Positions 1 to 46,538 of a stretch of DNA of 46,538 nt are shown one piece after another. How positions within the stretch are numbered: position 1 is the first letter of the stretch; each line of letters opens with the position of its first letter. The notes beneath the pieces were generated by a model. That model ran no database searches, had not been told where the DNA came from, and saw only the letters and a program-made list of their open reading frames with translations. The translations under genes and the position numbers were made by a program. The stretch is from NCBI GenBank assembly GCA_903930345.1, contig CAIYYI010000435.1, positions 1 to 46,538 on the forward strand. The letters run 5' to 3'. The DNA comes from an uncultured Verrucomicrobiota bacterium (GTDB lineage: Bacteria; Verrucomicrobiota; Verrucomicrobiia; Limisphaerales; CAIYYI01).

Positions 1-2
1 CC

Positions 3-3000
3 AATGCGCGGGCGGTGCAGATGCGTTTCAACAACGTCAATCTGGCACAGACGGCCTCCTCCATGTGGGGGCTTTACTCTCATAACGAGGAGCTGGGTGG
101 CGATTTTGCCCAGGCTCATTTCCCGGAGGATCCGAACGGCAATGTTTATCGCGGGGTGCGTCCGGATGGCGGCCAGGGCTATGCCAATTTCTCCGGCACC
201 AATTACTTCCGGGATATTTACCTGAAAATGAACAATGGGTCGGCGGATGATTTTTCGGACCTTTTCGAGCTGATCCAGGTTTTGAATAACACCCCCGACG
301 CCCGGTACACGGCTGAGGTCTCGCGGGTGCTGGATGTCGATATGGCGATGCTCTATTTCGCGGTGAATGCCATTGCCGACAACAATGAGACCAGCTTGAG
401 CAACGGCAGCGGAGATGACTTTGCCCTCTACCGTGGCAACAAGGATCGCCGCATCAAACTCATGAGCTATGATGTTGACAGCCTGTTCGGCTTTCAGAAC
501 AGCAGTGCCACCGCCTCCATCTGGAGGGCGATCAACTCTCCGGCCGGCACCACGACCATCAACCGGTTCCTGACCTGGCCGGACTTTGCTCCCAAGTACT
601 ACGCAACCCTCAAGCGTTTGTGCGAAACCACGTTTTCTTCAGATCAATTCAATCCGCTGGTCGATCAGTACCTGGGCAGTTGGATCGACGCCAGTCGCAT
701 TATCCAGCTCAAGGGTTATATGACCAACCGCATCGTGTCGATCATGTCACAGATTCCTCAGCGTTTGACTGCGGTCAGTCCGTTGGCAGCTCAAAACGGC
801 TTCCCTCGGTCCACGGTGGCATCCACTTCGTTGACTGGCGTGGGCAATGTCATTCGCACTCACGCAGTGCGCGTGAATGGGGTCTCTGCCACCTGGACCG
901 CCTGGCAGGGCACCTGGTCCGCGAACAATCTGACCCTCAATCCCGGACTCAACCGCTTGTTGGTTGAGGCGCTGGATGAGATGGGGCGGGTGTTCGAGTC
1001 CACCACCGTCGATGTCTGGTATGACACGGGGACCACCACCCCTATTACCTCCAGCATCACTGCGGATGCCACGTGGACAGCGTCCGGAGGCCCGTACTTG
1101 GTCAGCGGGGAAATTTATGTCCAGGGCGGGGCCACCCTGACCATTGCGCCCGGGACGACGGTGTATTTTAATGCTGGGGCCCGGCTGTCGGTCGGTGGTC
1201 GTTTGTTGGCCAATGGTACAGCCTCCCAGCGCATCCGGTTCACCCGTCCGCCCGCTGCCGCCGCCACGGACAGTTGGAATGGGTTGAACTTTCAGGAAAC
1301 CGGGGTCGATGTCAGTCGCCTTTCGTATGTGGACATTGATTACACGGGGGCTGGCACCCCGGACAAGGCCATTTATGTTTTTGAATCCACCCTGCTCGCG
1401 GATCACCTCACTTTTTCGGGCACGACTCATGGCTTGATCGAGTTGGAAAATGGCTCCCTCCATGTTCGCGATTCGGTGTTTCCGAACATCATTGGTAAAG
1501 AGCATATTCATGGCCGGGTTCTGCCAGCCAACGGATTTCTGATCATTGAGAACAATCTTTTTGGTTCCACCACAGGGCTTAATGACATCATTGACTTCAC
1601 CGGTGGCCAGCGCCCCGGCGCCATCATGCAGGTCATCAGCAACGTGTTCACGGCGGCGGCGGATGATGTTCTGGATCTGGATGGCACGGATGCCCACATC
1701 GAGGGCAATGTCTTTATGAATGTCCGGCGCGCCAACGGTTCAACCGTGGATACCTCCAGCGCGATTTCCGGCGGCAAGGACGGCACCCTGACCTCGCGCA
1801 TAACCATCGTGCGCAATCTTTTCTACAATTGTGATCATGCCATTCTGGCCAAGGAGGGCAATTACTACGAGATCGTCAACAACACCATGCTGCAGATGAA
1901 CGAGTCAGCCATCAATTTCGATGAACCGGGACGCCGGGGTGAGGGGGTAACCCCCGGACTGGGCGCTTATGTGGCTGGCAATATCATTTGGAACACCTCC
2001 ACCAACTTTGAGAATGTGTACGTCAACCACCCGACGTTTGGCACTACCCAAATCACGTTCACGAACAACCTCACCTCGGCCAGCGATTGGGCCAGCAACC
2101 AGGTGGGCAACATCCGGGTTAATCCGATGCTCAACAGCTATGGTCCATTCACCTCCGCTGAGGAGGCGCGGGCGGGTTTCGCATTGCGGGCGGGTTCGCC
2201 GGCGGTGGCGACTGGTCCCAATGGCCTGGACCGCGGTGGATTGGTGGCAGGCGGGGCTTCCATCACCGGAGAGCCACCCCCGGCCACGGCCCAGAACCAT
2301 GCCCGGTTGACCGTCGGTGGTCCTGGCATGACCCATTATCGATACCGCGTGAACAACAGTGCCTGGTCGGCGCAGGAGTTCTCCGTGGCTGACCCGCTGG
2401 TGCTCACGAATCTGGCGTCGGGTTCCTACGGGGTGGCCGTCATCGGCAAGAACTCCGCCGGAGTATGGCAGGCTGAGACCAATGCCACCCTTTCCCAAAC
2501 CTGGACCGTAGGTGGCATTCCCGCCCGGGTCCAGTTGAGCGAGATTCTGGCCCGCAACGCTAGCGCGGTGTCAGTGGCCGGAAAGTATCCCGACCTGATT
2601 GAATTGTTCAACCCGGGCACGGACATGGTTTCCTTGCAGGGAATGAGCCTGACAGACGATCCTTCGAAACCTCGCAAGTACGTGTTTCGCGAGGGTCTCA
2701 AAATCAATGCCGGCCAGTATCTGACCTTGGTGGCGGACAACGGGGATTCCATCACCGATATTTACGTGCGTTTCCGTCTGGATGACTCCGGCGACGCCCT
2801 TTATCTCTATGATCAAAACACCAACCTGATCGATTCGGTGGTGTTCGGCCTGCAATTGCCTGATTATTCCCTCAGCCGGGCTGAGAATGGCACGTGGGCA
2901 CTGTCCCGTCCCACTTTTGGCACGGCCAACCAGGTGGTCGGGGTGGGGGATCCCGGCCGGCTGAAAATCAATGAATGGCTGGCCTCGGCGGAACGGTTGT

Positions 3001-6000
3001 TCGTCAGCGATTTTGTGGAGCTTTTCAACCCTGATTCGGTGCCCGTGGATATCAGCGGCTGTTTCCTCACCGATAATGTGATCGGGAATCCGACGCGGAA
3101 TCCATTGCCGCCTTGCAGTTATATGGCCCCCAATGGGCATCTGGCCCTTTACGCGGACGGAGCGCCGGAGTTGGGAGCGGACCACCTCAATTTCAAGCTG
3201 GGATATGATTTGGGCGGCATTGGCCTGATGACGCCTGCATTGGAGTTGATTGATGAGGTCATGTACGCAGTTCAATTCCGTGATGTCTCCCAGGGGCGCA
3301 GCCCGGATGGGAGCCCCAATCTGATGTTTTTTGACCGGCCCACACCGGGAGCACCCAACCAGGCCCAGACCGTGGTGATCACTCCCTTGCTCTCCACCCT
3401 GGTCCCCTTCAACCAGACCTGGAAATACCAGATCAGCGGCACCGATTTGGGGACGGCCTGGTCGGCCACCAATTACGTGGATGCCTCCTGGCAAACTGGT
3501 GCAGGCATCTTCTATTTCAGCTCCAACAACACCACGCCAGCGTTGCCGGTGGGCACGACGATCACCTTTACGCGTCCCGTGCCCCAAAACACTTTCTATT
3601 TCCGCACCACGTTTAACTTCTCAGGCGATCCGGCCACGACCACATTGGCTTTGAGCCATTACATTGATGATGGATGTGTGGTCTATGTCAACGGCGTGGA
3701 GTACTTCCGGTTTAACCTCGGCGCGGGTACGAATGTGATTTATTCCACCCGTGCCACCAGTGCCAGCGGTGACGGGGTCATCACGGGCCCGGTTTCGCTT
3801 TCGGTAACCAATCTCCGGCAGGGCGTGAACCATCTGGCGGTGGAAGTGCATCAAACCAGCGCCAACAGCAGTGACATGGCGTTTGGGCTGGCGCTCGACG
3901 CGCAACGCTTTGTCACCAACTTCCTCAGTGTGCCCGTGATGATCAGCGAGGTGCTGGCCCGCAATCAAACCCATACGAATGCCAATGGCAAACCCATTGA
4001 CTGGGTGGAGCTATTCAATCCTTCGACCAACGTGGTGGATCTCTCCGGCATGAGCATCACGGATGAAACCGGGCTTCCCCGCAAATGGGTTTTCCCCTCC
4101 GGCGCCACCATTGTCCCCGGTGGATATTACGTGGTTGATTTTGATGATTCCTCGCCCTATTCCCCGGTAAACGCCGGGTACGAGATCAGCGGCGATGGCG
4201 GGGCGCTGTATTTGTTCCACCGCCCGGATGAGGGTGGCGGGTTGTTGGACAGCATCACTTACGGCTTGCAGGCTGGCGATCTCTCGGTTGGCAAGGTGTC
4301 CGGGGTTTGGCGCCTGTGCCAGCCCACCCGGTCCGGTGCGAATCAGCCGGTTGCTCTGGGGAGTCCCGGCTTGCTGCGCATCAATGAATGGATGCCGGCC
4401 CCTGACTCCGGCGATGACTGGTTTGAGTTGCATAATCCGGGGAGTTTCCCGGTGGAGATCAGCGGCCTGTATTTGACCGACAACTTGAATGACCCGTATA
4501 AGAACCGCATTCCCGCGCTTTCCTTCATTGGTTCCGGGCCCAATGGTTACGCTCTTTTCCAGGCGGATAGCGCCCCCAGCAAGGGGGCCAACCATGTCAA
4601 TTTCAAGTTGAGCAATGTGGCGGAGGCCATCGCGCTGTTTGGGGCCAACACCGTTGTGCCACAAGTCATTGATTACATCATCTACACCGTCACCAGCCTT
4701 GGCATATCCCAGGGGCGTTTGCCGGATGGTTCCACCAATATGGTGACGTTCAGCCAGACGGCCTCACCGGGGGATCCCAACTATTGGATGCTATCCACAA
4801 TCGTGATTAACGAGGTGCTGACGCATACGGACAGTCCGCTGGAGGACGCCATTGAACTGCGGAATCTGACCAGCGGGGACATTTCGATCGGGGGCTGGTA
4901 TCTCAGCAATTCGCGTCGGGATCTCAAGCGGTATCTCATACCGGCGGGAACCATTCTGCCTGCCAATGGCTACCTGACTTTTTACGAATACCAATTCAAT
5001 TCATCCGCCGGTGGTGGCACGCCCTTCACTTTGAACGCCGCCCAGGGCGACCAGGTCTTTTTATCCGCTGCGGATGGGATGGGCAATGTGATTGGCTATC
5101 GCGCCCAGGCCGAATTTGGCCCCGCTGCCAATGGGATCTCAATTGGCTACTTTGAAACCAGCACCGGCAGCGACCTGGCGGCGATGTCCCGGCGCACCTT
5201 TGGCCAGGATGCTCCCGCTTCACTCGCCCAGTTTCGCATGGGACGCGGCGCCCCCAACAGCTATCCGCAGGTGGGGCCGCTGGTGGTCAGCGAGATCATG
5301 TATCATCCGCCGGATATCGGCACCAACGATGACACCCTCCATGAATTCATTGAGCTTCACAATGTTTCCACCAGCGCGGTGCCGCTTTATGACCCCGCGC
5401 ATCCGACCAATTCCTGGCGGCTGCGTGATGCGGTGACCTATGTCTTTCCGCCTGGTTTCACGATGGCACCGCAGGAATATGTGCTGGTGGTGTCCTTTGA
5501 TCCCGCCGTCAATCTGGTTGAACTCGCTGATTTCAAGGAGCGTTATGGCGTGCCTGCAAACGTGGTCATTCTGGGACCCTTCGAGGGCAAGCTGGACAAC
5601 AATGGGGAGCCGGTGGAGCTGGTGCGACCCGATGCCCCACAAATGCCGCCGCATCCCGATGCGGGGTTGGTGCCGGAGTTGAAAGTGGACAAGGTTAAAT
5701 ATCATGATTCCGCACCCTGGCCGGTATTGGCTGATGGCAACACCAATGGGATCGGCCTTTCCTTGCAGCGCAGCGGGCTGACCAACTATGGAAACGACGC
5801 GGTCAACTGGGTGGCCGCCGAGCCGAGTGCTGGCCGACCCAATTCGCCTGCGGTCCTCGCAGCCCCCGTGGTGGTGACCCAACCCCAAAGCATCGGCGTG
5901 TTGGCGGGGAGCAACGTGACGTTCCAGGTTGCCGTGACCGGGGCGGCTCCGCTTGGCTATTTTTGGAAATTCAATGGGGCGATACTTCCGGGTGAAACCA

Positions 6001-9000
6001 ACAGTACGCTGGTGGTGGGCAATGCCCAGTCCCGCAATTCCGGCCGGTATTCCGTGGTTGCTTTCAACCCGGCGGCCGCAAACACCAGCAGCGAGGCCCA
6101 ACTGGTGGTTTCCACGCCGCCACAGATTGCCGATCAACCACAGGATCAGATGGTCGTTGCGGGGCGTGATGCGTCTTTCGTGGTCACTGCCGGCGGCAGT
6201 GCGTTGAGTTATCAGTGGCGGTTCAATGGTCAACCGCTGCTGTTTGGCACCAATTCACTGCTGGTGCTCACCAATGTGCAGACGGTGCAGGAGGGTCTTT
6301 ACGATGTGCTCGTCACCAACCTGTTGGGTGTTGTGTACAGTCGCACGGCCGCGTTGTTGGTCATCACGCCGCCCATGCTGGTTTCAAACCCGCACCCGGT
6401 GGATGTGCTGATCGGGAGCAATGCCCATTTTGCCGTCGGTGTGGATGGCCGGGGATTGAGTTACCAGTGGTTTTTCAACGGCGGCGCACTTCCGGATCAA
6501 AACAGTGCCACGCTGGATATTTTGGATGTGCAGGCTGGTGATGCGGGCCCATATCAGGTGATCGTGAGCAACTTGGCCGGATCCGTCACCAGCCTGGTCG
6601 CAACCCTGAGTGTCATTGTCCCTCCCCTGGTTGACTTGGCGGTGTCTCCCGGTGTGGTGACGGAAGGTGGTGCTTCATCCCCCTCCGTCTCCTTCACCCG
6701 TTCAGCAGGCAGCACGGGGAACACGCAGCCCCTGACGGTTTATCTCTCCATTGCCGGTTCGGCGGTCAGCGGAGTTGATTATGCCGCTTTGCCGGCGTTC
6801 GTCACCATTCCTGCGGGTGTCTCCAGCACCAACCTGCTCGTGCCCCTCCTCAACGATGCCACTCCTGAAGGGGATGAGACTCTGACCATCAGCCTGCTGG
6901 AAGCTGTGAGCTACCGCCCGGGCGCCACCGCCATGGCGCGAATCACGATTCTGGACGACGACAACCAACGGCCGGTGATCACTTTCATGACTCCCACCAA
7001 TTCGCAGTTCTTTGCCTTCACGCCCACCAACATCCTGGTGAGTGCGTCGGCATCGGATACGGACGGCAGCATCGCCCTGGTCCAGTTTTATGATGACACC
7101 AATTTCATCGGCCAGGCAGTGAGCGTGCCTTACCAGGTGTTGCTGACCAATGCTACCTATGGGACCAACTGGCTTTATGCCCAGGCGCGGGACAATCTGG
7201 GTGCCGTTGTCAATGCCACCCCGATTGCCATCGTGGTAAACCATCGGCCTGAAGTGCGCATTGTGAATCCGCTCCCTAACCAGACGTTTGCCTCAACCCT
7301 TGCCGTGGCGGTGGATGCCAGTGCCAGCGACCTGGATGGTTCTATCACCACGGTTTGGCTCTACGATCAAACCAACCTGATGGCCGTTTTTCTGTCGCCG
7401 CCGTACTCCACAACCTTGACAAACCTCGGTGCGGGATCTCACCAATTACTGGTGGTGGCGCAGGATGACCATGGCATGATCTCCACTTCCGCCCCGGTCA
7501 ACATCACGGTGAATCTGCCGGGCTTTTTTGATAATTTTGAACCCGACTACAATCGCAACCTCTGGACTTTTGGCGATACTGCCGCCGGGGCAGTGGAAGC
7601 CAGTGATTATGGCGGCTATGTTTCCCCATCGCATTCCCTGTGGTTCGGCGGCAATGGAACCCGCTCAGCGGCGACCACCAACCTGAACACCCTTCAGGGT
7701 GGCCTGCTATCGTTCTACATTCGGTTGGCCTATGGCACCTACTTAAGCACTTGGGAGTCCACCGATTCCGGCCAGGGTGTCGTGCTGGAGTATTCTATCA
7801 ATGGCGGCACGAGTTGGACCCAGATCCAGGCATACGATTACGGTTTTGCGGCCGGCGATTGGAGCTATCAGGAAATGGCCATCCCCACCATCGCGCAAAC
7901 CACCAATTCGATTTTCCGCTGGCGCCAGGTCGGACATGACGGCACGGGCTGTGACCACTGGGCGATTGATGATGTGCAGATTGTGGTGGGCCCCGTGCCA
8001 CCGCGCATTGTGGTTGCCCCGGCTGATCAATCGATCCTGGTGGGAGCGGCGGTCAGCTTTTCTGTTACCGCCAGCGGTTCCGCTCCGCTTACCTACCAAT
8101 GGCGCTTCAACGGTTCGAATATCCTGGGAGCCACTTCCTCCGCGTACTCCATCACGAGCGCTGCCTCCAACCACATCGGTGTTTACAGTGTGGTGGTTTC
8201 CAATGCCGTGGGCAGTGCCACCAGCCGGGATGCCTCGCTCAACCTGGTCACGGAGTTGACGCTGGGGGTGGCCTTGGATGCGGACAACCTGGTGTGGGCG
8301 ACCTCTGGCAACGGCTTGTGGATACCGCAAACCACCAACACCTGCAACGGCATCGCGGCTCAAAGCGGTGTGATCGGGCATAACCAGAATTCCCTTCTTA
8401 GCACGGTGGTGTCGGGCCCGGGCACCCTGTCCTTCTGGTGGCGTGTTTCCTCCGAATCGTGCTGTGATTACCTTGAATTCGCCATCGATAATGTGGTGCA
8501 GGCCAGCATTGCCGGCGATCAGAAATGGTCGCAGCGTTCCTATCGGATCGAGACGGGCAATAAAACCATTTCCTGGAATTACCGCAAAGACGGCAGTGTG
8601 GTCACCGGTTCCGACCGCGCCTGGCTCGATCTGGTCAGTTTTGTGCCCGATGGTCCCACCCCGCCAACCATCTCCCAACAACCCACCAACGCGATCGTTT
8701 TGCTGGGTGGCTCAGCCATCTTCAACGTGGGCGTCAACGGCACCATGCCCTTCAGTTACCAGTGGCTGCGCAACGGCACCAATGCGGTGGGAATCAGCGC
8801 TTCCACACTGACCATCAACAACGTGGCCAGCAACCACCTGGGTGTTTACACGGTGGTGATCACCAACGCTTACGGCAGCGTGACCAGTGCGCCTGTCAGC
8901 CTCACCATTGGCTCTCCACTGCAACTGCTCCAGGCTCCGGTCTCTCAAACGGTGATGTCAGGCGCCAATGTGACCTTTGAAGTGTTGGTCAGCGGTTCCC

Positions 9001-11501
9001 AACCCATTCAATATGTCTGGTACTACAACGGCTCGGAACTAACCGGCTACACCAGCAACAAGCTCGTTTTCGATTCGGTCACTCTTTACTACACCGGCAC
9101 GTTTGCGGTGACGGTGATCAACCCGGTCAGCACCCTTTCGATCACCAATATTCAATTGACGGTGCTTTCGCCGCCCTTCATCAACGCCCAACCCAGAAAC
9201 CGCGAGTTTCTCAAAGGCATGCCGGCCGTCATGGAAATCACTGTGGATGGGAGTCAGCCATATCGTATCCAGTGGCGGAAAAACAAGATCAACCAGCTCA
9301 GCGGCAACAACCCCACGTACAATATCGCCAGCGCCGTCACCAATCATTCCGGCAATTTTGACGTGGTGATCACCAACGCCTATGGTTCCATTACCAGCTC
9401 GGTGGCCCGGTTGACGGTCATCGAACCGGATACCAATTCCTTCGGAATCGCCAGCCTCACCACGAATGCCCCCACTGTGGTCGATAGCTATGCGGTGGTG
9501 AATTATAACTATTACGATGGAATTGCCACTTCGGGTAAACGGGTGTTCATCAATGGTTACAATGGTGCCGCCGGATTCAATGTGACGGATTTGGGTGATC
9601 CCTCCATGGTGCCCAGCACCACCAGTGCTTATCGTTACGGATTGGTTTCCGATTTGCGCAGCCAAAAGGCGTATGTGTTTGCCAACAACTCAACCATGAT
9701 CGGTTCCAGTGGCGGAACGGTGAATTCGCTCATTGAATTGGATCCGCAGACGGGTGCGCTGACCACCAATGTCATCCGGTTTTCCCAGAGCTTTTATGCG
9801 GATTACTCGGCAGGATTTTTCTCGGGTAGCCGGCAGGTGGTGGTTCACAGCCAGGGCACGGTTTACTCGATTGCCCTCCCTTCAGGCAAGGTCAGCACTA
9901 TTGGGACCATGGCCACCTACCTGCCGTACAATTATGACAGCAGTTGGTATTATAGCTGGGGCATTGCCGAAAACTGGGGCACCAATACCTACCTGACGTT
10001 TGTCCGTGATCAGCAATCGATCATCCGCATGCGCGTATCCGACAGCGACACCACGGTGGTGGGCACTTACAACAATCTCGGGTACATGGGGAATATTGGC
10101 GTATCGATGACTCGCGGCCGTTGGTATTTCCGCCACCGTTATAATTCCCAGTTCGCCAATTTCACCGAGACCCTTGGGTCAGCCAGCGCCTCGTTCGTGT
10201 ACCTGATGGCACCGGATGATCCGGTGCAGATTGTTGAACCTCCGGCGAACACCAAGGTGACCGCCGGTGGCAACACCACGCTGCGCGTCCAGGCTGTGGG
10301 GGGCGCACCGCTCACCTACCAGTGGTACAAGGATGGCAACCTGATGCCCGGTTATGTGGGTTCACAGCTCAATCTCTACAACTGTCGTTTGAGCGCGGCC
10401 GGCCTTTATCAGGTGGTGGTTGCCAATAGCGTGAGCGCAGTCACCAGCACCGTGGGCCGCTTGACGATCGATTACGGCATTGGTTCCTATGTCACCATGC
10501 CCTTGATGCCTATGACCAACGTGTGGCGCTATAATACCAATGTGATCTACAACGGCACCAACAGCCCCAACTGGGTGGCTCCGTTGTTTAATGACTCCGC
10601 TTGGCCGTCCGGTCCGGCCCTGCTGTACAACGAGGACAACGCGGCGGTATCACCACGCCTGACCCCATTGTTACTTGGGCGTACAACGTACTATTTCCGG
10701 ACGTCCTTCGTGGTGAACACCAATCTCTCTGACGCGACCTTGGAGTTCAACACCATGGTGGACGATGGCGCCATTATCTATCTGAATGGAAAAGAGATGG
10801 GGCGCATTCGTTTCACCACAGGCACGGCCGCCAATTATGGGAATTACGCCAACGCCTCCGCCCCGGGCAGCGGCGGCGACGCGACGCTGGAGACCTGGTT
10901 GTGGTCGAGCGCCAACCTGCTGGTCGGCACCAATGTGCTGGCCGTTGAGGTTCACCAGAACAGTTCCAGCAGCACCGATATCTGCTGGGGGATGTCGCTC
11001 AACGCCCGAATTCCGGTTTACAATCAGGCACCAAACATAACCAACCAACCGGTTAGCGTTCGCTTACCAGTTGGGGCCAACGCCACCTTCCAAGTGGATG
11101 CCAGTGGCACGGCACCGTTCAGTTACCAGTGGCAGATGAATGGGGAAAATATTGTCGGTGCGCAGTACCGCACCCTGGTCGTGACCAATGTCAACCGGGC
11201 CAATATCGGCTATTACATGGTCACGGTTCGCAACAGCTTTGATGTGGCGCAGAGCATTCCAGCGGTTTTGGCTTTGGATTTGCCGGCCCTCTTTGCTCCG
11301 CCGGTTCGCTCCTCCGACCAGGCTTTGGAGTTCCAATTCCAACTGAACCCGGGGGCGGTGTACTCGCTCGAATCAAGCACCAACCTGGCCATCTGGACGG
11401 AAGTGATGCGTTGGACCAATGCCAGCAGCGTCATGTCCTTCACCGATGACGCCATCTACCAGAACGGGCAGCGGTTTTTGCGCGTGCGCGAAATCAGGTA
11501 G
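3..11501 (+). CDS. Giant secreted CotH / lamin-tail / Ig-like multidomain protein (3' part, 5'-truncated)
   Basis: The reading frame is open to the left edge, so the true start lies upstream; about 3,830 residues are visible. Domains in order, by nucleotide: a CotH-like region (15-800) with the signature LYRG and YDVDSLFG near 430-491; a right-handed beta-helix-like stretch (1040-2210); six lamin-tail-like domains, each opening with (I/V/L)xE(I/V/W)L or INEW and carrying (V/I)ELFNP or similar, near 2533, 2962, 3939, 4374, 4800 and 5280; jelly-roll-like modules at 3410-3900 and 10510-11010; about nine Ig-like modules with YQW and GxY motifs between 5870 and 11270; a Calx-beta-like domain (6640-6960); two Big_9-like modules (6970-7510). 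The last 70 residues carry the SLESSTNLAIW motif frequent at verrucomicrobial C-termini. CotH proteins are atypical kinases of spore coats or cellulosomes; the rest looks adhesive or structural. It is probably secreted or surface-exposed. The substrate is unknown. Confidence 0.9.
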   Translation, partial: NARAVQMRFNNVNLAQTASSMWGLYSHNEELGGDFAQAHFPEDPNGNVYRGVRPDGGQGYANFSGTNYFRDIYLKMNNGSADDFSDLFELIQVLNNTPDARYTAEVSRVLDVDMAMLYFAVNAIADNNETSLSNGSGDDFALYRGNKDRRIKLMSYDVDSLFGFQNSSATASIWRAINSPAGTTTINRFLTWPDFAPKYYATLKRLCETTFSSDQFNPLVDQYLGSWIDASRIIQLKGYMTNRIVSIMSQIPQRLTAVSPLAAQNGFPRSTVASTSLTGVGNVIRTHAVRVNGVSATWTAWQGTWSANNLTLNPGLNRLLVEALDEMGRVFESTTVDVWYDTGTTTPITSSITADATWTASGGPYLVSGEIYVQGGATLTIAPGTTVYFNAGARLSVGGRLLANGTASQRIRFTRPPAAAATDSWNGLNFQETGVDVSRLSYVDIDYTGAGTPDKAIYVFESTLLADHLTFSGTTHGLIELENGSLHVRDSVFPNIIGKEHIHGRVLPANGFLIIENNLFGSTTGLNDIIDFTGGQRPGAIMQVISNVFTAAADDVLDLDGTDAHIEGNVFMNVRRANGSTVDTSSAISGGKDGTLTSRITIVRNLFYNCDHAILAKEGNYYEIVNNTMLQMNESAINFDEPGRRGEGVTPGLGAYVAGNIIWNTSTNFENVYVNHPTFGTTQITFTNNLTSASDWASNQVGNIRVNPMLNSYGPFTSAEEARAGFALRAGSPAVATGPNGLDRGGLVAGGASITGEPPPATAQNHARLTVGGPGMTHYRYRVNNSAWSAQEFSVADPLVLTNLASGSYGVAVIGKNSAGVWQAETNATLSQTWTVGGIPARVQLSEILARNASAVSVAGKYPDLIELFNPGTDMVSLQGMSLTDDPSKPRKYVFREGLKINAGQYLTLVADNGDSITDIYVRFRLDDSGDALYLYDQNTNLIDSVVFGLQLPDYSLSRAENGTWALSRPTFGTANQVVGVGDPGRLKINEWLASAERLFVSDFVELFNPDSVPVDISGCFLTDNVIGNPTRNPLPPCSYMAPNGHLALYADGAPELGADHLNFKLGYDLGGIGLMTPALELIDEVMYAVQFRDVSQGRSPDGSPNLMFFDRPTPGAPNQAQTVVITPLLSTLVPFNQTWKYQISGTDLGTAWSATNYVDASWQTGAGIFYFSSNNTTPALPVGTTITFTRPVPQNTFYFRTTFNFSGDPATTTLALSHYIDDGCVVYVNGVEYFRFNLGAGTNVIYSTRATSASGDGVITGPVSLSVTNLRQGVNHLAVEVHQTSANSSDMAFGLALDAQRFVTNFLSVPVMISEVLARNQTHTNANGKPIDWVELFNPSTNVVDLSGMSITDETGLPRKWVFPSGATIVPGGYYVVDFDDSSPYSPVNAGYEISGDGGALYLFHRPDEGGGLLDSITYGLQAGDLSVGKVSGVWRLCQPTRSGANQPVALGSPGLLRINEWMPAPDSGDDWFELHNPGSFPVEISGLYLTDNLNDPYKNRIPALSFIGSGPNGYALFQADSAPSKGANHVNFKLSNVAEAIALFGANTVVPQVIDYIIYTVTSLGISQGRLPDGSTNMVTFSQTASPGDPNYWMLSTIVINEVLTHTDSPLEDAIELRNLTSGDISIGGWYLSNSRRDLKRYLIPAGTILPANGYLTFYEYQFNSSAGGGTPFTLNAAQGDQVFLSAADGMGNVIGYRAQAEFGPAANGISIGYFETSTGSDLAAMSRRTFGQDAPASLAQFRMGRGAPNSYPQVGPLVVSEIMYHPPDIGTNDDTLHEFIELHNVSTSAVPLYDPAHPTNSWRLRDAVTYVFPPGFTMAPQEYVLVVSFDPAVNLVELADFKERYGVPANVVILGPFEGKLDNNGEPVELVRPDAPQMPPHPDAGLVPELKVDKVKYHDSAPWPVLADGNTNGIGLSLQRSGLTNYGNDAVNWVAAEPSAGRPNSPAVLAAPVVVTQPQSIGVLAGSNVTFQVAVTGAAPLGYFWKFNGAILPGETNSTLVVGNAQSRNSGRYSVVAFNPAAANTSSEAQLVVSTPPQIADQPQDQMVVAGRDASFVVTAGGSALSYQWRFNGQPLLFGTNSLLVLTNVQTVQEGLYDVLVTNLLGVVYSRTAALLVITPPMLVSNPHPVDVLIGSNAHFAVGVDGRGLSYQWFFNGGALPDQNSATLDILDVQAGDAGPYQVIVSNLAGSVTSLVATLSVIVPPLVDLAVSPGVVTEGGASSPSVSFTRSAGSTGNTQPLTVYLSIAGSAVSGVDYAALPAFVTIPAGVSSTNLLVPLLNDATPEGDETLTISLLEAVSYRPGATAMARITILDDDNQRPVITFMTPTNSQFFAFTPTNILVSASASDTDGSIALVQFYDDTNFIGQAVSVPYQVLLTNATYGTNWLYAQARDNLGAVVNATPIAIVVNHRPEVRIVNPLPNQTFASTLAVAVDASASDLDGSITTVWLYDQTNLMAVFLSPPYSTTLTNLGAGSHQLLVVAQDDHGMISTSAPVNITVNLPGFFDNFEPDYNRNLWTFGDTAAGAVEASDYGGYVSPSHSLWFGGNGTRSAATTNLNTLQGGLLSFYIRLAYGTYLSTWESTDSGQGVVLEYSINGGTSWTQIQAYDYGFAAGDWSYQEMAIPTIAQTTNSIFRWRQVGHDGTGCDHWAIDDVQIVVGPVPPRIVVAPADQSILVGAAVSFSVTASGSAPLTYQWRFNGSNILGATSSAYSITSAASNHIGVYSVVVSNAVGSATSRDASLNLVTELTLGVALDADNLVWATSGNGLWIPQTTNTCNGIAAQSGVIGHNQNSLLSTVVSGPGTLSFWWRVSSESCCDYLEFAIDNVVQASIAGDQKWSQRSYRIETGNKTISWNYRKDGSVVTGSDRAWLDLVSFVPDGPTPPTISQQPTNAIVLLGGSAIFNVGVNGTMPFSYQWLRNGTNAVGISASTLTINNVASNHLGVYTVVITNAYGSVTSAPVSLTIGSPLQLLQAPVSQTVMSGANVTFEVLVSGSQPIQYVWYYNGSELTGYTSNKLVFDSVTLYYTGTFAVTVINPVSTLSITNIQLTVLSPPFINAQPRNREFLKGMPAVMEITVDGSQPYRIQWRKNKINQLSGNNPTYNIASAVTNHSGNFDVVITNAYGSITSSVARLTVIEPDTNSFGIASLTTNAPTVVDSYAVVNYNYYDGIATSGKRVFINGYNGAAGFNVTDLGDPSMVPSTTSAYRYGLVSDLRSQKAYVFANNSTMIGSSGGTVNSLIELDPQTGALTTNVIRFSQSFYADYSAGFFSGSRQVVVHSQGTVYSIALPSGKVSTIGTMATYLPYNYDSSWYYSWGIAENWGTNTYLTFVRDQQSIIRMRVSDSDTTVVGTYNNLGYMGNIGVSMTRGRWYFRHRYNSQFANFTETLGSASASFVYLMAPDDPVQIVEPPANTKVTAGGNTTLRVQAVGGAPLTYQWYKDGNLMPGYVGSQLNLYNCRLSAAGLYQVVVANSVSAVTSTVGRLTIDYGIGSYVTMPLMPMTNVWRYNTNVIYNGTNSPNWVAPLFNDSAWPSGPALLYNEDNAAVSPRLTPLLLGRTTYYFRTSFVVNTNLSDATLEFNTMVDDGAIIYLNGKEMGRIRFTTGTAANYGNYANASAPGSGGDATLETWLWSSANLLVGTNVLAVEVHQNSSSSTDICWGMSLNARIPVYNQAPNITNQPVSVRLPVGANATFQVDASGTAPFSYQWQMNGENIVGAQYRTLVVTNVNRANIGYYMVTVRNSFDVAQSIPAVLALDLPALFAPPVRSSDQALEFQFQLNPGAVYSLESSTNLAIWTEVMRWTNASSVMSFTDDAIYQNGQRFLRVREIR

Positions 11502-11578
11502 GCCACCGGTGCGGCGCACCCGGGATACCGGTTGGTGAAAAGCCGGCCAGCCGTTGCCGCAGGCTTGCGCTCCCGGTT

Positions 11579-13177
11579 TTGTCCCGGTACAACTTCGGCG
11601 TGCAAAAAGTATCGCCCAAGTCTGTCCCTTCTGCGGCCCCGGAGGAAACGGGCCTGCGCCGTTTCTATTATCTCACGGCGGGAATCTGCGGCGCCGCCAT
11701 CCTGATTGTCGAAATTCTGGGAGCCAAAATGCTCGCTCCCTTTTTTGGCACCTCCCACTTCGTGTGGACGGCCCAGATTGCCGTGACCATGGTGAGTCTG
11801 GCGGTCGGGTATTATGCGGGCGGCTGGTTGGTGGATCGCACTCCGCGTGTCGGCCGCCTGTACGCCTGCATCCTGGTGGCGTCCTGCTATTTGTGTCTGA
11901 CGGTGCCGCTGTGTCCGAAGATTTCCTTCTGGTGCCTGGATTTTAACCTGGCGGTGGGTGCGGTGCTGGCCTCGCTCTTTCTGTTCTTTCCACCGCTCAG
12001 CCTGCTGGCCATGACCGGCCCATTCCTGATCCGTATTATGACCTCGTCCGTGTCTGGCGTGGGTGGCCAGGTGGGGCGGCTCTCCGCCATCAGCACGGCG
12101 GGCAGCGTGCTGGGCACGGTACTGATCGGCTACTGCCTGATCCCGTTTCTGCCAAATTCCATGACCATGTATCTGACGGCGATGGTGCTTATGGTGCTGG
12201 CTTCCGCGCATTTCCTTTTCTGGGGCCGTTCCCGGGCCGGCTTGGCGGGACTGGTGGCATGCGTCTTTGGCGGCCTGGCGGTTGGGTGGTATGGGGTGCA
12301 TCAGGACGCCCAATCCAGCCTTCCCGGCATGGAGGAGTTGGAGCGTCGCAATTCCAATTTCGGTCTCATGCAGGTTTTCCAGGCCACCAATGAATTGAAG
12401 CGCATTTATCGCAACGATTATCTGGTCCAAAACGGATATGACCCGGGGCGCAAACAGAGCATTCACAGCTTCACTTATCTGCTGCATGGTCTCACACGGG
12501 CCTACACCTCCAATTTGAATGAGGTGCTGTGCATCGGGCTGGGGGTGGGGATCGTCCCCATGCAGCTCGCCCGTGAGGGGGTCAAGGTGGAGGTGGTGGA
12601 GATTAATCCCACCGTGGTGCCGATCGCCGAGAAATACTTTGATTTGGAACCTGCCAAACTCACGATCCACATTCAGGACGGCCGGCATTTCTTAAACCGG
12701 TGCAAGAAGCAGTATGACGCGGTGGTGCTGGATGCTTTCCTGGGGGATTCCTCCCCCTCCCACCTGATGACCCGGGAGGCGTTTGCCGCGATCAAGCGGG
12801 TGCTCAAACCGAAAGGGACGCTCGTGATCAACAGCTTTGGCGATCTGGAGCCGGGTCGGGATTACTACACGGCTTCGCTCTCCAAAACGCTCAAGGCCGT
12901 TTTCCCGGGGGTCCGCATTCACAGTCGCGGCTCGGGCAATATTTTCTTCGTCGCCTCCCAGCGGGCGGTTCTGGAACCGTGGACAGGCATTGATCTTGAG
13001 TCGGTCCACCCGGACGTCAGTTGGCAGGTGCAGATGAGTTTCCGTGGGCTTGTGGAAACCAACCCGCAGCAGGGGCGGGTGTTGACGGATGACTACAACC
13101 CGGTCGATTTCTATGACGCCGCCAACCGCGAAAAGATGCGGCGTTATCTGGCGGCGGATATGCATCCCCAAAACTGA
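11579..13177 (+). CDS. Membrane-anchored spermidine synthase-like protein
   Basis: The N-terminal half (residues about 28-240) has roughly six hydrophobic segments resembling a cut-down transporter. The C-terminal half (about 255-530) is a spermidine-synthase-type Rossmann fold with GLGVG (320-324) for the nucleotide cofactor, Glu341 in VVEINP, QDGRHFL at 367-371 and Asp385 in VVLDAF where the catalytic aspartate of SpeE lies. Fused transmembrane/spermidine-synthase proteins are widespread, but their reaction is mostly unproven and may not be polyamine synthesis. There is no adenosylmethionine decarboxylase nearby. The start used is TTG at 11579; a GTG at 11600 is an equally plausible start. 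It ends 3 bp from the convergent TIM-barrel gene. Confidence 0.88.
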   Translation: MSRYNFGVQKVSPKSVPSAAPEETGLRRFYYLTAGICGAAILIVEILGAKMLAPFFGTSHFVWTAQIAVTMVSLAVGYYAGGWLVDRTPRVGRLYACILVASCYLCLTVPLCPKISFWCLDFNLAVGAVLASLFLFFPPLSLLAMTGPFLIRIMTSSVSGVGGQVGRLSAISTAGSVLGTVLIGYCLIPFLPNSMTMYLTAMVLMVLASAHFLFWGRSRAGLAGLVACVFGGLAVGWYGVHQDAQSSLPGMEELERRNSNFGLMQVFQATNELKRIYRNDYLVQNGYDPGRKQSIHSFTYLLHGLTRAYTSNLNEVLCIGLGVGIVPMQLAREGVKVEVVEINPTVVPIAEKYFDLEPAKLTIHIQDGRHFLNRCKKQYDAVVLDAFLGDSSPSHLMTREAFAAIKRVLKPKGTLVINSFGDLEPGRDYYTASLSKTLKAVFPGVRIHSRGSGNIFFVASQRAVLEPWTGIDLESVHPDVSWQVQMSFRGLVETNPQQGRVLTDDYNPVDFYDAANREKMRRYLAADMHPQN

Positions 13178-13180
13178 CGC

Positions 13181-14128
13181 CTATTGGACGCCGAAGGCCT
13201 GCCGCAAAACCTTCAGGCTTTTGGCCACGCCGGAATCCGCGCTCTCCTTGCCTTCGAATTCCAGGGAGACAAATCCCTGGTAGCCAGCTTTGCCCAGGAT
13301 GCCCGCGATGCGGGGGTAATCTAGGTCCAGCGTGTACCACTCTCCACCGCCATAATACGTTTTGGCCTGCACAAACACGGCCCGGGGCGCGATTTGCTCC
13401 AACTGGTCGTACGGGTTCTCCAGGAAATTTCCGGTGTCCAGCAGCGCCCCCAGCCAGGGGGAGGGGAGCGCATCCAGGATTTTGAGGAGCCCCTTGGCCG
13501 TGCGTGCCAATCCCCAATGGTTCTCAAGCCCCAGCACCACCCCGTACTCCTCGGCCTTTTTCAGGCACTGCTGAATGCCGTCAATGCACCACTTGTAACC
13601 TTCCTCCTCGGTGCGCCCGGCGGGCACATTTTCAATGCCGCGCTGGGCCATCAGGGTGTCGAAATCAACCGTGTTCCAGCGTCCGGTGTTGATGCGGATG
13701 CAGGGGATGCCCAGCTCGTGCGCGATGGCAAGGCATTTGATGGTGTGGTCCACGTGCAGTTTGAGATCTTCCGGCTTGGCCTGGACGAAGCTTTGATGGG
13801 TGGAGAGGCAGATCAGGCTCATGCCGTTGACCAACGCGTGCCGTTTGAGCTGCCGCAAATAGGCGAGGTGCTCCGCCGTCAGCGGTTCCTTTTCCGGGAT
13901 ATCCATCTGTCGATGCAGGATGTCCACGCCTGAAAGATTCAGTTGGGCGGCCTTGGTGATGACCTCTGCCACTGTGACCTTGGGTTCGCGGAAGTGCCAA
14001 TAGGAATAGGTGGACACACCCAGTTTCACCCGGTGCCTGACGGTGGCCGGGGCGGCCAGGCTGAGGGCGGGGGCGGCGGCCAGACTGCCCAGGCCTGCCA
14101 ACAGAAAATTGCGTCGGCTTGAATCCAT
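13181..14128 (-). CDS. Tat-exported sugar phosphate isomerase/epimerase-like TIM barrel protein
   Basis: This 315-residue protein begins with a twin-arginine signal (SRRNFLLAG, Arg5-Arg6) followed by a hydrophobic, alanine-rich stretch ending near AAPA. The mature part has the xylose-isomerase-like TIM barrel pattern: KLGVSTYSYW, SGVDILH, CLSTHQSFV, IRINTG, LGLENHWGL (a metal-ligand-type Glu/His), ALLDTGNF and VSLEFEGKE. This superfamily isomerises or epimerises sugars and cyclitols with a divalent metal. The substrate cannot be told. Tat export suggests a periplasmic enzyme that folds with its metal in the cytoplasm. It is the last gene of the nfeD-flotillin-carbonic anhydrase cluster, 7 bp after the carbonic anhydrase. 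Confidence 0.88.
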   Translation of the reverse strand: MDSSRRNFLLAGLGSLAAAPALSLAAPATVRHRVKLGVSTYSYWHFREPKVTVAEVITKAAQLNLSGVDILHRQMDIPEKEPLTAEHLAYLRQLKRHALVNGMSLICLSTHQSFVQAKPEDLKLHVDHTIKCLAIAHELGIPCIRINTGRWNTVDFDTLMAQRGIENVPAGRTEEEGYKWCIDGIQQCLKKAEEYGVVLGLENHWGLARTAKGLLKILDALPSPWLGALLDTGNFLENPYDQLEQIAPRAVFVQAKTYYGGGEWYTLDLDYPRIAGILGKAGYQGFVSLEFEGKESADSGVAKSLKVLRQAFGVQ

Positions 14129-14135
14129 GGTTGCT

Positions 14136-15167
14136 TCAGCGTTTGTCTTTAAAGTGGCTGTGACCGGTCATGAACGGTGGCGGTTTGATCCTTGCGGCGG
14201 CTTTCGCCAGTTCTTCCACGGTGCGCCATTCGGTGCTCCCCTCCACCTGGATCGGGGTTTTGGCGTCCACCCGTTCCTCCGCCAGCCATTGGATGAGTTT
14301 GGCCCCGGGGATGGGTCCGTAGGTGCGCTGATCCGTGCCGATGATCTTGTAGAGTTGCTGCTTCAGGATGCCCCTGGCCAAATCAAGGGCCACTTCTTTG
14401 ACCAGCTCAGCCGGCGTGTCCGCCCGGGGATGGGTGGCGGCCATTTCGTGCATCTTTTCCAGCATGTGCTCGGCCGTGGTGATGGTTTCACCAATCTGGG
14501 TTTCGGCCACCGTCACGGTGCCCATTTTAAAATCCTCCAGCCTGGCCATCATGCTTTGGGCTTTGACCGCCGCGTTCTGCACGGCGGAACTGTACTGGGA
14601 GGTATTGGCCTCCAGGGTCTGGTAACCGTTCACCAGCCACTCCAGGCGACCGGTCTGGGTGTCCACCAGAAACCCATGCACCGGAATCTGGGATCCGATC
14701 AATGAGCTGTTGCGCACATGTTCGCAGGCGGTCATCACGTTTTGCCGCTCGCTGGCAAAGAGCCCGAAATACTCCACCAGGTTCTCCGGCAGCTTTTGCC
14801 GCTCGACCCCCAGTCGTTTCATGGCATCGGTGAACGTCAGAGTCGATATCTTGCCCACCTGACAGTCTGTGTGCCCCACGATGGCAATCTCGCGCCCGCC
14901 CTTGATGGCGCACGCCATGGCCAGCGAGCGCATGGTGCTGCTCAAGGTGCCGGTAATGATGTTGCCCGCATTCCTGAGCCAGATGATTTTCTCCTCCGGC
15001 AAGGCCAGCGTCTGGGGGATCAGTTGGTTCAGTCGCGGATCGATGCAGGTGAGCACGGCGACCGGCAGGGCTCCCTGGTATTCGTCGGTCCGCACGGCGG
15101 CAGTGGCGTCCCCCTGGAGCCGCCGCTGGCTGGCTTCGAGAATGGCTTCAAACAGGCGCATGGCCAT
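14136..15167 (-). CDS. Beta-class carbonic anhydrase with C-terminal GYF_2-like domain
   Basis: The N-terminal about 200 residues form a beta-carbonic anhydrase: the zinc motifs are Cys41-x-Asp43-x-Arg45 (CIDPR) and His99-x-x-Cys102 (HTDC), with RNAGN at 65-69. It should interconvert CO2 and bicarbonate. From about residue 277 to 325 there is a GYF_2-like domain: TYGPIPGAKLIQWL, then a conserved 'T..EW' turn. GYF_2 domains are protein-interaction modules common in bacterial membrane proteins. At 343 residues it is much longer than a typical beta-CA (about 200-230). No signal peptide is visible, so it is probably cytoplasmic. The start ATG at 15167 follows AAGG nine bases upstream. It lies 78 bp downstream of the flotillin gene and 7 bp before the TIM-barrel gene, so co-transcription is likely. 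Confidence 0.88.
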   Translation of the reverse strand: MAMRLFEAILEASQRRLQGDATAAVRTDEYQGALPVAVLTCIDPRLNQLIPQTLALPEEKIIWLRNAGNIITGTLSSTMRSLAMACAIKGGREIAIVGHTDCQVGKISTLTFTDAMKRLGVERQKLPENLVEYFGLFASERQNVMTACEHVRNSSLIGSQIPVHGFLVDTQTGRLEWLVNGYQTLEANTSQYSSAVQNAAVKAQSMMARLEDFKMGTVTVAETQIGETITTAEHMLEKMHEMAATHPRADTPAELVKEVALDLARGILKQQLYKIIGTDQRTYGPIPGAKLIQWLAEERVDAKTPIQVEGSTEWRTVEELAKAAARIKPPPFMTGHSHFKDKR

Positions 15168-15245
15168 GGGTTACCTTGGTGGGGTTGGCGTTGCAAAGAA
15201 CATTGGGTGCCTTTTCCATGGCCGTACGCGCTCATCAAACCGCGC

Positions 15246-16811
15246 CTATGCCGCCGGGTCGGCATCCTGTTTGCCCAGCGCTTTCCGCAGTGCGGGCACC
15301 TGTTCCAGCAGCTTTTCAAACTTCAACCCGGTCAGGCTTTCCACCACCGGAGGGAGCTGGCTGATGATCTGGGTGATGTCCCCCGTCAGTTTGCTGGCGC
15401 CGCCGCCGTTGCCCGGGCCGCTGTTGATGATGACAATCTTCTCGGTCTTGCTCAGCGGTTCGCTGATCTTGGCGGCCACCTCGGGCAGCACGCGCAGGAC
15501 CATTTCGATCACTGCCGCCTCATTGTAATTGCGGAAGGATTCGGCCTTCAGGCGCATGGCTTCGGCCTGGGCCTTGCCTTGTGCCTCGATGACTTCCGCC
15601 TGGGCCAGACCGGTCGCCCTGGAAACCTCGGCGCTCGCCAGACCCTGGGCCCGGTTGGCATCGGCCGTGGCCACACCGGTAATGCGGGTGATTTCCGCGT
15701 TGGCCTGTCCCGTTGCCTTGGTGGCGTTGGCGGCACCAGTGGCCTCGGCTTCCAACTGGAACTTCTTGGCGTTCGCCAGGGTTTCCACCTTGTAACGTTC
15801 CGCATCGGCCGGCTTTTGCACATTGGCTTGCAGTTCGCGTTCCTTGCGCCGGATTTCCTGCTCCTGCAACTCAATCTGCTTCTGCTTTTCAATGATGGTG
15901 ACCTGGATTTCCTCCGCTTTCACCAACTGGCCGGTCTTGTACTTCTGCAAATCATAGGCGAGGTCGGATTCCGCTTTCCGCTGATTCACCGAGGCCTGGT
16001 ACTGGGCCACGTTCATCTGGTAATCCCGTTGGGATTCGGCAATTTTGGCGTCAGCCGCATACTTGGCCTCCTGGCCGGCCTGCTGGGCCTGGGAGGATTT
16101 GATCATGGCATCGCGATCCGCCTCCGCCTGGGCGATCTGCGCGTCGCGTTTCACCTGGGCGATGCGCGGTTTGCCCAACGCTTCCAGATAGCCCTGGTTG
16201 TCCCGGATGTCGCGAATGGTGAAGCTGACGATGCCCAGACCCATGTTGGCCATGTCCCCGGCGGCCACTTCCTGCACCTTGGCCGCAAAGGCGTCCCGAT
16301 TCTGGTAGATCTCCTCCACGCTCAACGTGCCCAGGATGGCCCGCAGATGGCCTTCCATGGTCTGCATGGCGATGTTCTTGATCTCCTCCCGTCCTTTGCT
16401 CAGGAACTGCTCGGCGGCGGTGGCAATGGAAATGTCATCCCCCTTCACCTTGATCTGGGCCACGCCATCCACTTTCACCGGCACACCCTTGCTGGTGTAA
16501 ACCTCCGGGGTCTGGACATCGATGGTCAGCAATTCGAGGGACAGAATGTCAATTTTCTCCAGCACCGGCAGGACGAATGTGCCGCCGCCCTTGACAATGC
16601 GGAAACCCCGGACGCGGAGGGTGCCATCCGGATCCTGGTATTTCTGTTTCATGCCGGAAACCACCAGCACTTCGTTGGGGCCGACCTTGGTGTAGCGGCT
16701 GAGCACCGCTTTCAGCAGCATCACGATCGTTGCCACACCTACCACCACCACGATCGCGATCATCGCGGTGGAGGAGCTTACATTCTGAGCCAGGAGCAGG
16801 GTTGAGTTCAT
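15246..16811 (-). CDS. Flotillin-family SPFH-domain membrane protein
   Basis: This 521-residue protein has an N-terminal transmembrane segment (about 16-35), an SPFH/band-7 domain (about 40-240; VGPNEVLVVSG, then VKVDGVAQIKVKGDD) and a long Ala/Glu/Gln-rich coiled coil (about 240-430) with repeated 'A.G.A.AE' units. That is the architecture of bacterial flotillins (FloT/YuaG, YqiK), which scaffold functional membrane microdomains. The gene is 17 bp downstream of an NfeD-like gene, the classic partner of flotillins (yuaF-yuaG in Bacillus, yqiJ-yqiK in E. coli). The downstream carbonic anhydrase is an unusual companion. Confidence 0.93.
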   Translation of the reverse strand: MNSTLLLAQNVSSSTAMIAIVVVVGVATIVMLLKAVLSRYTKVGPNEVLVVSGMKQKYQDPDGTLRVRGFRIVKGGGTFVLPVLEKIDILSLELLTIDVQTPEVYTSKGVPVKVDGVAQIKVKGDDISIATAAEQFLSKGREEIKNIAMQTMEGHLRAILGTLSVEEIYQNRDAFAAKVQEVAAGDMANMGLGIVSFTIRDIRDNQGYLEALGKPRIAQVKRDAQIAQAEADRDAMIKSSQAQQAGQEAKYAADAKIAESQRDYQMNVAQYQASVNQRKAESDLAYDLQKYKTGQLVKAEEIQVTIIEKQKQIELQEQEIRRKERELQANVQKPADAERYKVETLANAKKFQLEAEATGAANATKATGQANAEITRITGVATADANRAQGLASAEVSRATGLAQAEVIEAQGKAQAEAMRLKAESFRNYNEAAVIEMVLRVLPEVAAKISEPLSKTEKIVIINSGPGNGGGASKLTGDITQIISQLPPVVESLTGLKFEKLLEQVPALRKALGKQDADPAA

Positions 16812-16828
16812 GGGTTGCTTTGCTTGAA

Positions 16829-17386
16829 TTAAAGTTGACGGACGAAAAACTGGGTGCCGGTCACCCGCGTGATTTTAACCGATCGCCCCGTTGGCACAGC
16901 CCGGCCGGTCTCCTCGCGTGCTGGAGCGGTGTAGCGGCTGCCCGCCTGGACATAGGCGATTTCGCCCACGCCGTTCTCAGGGATGTTCGACAACACGGTG
17001 GCTTCCATGCCGGCCAGCGTTGCGATTTTGGATTCGCTGGAGCTTTGCGTGCGTTTGAACAGGGCGCGCAGCATGGTGAGTATCCCACTCGCCACCAGGA
17101 ACGCTCCCACCACCGACAACGGAGCGCTCATCAGGGTCGATTGGGTGGCGGGGATCTGCTTGAAGATCACTCCCAGACCTCCGAAAGCGGTGATGAAGGT
17201 GGCAATGATGGTGGGACTCAAGGCCGACACACCCGGACCATCCGAGCTGTCCGCGCCTGCCTCGGCATGTCCGCCGCTGCCGACCACATCGCCATCATGG
17301 CCGCCAAAAGTATGGCCCATGACAGAGCTGATCACAGTGAAGAGCACTCCCACACCCAAACAAATCAAATAGACCGCAGTATCCAT
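16829..17386 (-). CDS. NfeD-like membrane protein, flotillin partner
   Basis: This 185-residue protein has an N-terminal transmembrane segment (residues about 4-25), a Gly/Asp/His-rich linker, two central hydrophobic segments (about 52-72 and 86-106), and a C-terminal OB-fold-like domain (about 120-185) with the NfeD-type pattern LAGMEATVLSNI, GEIAY and VKITRV. Short NfeD proteins of this shape pair with flotillins. It is the promoter-proximal gene of the minus-strand cluster. The assignment rests on topology, the C-terminal pattern and the adjacent flotillin. No convincing Shine-Dalgarno is seen. Confidence 0.8.
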   Translation of the reverse strand: MDTAVYLICLGVGVLFTVISSVMGHTFGGHDGDVVGSGGHAEAGADSSDGPGVSALSPTIIATFITAFGGLGVIFKQIPATQSTLMSAPLSVVGAFLVASGILTMLRALFKRTQSSSESKIATLAGMEATVLSNIPENGVGEIAYVQAGSRYTAPAREETGRAVPTGRSVKITRVTGTQFFVRQL

Positions 17387-17587
17387 AGTTTGCTGGTAAC
17401 CGGTTTCACTCTAGCCGGAGCCGCCGCCCGGGCGCAAGCTGTAAACCACCAATTCGCGAGGGCGGGCATTCACTGCCAACCCGTGTCAAACCGGACGCTG
17501 GATAGATTAGCGGTTGCCGCGTGCGAATGCATTTACAATAAGCCGCGGTTTTTGTAACGCCGCGCCTTTTGGGGATGGCGAGCAAGC

Positions 17588-17601
17588 CTACCGAAAGGTA
17601 G
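17588..17601 (+). other. Small hairpin with GAAA tetraloop in the leader of the TolC-like gene
   Basis: CTACC-GAAA-GGTAG forms a perfect 5-bp stem closed by a GNRA tetraloop, 58 bp before the ATG at 17660. It lies downstream of a possible -10 box (TACAAT at 17534-17539, no convincing -35), so it could be in the 5' leader RNA. The hairpin is short and may be chance. Confidence 0.3.
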
Positions 17602-17659
17602 AATTGATGCATACGAGGATTTGACGAGCGCACTTTTTTACGGCAATCTGCCTTCCGCA

Positions 17660-19144
17660 ATGCAGATCAAAAAACAAGTTTGGCTGGCTTTTTCTCTCGC
17701 CGCTGCTGCTGCGGTGGCGCAAACGGATACACGTCCCATCCGCGAAATCTCGCTTGAAGAGTGCGTGGAAATGGCGCTCAAGAACAATTTCACCCTGCAG
17801 ATCGACCGTTTTGAACCCAAGATCTCGGAATGGAATGTGAATCAGGCCAAGGCGGCCTATGACCCCAACCTGAGTTTTAACTTCAGCAGCAGTTTCAATG
17901 CCTCTCCGAGCAAGATCAGTCAGGTTATTCCGGTGATGATTCCGGGCGCTAAAAACACTGCGGAAACGCTGGGGGCAAGCATTGGTGGTGTGGCCCCCAA
18001 TGGCCTCCAGTGGAGCGTGCCTTTCGACTTTACCCGCCGTCATGGTGACAACTTTCCGTTGACCAAACAGTACGAAGGGGTGGGGGGCATTGATCTGCGC
18101 CAACCATTGTTGAAGGGCGGGGGAATGAACCAGACAAGGTACCAGCTCCTGGTGAGCAAAAAAGGGGTCAAAATCAGTGAGTTTGTGCTGCGGCAGACCA
18201 TGACGGATGTCGTGGCCAAGGTGCAACAGGCTTATTATGAACTCATTGCCGCCCGGGAAAATGTCAAAGTCCAGGAAAAGGCCGTGAGCTTGGCCGAGCG
18301 TCTCCTGAAGGATAATCAAGCCAAAGTCCGGGCGGGCACGTTGCCGCCTTTGGACGAAAAACAGGCCGAATCCGAGGTGGCCACCAAGCGGGCCGATTTG
18401 TTGGATGCCCGGCAATTGCAGGTGGGGGCGGAAAACGTTCTCAAGAATCTGATTGTTTCCGATCTGGCCAATTGGCGCATGGTGAACCTGACCCCCAGCC
18501 AATCGCTGCTGGCGGTTCCGTTCAGCTTTGATTTGCAGGAAAGCTGGCGCATCGGGTTGCTCTCACGGTCCGACCTCATGCAGTTCAAGCTGGATGTGGA
18601 GCGCCGCGAGCTTGACGTCAACTACTATAAGAACTTGACCAAACCTGACCTGAGCCTTATCGGCCGCTATGGTCACAACGCCGCCGGAACAGGGGCTGAG
18701 GACGTGTTGCGGGGTGTGCGGGAAGACAATTTCACCTACCACACCTGGGGTGCGGAATTGAGTTTCCCCATCGGCAATCGGGCGGCCAAGGCGCGCATGT
18801 TCCAGGGCAAGGATGCCCGTTTGCAGGCGGAGTTGAGGGTCAAACAATTGGAACAGAACATCATGGTTGAAATTGACAATGCCCTGAGCAAGGTGCGCAG
18901 CAGTTTTGACCGCATTGACGCTACCCGCCAGGCCCGCGTGTATGCGGAAGCCGCGTTGGATGCCGAACAAAAGAAGCTGGAGAATGGCAAGAGCACCAGC
19001 TACACCGTTTTGCAGATTCAGCGGGATTTGACCAATGCAAAATCCGCTGAGATCAAGTCACTTACAGATTATAACAAGGCTGTCTCACAGAGTTTTCAAT
19101 CGGAGGGCACCACCTTGGAACGGTCCAATATCAAGTTCCAATAG
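17660..19144 (+). CDS. TolC-family outer membrane efflux protein
   Basis: This 494-residue protein starts with a Sec signal peptide (MQIKKQVWLAFSLAAAAA, cut near AVAQT). The body has the two-fold TolC layout: long coiled-coil helices (for example residues about 190-270 and 390-480) separated by beta segments, with SLEECVEMALKNN, a common opening of the family. TolC proteins form the outer-membrane channel of RND, ABC or MFS export systems. The ATG at 17660 is preferred to an upstream TTG at 17621 because it starts exactly at the signal peptide. No adaptor or pump is adjacent, so its partner is encoded elsewhere. A strong terminator follows. Confidence 0.92.
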   Translation: MQIKKQVWLAFSLAAAAAVAQTDTRPIREISLEECVEMALKNNFTLQIDRFEPKISEWNVNQAKAAYDPNLSFNFSSSFNASPSKISQVIPVMIPGAKNTAETLGASIGGVAPNGLQWSVPFDFTRRHGDNFPLTKQYEGVGGIDLRQPLLKGGGMNQTRYQLLVSKKGVKISEFVLRQTMTDVVAKVQQAYYELIAARENVKVQEKAVSLAERLLKDNQAKVRAGTLPPLDEKQAESEVATKRADLLDARQLQVGAENVLKNLIVSDLANWRMVNLTPSQSLLAVPFSFDLQESWRIGLLSRSDLMQFKLDVERRELDVNYYKNLTKPDLSLIGRYGHNAAGTGAEDVLRGVREDNFTYHTWGAELSFPIGNRAAKARMFQGKDARLQAELRVKQLEQNIMVEIDNALSKVRSSFDRIDATRQARVYAEAALDAEQKKLENGKSTSYTVLQIQRDLTNAKSAEIKSLTDYNKAVSQSFQSEGTTLERSNIKFQ

Positions 19145-19188
19145 CCGGCGCGGGACGCCTTTCCACTCCGGCCCTTTGGGTTTTGTCA

Positions 19189-19221
19189 ATGATCGCCGTG
19201 TTCCACGGCGATCATTTTTTT
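19189..19221 (+). terminator. Rho-independent terminator after the TolC-like gene
   Basis: A perfect inverted repeat of 12 bp (ATGATCGCCGTG / CACGGCGATCAT) with a TTC loop is followed at once by six T residues, then C and four more T. It lies 44 bp after the stop of the TolC-like gene and separates it from the downstream GH-GT2 gene. Confidence 0.93.
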
Positions 19222-19295
19222 CTTTTGTGCCGGGCCGTTTTGCCGTTTGCTTCTCTCCGGTGATGGTTTCCGTGCCGATTCGGTAAACGAACAAT

Positions 19296-21857
19296 ATGGC
19301 CCAAACGTTGGCATCCCAACCCCGAGTGCGAGTTGATGGCAAGTTCTTTCGACTTGGCGATCGCAAGTTCTATCTCAAAGGCCTGACTTACGGGCCGTTC
19401 GCGCCGGATGCCCAGGGCGAGCAATTCCCGTCCGAAAGCCTGGCCCGCAAAGATTTCGCCATGGTCCGCCAGGTGGGGGCCAACCTGCTGCGGATTTATC
19501 ACGTTCCGCCCCGCTGGTTCCTGGATCTGGCTGCGGAGTTCGACCTTAAAATCCTGATCGATATTCCGTGGGCCAAGCATGGGTGCTTTCTGGATAATCC
19601 CCAGGAGCAGGAGCACGCTCGCAATGAGGTCCGGCGGGCGGCCCGCCTGGGCGCGGGGCATCCCGCCGTTTTCGCCTACAGCGTCGTCAATGAAATCCCC
19701 CCCGATGTGGTGCGCTGGAGTGGTGCGGACCGGGTGGCGCAGTTCATTGACGAGCTGATTGAGGAAATGAAGGCCATTGACCCGGAGTGTCTGTGTACCT
19801 TCACCAATTATCCCCCCACGGAATTTCTGCGACCGTACAACATCGATTTTTTCTGTTTCAACGTTTACCTGCATCAGCGGCGGCCTTTTGAAAATTATCT
19901 GGCCCGGTTGCAGATGATCGCTGATGCCAAGCCGATCATCCTGGGCGAGTTCGGCGTGGATTCCATCCGCGAGGGGGAGCCGGCCAAAAGCGAGATGCTC
20001 GCCTGGCAGATTGAGACCGCGTTTCGCTGCGGTTTGGCTGGCGCGGTGGTGTTCAGCTTCACTGACGATTGGTGGCGCTCCGGCCAGCAGGTGACGGATT
20101 GGGCCATGGGCTTGACCACCGTGGACCGCCAGCCCAAGCCCTCCTGGCAGGCGGTTCAGCAAGCCTTCAAGGTCGCCCCCTATTTTCCACTGCCCCAGCA
20201 CCCCCGCGTTTCGGTGGTGGTGGCCAGCTACAACGGCGACCGGACCCTTAAATCCTGTTTGGAATCCCTCGAGAAGCTGAACTATCCGGATTACGAGGTG
20301 ATCCTGGTGGATGACGGTTCCACGGATAGCACCCCGGAGATCATCAAGGGCTTCAAGTCCATCCGCAACATCCGGCAGAATAACATGGGGCTCTCGGTGG
20401 CGCGCAATATGGGAATCCACGCCGCCACCGGGGAAATTGTCGCGTTCACCGATTCCGACTGCCGGGCGGATGAGGACTGGCTTTATTACCTGGTGGGCGA
20501 CCTACTGAACAGCAAGTTCACCGGCATTGGCGGGCACAACTTTTTGCCGCCGGAGGATTCCCCGGTGGCGGCGGCGGTCATGGCCTCGCCGGGTGGCCCG
20601 GCCCATGTCATGCTCACGGACCGGCTGGCCGAGCACATCCCGGGCTGCAACATGGCCTTTTACAAATGGGCGCTGGATGAGATTGGCGGCTTCGATGCCA
20701 TCTACCGGAAGGCGGGGGACGACGTGGATGTCTGCTGGCGGTTGCAACAGAACGGTTATCGCATCGGGTTCAGCCCGGCTGGCTTTGTCTGGCACCATCG
20801 GCGGGCCACGGTCAAGGCCTACCTGAAGCAGCAGCAAGGCTACGGGGAGGCGGAGGCGCTTCTGGTCCGCAAGCATCCGGAATACTTCAACGCCCTGGGC
20901 GGCAGCATCTGGGCGGGCCGCATTTACACCTCGTCCAAATTTGGCGTGGTCACCCAACGTTCCATCATCTACCACGGTGTGTTTGGCAGTGGTCTGTTTC
21001 AATCGCTCTATGCCGCCGGGCCGGCCATGACGTTGATGTTGTTGACCAGCTTTGAATTCCTCGTGCTGGTCACTCTGCCCCTGTTTGTGCTCTCGGTGCC
21101 ATTCCGGTTCCTGCTGCCGGTGGCCATCACCAACCTGCTGATTTCAGCCGGCATTTGCGTGGCGGCCGCCTTGCAGGCAAACCTCCCCAAGAACAAGAAA
21201 CGGCTCTGGTCGCGCCCGTTGGTGGCCGTGTTGTTTTTCCTGCAGCCAGTCTTTCGCGGCTGGGCCCGTTATCAGGGGCGCCTCGCCTATCGACCCACCC
21301 CACTGGCGGTGCATGATCAACTGGCCGCCATGACGCTGCGGGACAAGGGGGAGGACTTGGATCAGGCCCTTTACTGGGCGGACAACTGGATTGAACGCAT
21401 TGATTTCATCAACCAAATCCTGGCCCGGCTGGACCGGGAAAGCATGCAGACCAAGGCGGACAGCGGGTGGAACGAGTTTGACCTGGAAATCTTCGGCAGC
21501 CGCTGGGCCACGTTGCACCTGATCACCGTGGGCGAGATTTATTCCGGCGGCAAACAGCTCCTGCGCTGCCGTTTGAAAACCGTGTGGTCCCTCCCGGGGC
21601 GCGTGGCTTTTTGGGCCACCCTGGCTTTCTGTCTCCTGGTGATCGGATTTGTGGGCAGCGCCATTCCATGGCTCTGGATGCTCCTGTTGGTAATGCCCAT
21701 TCTGGCCTGGTTTTTCGGCCAGGAAGAACGCAGTTTGCAGCGCCTGATCATCCTGTTTCTGGATGATGTGGCCCGGAAAAATTCCCTGATCAAAGTCCGG
21801 ATGGGCGAAAACGGAAAATTGATCGTGCCCACCCCGGACAAGAAGCCGCCGCTATGA
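19296..21857 (+). CDS. Glycoside hydrolase (TIM barrel) fused to family 2 glycosyltransferase, with C-terminal membrane segments
   Basis: Residues about 8-295 form a (beta/alpha)8 glycosidase of the GH2/GH5 clan (GH-A): the probable acid/base is Glu133 in VVNE and the nucleophile Glu218 in LGEFG. Residues about 304-560 are a GT2 transferase: [13 protein letters not shown] (338-342), DSD (386-388) and [10 protein letters not shown]. Several hydrophobic segments follow (about 570-640 and 765-810). No signal peptide is seen on the GH part. Fusing a hydrolase/transglycosidase to a synthase in one chain suggests making and trimming (or branching) a polysaccharide. The polymer is unknown. The 3' end overlaps thyA by 4 bp (ATGA), so they are probably co-transcribed. 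Confidence 0.9.
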
Positions 21858-22648
21858 GACAATATCTGGATCTCCTGCGCCTGGTGCTGGATACTGGCAA
21901 GACCAAGAGTGACCGCACCGGAACGGGCACCATCAGCCTCTTCGGCGCCCAGGCCCGTTTTCCCCTGGCCGATGGCTTTCCGTTGCTGACCACGAAGAAG
22001 CTCCATCTGCGGTCCATCATCCACGAGTTGCTTTGGTTCCTCAAAGGGGAGACCAACATCAGGTATTTGCAGGAGAACGGGGTCAATATCTGGAACGAGT
22101 GGGCGGATAAAAATGGCGATTTGGGCCGTGTCTATGGGGCGCAGTGGTGCGACTGGCGCTCCAGCGATGGCCGCTCGCTGAACCAGATTGACCAGGTCAT
22201 CGGCATGATCCGCAAAACACCCGATAGCCGCCGTCTGATCGTCAGCGCTTGGAACCCCGGAGAGATTGACCGGATGGCTTTGCCGCCCTGCCATTTGCTC
22301 TTCCAGTTTTACGTGCATGATGGCGAACTGAGCTGCCAGCTTTACCAGCGCAGCGCCGATCTTTTTCTGGGCGTGCCCTTCAACATCGCGTCGTATGCCC
22401 TCCTGACCCTGATGGTGGCGCAGGTGTGCGGGCTGAAACCCGGCACTTTCGTCCACACCTTCGGGGATTTGCACCTCTATCAGAACCATCTGGAGCAGGC
22501 CCGGCTCCAACTTTCGCGCGTTCCCCGCGCGTTGCCAGCCATGAAAATCAATCCGGAGGTCAAAGACATCCATGCCTTCCGGTTCGAGGATTTCGAGCTG
22601 ACCGGATACGATCCGCACCCCCACATCAAAGCTCCGGTCGCGGTTTGA
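21854..22648 (+). CDS. thyA: Thymidylate synthase
   Basis: This 264-residue protein has the same length as E. coli ThyA, with the catalytic cysteine Cys146 in ALPPCH, the phosphate-binding Arg21 (SDRTGTGT) and the folate/dUMP motifs [15 protein letters not shown] and FNIASYALL. It methylates dUMP to dTMP using methylene-tetrahydrofolate and produces dihydrofolate. It is cytoplasmic. The start ATG overlaps the stop of the GH-GT2 gene (ATGA), and the folA gene begins 8 bp after its stop. Confidence 0.98.
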
Positions 22649-22656
22649 AGTCTTTT

Positions 22657-23148
22657 ATGCCGGCCTTCACCGCCATCGCCGCCATGTCCCGCAACCGTGT
22701 CATTGGACGGGCGGGGACGATTCCCTGGCATTTGCCGGAGGACTTTCGCTGGTTCAAGCAGGTCACCATGGGGCACATTCTGGTGATGGGGCGCAAGACG
22801 TTTGAGTCCATCGGTCGGCCACTGCCGGGACGGCAAACGGTGGTGATCAGCCGTTCCGGTTTTCTCCATCCGGGCGTCACCACGATGCAGACGCTCTCGG
22901 CGTCCAGTTTCGCTGGCGAATCGCGCACGCCGTTTCTCTGCGGCGGCGCGCAAATCTACCGAGAATACCTCTCCTTGTGCGATGATCTCTATCTCACCCT
23001 GGTGCTGCGGGAGGTGAATGGGGACGCTTTTTTTCCGTCCTTTGAAGGGCAGTTCATCCAGGTCGGTGTTTTACGCGAAACGCCGGATTTTCAAGTGCTG
23101 CACTACCGCCGGACGCATCCGGCCCTCAGTTCGCCCCCGGCGATTTGA
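22657..23148 (+). CDS. folA: Dihydrofolate reductase
   Basis: This 163-residue protein has the DHFR layout: IAAMSRNRVIG, IPWHLPEDF with the substrate-binding Asp29, GRKTFESIGRPLPGR, VVISR and the CGGAQIYRE nucleotide loop. It reduces the dihydrofolate released by the thymidylate synthase encoded 8 bp upstream. The start ATG at 22657 was chosen because the family begins with a short tail before 'TAIAAMS'; the frame is open further upstream only as a shadow of thyA. The last 23 bp overlap the convergent exbD-like gene. Confidence 0.96.
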   Translation: MPAFTAIAAMSRNRVIGRAGTIPWHLPEDFRWFKQVTMGHILVMGRKTFESIGRPLPGRQTVVISRSGFLHPGVTTMQTLSASSFAGESRTPFLCGGAQIYREYLSLCDDLYLTLVLREVNGDAFFPSFEGQFIQVGVLRETPDFQVLHYRRTHPALSSPPAI

Positions 23149-23548
23149 CAAAGGCGCTGAAGTTGGTGATTTGGGCGGACCGGGCGGAATCCATGACTTT
23201 GACAATTTGCTCGAACGGAGCCCGGGCATCGGCGCGGATGGCCAGGCCCAGTTGCGGATCCCGCGCCACGCGCGCTTTCAGCTCCTGTTCCAGGGTCTCC
23301 AAGGTCAGTGGCCGCCCATCGAGCCGCAGATACGGGGATTGTTTGTCCACCTCCACCAGGATGTAGCTGCCCTTTTCGCTGCTGCCCGTCTGCTTGGCTT
23401 TGGACTCCGGCAGCGCCAATCTCAGTGAGGGGCGCTGTTTGAAGGTGGTCGTGACGATCAGGAAAATCAGCAGGACCACCAAGATGTCAACCAGGGCCAC
23501 GATGATGATCGCGGGGGCCTGGCGCTTGCGTGTGGTGCGGAACTGCAT
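23126..23548 (-). CDS. exbD: ExbD/TolR-family biopolymer transport protein
   Basis: This 140-residue protein has a single N-terminal transmembrane helix (about 15-35; IIIVALVDILVVLLIFLIV) with the key membrane aspartate Asp22, followed by a periplasmic domain with the ExbD pattern RLALPES and LAIRADARAPFEQIVKVMD. ExbD works with ExbB and TonB to use the proton gradient. It begins 3 bp after the exbB stop. It could equally be named tolR by sequence; the tonB-like gene in the cluster favours exbD. Confidence 0.92.
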   Translation of the reverse strand: MQFRTTRKRQAPAIIIVALVDILVVLLIFLIVTTTFKQRPSLRLALPESKAKQTGSSEKGSYILVEVDKQSPYLRLDGRPLTLETLEQELKARVARDPQLGLAIRADARAPFEQIVKVMDSARSAQITNFSAFVKSPGAN

Positions 23549-23551
23549 GGC

Positions 23552-24172
23552 TCAGTCTTCCTTGCGGAAACGGTATTGGCGGCGCAAGAACTCGGTGCAC
23601 AGGCCCTCCATTTCCACCGCCAGCATCTGCACTTTGTTGGTGTAATAATTCCAGGCGATCAGGGAGGGGATGGCGATCAGCAGGCCCAGCAGCGTGCTGT
23701 TCAGGATGACGCCAATGCCCGTCGCCAAGGCGCCGGGATCGGTCATGCCCGTTTTGCCCAGGTCGCTGAACAGGGTCATAAGGCCGAATATGGTGCCCAC
23801 CAGCCCCAGCAGGGGGGCGATGCCCACCACGATCTCCAGCACCACCAACCCCCGTTCCAACTGCACGATTTCCTGCCGGGCACGCGTCTGGACCGCATCG
23901 ATATTCTCGGCTTTGGGCCAGTCCAGGTGATCGGCGGAGACGAGCAGCAGCCGGCTCAGCGCGGAGGGCGCCTGCTGGGCGATCCTCACCAGCGTGGGCA
24001 GATCCTGGTCCGTGCGGCAGGCGTTGACCGCACCCGCCACAGCGGGCGGCACGACCTTGTTCCAGCGCAGGGCGAACCCGCGCTCAATGATGAACGCCGC
24101 GCCGACCAGTGAGGTCAGGCCCAGCAAGGCCATAAAAAAGAGTTCCATGTGGCTTTTGTTTTGGTCCGGCAT
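23552..24172 (-). CDS. exbB: ExbB/TolQ/MotA-family proton channel protein
   Basis: About 206 residues with the three membrane segments of the family: an N-terminal one (MELFFMALLGLTSLVGAAF), and two around VVLEIVVGIAPLLGLVGTIFG and STLLGLLIAIPSLIAWNYY. The motif APLLGLVGTIFG(L)M is diagnostic. It forms the inner-membrane proton channel with ExbD. The start is uncertain: ATG at 24172 is used here, ATG at 24148 (directly before the first helix) and TTG at 24220 (with AAGGA upstream) are alternatives. It sits between the tonB-like gene (69 bp) and the exbD-like gene (3 bp). Confidence 0.92.
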   Translation of the reverse strand: MPDQNKSHMELFFMALLGLTSLVGAAFIIERGFALRWNKVVPPAVAGAVNACRTDQDLPTLVRIAQQAPSALSRLLLVSADHLDWPKAENIDAVQTRARQEIVQLERGLVVLEIVVGIAPLLGLVGTIFGLMTLFSDLGKTGMTDPGALATGIGVILNSTLLGLLIAIPSLIAWNYYTNKVQMLAVEMEGLCTEFLRRQYRFRKED

Positions 24173-24241
24173 TTGGTGAGCCGGGGGTGTTAAATGACCG
24201 TTTTTCCGTATCGGTGGCAAGCTTGAATCCTTGGCCCGCCG

Positions 24242-25333
24242 TTATTCATAGTAAAAGGTGAAACAGACCTCACGATAATCCGCCCCCACCAGTCGGCGCA
24301 TGTCGGTGGGCCAGGGGGCAGATGGAGAGGGTTGCAGCACGGCCTGCTGGCAGACCCAGCCGAAGACCGGGCCCACGGTGTTGACCGTTTCCTTCATGGC
24401 CGCGATGCGTCCATCGGCGTGCAAACGGAATTCCAGGGACACCCGGCCCACCTGGGTGGGGGGCGTTTTTTCCAGCAGGTTGTACCACTGTTCCCGGATG
24501 GCCGCCACAATGGCGCTGTCGTAGGCTCCAAACGGGGTCTGGCGTGCGTCCAGGGAGGAGAATTCCAGGCGCGATTTCACCCCGCCATCCTGCCGCATCT
24601 TCTGGCCGGGCAGGGAGGCGTTTTGCAGCCGGGCCTTGGCCTCGGCCACCGTGCGCGGGCGCGCGGGCCTGGCCTCCTCATGCTGGCCATCCGCCCCGGT
24701 TTTGCGATCGGCTCCCGGCTTCGGCTGGGCCGCCGGTTTGGCCATCGCCAGATCCCCGGGTGCGGTTCCCCCCGATGGTTTTGGTTTCTGCGCTTCCGCC
24801 AACTCGGTGGTTTCGGCCTTGGCCGTCTCCTTGGGGGCAGGGGGCGGGGGTGGTTTCGGGCTGGGTTGCAAAGGTTGCGGTGGGGTGCGCGGCACGTCCA
24901 GCGTTTGGGGCACCTTGTTCTGTTTCCCGTCAATCTTTGGTATTCCGGTGTCCTGGCGCGTGTCCGGATTGGCCGCCAGGGAGTTTTTGTCCGAGTAAAA
25001 CTTGGCGTTCTTGGGCGGTGCGGCCGCGGCCTGCATGGGATCCACAGAGACAAAAACGAGGGGCGGTTCCGCCGGGATCACTTGCGGCGGCACCTGGGGC
25101 TTGGGGGTGGTGACCAGTTGCAGTGGCTGGGGCAGGCTGCTCTTTTTCCGGGTCAGCCATTGGCTCGGTTGCAGGAGGGCCATGACCTTTTGGGGCCATT
25201 CCCATTGGAGTCGGCGACCGAGCTGGTAGGATTCATAGACCAGCACATGCAACACCACGGACACGCAAAACGCCAGGAGCAGCGGATTGCGTTGCAGCGG
25301 CCAAGCGGTTGCGTTGGTGCGGTCAACGTTCAC
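24242..25333 (-). CDS. TonB-like energy transducer
   Basis: It has a short cytoplasmic tail, one transmembrane helix (NPLLLAFCVSVVLHVLVY), a long Pro/Lys/Ala-rich periplasmic spacer and a C-terminal TonB-like domain (GRVSLEFRLHADGRIAAMKE to the C-terminus). It transmits ExbB-ExbD energy to outer-membrane receptors. No TonB-dependent receptor is in the window. The start is uncertain: GTG at 25333 leaves a 17-residue tail before the membrane helix, typical of TonB. A GTG at 25435 would give 397 residues but would leave only 9 bp to the divergent DUF1080 start, which leaves no room for promoters. Confidence 0.85.
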   Translation of the reverse strand: MNVDRTNATAWPLQRNPLLLAFCVSVVLHVLVYESYQLGRRLQWEWPQKVMALLQPSQWLTRKKSSLPQPLQLVTTPKPQVPPQVIPAEPPLVFVSVDPMQAAAAPPKNAKFYSDKNSLAANPDTRQDTGIPKIDGKQNKVPQTLDVPRTPPQPLQPSPKPPPPPAPKETAKAETTELAEAQKPKPSGGTAPGDLAMAKPAAQPKPGADRKTGADGQHEEARPARPRTVAEAKARLQNASLPGQKMRQDGGVKSRLEFSSLDARQTPFGAYDSAIVAAIREQWYNLLEKTPPTQVGRVSLEFRLHADGRIAAMKETVNTVGPVFGWVCQQAVLQPSPSAPWPTDMRRLVGADYREVCFTFYYE

Positions 25334-25444
25334 AGCGGGAGAGCATGAACCATTCGCGTTCGCAGGGCAACTGTGTTCCTGCCGCGGAACATTTGGTTGC
25401 TCCCGACGTGGGGAGAGCGTATGGTCCTCTATCACTGGATAGTT

Positions 25445-26188
25445 ATGCGAAACATATTGTGTCTGAACAAAGGTTTGCTTTGGGCGCTGATCGGTCTGCT
25501 CAGCGCCGCCGTTACCACCCCTGCCGCTGAGACAACCGCTGAGGTCACCCCGTTCAACGGGACCGACTTGCTGGGCTGGCGCAAACCCACGGGTGACTGG
25601 CGGGTGGTCAAATCAGTCGCCATGCTGCCCCCGGACAATAAAAAACTCGCGTTGGAAGAGGGGGCCGGAGTGCTGGTCAATGGCGCCGGCGGGCGCACCA
25701 TCAATCTGCACAGCCAGTTCGAGCACGGCGATGTGGATGCGCATATTGAGTTTTGCATCCCTAAAAGCTCCAACAGCGGCATCTATTTCATGGGGCGCTA
25801 TGAGATCCAGATCTTTGACAGCTACGGAACCAACTCCCCCACCTACTCTGACTGCGGCGGCATCTATCAGCGTTGGAAAGGTAATCAGGGATACGAGGGG
25901 CACGCGCCCCGCGTGAACGCCTCGAAGCCGGCCGGGACGTGGCAGACCTGCGATGTCATCTTCCGCGCACCCCGGTTTGATGCTGGCGGCAAGAAGGTCC
26001 AGAACGCCAAGTTCATCAAAGTGATGCTCAATGGCAAACTGATCCATGAAAACGTGGAGGTCACCGGCCCGACGCGTTCCTCCACCTGGGAGTATGACGA
26101 ACGGGCGACCGGTCCGCTGATGTTGCAGGGGGACCATGGTCCCGTCGCTTTTCGCAACCTTGTGCTCAAGCCGGTGACGCTGCCCTGA
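25445..26188 (+). CDS. DUF1080 / 3-keto-disaccharide hydrolase-domain secreted protein
   Basis: About 247 residues: a signal peptide (MRNILCLNKGLLWALIGLLSAAVTTPAA) followed by one DUF1080 concanavalin-like domain with the family landmarks FNGTDLLGWR, SNSGIYFMGRYEIQI, NASKPAGTWQTCDVIF, VMLNGKLIHENV and GPLMLQGDHGPVAFRNLVLKP. The family is very abundant in Verrucomicrobiota and Planctomycetota. Some members are described as 3-keto-glycoside hydrolases. It is probably periplasmic or extracellular. The ATG at 25445 is chosen over an earlier start at 25373 because it opens the signal peptide. It converges on the cusA-like gene with a 21-bp gap. Confidence 0.9.
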   Translation: MRNILCLNKGLLWALIGLLSAAVTTPAAETTAEVTPFNGTDLLGWRKPTGDWRVVKSVAMLPPDNKKLALEEGAGVLVNGAGGRTINLHSQFEHGDVDAHIEFCIPKSSNSGIYFMGRYEIQIFDSYGTNSPTYSDCGGIYQRWKGNQGYEGHAPRVNASKPAGTWQTCDVIFRAPRFDAGGKKVQNAKFIKVMLNGKLIHENVEVTGPTRSSTWEYDERATGPLMLQGDHGPVAFRNLVLKPVTLP

Positions 26189-26209
26189 ACGCAGACTGGC
26201 CGCGCCCGA

Positions 26210-29200
26210 TCAGCTCACCGGCTTGGTTTCGACCGGTGGGGTGGCGGTGTGCTGTTCCTTCTCCCACGCCACGAACTGGTGGCTCAGGTCCTCCCATTTC
26301 TTGCGCGGCGGCTTCGGGCCTTTGACCCACTCTACCTGGCGGCCCCGCCAGAGGGAATAGATGGCCGGAACAATTTCCAACGTCAGGATGGTGCTGGTGA
26401 TCAGGCCGCCAATCATGGGTGCCGCAATGCGCTGAATGGCCTCGGCCCCGGCGCCATGGGCCCAGAGTGAGGGGACCAGGCCCAGGGTGATCATGGAGAC
26501 GGTCATCAGCTTGGGGCGGACGCGTTGCACCGCGCCGTAGGTGATGGCTTCAAACAGGTCATGCTGGGTCTTCATGCGGCCCGCCTTTTGGTAGGCGTGA
26601 AACGCCTCGTCCAGGTAGATGATCATCACCGTGCCGGTCTGGGCCGCCAATCCCGCCAGCGCGATGATGCCCACCCAAACGGCGATGCTCAGGTTGTAAC
26701 CCATGATCCAGAGCAGCCAGATGCTGCCGGTCATGGCAAACGGGATGGAGAGCAGGATGATGAACGTCTCGGGCACGCTCTTGAAATTCATGTAGAGCAG
26801 GATAAAGATCAGCGCCAGCGTGATCGGCACCACCACCTTGAGGCGCTCGCGCACCCGGAGCATGTGCTCGTATTGGCCGGACCACTCGAAGCGGTAGCCC
26901 GTGGGCAGCAGCCCGGCTTTCTCGATTTTTTCCGACACCAGCTTTTTGGCCTCCTCCACATAGCCGCCGATGTCGCGCCCGGCCATATCGACATAGACCC
27001 AGCCGGTGAGCGCGCCGTTTTCATTGCGGATGACCGGCGGGCCGCTGGTGGTGCGGATATCCACAAGCTGCCCGAGGGGGATTTGCTGGAGCGTGCCTGC
27101 GGCGGTCGTGGAGCCAGTGCCCGCCATGCCGCCGCCCGGGCCGGTCTCCCCGCCGTTGCCCAGGGGGGCCGCCATGACGGGAACGAGCACGCGCTTCAGT
27201 TTGTCCACATCATCGCGCAGCTCCCGGCTGTAGCGGACGTTGATGGTGTAACGCTCGCGGCCCTCGATCGTGCGGGCGACGGCCATGCCCCCGATCGAGA
27301 TTTCCACCTGCATGAGCACATCCTCGACATTCAGCCCATAGCGGGCGATCTCCGCGCGGTTGGGCGTGATGTCCAGGTAGTAGCCGCCGGTGGTGCGTTC
27401 GGCGAACACGCTGCGGGTGCCAGGGATTCCGCGGATGACGGATTCCAGGTGCTCGCCCAGCTTGGCGACCTGGTCCAGGTCGGGGCCGAAAATCTTGATG
27501 CCGATCGGCGTGCGGATGCCGGTGGTGAGCATGTCTATGCGCCCCTTGATCGGCATGGTCCAGGCGTTGACCTGGCCGGGGATTTGCAGGGCCTCATCCA
27601 TTTCCGTGATCAGCTCGTCCCAGCTCAGGGGCCGGCGGTCGGGCCAGATCCTGCGCAGGCCTTTCTGCGTCCAGGTGGGGGCCCAGGAGGAATACCAGCG
27701 CGGGTGATCCACCTGGCGCCACTCCTTTTCGGGCCTCAACTGCACCACTGTTTCGAACATCTCCATGGGTGCCGGATCGGTGGCGGTTTCCGAACGGCCC
27801 GCCTTGCCGTGGACCGTGAGCACCTCGGGGAACTGCTTGAGTATCCGGTCCTGGATCTGCATCACCCGGGTGGCCTCGGTGACCGACATGGTGGGCAGCG
27901 AGGCCGGCATGTAGAGAATGGTGCCCTCGTTGAGCGGCGGCATGAATTCCGAGCCGAGCTTTTTGTAGATGGGGTAGGAGGAGGCCACCGCCGCCACCGC
28001 AATGAGGATGGACAGGAACCGCCGCGTCATCAGCATGCTGACCCATGGGTAATAGATCTTGTGGAGCAGGCGGCTGATCGGGTGTTTGTGTTCGGGGATG
28101 ACCTTGGCCCCGGTCATCAGCACGATGAGGGCGGGACCGATGGTGACCGACAAAAACGCGGCCCAAGCCATCGTGAAGGTCTTGGTGAAGGCCAGCGGCT
28201 TGAACAGGCGCCCCTCCTGCGATTCCAGCGTGAACACGGGCAGGAAGCTCACGGTGATGACCAGCAGGGCGAAGAAGAGCGGCTTGCCGAGCTGCTTGCA
28301 GGCCTTGATGATGACCTCCTGCTTTTCCTTGCGGTTCAGGCCCGGCGGGGCGTGCTCTAGGTGCTTGTGGACGTTCTCCACCATCACCACGGCCTCGTCG
28401 CACAGCGCGCCGATGGCGATGGCGATGCCCGCCAGCGACATGATGTTGGCGGTCAGACCCATGAAGTACATCGGGATGAAGGCCAGCGCCACCGCGATGG
28501 GCAGCGTCACGATGGCCCGCGCCGCGCCGCCGAAGTCCAGCAGGAACACGATGACGATGATGGAGACGATGATGGATTCCTCAATGATCGTCCGGGTCAG
28601 CGTCTGGATGGAGCGGTTGATGAGGTCGGAGCGGTCGTAGGTGGTGACAATCTCCACCCCCTCCGGCAGCGACGGTTTGACCTCCTCCAGCTTCGCCTTG
28701 ATACGTTCGATGACCTGGAGCACGTTCTGGCCGAAGCGCACCACCACGATGCCGCCGGTGGTTTCCCCCTCGCCGTTGAAGTCTGCGGCGCCGCGCCGCA
28801 TCTCCGGGCCGAAGGCGACGTTGCGGGCCACATCCTTCAGCAGCACCGGCGTGCCCCGCGCGTCGGCCCCCACCACCACCAAACGGAGATCGTCCAGCGA
28901 GGTGATGTAGCCCTTGCCGCGCACCAGGTAGGTGGTGCCGTTCCGCTCCAGCTCGCGTCCGCCCACGTCGTTGTTCGCGCTGCGGATCGCGGCGACGACC
29001 CGGCTGATGGGGACGTTGTAGGCCAGCAGTTTGTCCGGGTCTATTTCCACCTGGTACTGCTTTTCAAAGCCCCCGATGGTGGCGACTTCCGCAACGCCTT
29101 CCACGCTTTGGATCCAATAGCGCAGGTGCCATTGCTGGAATGAGCGCAGCTCCGCCAGGTCGCGCTTGCCGCTCTTGTCCACCAGGGCGTATTGGAAACC

Positions 29201-29653
29201 CCAGCCGACCCCGGTGGCGTCCGGTCCGAGCGTGGGGGTGACGCCCGGCGGCAGGTTGCCGGCCAGCCCCTGCATGTATTCCAGGACGCGGGATCTCGCC
29301 CAGTAGATATCCGTGCCATCCTTGAAGATCACATACACGAACGAGTAGCCGAAGAAAGAGTAGCCGCGCACGGTGCGGACGTTGGGGGCGCTGATGAGCT
29401 TGGTGACAATGGGGTAGGTGATCTGGTCCTCCACCAGGTTTGGGCTGCGCCCCTCCCATTGGCTGAAGACGATCACCTGCACATCGGTCAGGTCCGGGAT
29501 GGCGTCCAGCGGGGTGTTGCGCAGGCAGAATATGCCGCCCAGGGTCAGCGCCCCAACCAGCATGAAGACCATGAACTTGTTACGGGCGCTCCATTCGATG
29601 ATGCGCTCAATGAGGGCCTCCTTGTGCGGCACGGGTGCGACAGTTTCAGACAT
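26210..29653 (-). CDS. cusA: Heavy-metal efflux RND pump, CusA/CzcA family (probably Cu/Ag)
   Basis: This 1,147-residue protein has the RND plan: TM1 near 30-47, large periplasmic loops, and TM clusters at about 345-560 and 880-1090. HME-RND signatures seen: DAIPDLTDVQVIV, QWEGRSPNLVEDQITYPI, TTYDRSDLI, SETATDPAPMEM and KGRIDMLTTGIRTP. The last one contains the methionine position of the CusA Cu(I)/Ag(I) path, so a monovalent-metal substrate is likelier than Zn/Co/Cd. The TM4 relay region reads GALCDEAVVMVEN: the aspartate is kept but the neighbours differ from CusA (GAMVDAAIVMIEN). It uses the proton gradient to expel metal through CusB and CusC. It is the third gene of the operon, 14 bp after cusB. 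Confidence 0.95.
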   Translation of the reverse strand: MSETVAPVPHKEALIERIIEWSARNKFMVFMLVGALTLGGIFCLRNTPLDAIPDLTDVQVIVFSQWEGRSPNLVEDQITYPIVTKLISAPNVRTVRGYSFFGYSFVYVIFKDGTDIYWARSRVLEYMQGLAGNLPPGVTPTLGPDATGVGWGFQYALVDKSGKRDLAELRSFQQWHLRYWIQSVEGVAEVATIGGFEKQYQVEIDPDKLLAYNVPISRVVAAIRSANNDVGGRELERNGTTYLVRGKGYITSLDDLRLVVVGADARGTPVLLKDVARNVAFGPEMRRGAADFNGEGETTGGIVVVRFGQNVLQVIERIKAKLEEVKPSLPEGVEIVTTYDRSDLINRSIQTLTRTIIEESIIVSIIVIVFLLDFGGAARAIVTLPIAVALAFIPMYFMGLTANIMSLAGIAIAIGALCDEAVVMVENVHKHLEHAPPGLNRKEKQEVIIKACKQLGKPLFFALLVITVSFLPVFTLESQEGRLFKPLAFTKTFTMAWAAFLSVTIGPALIVLMTGAKVIPEHKHPISRLLHKIYYPWVSMLMTRRFLSILIAVAAVASSYPIYKKLGSEFMPPLNEGTILYMPASLPTMSVTEATRVMQIQDRILKQFPEVLTVHGKAGRSETATDPAPMEMFETVVQLRPEKEWRQVDHPRWYSSWAPTWTQKGLRRIWPDRRPLSWDELITEMDEALQIPGQVNAWTMPIKGRIDMLTTGIRTPIGIKIFGPDLDQVAKLGEHLESVIRGIPGTRSVFAERTTGGYYLDITPNRAEIARYGLNVEDVLMQVEISIGGMAVARTIEGRERYTINVRYSRELRDDVDKLKRVLVPVMAAPLGNGGETGPGGGMAGTGSTTAAGTLQQIPLGQLVDIRTTSGPPVIRNENGALTGWVYVDMAGRDIGGYVEEAKKLVSEKIEKAGLLPTGYRFEWSGQYEHMLRVRERLKVVVPITLALIFILLYMNFKSVPETFIILLSIPFAMTGSIWLLWIMGYNLSIAVWVGIIALAGLAAQTGTVMIIYLDEAFHAYQKAGRMKTQHDLFEAITYGAVQRVRPKLMTVSMITLGLVPSLWAHGAGAEAIQRIAAPMIGGLITSTILTLEIVPAIYSLWRGRQVEWVKGPKPPRKKWEDLSHQFVAWEKEQHTATPPVETKPVS

Positions 29654-29667
29654 GGGGTGGGGGAGGT

Positions 29668-31083
29668 TTAGTGTTTATGTTCACCGGCCTCACCCATGCC
29701 GGCAATCGCGGCCTTGAGCTGGCTTTCCGAATCCACCAGGAACAGGGCGCGCGTCACCACGCGTTCGCCTTCCTTCACTCCCCCGATCACCTCGTAATAG
29801 TCGTCGGTCTTAAAGCCAATCTTCAGTTCGCGCGGTTGCAGGTGTCCGTCCTCGCCATCCACGAAGGCGATGAAACGCTGGCCGGTGTCAATCACGGAGC
29901 TGGCGGGGATGACCAGTTTCTCGCCACGCGGAATCTGGATGCCGACGCTGGCCCACATGTCCGGACGCAGCAGGTGCTCCGGGTTGTCCAGCTCCAGCCG
30001 CACGCGGCCGCGCCGCGTCTGGGGATCAATGTGCGGGTAGAGGAAGGTGATCGGTGCCGTGAAGGTCTGGTTGCCCAGGTAGGGGAAGGTCACCGTGGCC
30101 TGCAGGCCCGCTTTCATCAGGGGCAGATCCGACTCGAAGACCCAGGCGTCCAGCCACAGATGCGAAAGATCCGCCACATCGTAGAGCGATTCGCCCGCCA
30201 TGAACGATTTGCCCTCCACCGCCACCTTGGCCACGATGTGGCCCGCAATCGGGGACCGGAAAACCATTTCGTCATTGGCCAGACCGCGTTGTTCAAGGTC
30301 GCGGATCTCGGCCGCGTCCACCTCCCACAGTTCCAACCGGCGGCGCGTGGAGCGCAACAGGTTCGTGGTGGTGGTCCGCTGGTCCAGGGAGGCGTCTGCT
30401 TTCAACTGCTGGAGACTGCGCCAGGCGATCAGATACTCGCTCTCCGTCGCAAAGAGTTCTGGGCTATAGACTGTGAATAGTGGCTGGCCCTTCTCCACCG
30501 ATGCGCCGGTGAAGTTGACCTGCAGCTTGCGCACCCAGCCGCCAAAGCGCGGGGCGATGCGGGCGTAGCGGGTCTCATCGTGCATCACCACCGCAGTGGT
30601 GCGCACGGTGTTGGTGAGGTGGCGACGTTCAACCTTGGCCAGGGCCAGGCCGATCATCTGCCGCTTGTCCGCCGAAAGGCTGATGCTGATGCGACCGGGC
30701 ACGGGGGCAGGCGTTTCCGGCTCGGCGGGCGCGGCTTTCTTCTCCACCAGCGACATGCCGCATAGGCTACATTTGCCCGGCTGGTCCTTGACCTCCTCCG
30801 CCCCCATCGGGCAGTAGAACTGCCCCGGTTTGACCTGGGCAATCTTGCCATCTTCGGCCGCTGCCGCCGGTTTGGCAGCCGGCTTGTCCTCCTTGATCAG
30901 CACCAGTTTCATGCCGCAGATGGGGCAATCGCCCATCCGGTCGGCAATGTAGGTGGGGTGCATCGGGCAGTGGTATCGCTGTTTGGCCTTGGTGCCGTCT
31001 TGCCCGTCTCCGGAAGGATTGCAGCCGGGGACCATCAGCAAGAGCAGGGCCAGGGCGAAGGGGATCAGTAAGGTTTTTTTCAT
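29668..31083 (-). CDS. cusB: Efflux RND periplasmic adaptor, CusB family, with two heavy-metal-binding zinc-ribbon-like motifs
   Basis: This 471-residue protein has a lipoprotein signal with Cys21 in MVPGC. It then carries two tandem heavy-metal-binding domains: residues 37-61 (YHCPMHP...CPICGMKL) and 89-115 (FYCPMG...CSLCGMSL). The membrane-fusion adaptor body follows (lipoyl/hairpin and beta-barrel parts; RYARIAPRFGGWV, VEKGQPLF, GHIVAK, RPDMWASVGIQIP). CusB captures periplasmic Cu(I)/Ag(I) and hands it to CusA. Many homologues have one such N-terminal metal domain; two are present here. The tail ends in GEAGEHKH, a possible metal-binding end. It lies 7 bp after cusC and 14 bp before cusA. 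Confidence 0.94.
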   Translation of the reverse strand: MKKTLLIPFALALLLLMVPGCNPSGDGQDGTKAKQRYHCPMHPTYIADRMGDCPICGMKLVLIKEDKPAAKPAAAAEDGKIAQVKPGQFYCPMGAEEVKDQPGKCSLCGMSLVEKKAAPAEPETPAPVPGRISISLSADKRQMIGLALAKVERRHLTNTVRTTAVVMHDETRYARIAPRFGGWVRKLQVNFTGASVEKGQPLFTVYSPELFATESEYLIAWRSLQQLKADASLDQRTTTTNLLRSTRRRLELWEVDAAEIRDLEQRGLANDEMVFRSPIAGHIVAKVAVEGKSFMAGESLYDVADLSHLWLDAWVFESDLPLMKAGLQATVTFPYLGNQTFTAPITFLYPHIDPQTRRGRVRLELDNPEHLLRPDMWASVGIQIPRGEKLVIPASSVIDTGQRFIAFVDGEDGHLQPRELKIGFKTDDYYEVIGGVKEGERVVTRALFLVDSESQLKAAIAGMGEAGEHKH

Positions 31084-31090
31084 GGGGAAA

Positions 31091-32461
31091 TCAGGGTTTC
31101 AAGGGCGGTGGGGGCAGAATGGGGGCGTGCTCCGGGAACGTGCCGGTCAGCAGCAGGCTCACTTCCGCCAGCGCCAGTTCCCGGCGGGTTTGCGCGTCAA
31201 TGGCGGACATTTGAAATTCCAACAGGGTTCGCTGGGCATCCAGCAGGTCCAGGAAATCCACCCGGCCCGACTGGTAGCCGGTCTGCGCGGCGCTCAGGGA
31301 TTCCCGCGCCTTGGGCAGCAGTTGCTCCGTGACCAGCTTCACCATGCGCTCGCTCTCCCGCATCTCGAACTGGCGTTCCGCCAGTTCGACGGCCAGTTGG
31401 ATCTGCTCGTTGCTGAGCCGTGCCTCCGCCCCCGATTTGCGCAGTTGCACCCCCTTGATCTCGGCGGCGATTTTGTCCCGCCAGATGGGCAGAGTGACAC
31501 TGCCTTGCGGGCTCAGCACCGCCGGGGCGACGTAGGGGTTGATCTCCAAGCCGATGCCGAAATCGGGGATCCGGCCTTTCCGGGCCAGCACATAGGCGGT
31601 TTCGGCCATGTGAATTTCGCTTTCCATCGCTTTGAGGCGGGGATTGTTCTTGCGTGAACGGGCCAGGATGGCGGCGGAATCCAGGTTCAGGGGTGTGCTC
31701 TCGAATCGGGCCGGCACGGGCGGATCGGTCTGCTCCGGGTGCAGGCCCAGGCTGGCTTTGAACCGGGCGCGCAGCGGTTCGCGCGCGTCTTCCAGGTTCT
31801 GGATTTCATTTTGCAGGCGGTCGCGCTCGATCTGGATGCGCAGGACATCCTGCAGATTGCGCCGCCCGGCCTCCACCTGGATGCGGATGACGGCCTCCAG
31901 ATCTTCCAGCAGCCTGAAGGTCTGTTGGCTGACCTTCAATTTGGCCTCCAGAAAATGCAGCTGGTGATAGGCTTTCTTGACCTGGAAGGCGGCTTCCAGT
32001 AGCGCCACTTCAAACGCGTAATACTTTGCCCGGCTCTCGGCCGAGGCCTGGTCGGCGCGTGCCTTGAGCTTCCCGGGGCCGGGCAGATCCACCATCAGCC
32101 CGGGCATGAGCGCCATGATCACGCTTTGCACATCCGCCTGGAAGGTCAGACGCGGATCCGCCAGAGATCGCTCCACAGTGATACGTTCCACGCTCGCCGC
32201 CCAATCGAAGTAGGCCGCCGCCACGGCCGGTTGCCGGAACATGGCGGTTTGTAGAAAGTCTTCCAGGTGGGAGGATTCTGTCAGGACCGGCAGGCTGTTG
32301 CTGAGATTGGGCGATTGGTAAACCGTGGTGACGGCGTTGAGCTGCTGGCGTGCGAGCGTTTCGGATCGCTGGGGCTTGCCCAGGCAACCACCCGCCAGCA
32401 CCAGCAGGGCCAGTCCCAGGGGGGGGATCGGCCAACGAAAACGTGTTTTTGAAGTTCGCAT
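31091..32461 (-). CDS. cusC: Outer membrane efflux lipoprotein, CusC/TolC family
   Basis: About 456 residues with a lipoprotein signal (LALLVLAGGC) and the TolC-like double repeat of long coiled coils (helices around DQASAESRAKYYAFEVALLE and RIQIERDRLQNEIQNLEDAR). It provides the outer-membrane channel for the metal pump encoded just downstream. The ATG at 32461 is preferred to an upstream start at 32554 because it opens directly into the lipoprotein signal. It is the first gene of the cusC-cusB-cusA operon. The 195-bp divergent region upstream should hold its promoter; I see no convincing -35/-10 pair. Confidence 0.92.
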   Translation of the reverse strand: MRTSKTRFRWPIPPLGLALLVLAGGCLGKPQRSETLARQQLNAVTTVYQSPNLSNSLPVLTESSHLEDFLQTAMFRQPAVAAAYFDWAASVERITVERSLADPRLTFQADVQSVIMALMPGLMVDLPGPGKLKARADQASAESRAKYYAFEVALLEAAFQVKKAYHQLHFLEAKLKVSQQTFRLLEDLEAVIRIQVEAGRRNLQDVLRIQIERDRLQNEIQNLEDAREPLRARFKASLGLHPEQTDPPVPARFESTPLNLDSAAILARSRKNNPRLKAMESEIHMAETAYVLARKGRIPDFGIGLEINPYVAPAVLSPQGSVTLPIWRDKIAAEIKGVQLRKSGAEARLSNEQIQLAVELAERQFEMRESERMVKLVTEQLLPKARESLSAAQTGYQSGRVDFLDLLDAQRTLLEFQMSAIDAQTRRELALAEVSLLLTGTFPEHAPILPPPPLKP

Positions 32462-32594
32462 AAATTCCAAACCGATCAGGGGGCGCCAGCCAGGAAAAAA
32501 ATCCACTGAATCAGGGGCAAATGCCAGGAAAACAACCGCCGCCCTCATCCCCACTGTTTACACCGATCCTTCATACCCCGCCATTCGTCAAATC

Positions 32595-32620
32595 CCGCAA
32601 ACATTTTGCGGTTTCCTTTT
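32595..32620 (+). terminator. Terminator-like hairpin upstream of the ebo-like cluster (possible attenuator)
   Basis: CCGCAAA-CAT-TTTGCGG is a perfect 7-bp stem followed by TTTCCTTTT on the plus strand. No plus-strand gene precedes it, and the first gene of the downstream cluster starts 36 bp later. It therefore either ends a short leader transcript or serves as an attenuator. On the minus strand no T-run follows, so it is not a terminator for cusC. Confidence 0.5.
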
Positions 32621-32656
32621 GATCAATTCCCGCCTATGCTGCGTCGAACTTTGAAC

Positions 32657-32965
32657 ATGGCAAAGACCATTAAACACCAACGGCTTACCCGCCAGCAGGT
32701 GCTGGACCAGTACTTTTTGGGCGCCCGGCATAGGCTGGTGGAAATCGGCGCGTTTCTGGACCGGGTGCAGCGGGCCGGCGGGGCGGATGACTTTCGCCTG
32801 AAGGCTTTCCGGCGCGCCATGACCGTTTTGCGCGGTCGTCAACCCGACCGCGCCAAACGGGTCTTGCTTGCCTTTACCGATCCCACGGTTGCCCCGGCTC
32901 CCAAGGCCGAGGGGAAATCCGCCTGCGGCGCCTGGGCGGGCCGCAAGTCTGGCAAAGCCGCCTGA
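32657..32965 (+). CDS. Small conserved-looking protein at the head of the ebo-like cluster
   Basis: 102 residues, no signal peptide or membrane helix. The N-terminal two thirds look like helices rich in Arg, Leu and aromatic residues (QYFLGARHRLVEIGAFLDRV, then DDFRLKAFRRAMTVL), ending in VLLAFTDPT and a low-complexity, Ala/Lys/Gly-rich tail with one Cys. I do not recognise a named family with certainty; my recollection that similar small proteins precede TatD-like genes is inference. ATG at 32657 was preferred to 32606 because the earlier part is dominated by leader sequence. The next gene starts 18 bp after its stop, so an operon is likely. Confidence 0.75.
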   Translation: MAKTIKHQRLTRQQVLDQYFLGARHRLVEIGAFLDRVQRAGGADDFRLKAFRRAMTVLRGRQPDRAKRVLLAFTDPTVAPAPKAEGKSACGAWAGRKSGKAA

Positions 32966-32982
32966 ATTCCCAAGGAGCATCC

Positions 32983-33798
32983 ATGCGTTACATCGAACCG
33001 CACGCGCACATGGTCAGCCGGGTGACCGATGACTATGTGAGCATGGTCACCGCCGGTTGCCAGGCGGTGTGTGAACCGGCTTTCTGGGCGGGCTTCGACC
33101 GTGGCTCAGCGGACGGTTTTCATGACTATTTCCGCCAGCTCACCGAACATGAGCCCCGGCGGGCGGCCCGGTTCGGCCTCGCCCACTACAGTTGGCTGTG
33201 CATCAACCCCAAGGAATCCGAGGATGTGAAGCTGGCGGAGGAGGTGCTGGCCCTGATTCCCGAATTCCTGTCCCGGCCCAACGTGCTGGGGATTGGTGAA
33301 ATCGGGCTGAATAAGAATAGCCGCAATGAGCTGCGGGTTCTGGAAATGCACATTGACCTGGCCGCCCGCCATGACCAACTCATCCTCGTTCACACCCCCC
33401 ATCTGGAGGATAAGCTGAAGGGCACCCGGCTGACGCTGGATGCTTTGAAAAACCATCCGCGCATCAAGCCGGAACGGGTCATCATCGATCACGTTGAGGA
33501 GCACACGGTCGAAATGGTGCTGGAGGCCGGCTTTTGGGCCGGGATGACGCTGTATCCGGAAACCAAATGCAGCTTCAGCCGGGCGATTGACATCCTGGAA
33601 TGCCACGGACACGAGCGCCTGTGGCTGAACAGCGCCTGCGACTGGGGTGTCAGCCAACCGTTGGCGGTCGCCTATGCCGCCCAGGAAATGCGCGCGCGCG
33701 GTTTCACCCCGGCGGAGATCGACCAGGTGGTTTTTGGCAATCCGGTTGCCTTTTTGGGCCAATGCGGCAAATTCACCCCGCCCGCCAGTGATCGCTGA
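32983..33798 (+). CDS. eboB: TatD-family metal-dependent hydrolase, EboB-like
   Basis: This 271-residue amidohydrolase-fold TIM barrel has an N-terminal HxH metal motif (IEPHAHM), Glu in IGEIGLNK, HTPH, a further His in IDHVEEHT and a late Asp in NSACDWG. The deviations from classical TatD DNases (MVSRVTDDY after HxH, and CEPAFWAGF) match the EboB type found in ebo metabolite-traffic clusters, and an EboE-like gene lies downstream. In cyanobacteria and other bacteria, ebo genes are linked to moving a metabolite across the inner membrane; EboB's own substrate is unknown. A good Shine-Dalgarno (AGGAG) precedes the ATG. Confidence 0.85.
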   Translation: MRYIEPHAHMVSRVTDDYVSMVTAGCQAVCEPAFWAGFDRGSADGFHDYFRQLTEHEPRRAARFGLAHYSWLCINPKESEDVKLAEEVLALIPEFLSRPNVLGIGEIGLNKNSRNELRVLEMHIDLAARHDQLILVHTPHLEDKLKGTRLTLDALKNHPRIKPERVIIDHVEEHTVEMVLEAGFWAGMTLYPETKCSFSRAIDILECHGHERLWLNSACDWGVSQPLAVAYAAQEMRARGFTPAEIDQVVFGNPVAFLGQCGKFTPPASDR

Positions 33799-33831
33799 TC
33801 TTGGTTTGGCCCCCTGCGGAAGCGAAGAAGC

Positions 33832-34389
33832 ATGAAAACCAAAACGAAAATCATCGCCCTTAGCGGTGTGTCCCTGCTCGTCCTGGCGGGTCTGACAGTG
33901 GGTTCCGCGTGGTTGTTTGGCGAGGCCGCCTATTCCCAGATTTGTCCCGTTTGCGGGCGCACCCGCGACGTGCAGGAAAATCGTGTGCCCGGCACGATGC
34001 AGGCACTCCGGCATAAGGCCAAGATGCAGGACACCACCATGACCGAGGTTTTGGTGGCTTTCAACCTGGCCCAGGAAACCGGCCATCATTGGCTGCGAAT
34101 TCAAGGCCCTGTCCCGGGTGGCGACGGCCAGCCGTTCGTACCGGTGTATCACGACACCAACACGGCAGATTTCATCAACCTGGTTTTCCGCTACGGCGAT
34201 GCCAAGACGACCGAAAAGTGGCTCGCCCGCCTGCGTGATCCTCTGAGGACTGCGGCTGTCAGAAGGGCGGGGGAAGTCTGGAATGATGACCGGACCAATT
34301 TGTCCAAACGCGACCCTCTCAATGCTTGGCTCAAGGAATGGGGTGACGCGTTCTTCGACGTCCTTGAGGCACCCTCCGCCAATCCATGA
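33832..34389 (+). CDS. Membrane-anchored protein of unknown function with a CPVCG motif
   Basis: 185 residues: a basic N-terminus (MKTKTK), one hydrophobic helix (about 8-30), then on the outside a CPVCG knuckle (residues about 39-43) with only those two cysteines, a His-containing stretch (ETGHHW) and a charged C-terminal half that looks helical (KWLARLRDPLRTAAVRRAG, then NAWLKEWGDAFFDVL). I do not recognise the family. The predicted topology is a periplasm-facing anchored protein or one with an uncleaved signal. It lies between the EboB-like and EboE-like genes and its stop overlaps the EboE start (ATGA), so translation is probably coupled. A single CxxC without a second pair could bind metal only as a dimer or be a redox pair. 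Confidence 0.8.
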   Translation: MKTKTKIIALSGVSLLVLAGLTVGSAWLFGEAAYSQICPVCGRTRDVQENRVPGTMQALRHKAKMQDTTMTEVLVAFNLAQETGHHWLRIQGPVPGGDGQPFVPVYHDTNTADFINLVFRYGDAKTTEKWLARLRDPLRTAAVRRAGEVWNDDRTNLSKRDPLNAWLKEWGDAFFDVLEAPSANP

Positions 34390-35558
34390 AGATTGCCCAT
34401 GGCCAGCACCTCGCCTATTGCACGAACATCCATCGGGGCGAGGCTTGGGCAGACATCTTTGCGGCGCTCTGCCAGCACACCTTGGCGGTGAGGGATCGCG
34501 TGGCGGCCGGTCGGCCTTACGCCATCGGCTTGCGGCTCGGTTTTGCGGCGGCGCGTGAGCTGGCTTCCCCCCCGGTGCTCGCCGCCTTCCGCCAGTGGCT
34601 GGGGCGGGAGAACTGTTACGTTTTCACCGTGAATGGTTTTCCCTTCGGACCTTTTCATGGCACCCGTGTGAAAGAGCAGGTGTACCATCCGGATTGGACC
34701 CGGCCCGAGCGGTTGGAGTACACCCGGTTGCTGTTCGGCATCCTGCGCGAGATCACCCCGTCCCATCTGGCCGCCAGCGTCAGCACCGTGCCGGTTTCTT
34801 TCAAAGCTTGGATGGCCGATCCCGCTGCCGAAAAAACCGCCCGCAAAAACCTGTGGGACTGCGTGGATTTTCTATCGCAACTCGCCGAGGAAACCGGCCG
34901 GGATTTTCATCTGGGGCTGGAGCCGGAGCCAGGCTGCCACTTGGAGAACACGACCGAAGTGCTGGATTTCTTCGGGCGATTTGCGGCTGACCGGCCGGGT
35001 GATGACCGGTGGCACCAACGGCTGGGTATCAATTATGATTGTTGCCACCTGGCCATCCAGTATGAAACCGCGCCATCCGCCTTGGGGCGGTTGGCCGGGC
35101 AGGGCATCCGGATCAGCAAAATCCACCTCAGCAATGCCCTGCGGGTGCAGCCGACTCCGGAGGTGCGCCAAGAGTTGGCCGGTTTTTCAGACCCGGTCTA
35201 TCTCCATCAGGTGGTGGCGCGCACTGCCGCCGGGGATTTTCACCGTTTTCTGGATTTGCCGGAGTGCCTGGCCCGTCCGGTGGCTGCCGATGAAACCGAG
35301 TGGCGCATCCATTATCACATCCCCCTGCACGCCGAACCCCGGGAGGGGTGGCTCACCACTGCCGATCACGTGCGGGGTGTGTTGGATGTGTTGGGCGAAA
35401 ACCCAAGTCTGTGTCAGCATTTGGAAATGGAAACCTATACTTGGGAAGTCATGCCCTCCTCCCTCAAAACCCGCGCGGTGGTGGACCAATTGGCGGCGGA
35501 GTACCACTGGACCCTCCGGGAATTGGCCCGGCGCGGGCTGGATCAGGTTCCGGCCTGA
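34386..35558 (+). CDS. eboE: EboE-like TIM-barrel protein (metabolite traffic protein)
   Basis: This 390-residue xylose-isomerase-like TIM barrel has EboE landmarks: LAYCTNIHRGEAW near the N-terminus, VFTVNGFPFGPFHG, VKEQVYHPDW, then metal-site-like LGLEPEPGCHLE, NYDCCHLAIQYE, KIHLSNAL and EMETYTWEVMP. EboE is a recognised component of the eboABCDEF cluster, which in Nostoc is needed to export the scytonemin monomer; its reaction is unknown. Translationally coupled to the upstream CPVCG gene. The last 16 bp overlap the convergent enolase-superfamily gene. The UbiA-like EboC and the cyclase-like EboD are not in the window. Confidence 0.88.
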   Translation: MKIAHGQHLAYCTNIHRGEAWADIFAALCQHTLAVRDRVAAGRPYAIGLRLGFAAARELASPPVLAAFRQWLGRENCYVFTVNGFPFGPFHGTRVKEQVYHPDWTRPERLEYTRLLFGILREITPSHLAASVSTVPVSFKAWMADPAAEKTARKNLWDCVDFLSQLAEETGRDFHLGLEPEPGCHLENTTEVLDFFGRFAADRPGDDRWHQRLGINYDCCHLAIQYETAPSALGRLAGQGIRISKIHLSNALRVQPTPEVRQELAGFSDPVYLHQVVARTAAGDFHRFLDLPECLARPVAADETEWRIHYHIPLHAEPREGWLTTADHVRGVLDVLGENPSLCQHLEMETYTWEVMPSSLKTRAVVDQLAAEYHWTLRELARRGLDQVPA

Positions 35559-36943
35559 ACCACAGGCGGGGGCAGTTCCCGGGTGATTTCCTCCAGGCGA
35601 TAGCCGAAGCCGGGACCGCGCAGGGAGCTGAGGTCCAGTTCGCCGTGGCGGCGCTGGTAAAGCCCGGGATGCACCTTGGCCTCCGGTCGGGAGGCTTCCG
35701 GGTAAAATTGCATGCCATTGGTCTCCACCCCCATGATGGTGCCGACCTGGGCCGCCAGTTGCACATGCGGGATTTGCGCCAGCATGGGGTTGGTCAGATC
35801 CTGCACCATGAGGGTCATCCCGTGTTTCCGTGCCCAGCAGGCGGAAAGCAGCGCCCCGGTCTGGGTCTTGCAGGTCTTGAGGGCCACGCCGGTCCACCCC
35901 AGCTCCCGCCCCCGCCGCACCATGCGCCAATCATGGGCGCTTTCATCCAAAAACAGCGGTTTGCGCGCCGCCACGCTGTGGACATCGATCGGGTGTTCCA
36001 CCAGCTCGTAGGGGAATGGCTGTTCCACATAGAGAATCATTCCGTAAAGGCGCGGCTGCTCGTAGCGCAGTCGGTCCAGAATGGCGTTCACGTATTCGGG
36101 GTCGGTGACCGTGCAGTTGAAATCGGCCGTCAGCCATTCCACCCCGAGTTCCACCGCCAGGCCGCCCACCCGAATCATCCGGGTGTGATCCCAGTGGGCA
36201 TCATTGCCGCGCAATTTGATTTTCAGGCATTTGAGACCGTCCCGCTGAATCCAGTCGGATAGCAACACCGGATAGCCATCCTGCGGTTCCCGGCCGGTCA
36301 GTTCATCCGCCGCCACCGGGTCCAATCCCCCCACGAGGTGCCAGGCGCGGAGACGGGTTGCCCTGGTGGGGCGCAGGTAATCCGCCGGATATTGCCCGGC
36401 AAAACCGGACCCCGGATCGACCGGTTCCAGATAATGGCTCAAATCATGATTCAACCAGTCGCGGGTGTAGGTTTCGTAAACCGGCCGACGGGCCAGTTGT
36501 CCAAAAACATCGTGCAGGGCCAGGTCAAAGGCGGAGCAGGCCACCAAGGCTGCCAGCCACGGCAGGGGATGCTCCGGGTGGGCCAGATTCTCCTCCGCCA
36601 GCAAACCGGGCAGCACGTCTGCTTGGAAAGCGTGCCCGACCTCCAACGCATGGCCTGTCTCGGTGAAGCCGGCCCAGACCCGGGCCAGTTTCTCGGTGAA
36701 GGCTTTCAACCGCTGGTGGCGGTGTTCGTAGGGGGAGGCGGACGGCCAGACCCATTGCACACTCAGCGGCGTTTCCCCCCAGCCCTCGGCGATGTCCCCG
36801 CGCCGGTTCTGCGCCTGGATGCGCACCCGTGCGCAGGTCACGTGGGTCAGTGTTTCAGTGCCAAATTTCAGCGGCACCCGCGTGGCAATGGGCAGCCAGT
36901 GCAGGGCCACTTGGCGGACGAGCAGGTCAGAGGGTAGGCTCAT
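35543..36943 (-). CDS. Enolase-superfamily enzyme (mandelate racemase/muconate lactonising type)
   Basis: About 466 residues. The C-terminal barrel has a KxK-type motif (LKIKLRG), metal ligands in the order Asp (TADFN), Glu (VEQPFP) and Asp/Glu (LFLDES), and a late Lys (ALKTCKTQ). The N-terminal capping domain includes the conserved GWGE. The family abstracts the alpha proton of carboxylates (dehydratases, racemases, epimerases); the substrate is not predictable here. The ATG at 36943 was chosen; a TTG at 36967 would add eight residues and would lie inside an operator-like palindrome. No Shine-Dalgarno is apparent. It is convergent with the EboE-like gene. Confidence 0.9.
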   Translation of the reverse strand: MSLPSDLLVRQVALHWLPIATRVPLKFGTETLTHVTCARVRIQAQNRRGDIAEGWGETPLSVQWVWPSASPYEHRHQRLKAFTEKLARVWAGFTETGHALEVGHAFQADVLPGLLAEENLAHPEHPLPWLAALVACSAFDLALHDVFGQLARRPVYETYTRDWLNHDLSHYLEPVDPGSGFAGQYPADYLRPTRATRLRAWHLVGGLDPVAADELTGREPQDGYPVLLSDWIQRDGLKCLKIKLRGNDAHWDHTRMIRVGGLAVELGVEWLTADFNCTVTDPEYVNAILDRLRYEQPRLYGMILYVEQPFPYELVEHPIDVHSVAARKPLFLDESAHDWRMVRRGRELGWTGVALKTCKTQTGALLSACWARKHGMTLMVQDLTNPMLAQIPHVQLAAQVGTIMGVETNGMQFYPEASRPEAKVHPGLYQRRHGELDLSSLRGPGFGYRLEEITRELPPPVVQAGT

Positions 36944-36954
36944 GGTGTTTCGAA

Positions 36955-36970
36955 GCGTTGAAATCAACGC
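36955..36970. promoter_or_regulatory. Operator-like palindrome between the enolase-superfamily gene and rpoN
   Basis: GCGTTGA-AA-TCAACGC is a perfect 7-bp dyad with a 2-base centre, 12 bp upstream of the enolase-superfamily start codon. A 2-base loop is too tight for a good RNA hairpin, so a dimeric regulator binding site is the better reading. No regulator gene is adjacent. Confidence 0.4.
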
Positions 36971-37093
36971 AGTGTTAGCGGGTGGACCCGGACGAAGTCC
37001 AGCTCAAAGAAGGGCTGGCCGACGATTCTTTTTAGCAGCATGCATGCCAAGTTCTGCTTGAGCCTCGAACCGCCGCACACTATCATAGGGGCA

Positions 37094-38587
37094 ATGGCGC
37101 AAGGCATATATTTGTCGCAGAAGATGTCGCTGGCCCAGGTGCTGGCGCCGCAGATGCAGCAGTCATTGGCACTGCTGCAAGCGCCTGCCTTGGAGCTGAA
37201 GGCCTTGATCGAGCAGGAGCTCCAACAAAACCCGATCCTAGAGGAGATCGCCAGTCAGGACGCCGAGCAGGCGGACAAAGGCCCCAGCGATGAGGAGCGG
37301 GCACTGGATCCGGCCGAGCCACCGGCGGATTTGAAATTTGATCCGGCCACGGAAAAATCAGATCGGGAGCCGGTGGATGATTTTCAGGCCGAGTTCAACC
37401 GCCTGGTGCAGATGGATCAGGAATGGCGGGACCATTTCAGCCAGACGAACATCCCTTTGCGAGGATCCGAGGAGGAAGAGGAAAAGCGGAGTTACCTGCT
37501 TAATTCCATTGAGGTGGGCACCTCTCTGCAGGAACACTTGATCGAGCAGGTGGGGTTGTCGGAAATCACCCCCGAGCAGCGTCCCATAGCGGAGATGATC
37601 ATCGGCAACATTGATGATTACGGCTACCTGAAGGCCTCGCTGGATGAACTGTCCTTTTCCACCAACATCCAGCTCGATAAAATCGCCGAGGTACTCACGG
37701 TGATCCAAACTTTCCACCCGCCCGGGGTGGGGGCACGCGATTTGCGCGAGTGTCTCATGCTCCAATTGGATCGAGTAGGGCGCAAGGAAAGCCTGGAATA
37801 CCGCATCCTGAATGAGTTCATGGAGCAGTTGGGCAAACGCAAGTTTCCGGATATCGCCCGCCACCTCGACCTGGGGGTCACGGAGGTGCAGGAGGCGGCG
37901 GAGCGCATCAGCCACCTGGAGCCCCGGCCCGGTCGGGCGTTCCTGCCGGACAACAGTTTGCAGTATATCGTGCCGGAGGTGTTTGTGCAGAAAGTGGGGG
38001 ATGAATACACCATCACCACCAACCACGACCATGTCCCCCATCTGCGCATCAGCAACACGTACAAAGACCTGATGTCGCGGTCGGATATTTCCAACGAGGA
38101 CCGCGATTACATCCGCAACAAAATCAACGCGGGCAAGTTTTTCATCAAAAGCATCCACCACCGGCAGCAGACCATCATCAGCATCGCGCGCGAGATCGTC
38201 AACCGGCAGCGGGATTTCATGGAAAAAGGGGTGGCTTTCCTCAAGCCGTTGACCATGGTGCAGGTGGCCGAGGCGGTGGGGGTTCACGAGACCACTGTCA
38301 GCCGCACGGTTTCCGCCAAGTACATGGACACTCCGCAGGGGGTGTTTGAGATGCGCTACTTTTTCACCTCGGGCATCCAGACCAGTTCCGGCGAGGGGGT
38401 TTCCAACAAGACGGTGAAGGATAAAATCGCGGAAATCTTCGGTACCGAGGACACCCGCAAACCGCTCTCCGATGATCAGGTGGTCTCCATGCTGAAGGAG
38501 CAGGGGATCATGATCGCCCGCCGCACGGTGGCCAAATACCGCGCGGAGTTGAACATCCTGCCCTCGAACCTGCGCCGGGTTTACTGA
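37094..38587 (+). CDS. rpoN: RNA polymerase sigma-54 factor
   Basis: This 497-residue protein has the three RpoN regions: an N-terminal Gln/Leu-rich activator region (SQKMSLAQVLAPQMQQSLALLQ), an acidic linker (about 65-130), the core-binding domain, then the DNA-binding domain with an HTH (VAEAVGVHETTVSRTVSAKY) and the RpoN box ARRTVAKYR near the C-terminus. It directs transcription from -24/-12 promoters with AAA+ activators. The ATG at 37094, preceded by AGGGG, is preferred to an upstream start at 37040 because the family starts with a short 'SQKM' lead. It overlaps the convergent MFS gene by 7 bp. Its normal length suggests it is functional. Confidence 0.97.
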   Translation: MAQGIYLSQKMSLAQVLAPQMQQSLALLQAPALELKALIEQELQQNPILEEIASQDAEQADKGPSDEERALDPAEPPADLKFDPATEKSDREPVDDFQAEFNRLVQMDQEWRDHFSQTNIPLRGSEEEEEKRSYLLNSIEVGTSLQEHLIEQVGLSEITPEQRPIAEMIIGNIDDYGYLKASLDELSFSTNIQLDKIAEVLTVIQTFHPPGVGARDLRECLMLQLDRVGRKESLEYRILNEFMEQLGKRKFPDIARHLDLGVTEVQEAAERISHLEPRPGRAFLPDNSLQYIVPEVFVQKVGDEYTITTNHDHVPHLRISNTYKDLMSRSDISNEDRDYIRNKINAGKFFIKSIHHRQQTIISIAREIVNRQRDFMEKGVAFLKPLTMVQVAEAVGVHETTVSRTVSAKYMDTPQGVFEMRYFFTSGIQTSSGEGVSNKTVKDKIAEIFGTEDTRKPLSDDQVVSMLKEQGIMIARRTVAKYRAELNILPSNLRRVY

Positions 38588-39795
38588 GGTGCCGCACCGG
38601 TGTGACCGGAGGTTTCCCCCCGGTTTGCCCGCACCAGCCAGCACCAGGCCAGCACCCCGGCCGCCAGGGAAATTCCCGCCATCAGGAAAAAGGTCAGATG
38701 ATCATGCAGGGCGTACGCGGCGGTGGCGATGGGAGGCCCCACGCAGCGCGCCAGGGTGCCCGCGCTTTGCGCCACCCCCTGCGTCGCCCCTTGCTCGTGC
38801 TCCGGCGCATGCAGGGAGATTTGCCCCATCGTTGGGGTGCGGTTGACGTTGGAGGCCGCCGAGAACAGGGCCAGCACCAACAGCAATCCGGTCATTGTGG
38901 CCACCAGCGGCATCAGAAACAGGCTGGCGGCCGTCGCCACCAGACTGAAGGCGATCAATTTGTGGTCACCCAGCCGTTTGATGAGCATCCGGATCAGGCC
39001 ACCTTGGGTAATGGCCGCCACCACTCCGCAGAATGTGAACAGGTACCCCATGTTTTTCTCGTCGTAGTGGAAATGGGCGGCCAGCACCAGCGGCAGCACG
39101 GTTTCAAAGGCCGTGAAACAGAGGGTGGCCAGCGTGTACAGCGCGATCAGTTTGCCGAGCATCGGATGGCTGAGCGTGTGGCTCCATTGCCGCAGACGGG
39201 GACGCACCTCGGCGTGTTGCCCTCCCGGTTTCCGGCTTTCGACGAGGATCACCCAAGTCAGCAGAAAGTTGACCGTACACAGGCCGCAGGCGATCCACCC
39301 GGGGCCGGTCAGCCCCAGTTTGGATGCGCTAAACGCCCCGATGGCGGGTCCGAAAATGAAACCAAGCCCAAAAGACAACCCAATGATGCTCATGCTTTTG
39401 GATCGCTTTTCCGGCGGGGTGATGTCCGCGATGTAGGCGGAGGCCACGGAGATGTTGGCTCCGCAGATGCCGGCAAAAACACGCGAGGCTAGCAGCAGGA
39501 GCAGTCCGGAGGTGCCCCCTTGCCAGGCGGCCAGCGCAAACAGCCCGTAGGCCACCGCTGAACCGCCGTTGCTCAGCAACAGCACTGGACGCCGCCCGAT
39601 CCGGTCGGACAGCCGCCCCCAAACCGGGGCAAACAGGAACTGCATCAGCGAAAACGAGCCGATGATCAACCCGATCACCACCCCGGCACCCCCAAACCGC
39701 TCAATGTAGCGTGGCATGAGGGGGAGGACGATTCCAAACCCCACCAAATCAATGAATACGGTCAAAAAAATGACCACTAACGATGGTTTGCGCAT
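38581..39795 (-). CDS. MFS transporter, TCR/Tet family
   Basis: About 404 residues with 12 predicted membrane helices and the MFS loop 2-3 motif GRLSDRIGRRPVLLL plus a second-half counterpart. The N-terminus (FIDLVGFGIVLPLMPRYIERFG) is typical of TCR/Tet-like drug:proton antiporters. The substrate is unknown. The ATG at 39795 is used because the helix starts just after it and AGGA lies about nine bases upstream; an upstream start at 39855 is less likely. Divergent from the aldolase gene, convergent with rpoN. Confidence 0.92.
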   Translation of the reverse strand: MRKPSLVVIFLTVFIDLVGFGIVLPLMPRYIERFGGAGVVIGLIIGSFSLMQFLFAPVWGRLSDRIGRRPVLLLSNGGSAVAYGLFALAAWQGGTSGLLLLLASRVFAGICGANISVASAYIADITPPEKRSKSMSIIGLSFGLGFIFGPAIGAFSASKLGLTGPGWIACGLCTVNFLLTWVILVESRKPGGQHAEVRPRLRQWSHTLSHPMLGKLIALYTLATLCFTAFETVLPLVLAAHFHYDEKNMGYLFTFCGVVAAITQGGLIRMLIKRLGDHKLIAFSLVATAASLFLMPLVATMTGLLLVLALFSAASNVNRTPTMGQISLHAPEHEQGATQGVAQSAGTLARCVGPPIATAAYALHDHLTFFLMAGISLAAGVLAWCWLVRANRGETSGHTGAAPQ

Positions 39796-39868
39796 TAAAG
39801 AGAGTCCTAAACCAAGGACAAATGGACGGCTTGCAAGGGATTGCCTGAAATTCAATCATTCCGCCGAT

Positions 39869-39888
39869 CCGGTGACCACCACCGGTCA
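39869..39888. repeat. Nested inverted repeats in the MFS-aldolase divergent region
   Basis: Two overlapping dyads are visible: CCGGTG-ACCAC-CACCGG at 39869-39885 and TGACC-ACCACC-GGTCA at 39873-39888. They lie about 75 bp upstream of the MFS gene's start and 195 bp upstream of the aldolase gene. They could be an operator or an RNA hairpin. No regulator is nearby, and chance is possible. Confidence 0.3.
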
Positions 39889-39983
39889 GGTGCATGCAGC
39901 CCGGCGTGAATGTAACCTGCCTATTCATTGGTGCAAGTGGCAATATGGGTGGCTTTGGCGTGCTGGGGGGCTTCCATTAATAA

Positions 39984-40011
39984 TTGACGTTTATACATAA
40001 CATCACATACT
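39984..40011 (+). promoter_or_regulatory. Possible sigma-70-type promoter of the aldolase gene
   Basis: TTGACG at 39984-39989 and CATACT at 40006-40011 are separated by 16 bp in an AT-rich patch within otherwise GC-rich DNA, about 72 bp upstream of the ATG. The -35 is good; the -10 matches four of six consensus bases. Confidence 0.45.
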
Positions 40012-40082
40012 GCGTTTAACACCGCTGGATGGTCTTGTAACACTTGGCGGCCTTGATTACGCAAACAACCAACAACCATTTT

Positions 40083-41048
40083 ATGTTTAAACCGGAAATT
40101 CGGGTGCTGGACTGCTCCATCCGCGATGGCGGGCTCATCAACCAATGGCAGTTCTCCGACGAATTCGTGCGGGCCAATTACCAGGCTGATTGTGCTGCGG
40201 GTGTGGATTACATGGAGATCGGCTACAAAGCCTCCAAAAGCCAGTTTGATCCCGAAAAGTTCGGCAAATGGCGGTTTTGCGCCGATGACGATATCCGCCG
40301 GGTGGTGGACGGCATTGAACCCGTCACCAAGCTGGCCTGCATGGTGGACATCGGACGCGTCGAGGAAAAGGACATCGTTCCCGTGGACCAATCCCCCTTC
40401 GATATGATCCGGGTCGCCTGCTACATGCGCGAGGTGGACAAGGCCATTGCCCTGGCCAACATGATCATGGACAAGGGATACGAGACCACGATCAACATCA
40501 TGGCGGTCTCCACCAACATTGAGCGGGAGATTGATGAGGCCCTGAATGATTTGAGCAAGACCAAGATCCCGTCCGTCTATGTCGTCGATTCCTACGGGGC
40601 GATGTCCAGCGAGGACGTCACCTTCCTCGTCAACAAATACCGGGTGGCGCTGCCGGACAAAATGATCGGTATCCACACCCACAACAACCGGCAGTTGGCC
40701 TTCAGCAACACGATCCAGGCCATCATCAACGGGGCCACCATGCTGGACGCCTCGGTCTATGGCATCGGCCGCGGCCCGGGCAACTGCTGCCTGGAGCTGC
40801 TGCTGACCTTTCTGCAGAACCCCAAATACCACCTGCGGCCCGTGTTGGAGTTGATCCAGTCCCATTACCTGCCGCTGCGGGAAAAGATCGAGTGGGGTTA
40901 CATCATCCCTTACATGATCACCGGCATGCTCAACGAGCATCCCCGGGTGGCGATCGCCTTCCGGGATTCGCCCGAGCGGGACAACTTCGTGAAATTCTAC
41001 GACATGCTGACGACGCCCGAGCCCGATGTGACCGCTGGGCGCAAGTGA
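40083..41048 (+). CDS. DRE-TIM metallolyase / aldolase-family protein
   Basis: About 321 residues. It has the HMGL-like TIM barrel signature LDCSIRDGG (usually LDCTLRDGG) with the DRE-TIM active-site Arg-Asp, the metal pair HTHNN in GIHTHNNRQLAF, and VYGIGRGPGNCCLE. The nearest characterised relatives are 4-hydroxy-2-oxovalerate aldolases and HMG-CoA lyases. There is no acetaldehyde dehydrogenase partner nearby, so aromatic meta-cleavage is not supported. The substrate is unknown. The ATG at 40083 is preferred to a TTG at 40044, which sits in the leader. Followed by a 419-bp gap. Confidence 0.88.
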   Translation: MFKPEIRVLDCSIRDGGLINQWQFSDEFVRANYQADCAAGVDYMEIGYKASKSQFDPEKFGKWRFCADDDIRRVVDGIEPVTKLACMVDIGRVEEKDIVPVDQSPFDMIRVACYMREVDKAIALANMIMDKGYETTINIMAVSTNIEREIDEALNDLSKTKIPSVYVVDSYGAMSSEDVTFLVNKYRVALPDKMIGIHTHNNRQLAFSNTIQAIINGATMLDASVYGIGRGPGNCCLELLLTFLQNPKYHLRPVLELIQSHYLPLREKIEWGYIIPYMITGMLNEHPRVAIAFRDSPERDNFVKFYDMLTTPEPDVTAGRK

Positions 41049-41467
41049 CGGAGCAAGCGGTGGCCGGAAGTGAATGGGGATGGCCCGCAGCGCAACCACG
41101 TGCTGCGGACCATCCCTTGGCGTCAATCCGGGCCGGTCGGAATAGTGGAAAGCCGGACCCAAGGGCACCCTGCAGCCTGGGACGGTTCACCGTGTGCAAC
41201 TTCCGGAGCGGTCACGGCTGGGAGCAGATTTTGACGCACTGATAAGGGAGCTGAAAACGCCGGAAGAAAGGCGGATCTATCCGGCCTCCGTCCGAGAATA
41301 TTGCCTGCCTGATCAAAATACGATTCGTGGGCGAGGTATAAAAATTGACTTTTCACCATCCCGGCAACAGCATGGAGTAGCTCGTTTAGGCCGAAAGCAA
41401 TGCGCTTCAACCGGATTGCGACGATGACGGCCAACAGGCAAACCAATAGCAGTCGGTTTGGTCAGCT
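41049..41467. other. 419-bp intergenic region without a supportable gene
   Basis: No start-stop pair with coding character and a ribosome site was found on either strand. A TATAAA at 41337-41342 could be a -10 box for the histidine kinase gene, but no -35 is recognisable 16-18 bp upstream. No terminator-like hairpin follows the aldolase stop. Confidence 0.5.
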
Positions 41468-44320
41468 ATGACACCGGAACAAAAACAAAAGCGGACGACC
41501 CTGTTCACGCATGTTGTTTTGCTGACGGCGCTGTATTTTCTGGGCGGATTGCTGGGCAAGGCGGCGTTGTTTGGATCCGGCAAATATGAATTGGTCTGGC
41601 CCCCCTTTGGGATTGGCTTGGCAGCGCTGTTGCTGTACGGGAAAAGATACGCTTTCGGGATTGCCTTGGGGAGCCTGTTTTACGCATTTTTGAATGGCTT
41701 GCCGCTGGGCGTGCTGACGCTGGGTGTGATGCTGGGCAACACCGTGGGCGCGTTGCTGGGGGTGTATTTGCTCGAGCGGTTCGTGCATTTCGACAAAAGC
41801 CTGGGGCGGATTCAGGACGTGGCCGGGCTGGCAGGGCTGGCCTGTTTTTTCGGGGCCATGTTGACCGCGCTATTTCAGGGGGTGGCAGAGGTTTATTCGG
41901 GCACGGGGGGATGGGTCGAACTGTTTCCCGCGAGTCTGGCCTGGTGGGTGCCCAATGCCATGGCCGGGCTGGTGATCACTCCATTCTTCCTGTGCTGGGC
42001 CTCACCTGCATGGGGAAAATGGTCTTGGGTACGGTGGCTTGAAGCGCTGGTTTGCGCCGCGGGTTTGGTGGCGGGCACCTGGATTTCCTTCCAATCGTGG
42101 TTTGCCTATGGCGTGCAAAACTATCCGATGGCCTTGTTGCCGTATCCCTTCCTGGCTTGGGCATCCGTGCGTTTTGGCCTGCGTGGGGCGGCAACCGGCA
42201 CGCTGCTGGTGGCGACCCTTTCCATTCATGCCCTGCTGGCGGGGCGTGGCCCGTTTGTGGCGGCCACCGAGCAGGGGAGTGTGTTGTTGATCGGTAGTTA
42301 CCTGGCCATTTTGTCCTTCACCAATTTGATGTTGGCGGCGGCGGTTGCCGAACGCAGGGTGGCGGAGGCGACCCTGCGCAAGTCCCAGGAGATGTGGAAT
42401 CTCATCACCAACAACGTGACCGACCTGATCGCTGTGACCGACACGAATGGCAAGCGGCTTTACAACAGCGCCTCGTATTGGGGCCTCCTCGGCAATCCCG
42501 ACCGGTTGCCTGGCACCGATGCTTTCAAGGAGATTCACCCTGATGACCGTCAGCGGGTCAAGGAGGTTTTCCAGAAAAGCCTTTGCGAACGGAAAGGCCA
42601 GCGATTGGAGTTCCGGTTTCTGTTGCAGGATGGACGGCTCCGCCATATCGAATCGTTGGGTAGTTATGTGCTCGGGGAGTTCGGCCAGCCGGGACGCATT
42701 GTGACGGTGGCGCGCGACATCACCGATCGCAAACAGATCGAACAGCAACTGCGCAAGTTGTCCTGTGCCATCGAGCAAAGCCCGGTGGCGGTCGTCATCA
42801 CTGACACCGAAGGCCGCATCGAATATGTCAACCCGAAGTTTGTGCAGTTGACCGGGTACACCGCCGAGGAGGTGGCCGGCCAGAATCCGCGCCTGTTAAA
42901 ATCCGGCGAAGCCCCGGCGGGCCTGTACCAGGAGCTGTGGCAGTCACTCAAAAGCGGGCGCGAGTGGCGCGGCCAATTGCACAACCGCAATAAATCCGGC
43001 GCGCTCTTCTGGGTGGCTGCAACCCTTTCGCCCATTTTCAGTCCCGCAGGGGAGGTCACCCATTTTCTGGCGATTGAAGAGGACATCACCGACCGGAAAA
43101 ATGATGAGATGATCAAGACGCACCTGGAGGGGAAATTGCGTCAGGCGCTCAAAATGGAGGCCATCGGCACACTGGCCGGGGGGATTGCCCACGACTTCAA
43201 TCACCTGTTGGGATCCATTCTGGGCTACACCGAGCTTGCTTTGAAAGACCTGGGCGAGAACAAAGCCACGACCCAAGAGCATCTCAAGTCCGTGGTGCTG
43301 GCTTCCCAGTCAGCCAAGGAACTGATCCGCCAGATCCTCACTTTCGGACGGCAACATCCGGAGGAACGGAAACCGCTCCAATTGCAGCCGGTCATCAGGG
43401 AGGCCCTCAAACTGATGCGTCCCACCTTGCCGCCCACCATTGAGATCCTGCCCCGGATCCAGGATGACGCCCCCGGTGTGCTGGCCAACACAATTCAAAT
43501 GCACCAGGTGGTGATGAATCTCTGCACCAACGCCGTCCACTCCATGCTGGAAGGTCAGGGTCGCCTGGAGGTCAGCCTGGAGGCCGTAACGGTGGATGAG
43601 ACTTTGGTGCGGCAGAATCCTGAACTGTGCAAAGGACCTTATGTCAGACTGACCGTCAAGGACAACGGCCAGGGCATGACCACCGAGGTTCTGAAACGGA
43701 TTTTCAACCCGTTCTTCACCACCAAAGCGCCGGGCAAAGGCACCGGCTTGGGTTTGTCGGTCATCCACGGAATAGTCAAGGACCATGAGGGTGCCATTCA
43801 GGTGGAGAGTCAGCCCGGCCGGGGCACGACCTTCCAGGTCTTTTTCCCGGTTTACGAGCACACCCCGCTCGCCACCCAAACGGCGCCGCTGGAACTGCTT
43901 CGCGGCCAGGGCCAGCGCATTCTGTTTGTGGATGACGAACCCATGCTGTGCAACATGGCGCAAATCATGTTGGAAAACCTCGGCTACCAGGCCACCAGTC
44001 AGGAGGATCCCCTTCAGGCCTTGGAGCTGTTCCGTGCGCAGCCCGACAGTTTTGACCTGGTGATCACGGACTTGACCATGCCCAAATTGAACGGAACTGA
44101 TTTGGCGGCGAGGCTTCTGGAAACCCGGCCCGGGATGCCAGTACTATTAATGACGGGCTTCAGCGCCACCTGGAACCGCGAGAATGTCCGCAGCCTGGGC
44201 CTGTGCGACCTTTTGCAGAAACCCTTCACCCATGAGAGCCTGGGGAAAATTCTCCACCGGATCTTCCATCCGGTACGGACTGTTCAGGCAGAGGGCTTGG
44301 CAGGTTCCAAGAGCCCCTGA
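41468..44320 (+). CDS. MASE1-PAS-PAS hybrid sensor histidine kinase with C-terminal receiver
   Basis: This 950-residue protein has an integral membrane sensor domain of MASE1 type (about 10-300; [16 protein letters not shown] and [17 protein letters not shown]), two PAS domains (about 310-430 and 435-555, the second with [17 protein letters not shown]), a HisKA-type phosphoacceptor His575 in GGIAHDFNH, an HATPase domain ([28 protein letters not shown]) and a receiver with Asp868 in VITDLTMP. It is a membrane-bound phosphorelay protein with no DNA-binding output, so it needs a histidine phosphotransfer protein or acts as its own sink. No partner regulator is adjacent. It ends 13 bp from the convergent hemW-like gene. 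Confidence 0.94.
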
Positions 44321-44333
44321 TGGGTGGCCGGGG

Positions 44334-45494
44334 TCACCGCAGAAACATTTCGGCGGCATGGTCGGCAAAGCGCAGCCCGTGGCGCGTCAGGCGGAAGCGG
44401 TCCGGCAGGATCTCCGCCAAACCGTCCTGGACCAGGGCAGCCATCTCGGTCTGCCACCCGGTGCGCAAATCATGGCCGGTGCGTTTTTGGAATTCATCCC
44501 ACCCCCAGCCGGCACACTGCCGCAGGCCAAACGCCGCCAATTCACCCGCCCGTTGCAGCGGCGGCAACTCCTCACTCGACTCGATCGCCCGCCGGCCTTT
44601 GGCAAGCTGTTCACAATATAAACGGGTGTTGGACCAGTTCTTGGATCGGACCCCCCGGACATAGCCGGTGGCGCTGGGACCCAGCCCATGGTAATCCCCG
44701 CCCTGCCAGTAGTTCAGGTTGTGGCGGCAGGCGCTGGTGGGGGGCTGGCCGGGCGGGCGCGGTTGGCTCCGTGCAAAGTTGGCCACCTCGTATTGTTCAA
44801 AGCCCGCTGTCGCAGCCCGGTTGATCAGTTCCTCGTACTGGTCGCACGCCAGATCCTCATCCACGGCAAACTGGCCGGCCTGCAATTGCGCGAACAGCGG
44901 GGTGTCATCCTCGTAAATCACCTCGTAGCTGGAAAGATGTTCGCATTGAAGCTGCACGATCTCCGCCAGCGTGGCCTGCCAGATCGCCATGGTCTGCCCC
45001 GGAATGGCGAACATCAGGTCCAGGTTGATTTGTTCAAAGCCGGCCTGCCGGAGCAGATCGAAGGATTGAAACACCATCTGGCGCGAATGAATGCGCCCCA
45101 GTCGCTCCAACAAGGAGTCGTCCAGTGACTGCACCCCCATGGAGATGCGGTTGATTCCGAACTCCCTCAGAAGGCGGGCTTTGTCCAGGTTGAGGGTGGC
45201 CGGGTTGCATTCCACCGTCCACTCCTTCGCCCCCGTCAGGCCCAGCCGATCCATGGCGGTCAGCACCTCCCGCCAATGACGGGGCGTCAGGAGGGTGGGG
45301 GTGCCGCCGCCGACGAAAATCGTTTGGGGACGGCAATCGGGGGCGATCATTTCCAGCTCCTGGATCAGTGCCCGCACGTAGGCGTTCATCTCCTCGTTGC
45401 CCTCGGGCGGAGCGGAATAAAAGGCGCAATACTCACATTTGTGTGAGCAGAAGGGGACGTGAATGTAAAGGTGCTCGACCGGAACTGCCTGCAT
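44334..45494 (-). CDS. hemW: Radical SAM protein, HemW family (heme chaperone / coproporphyrinogen dehydrogenase-like)
   Basis: About 386 residues with the radical-SAM [4Fe-4S] motif CxxxCxxC (FCSHKCEYCAF), GGGTPTLL, VECNP, GVQSLDD and AIPGQTMAIW, all typical of HemW. True HemN has a longer N-terminus and an extra cysteine. HemW transfers heme rather than oxidising coproporphyrinogen. The ATG at 45494 was chosen; a GTG at 45500 would add two residues. Convergent with the histidine kinase gene. Confidence 0.9.
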   Translation of the reverse strand: MQAVPVEHLYIHVPFCSHKCEYCAFYSAPPEGNEEMNAYVRALIQELEMIAPDCRPQTIFVGGGTPTLLTPRHWREVLTAMDRLGLTGAKEWTVECNPATLNLDKARLLREFGINRISMGVQSLDDSLLERLGRIHSRQMVFQSFDLLRQAGFEQINLDLMFAIPGQTMAIWQATLAEIVQLQCEHLSSYEVIYEDDTPLFAQLQAGQFAVDEDLACDQYEELINRAATAGFEQYEVANFARSQPRPPGQPPTSACRHNLNYWQGGDYHGLGPSATGYVRGVRSKNWSNTRLYCEQLAKGRRAIESSEELPPLQRAGELAAFGLRQCAGWGWDEFQKRTGHDLRTGWQTEMAALVQDGLAEILPDRFRLTRHGLRFADHAAEMFLR

Positions 45495-45603
45495 GGACAC
45501 AGACCGTCAGTCCAGCTACGCAAGCTGTCAAATTAAAAGAGTCCCCCCGCGGTTCCGACACCTCAACCCGGCATCCACTTGGAAGCAGGATTAATGCCCG
45601 CCC

Positions 45604-45810
45604 TCAATTGGCGGGGCGCTGCACATTCACCGCTTTCGGCCCCTTGGTGCTGTCAATGAGTTCAAAGCTGACATCCTCTCCTTCATGGAGAATCTTGAAG
45701 CCATTGCCCAGAATGGAGGTGTGATGCACGAATATATCCTTGCCACCCTCTTGCACAATGAACCCAAATCCCTTTTTATTGTTGAACCACTTCACTTTGC
45801 CACTGGCCAT
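45604..45810 (-). CDS. Cold-shock domain protein (CspA family)
   Basis: This 68-residue single cold-shock domain has both RNA-binding motifs: KGFGFI (RNP1) and DIFVHH (RNP2), plus GKVKWFN at the start. It binds single-stranded RNA/DNA and melts RNA structure. The ATG follows GGAG at a good distance (CCGGAGCACGT before ATG). A leader of about 124 nt and a sigma-70-like promoter lie upstream. CspA-type genes often carry a long 5' UTR, but whether this one is cold-induced cannot be told from sequence. Confidence 0.97.
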
Positions 45811-45850
45811 ACGTGCTCCGGTCAGGGGACTGTGACCAAACCGCCAGCTT

Positions 45851-45869
45851 GCGCGACATCAGGTCGCGC
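45851..45869 (-). other. Hairpin in the leader of the cold-shock gene
   Basis: GCGCGAC-ATCAG-GTCGCGC is a perfect 7-bp GC-rich stem with a 5-base loop in plus-strand orientation, 41-59 bp upstream of the start codon and inside the predicted 5' UTR. Stable structure in the leader would fit temperature-responsive translation, but this is inference. Confidence 0.5.
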
Positions 45870-45940
45870 CGAACCAATCGTTAATGGCCAGTTTTTCGCC
45901 TGGCTGCTGACACTCGGTCCAAGTACCTCTGACATCAGCA

Positions 45941-45969
45941 AATCTAAAAACCTAAACCAAACAGGTCAA
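45941..45969 (-). promoter_or_regulatory. Sigma-70-type promoter of the cold-shock gene
   Basis: Reading the minus strand, TTGACC (45969-45964) and TAGATT (45946-45941) are separated by exactly 17 bp of T/G-rich sequence. Transcription starting about 7 bp later would give a 5' leader near 124 nt, the kind of long leader known for cspA-type mRNAs. Confidence 0.6.
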
Positions 45970-46090
45970 GAAATATTAATCCGATCTTTCCATTGCGTCA
46001 GATACCCCTCACATTCATGCGCGTTTCCGGACTCAGAAAAGTGATGGCTTTCTCATGTCCCGATTTTTCAGGTAAAACCAAGATGTCCAT

Positions 46091-46111
46091 CGATCCGGCA
46101 AACGATCCGGC
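46091..46111. repeat. Direct repeat upstream of the right-end gene
   Basis: CGATCCGGC occurs twice (46091-46099 and 46103-46111) separated by AAA, a 12-bp period, about 75 bp upstream of the ATG at 46187. It could be a regulator site. No promoter is apparent around it. Confidence 0.35.
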
Positions 46112-46186
46112 TAAAGTTTGTAAAAATCCAGTGACTTTTAAAGGCGGATGTGAGAGTTTAAATGCAACCCAAGCAAGCCTACAGAC

Positions 46187-46538
46187 ATGGCTAAAAAGCG
46201 AGTCCAGATCGCGGCTTCCCCAAAGCAGCGAGCATCAGTATCGGCGCATACTGCGCCAGTCGCCAGTCAGCGGCACCTGCGCCGGTGGCGTCAGCCCATG
46301 CTCAAGCTGGGCCTTGTTTTCGGAGTGCCGATCAGCCTTCTTTTTGCGCTCGAAATATTCTTGCATGCAATAGGTTACGGCTATTCCACCGCCTTATTTG
46401 TGCCCTCAGAGGATGGGCGTTATTGGATTCCCAACCGTTTTTTTGCCCGCAAGTTTTTCCCACCCGACACCATCAAGACGGCGTGGCCCTGTCGGTTGGC
46501 CCTTATCAAGCCCCCGGGGACCATGCGGATCTTTGTGA
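46187..46538 (+). CDS. 5' end of a membrane-anchored protein, probably of SGNH-hydrolase type (truncated by window end)
   Basis: From ATG at 46187 the frame stays open to the window edge (117 codons and one base). The TGA at the last three bases is out of frame. It begins with a basic stretch (MAKKRVQI, later RHLRRWRQ), one transmembrane helix (about 40-62) and an extracellular part with GYGYSTALFVP, YWIPNRFFARKFFPP and PPGTMRIFV. The last motif resembles the PPGTYRIFVLG lead-in to the GDSL/SGNH serine block in large verrucomicrobial proteins, so the hydrolase domain should begin just past the edge. This is the only start codon in the frame after the stop at 46151. The assignment is inferential, because the catalytic motif is not in the window. 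Confidence 0.75.
   Translation, partial: MAKKRVQIAASPKQRASVSAHTAPVASQRHLRRWRQPMLKLGLVFGVPISLLFALEIFLHAIGYGYSTALFVPSEDGRYWIPNRFFARKFFPPDTIKTAWPCRLALIKPPGTMRIFV

Follow-up and report, generated by a model that had tools for sequence, protein, structure and literature searches.

The window, the whole 46,538-nucleotide stretch of DNA analysed here, carries on its minus strand a gene for a β-carbonic anhydrase (CA) with a C-terminal GYF_2 domain, in the order NfeD-like protein, flotillin, CA. The features are listed in Table 1. The original prediction had placed the CA open reading frame at these coordinates and had named five active-site residues. Both statements were confirmed by the reading frame and its translation, which give the minus strand as the coding strand, and the five residues align with the C-x-D-x-R and H-x-x-C motifs of PDB entry 1g5c. 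In β-CAs, the Cys-His-Cys set provides the zinc ligands and Asp-Arg forms a dyad. Most relatives begin at Met3 of the window protein, so the start may lie two codons later; an AAGG located by eye six bases 5′ of the first ATG favours the first ATG.

Table 1. Features of the CA gene and of its neighbours in the window.
Feature	Coordinates	Strand	Basis and remarks
β-Carbonic anhydrase with C-terminal GYF_2 domain	14136..15167	-	343 aa plus stop; ORF, translation, Pro_CA and GYF_2 matches
CA core, residues 1–184 (Cys41, Asp43, Arg45, His99, Cys102)	14616..15167	-	Pro_CA match 37–174; 1g5c alignment 35–177; site conservation
Variable linker, residues 185–272, with short conserved stretch at 213–227 (FKMGTVTVAETQIGE)	14352..14615	-	Pattern in relatives
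GYF_2 domain, residues 273–324	14196..14351	-	Pfam match 278–321; orthologue-based profile match 273–324
C-terminal proline-containing basic tail (ARIKPPPFMTGHSHFKDKR) and stop	14136..14195	-	Translation; tail pattern in homologues
Flotillin	15246..16811	-	Band_7 5.7e-32, Flot 2.9e-6; adjoins the CA on its 5′ side, 78 bp gap
NfeD-like protein	16829..17386	-	First in the set, 17 bp gap to flotillin; NfeD PF01957 3.1e-4
Xylose-isomerase-like TIM-barrel gene	13181..14128	-	AP_endonuc_2 1.8e-28; just 3′ of the CA gene

The CA core was identified by Pfam (Pro_CA, PF00484; 37 bits against a curated cut-off of 25.7), and the closest solved relative of the protein is 1g5c (phmmer, E = 1.5e-20, residues 35–177). 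A family profile of 37 homologues (A1) was built, from which L069 was excluded for its broken N-terminal part, as it was from the tree and the tail count. All 37 members match Pro_CA at E up to 0.01, and the profile matches 1g5c at E = 1.4e-30. An alignment of 38 homologues shows Asp43, Arg45 and His99 without variation; the two cysteines are each lost once, Cys41 in L069 and Cys102 in L064. L069 is a second, damaged CA copy of genome G308 in which the N-terminal part, and Cys41 with it, is gone; the flotillin-adjoining copy, L041, keeps this part. In the L064 gene (6018–6893) Cys102 is replaced by Gly with flotillin still adjoining, and its product is perhaps a non-catalytic member. No NCBIfam entry was matched above its cut-off by the whole protein or by its C-terminal part. 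A full-length AlphaFold model, built from three sequences, has a mean pLDDT of 40, and no claim on the fold of the CA core is based on it.

The C-terminal module had been predicted to resemble GYF_2 (PF14237), with a profile search and a structure prediction proposed as checks. In the whole protein, residues 278–321 match profile positions 5–48 of 50 (E = 4.9e-4, 20.3 bits), and a search with 73 C-terminal residues gave E = 4e-5. The resemblance was detected, but the shorter query at 23.7 bits also stays under the curated cut-off of 25.8. On its own score the assignment is suggestive; it becomes firm through the orthologues. A GYF_2 match at E up to 0.01 is present in 12 of 37 homologues (25 are without a match), and of seven scored singly, three exceed the cut-off (L036, 30.6; L037, 26.7; L057, 26.3 bits) and four fall under it (L065, 24.5; L039, 23.0; L040, 21.1; L066, 18.2 bits). 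A profile of the 11 other GYF_2-bearing orthologues matches the window protein at E = 1.4e-24. The homology is real, and the fusion of a β-CA with GYF_2 is, by these profile comparisons, genuine and common to orthologues.

Classical GYF domains are marked by a GYF tripeptide and bind PPG-type ligands. The tripeptide is absent from the ten aligned GYF_2 domains (A3), in which nine columns are invariant, including Tyr12, Gly13, Pro14, Trp23 and Trp43. The classical family, PF02213, has no Pfam match in the window CA; L040 scores 23.7 bits against its cut-off of 25.7. Modelled by itself with AlphaFold, the domain gives moderate quality (mean pLDDT 65). The best structural matches to this model are mostly GYF domains, and the matches are weak: Foldseek returned the SMY2 GYF domain (E = 0.48), a TOC-TIC chain (0.51) and the GYF domain of GltJ (0.55), none of them significant. 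In VIA the six best rows are GYF-domain proteins (Z = 4.3–3.0), with TIC-complex chains tying at 3.0; row 4bws_C is named CD2BP2, and the GIGYF rows are presumably GYF domains. The fold comparisons are compatible with a GYF assignment and weak by themselves.

On a tree of CA cores, the presence of GYF_2 in 12 rows requires six changes, against a mean of 10.4 after shuffling. The GYF_2-bearing members are clustered and do not form one group, and the deep forks of the tree are unsupported. With L069 omitted, the tree is compatible with a single origin. The domain is also found elsewhere in these genomes. There are seven GYF_2 matches in the window genome, that of the CA included, and at least one outside the CA in every one of the 35 CA genomes of the class (see below). 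An ORF following flotillin in L085 had appeared GYF_2-like by eye; it matched no Pfam family at E up to 0.05 and was unlisted by the orthologue profile at E up to 0.1, and it was discarded as a candidate.

The C-terminal extension is longer than GYF_2, which forms only an optional part of it. Where present, the domain lies between the conserved linker stretch and the tail. The linker stretch, which in relatives often reads F..GEMKFPE.KIGE, was recognized as a pattern in 21 of 37 homologues, and its Gly226 is retained in 36 of 38. In 33 of 37 homologues the C-terminus is formed by a proline-rich stretch and, after it, basic residues (e.g. PLPPPMRPK), the exceptions being L038, L060, L064 and L070; the pattern was defined after inspection of the tails, and 500 shuffles of the tails gave a mean of 8.9 and a maximum of 15 of 37. 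Over the last 20 residues, 35 of 37 members carry a net charge of at least +3 (mean +4.6). This proline-rich basic tail, not GYF_2, is the commoner C-terminal feature of the family. In L060 and L064, where the CA is without the tail pattern, the flotillin has a proline-rich basic end, and the element has perhaps moved between the two proteins. The flotillins of L074 and L087 also have proline-rich ends.

Gene order was compared at 38 CA loci, comprising 35 loci (with flanks of about 6 kb where the contig allowed), two further assemblies (one from Limisphaerales and one from Verrucomicrobia subdivision 3) and the window. A same-strand flotillin is located nearby in 33 of the 38, and in 30 the CA lies directly 3′ of flotillin, no more than 679 bp away. 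The gap is larger in L047 (1575 bp) and L053 (2857 bp), and the order in L058 is CA–NfeD–flotillin. Flotillin was not found in the stretches of L038, L040, L065, L067 and L069. For the first four (genomes G345, G380, G153 and G106) the NfeD–flotillin pair is on another contig; the fifth is the damaged copy of G308, whose other copy stands behind flotillin. In L034 (2152–3526) the flotillin match runs across two reading frames, probably owing to an assembly frameshift.

The window NfeD-like protein scores 21.3 bits against PF01957, under the cut-off of 29.1, and its relatives adjoin flotillin. Its position beside flotillin, on the same strand and separated by 17 bp, is the arrangement by which an NfeD–flotillin operon is recognized. 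NfeD, flotillin and CA are probably one operon. No promoter-like sites were found in 13100–17700 (shuffles gave 1.1), a count that provides no evidence of co-transcription. The TIM-barrel gene has relatives at only three of the 37 other CA loci (L037, L066 and L069, in the last about 3.7 kb away) and is probably an occasional neighbour and no core member of the set. A conserved proline-containing flotillin motif, QLPPV.ESLT, was considered as a ligand of GYF_2 and rejected as non-discriminating because flotillins without the CA also have it.

Within the class, the CA was found in 35 of 384 genomes (E at most 8.8e-54, the next β-CA in the search being clearly different at E = 7.3e-15) and the flotillin in 46 (E at most 1e-80). 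All 35 CA genomes are among the 46. Fisher's exact test gave 2.4e-40 for genomes, treated as independent; at the level of genera (172, of which 33 have the flotillin and 26 the CA, all 26 within the 33) it gave 9.5e-25, and both values are uncorrected for kinship. A within-family test was made on seven CA-bearing families with listed genomes both with and without flotillin, the strata being typed by hand; for the listed genomes, the chance of every CA falling in a flotillin genome is 4e-6. The four genomes in which the CA is unlinked retain both genes. Flotillin is also kept without the CA, as in 11 of the 46 genomes (in G038 the locus is at a contig edge). The 11 stretches around the NfeD–flotillin genes of these genomes yielded no CA, although three of them, L073, L079 and L082, reach only a short way 3′. 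GYF_2 is not needed for the link with flotillin, since 25 of 37 homologues are unmatched.

A search of genome contigs with the CA gave two loci. With core residues 1–174 as the query, three genomes of a phylum sample of 387 matched at 1e-20, namely that of the window and two of the same class; the listed rows of this sample are all of the class, and the number of the 387 that lie outside it is not given. A plasmid search gave 18 records, which in the ten listed are below 60% identity with none covering 80% of the query. The window genome encodes another β-CA (Pro_CA, 176.5 bits), so the flotillin-linked enzyme is a second, divergent one. In G380, where the flotillin-type CA is unlinked, another β-CA (128 bits; L085, 1156–1983, minus strand) is encoded on the strand opposite to NfeD, at a distance of about 2 kb from the NfeD start.

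The sequences show the domain composition and the intact catalytic residues of this CA, and its conserved gene order and co-occurrence with flotillin show a genetic link between the two. We infer from these sequence data, with a probability of about 0.5, that a Cab-type β-CA with an intact site is a third component of the NfeD/flotillin set and works at the flotillin/NfeD platform, with its C-terminal extension as the binding part. NfeD and flotillin would form a membrane microdomain platform, and the CA would act at or near its cytosolic face, a cytosolic location being itself predicted. There it would interconvert CO2 and bicarbonate, which might serve local pH, bicarbonate supply or transport. 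Binding would be provided by the extension, with its short linker motif, the tail found in most members and the GYF_2 domain of about one third of them. The most likely ligand of GYF_2 would be a proline-rich segment, belonging either to a partner or to an adjacent CA subunit; for the proline-rich basic tail, acidic lipid or a proline-binding domain could be the target. That GYF_2 serves the CA as a docking module, as had been proposed from the window alone, is plausible. The gene set suggests that membrane rafts in these bacteria carry a carbonic anhydrase of their own. More tentatively, and with odds somewhat against it, the CA may belong to the flotillin/NfeD raft of the class as a third subunit dedicated to it, held there by an exchangeable GYF_2, linker motif and tail, so that the microdomains house CO2/bicarbonate chemistry.

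The CA could instead be a soluble housekeeping enzyme that merely shares a cluster with NfeD and flotillin, its C-terminal additions being neutral or aiding solubility. The variation of GYF_2 and linker in presence and length fits this view, as do the four genomes in which the CA is unlinked and the 11 of 35 CA genomes without a further Pro_CA match (a count of β-CAs only, in assemblies that are possibly incomplete), where the CA may also be the general one. A housekeeping role is nevertheless doubtful: 24 of the 35 CA genomes, that of the window included, have another Pro_CA match, the CA is confined to flotillin genomes throughout, within families too, and the link survives the different gene order of L058. 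A further possibility is that this β-CA fold works at the membrane as a hydrolase of a different small substrate, for example CS2 or COS. The family profile does match a CS2 hydrolase (3ten, 3.7e-15) and a COS hydrolase (3vqj, 3.2e-7), but the β-CA 1g5c is much closer and the window protein keeps all five CA site residues, which makes a change of substrate very improbable.

Two further alternatives concern the partner. The GYF_2 domain might link CA subunits into larger assemblies by binding the tails of adjacent ones, with no outside partner, in keeping with the presence of GYF_2 and the tail pattern in one protein in 11 of 12 GYF_2-bearing members (L038 being the exception). Most members without GYF_2 also keep the tail, however, and the GYF_2 matches outside the CA in all CA genomes allow partners in trans; with the PPG-type preference of classical GYF domains, these points render pure self-assembly unlikely. 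Alternatively, the CA might be a dedicated client stabilized by a flotillin/NfeD clamp rather than an enzyme serving the platform. NfeD is said to contact flotillin through its cytosolic domain in Staphylococcus aureus, where the FloA–NfeD pair stabilizes unfolded client proteins, according to an extract of PMC11222466; a client devoted to the platform could belong to the same gene set. The analysis gave no sign that the CA is unusually unstable, though, and 11 of the 46 flotillin genomes are without it, which leaves the client role with a very small chance.

Entry 1g5c, which we take to be Cab from a methanogen, has the site motifs of the window CA. Its chain of 170 residues matches the core alone, whereas the window protein has about 160 more residues, including GYF_2, and adjoins flotillin. 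The bacterial GYF domain of GltJ (PDB entry 7z3c) was, with that of SMY2, one of the three best Foldseek matches, each of them weak; the window domain differs in sitting on a metabolic enzyme, in having no GYF tripeptide and in scoring under the Pfam cut-off. To our knowledge, the system of the carboxysomal β-CA CcaA includes neither GYF_2 nor flotillin. It is a precedent for a CA tethered to a scaffold via a C-terminal tail, the scaffold there being a carboxysome protein: the C-terminal tails of CcaA interact with the γ-CAL domains of CcmM, as stated in an extract of PMC8580825. A shared operon of an NfeD homologue and flotillin (SPFH2/NfeD2) is described, with yuaF–yuaG as an example, in sections of PMC2636767, in which yuaI, of an acetyltransferase family, is an extra operon gene in Bacillus subtilis only. 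NfeD and flotillin are common to operons of this type and the window set, in which a β-CA is added as the third gene; the term 'carbonic anhydrase' occurs zero times in the main text of PMC2636767. A flotillin-linked rhodopsin is known from aquatic, streamlined genomes (an extract of PMC10308929), and in the window set a CA stands in place of the rhodopsin.

In the open-licence papers searched, neither a CA linked to flotillin nor a CA–GYF_2 fusion was found to be reported. The CA is a known enzyme in a new variant, with a conserved gene context nowhere described in that literature. How bacterial flotillin microdomains work, and what they do, was termed unclear in 2024 in an extract of PMC11222466. 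A fixed enzymatic partner, if real, would make microdomain function testable via one reaction at one place, and the link to a CA would provide a biochemical handle on GYF_2, a domain abundant in these genomes.

Two other genes of the window were annotated on the plus strand. The first (15–11501) encodes a protein of 3828 residues with a CotH domain, six lamin-tail domains, nine Ig_3 domains and other Ig-like stretches, as well as a reelin-like subrepeat and a Calx-beta stretch. The second (11579–13177) has a spermidine-synthase-like domain at residues 306–443 and a long N-terminal part that appears hydrophobic by eye.
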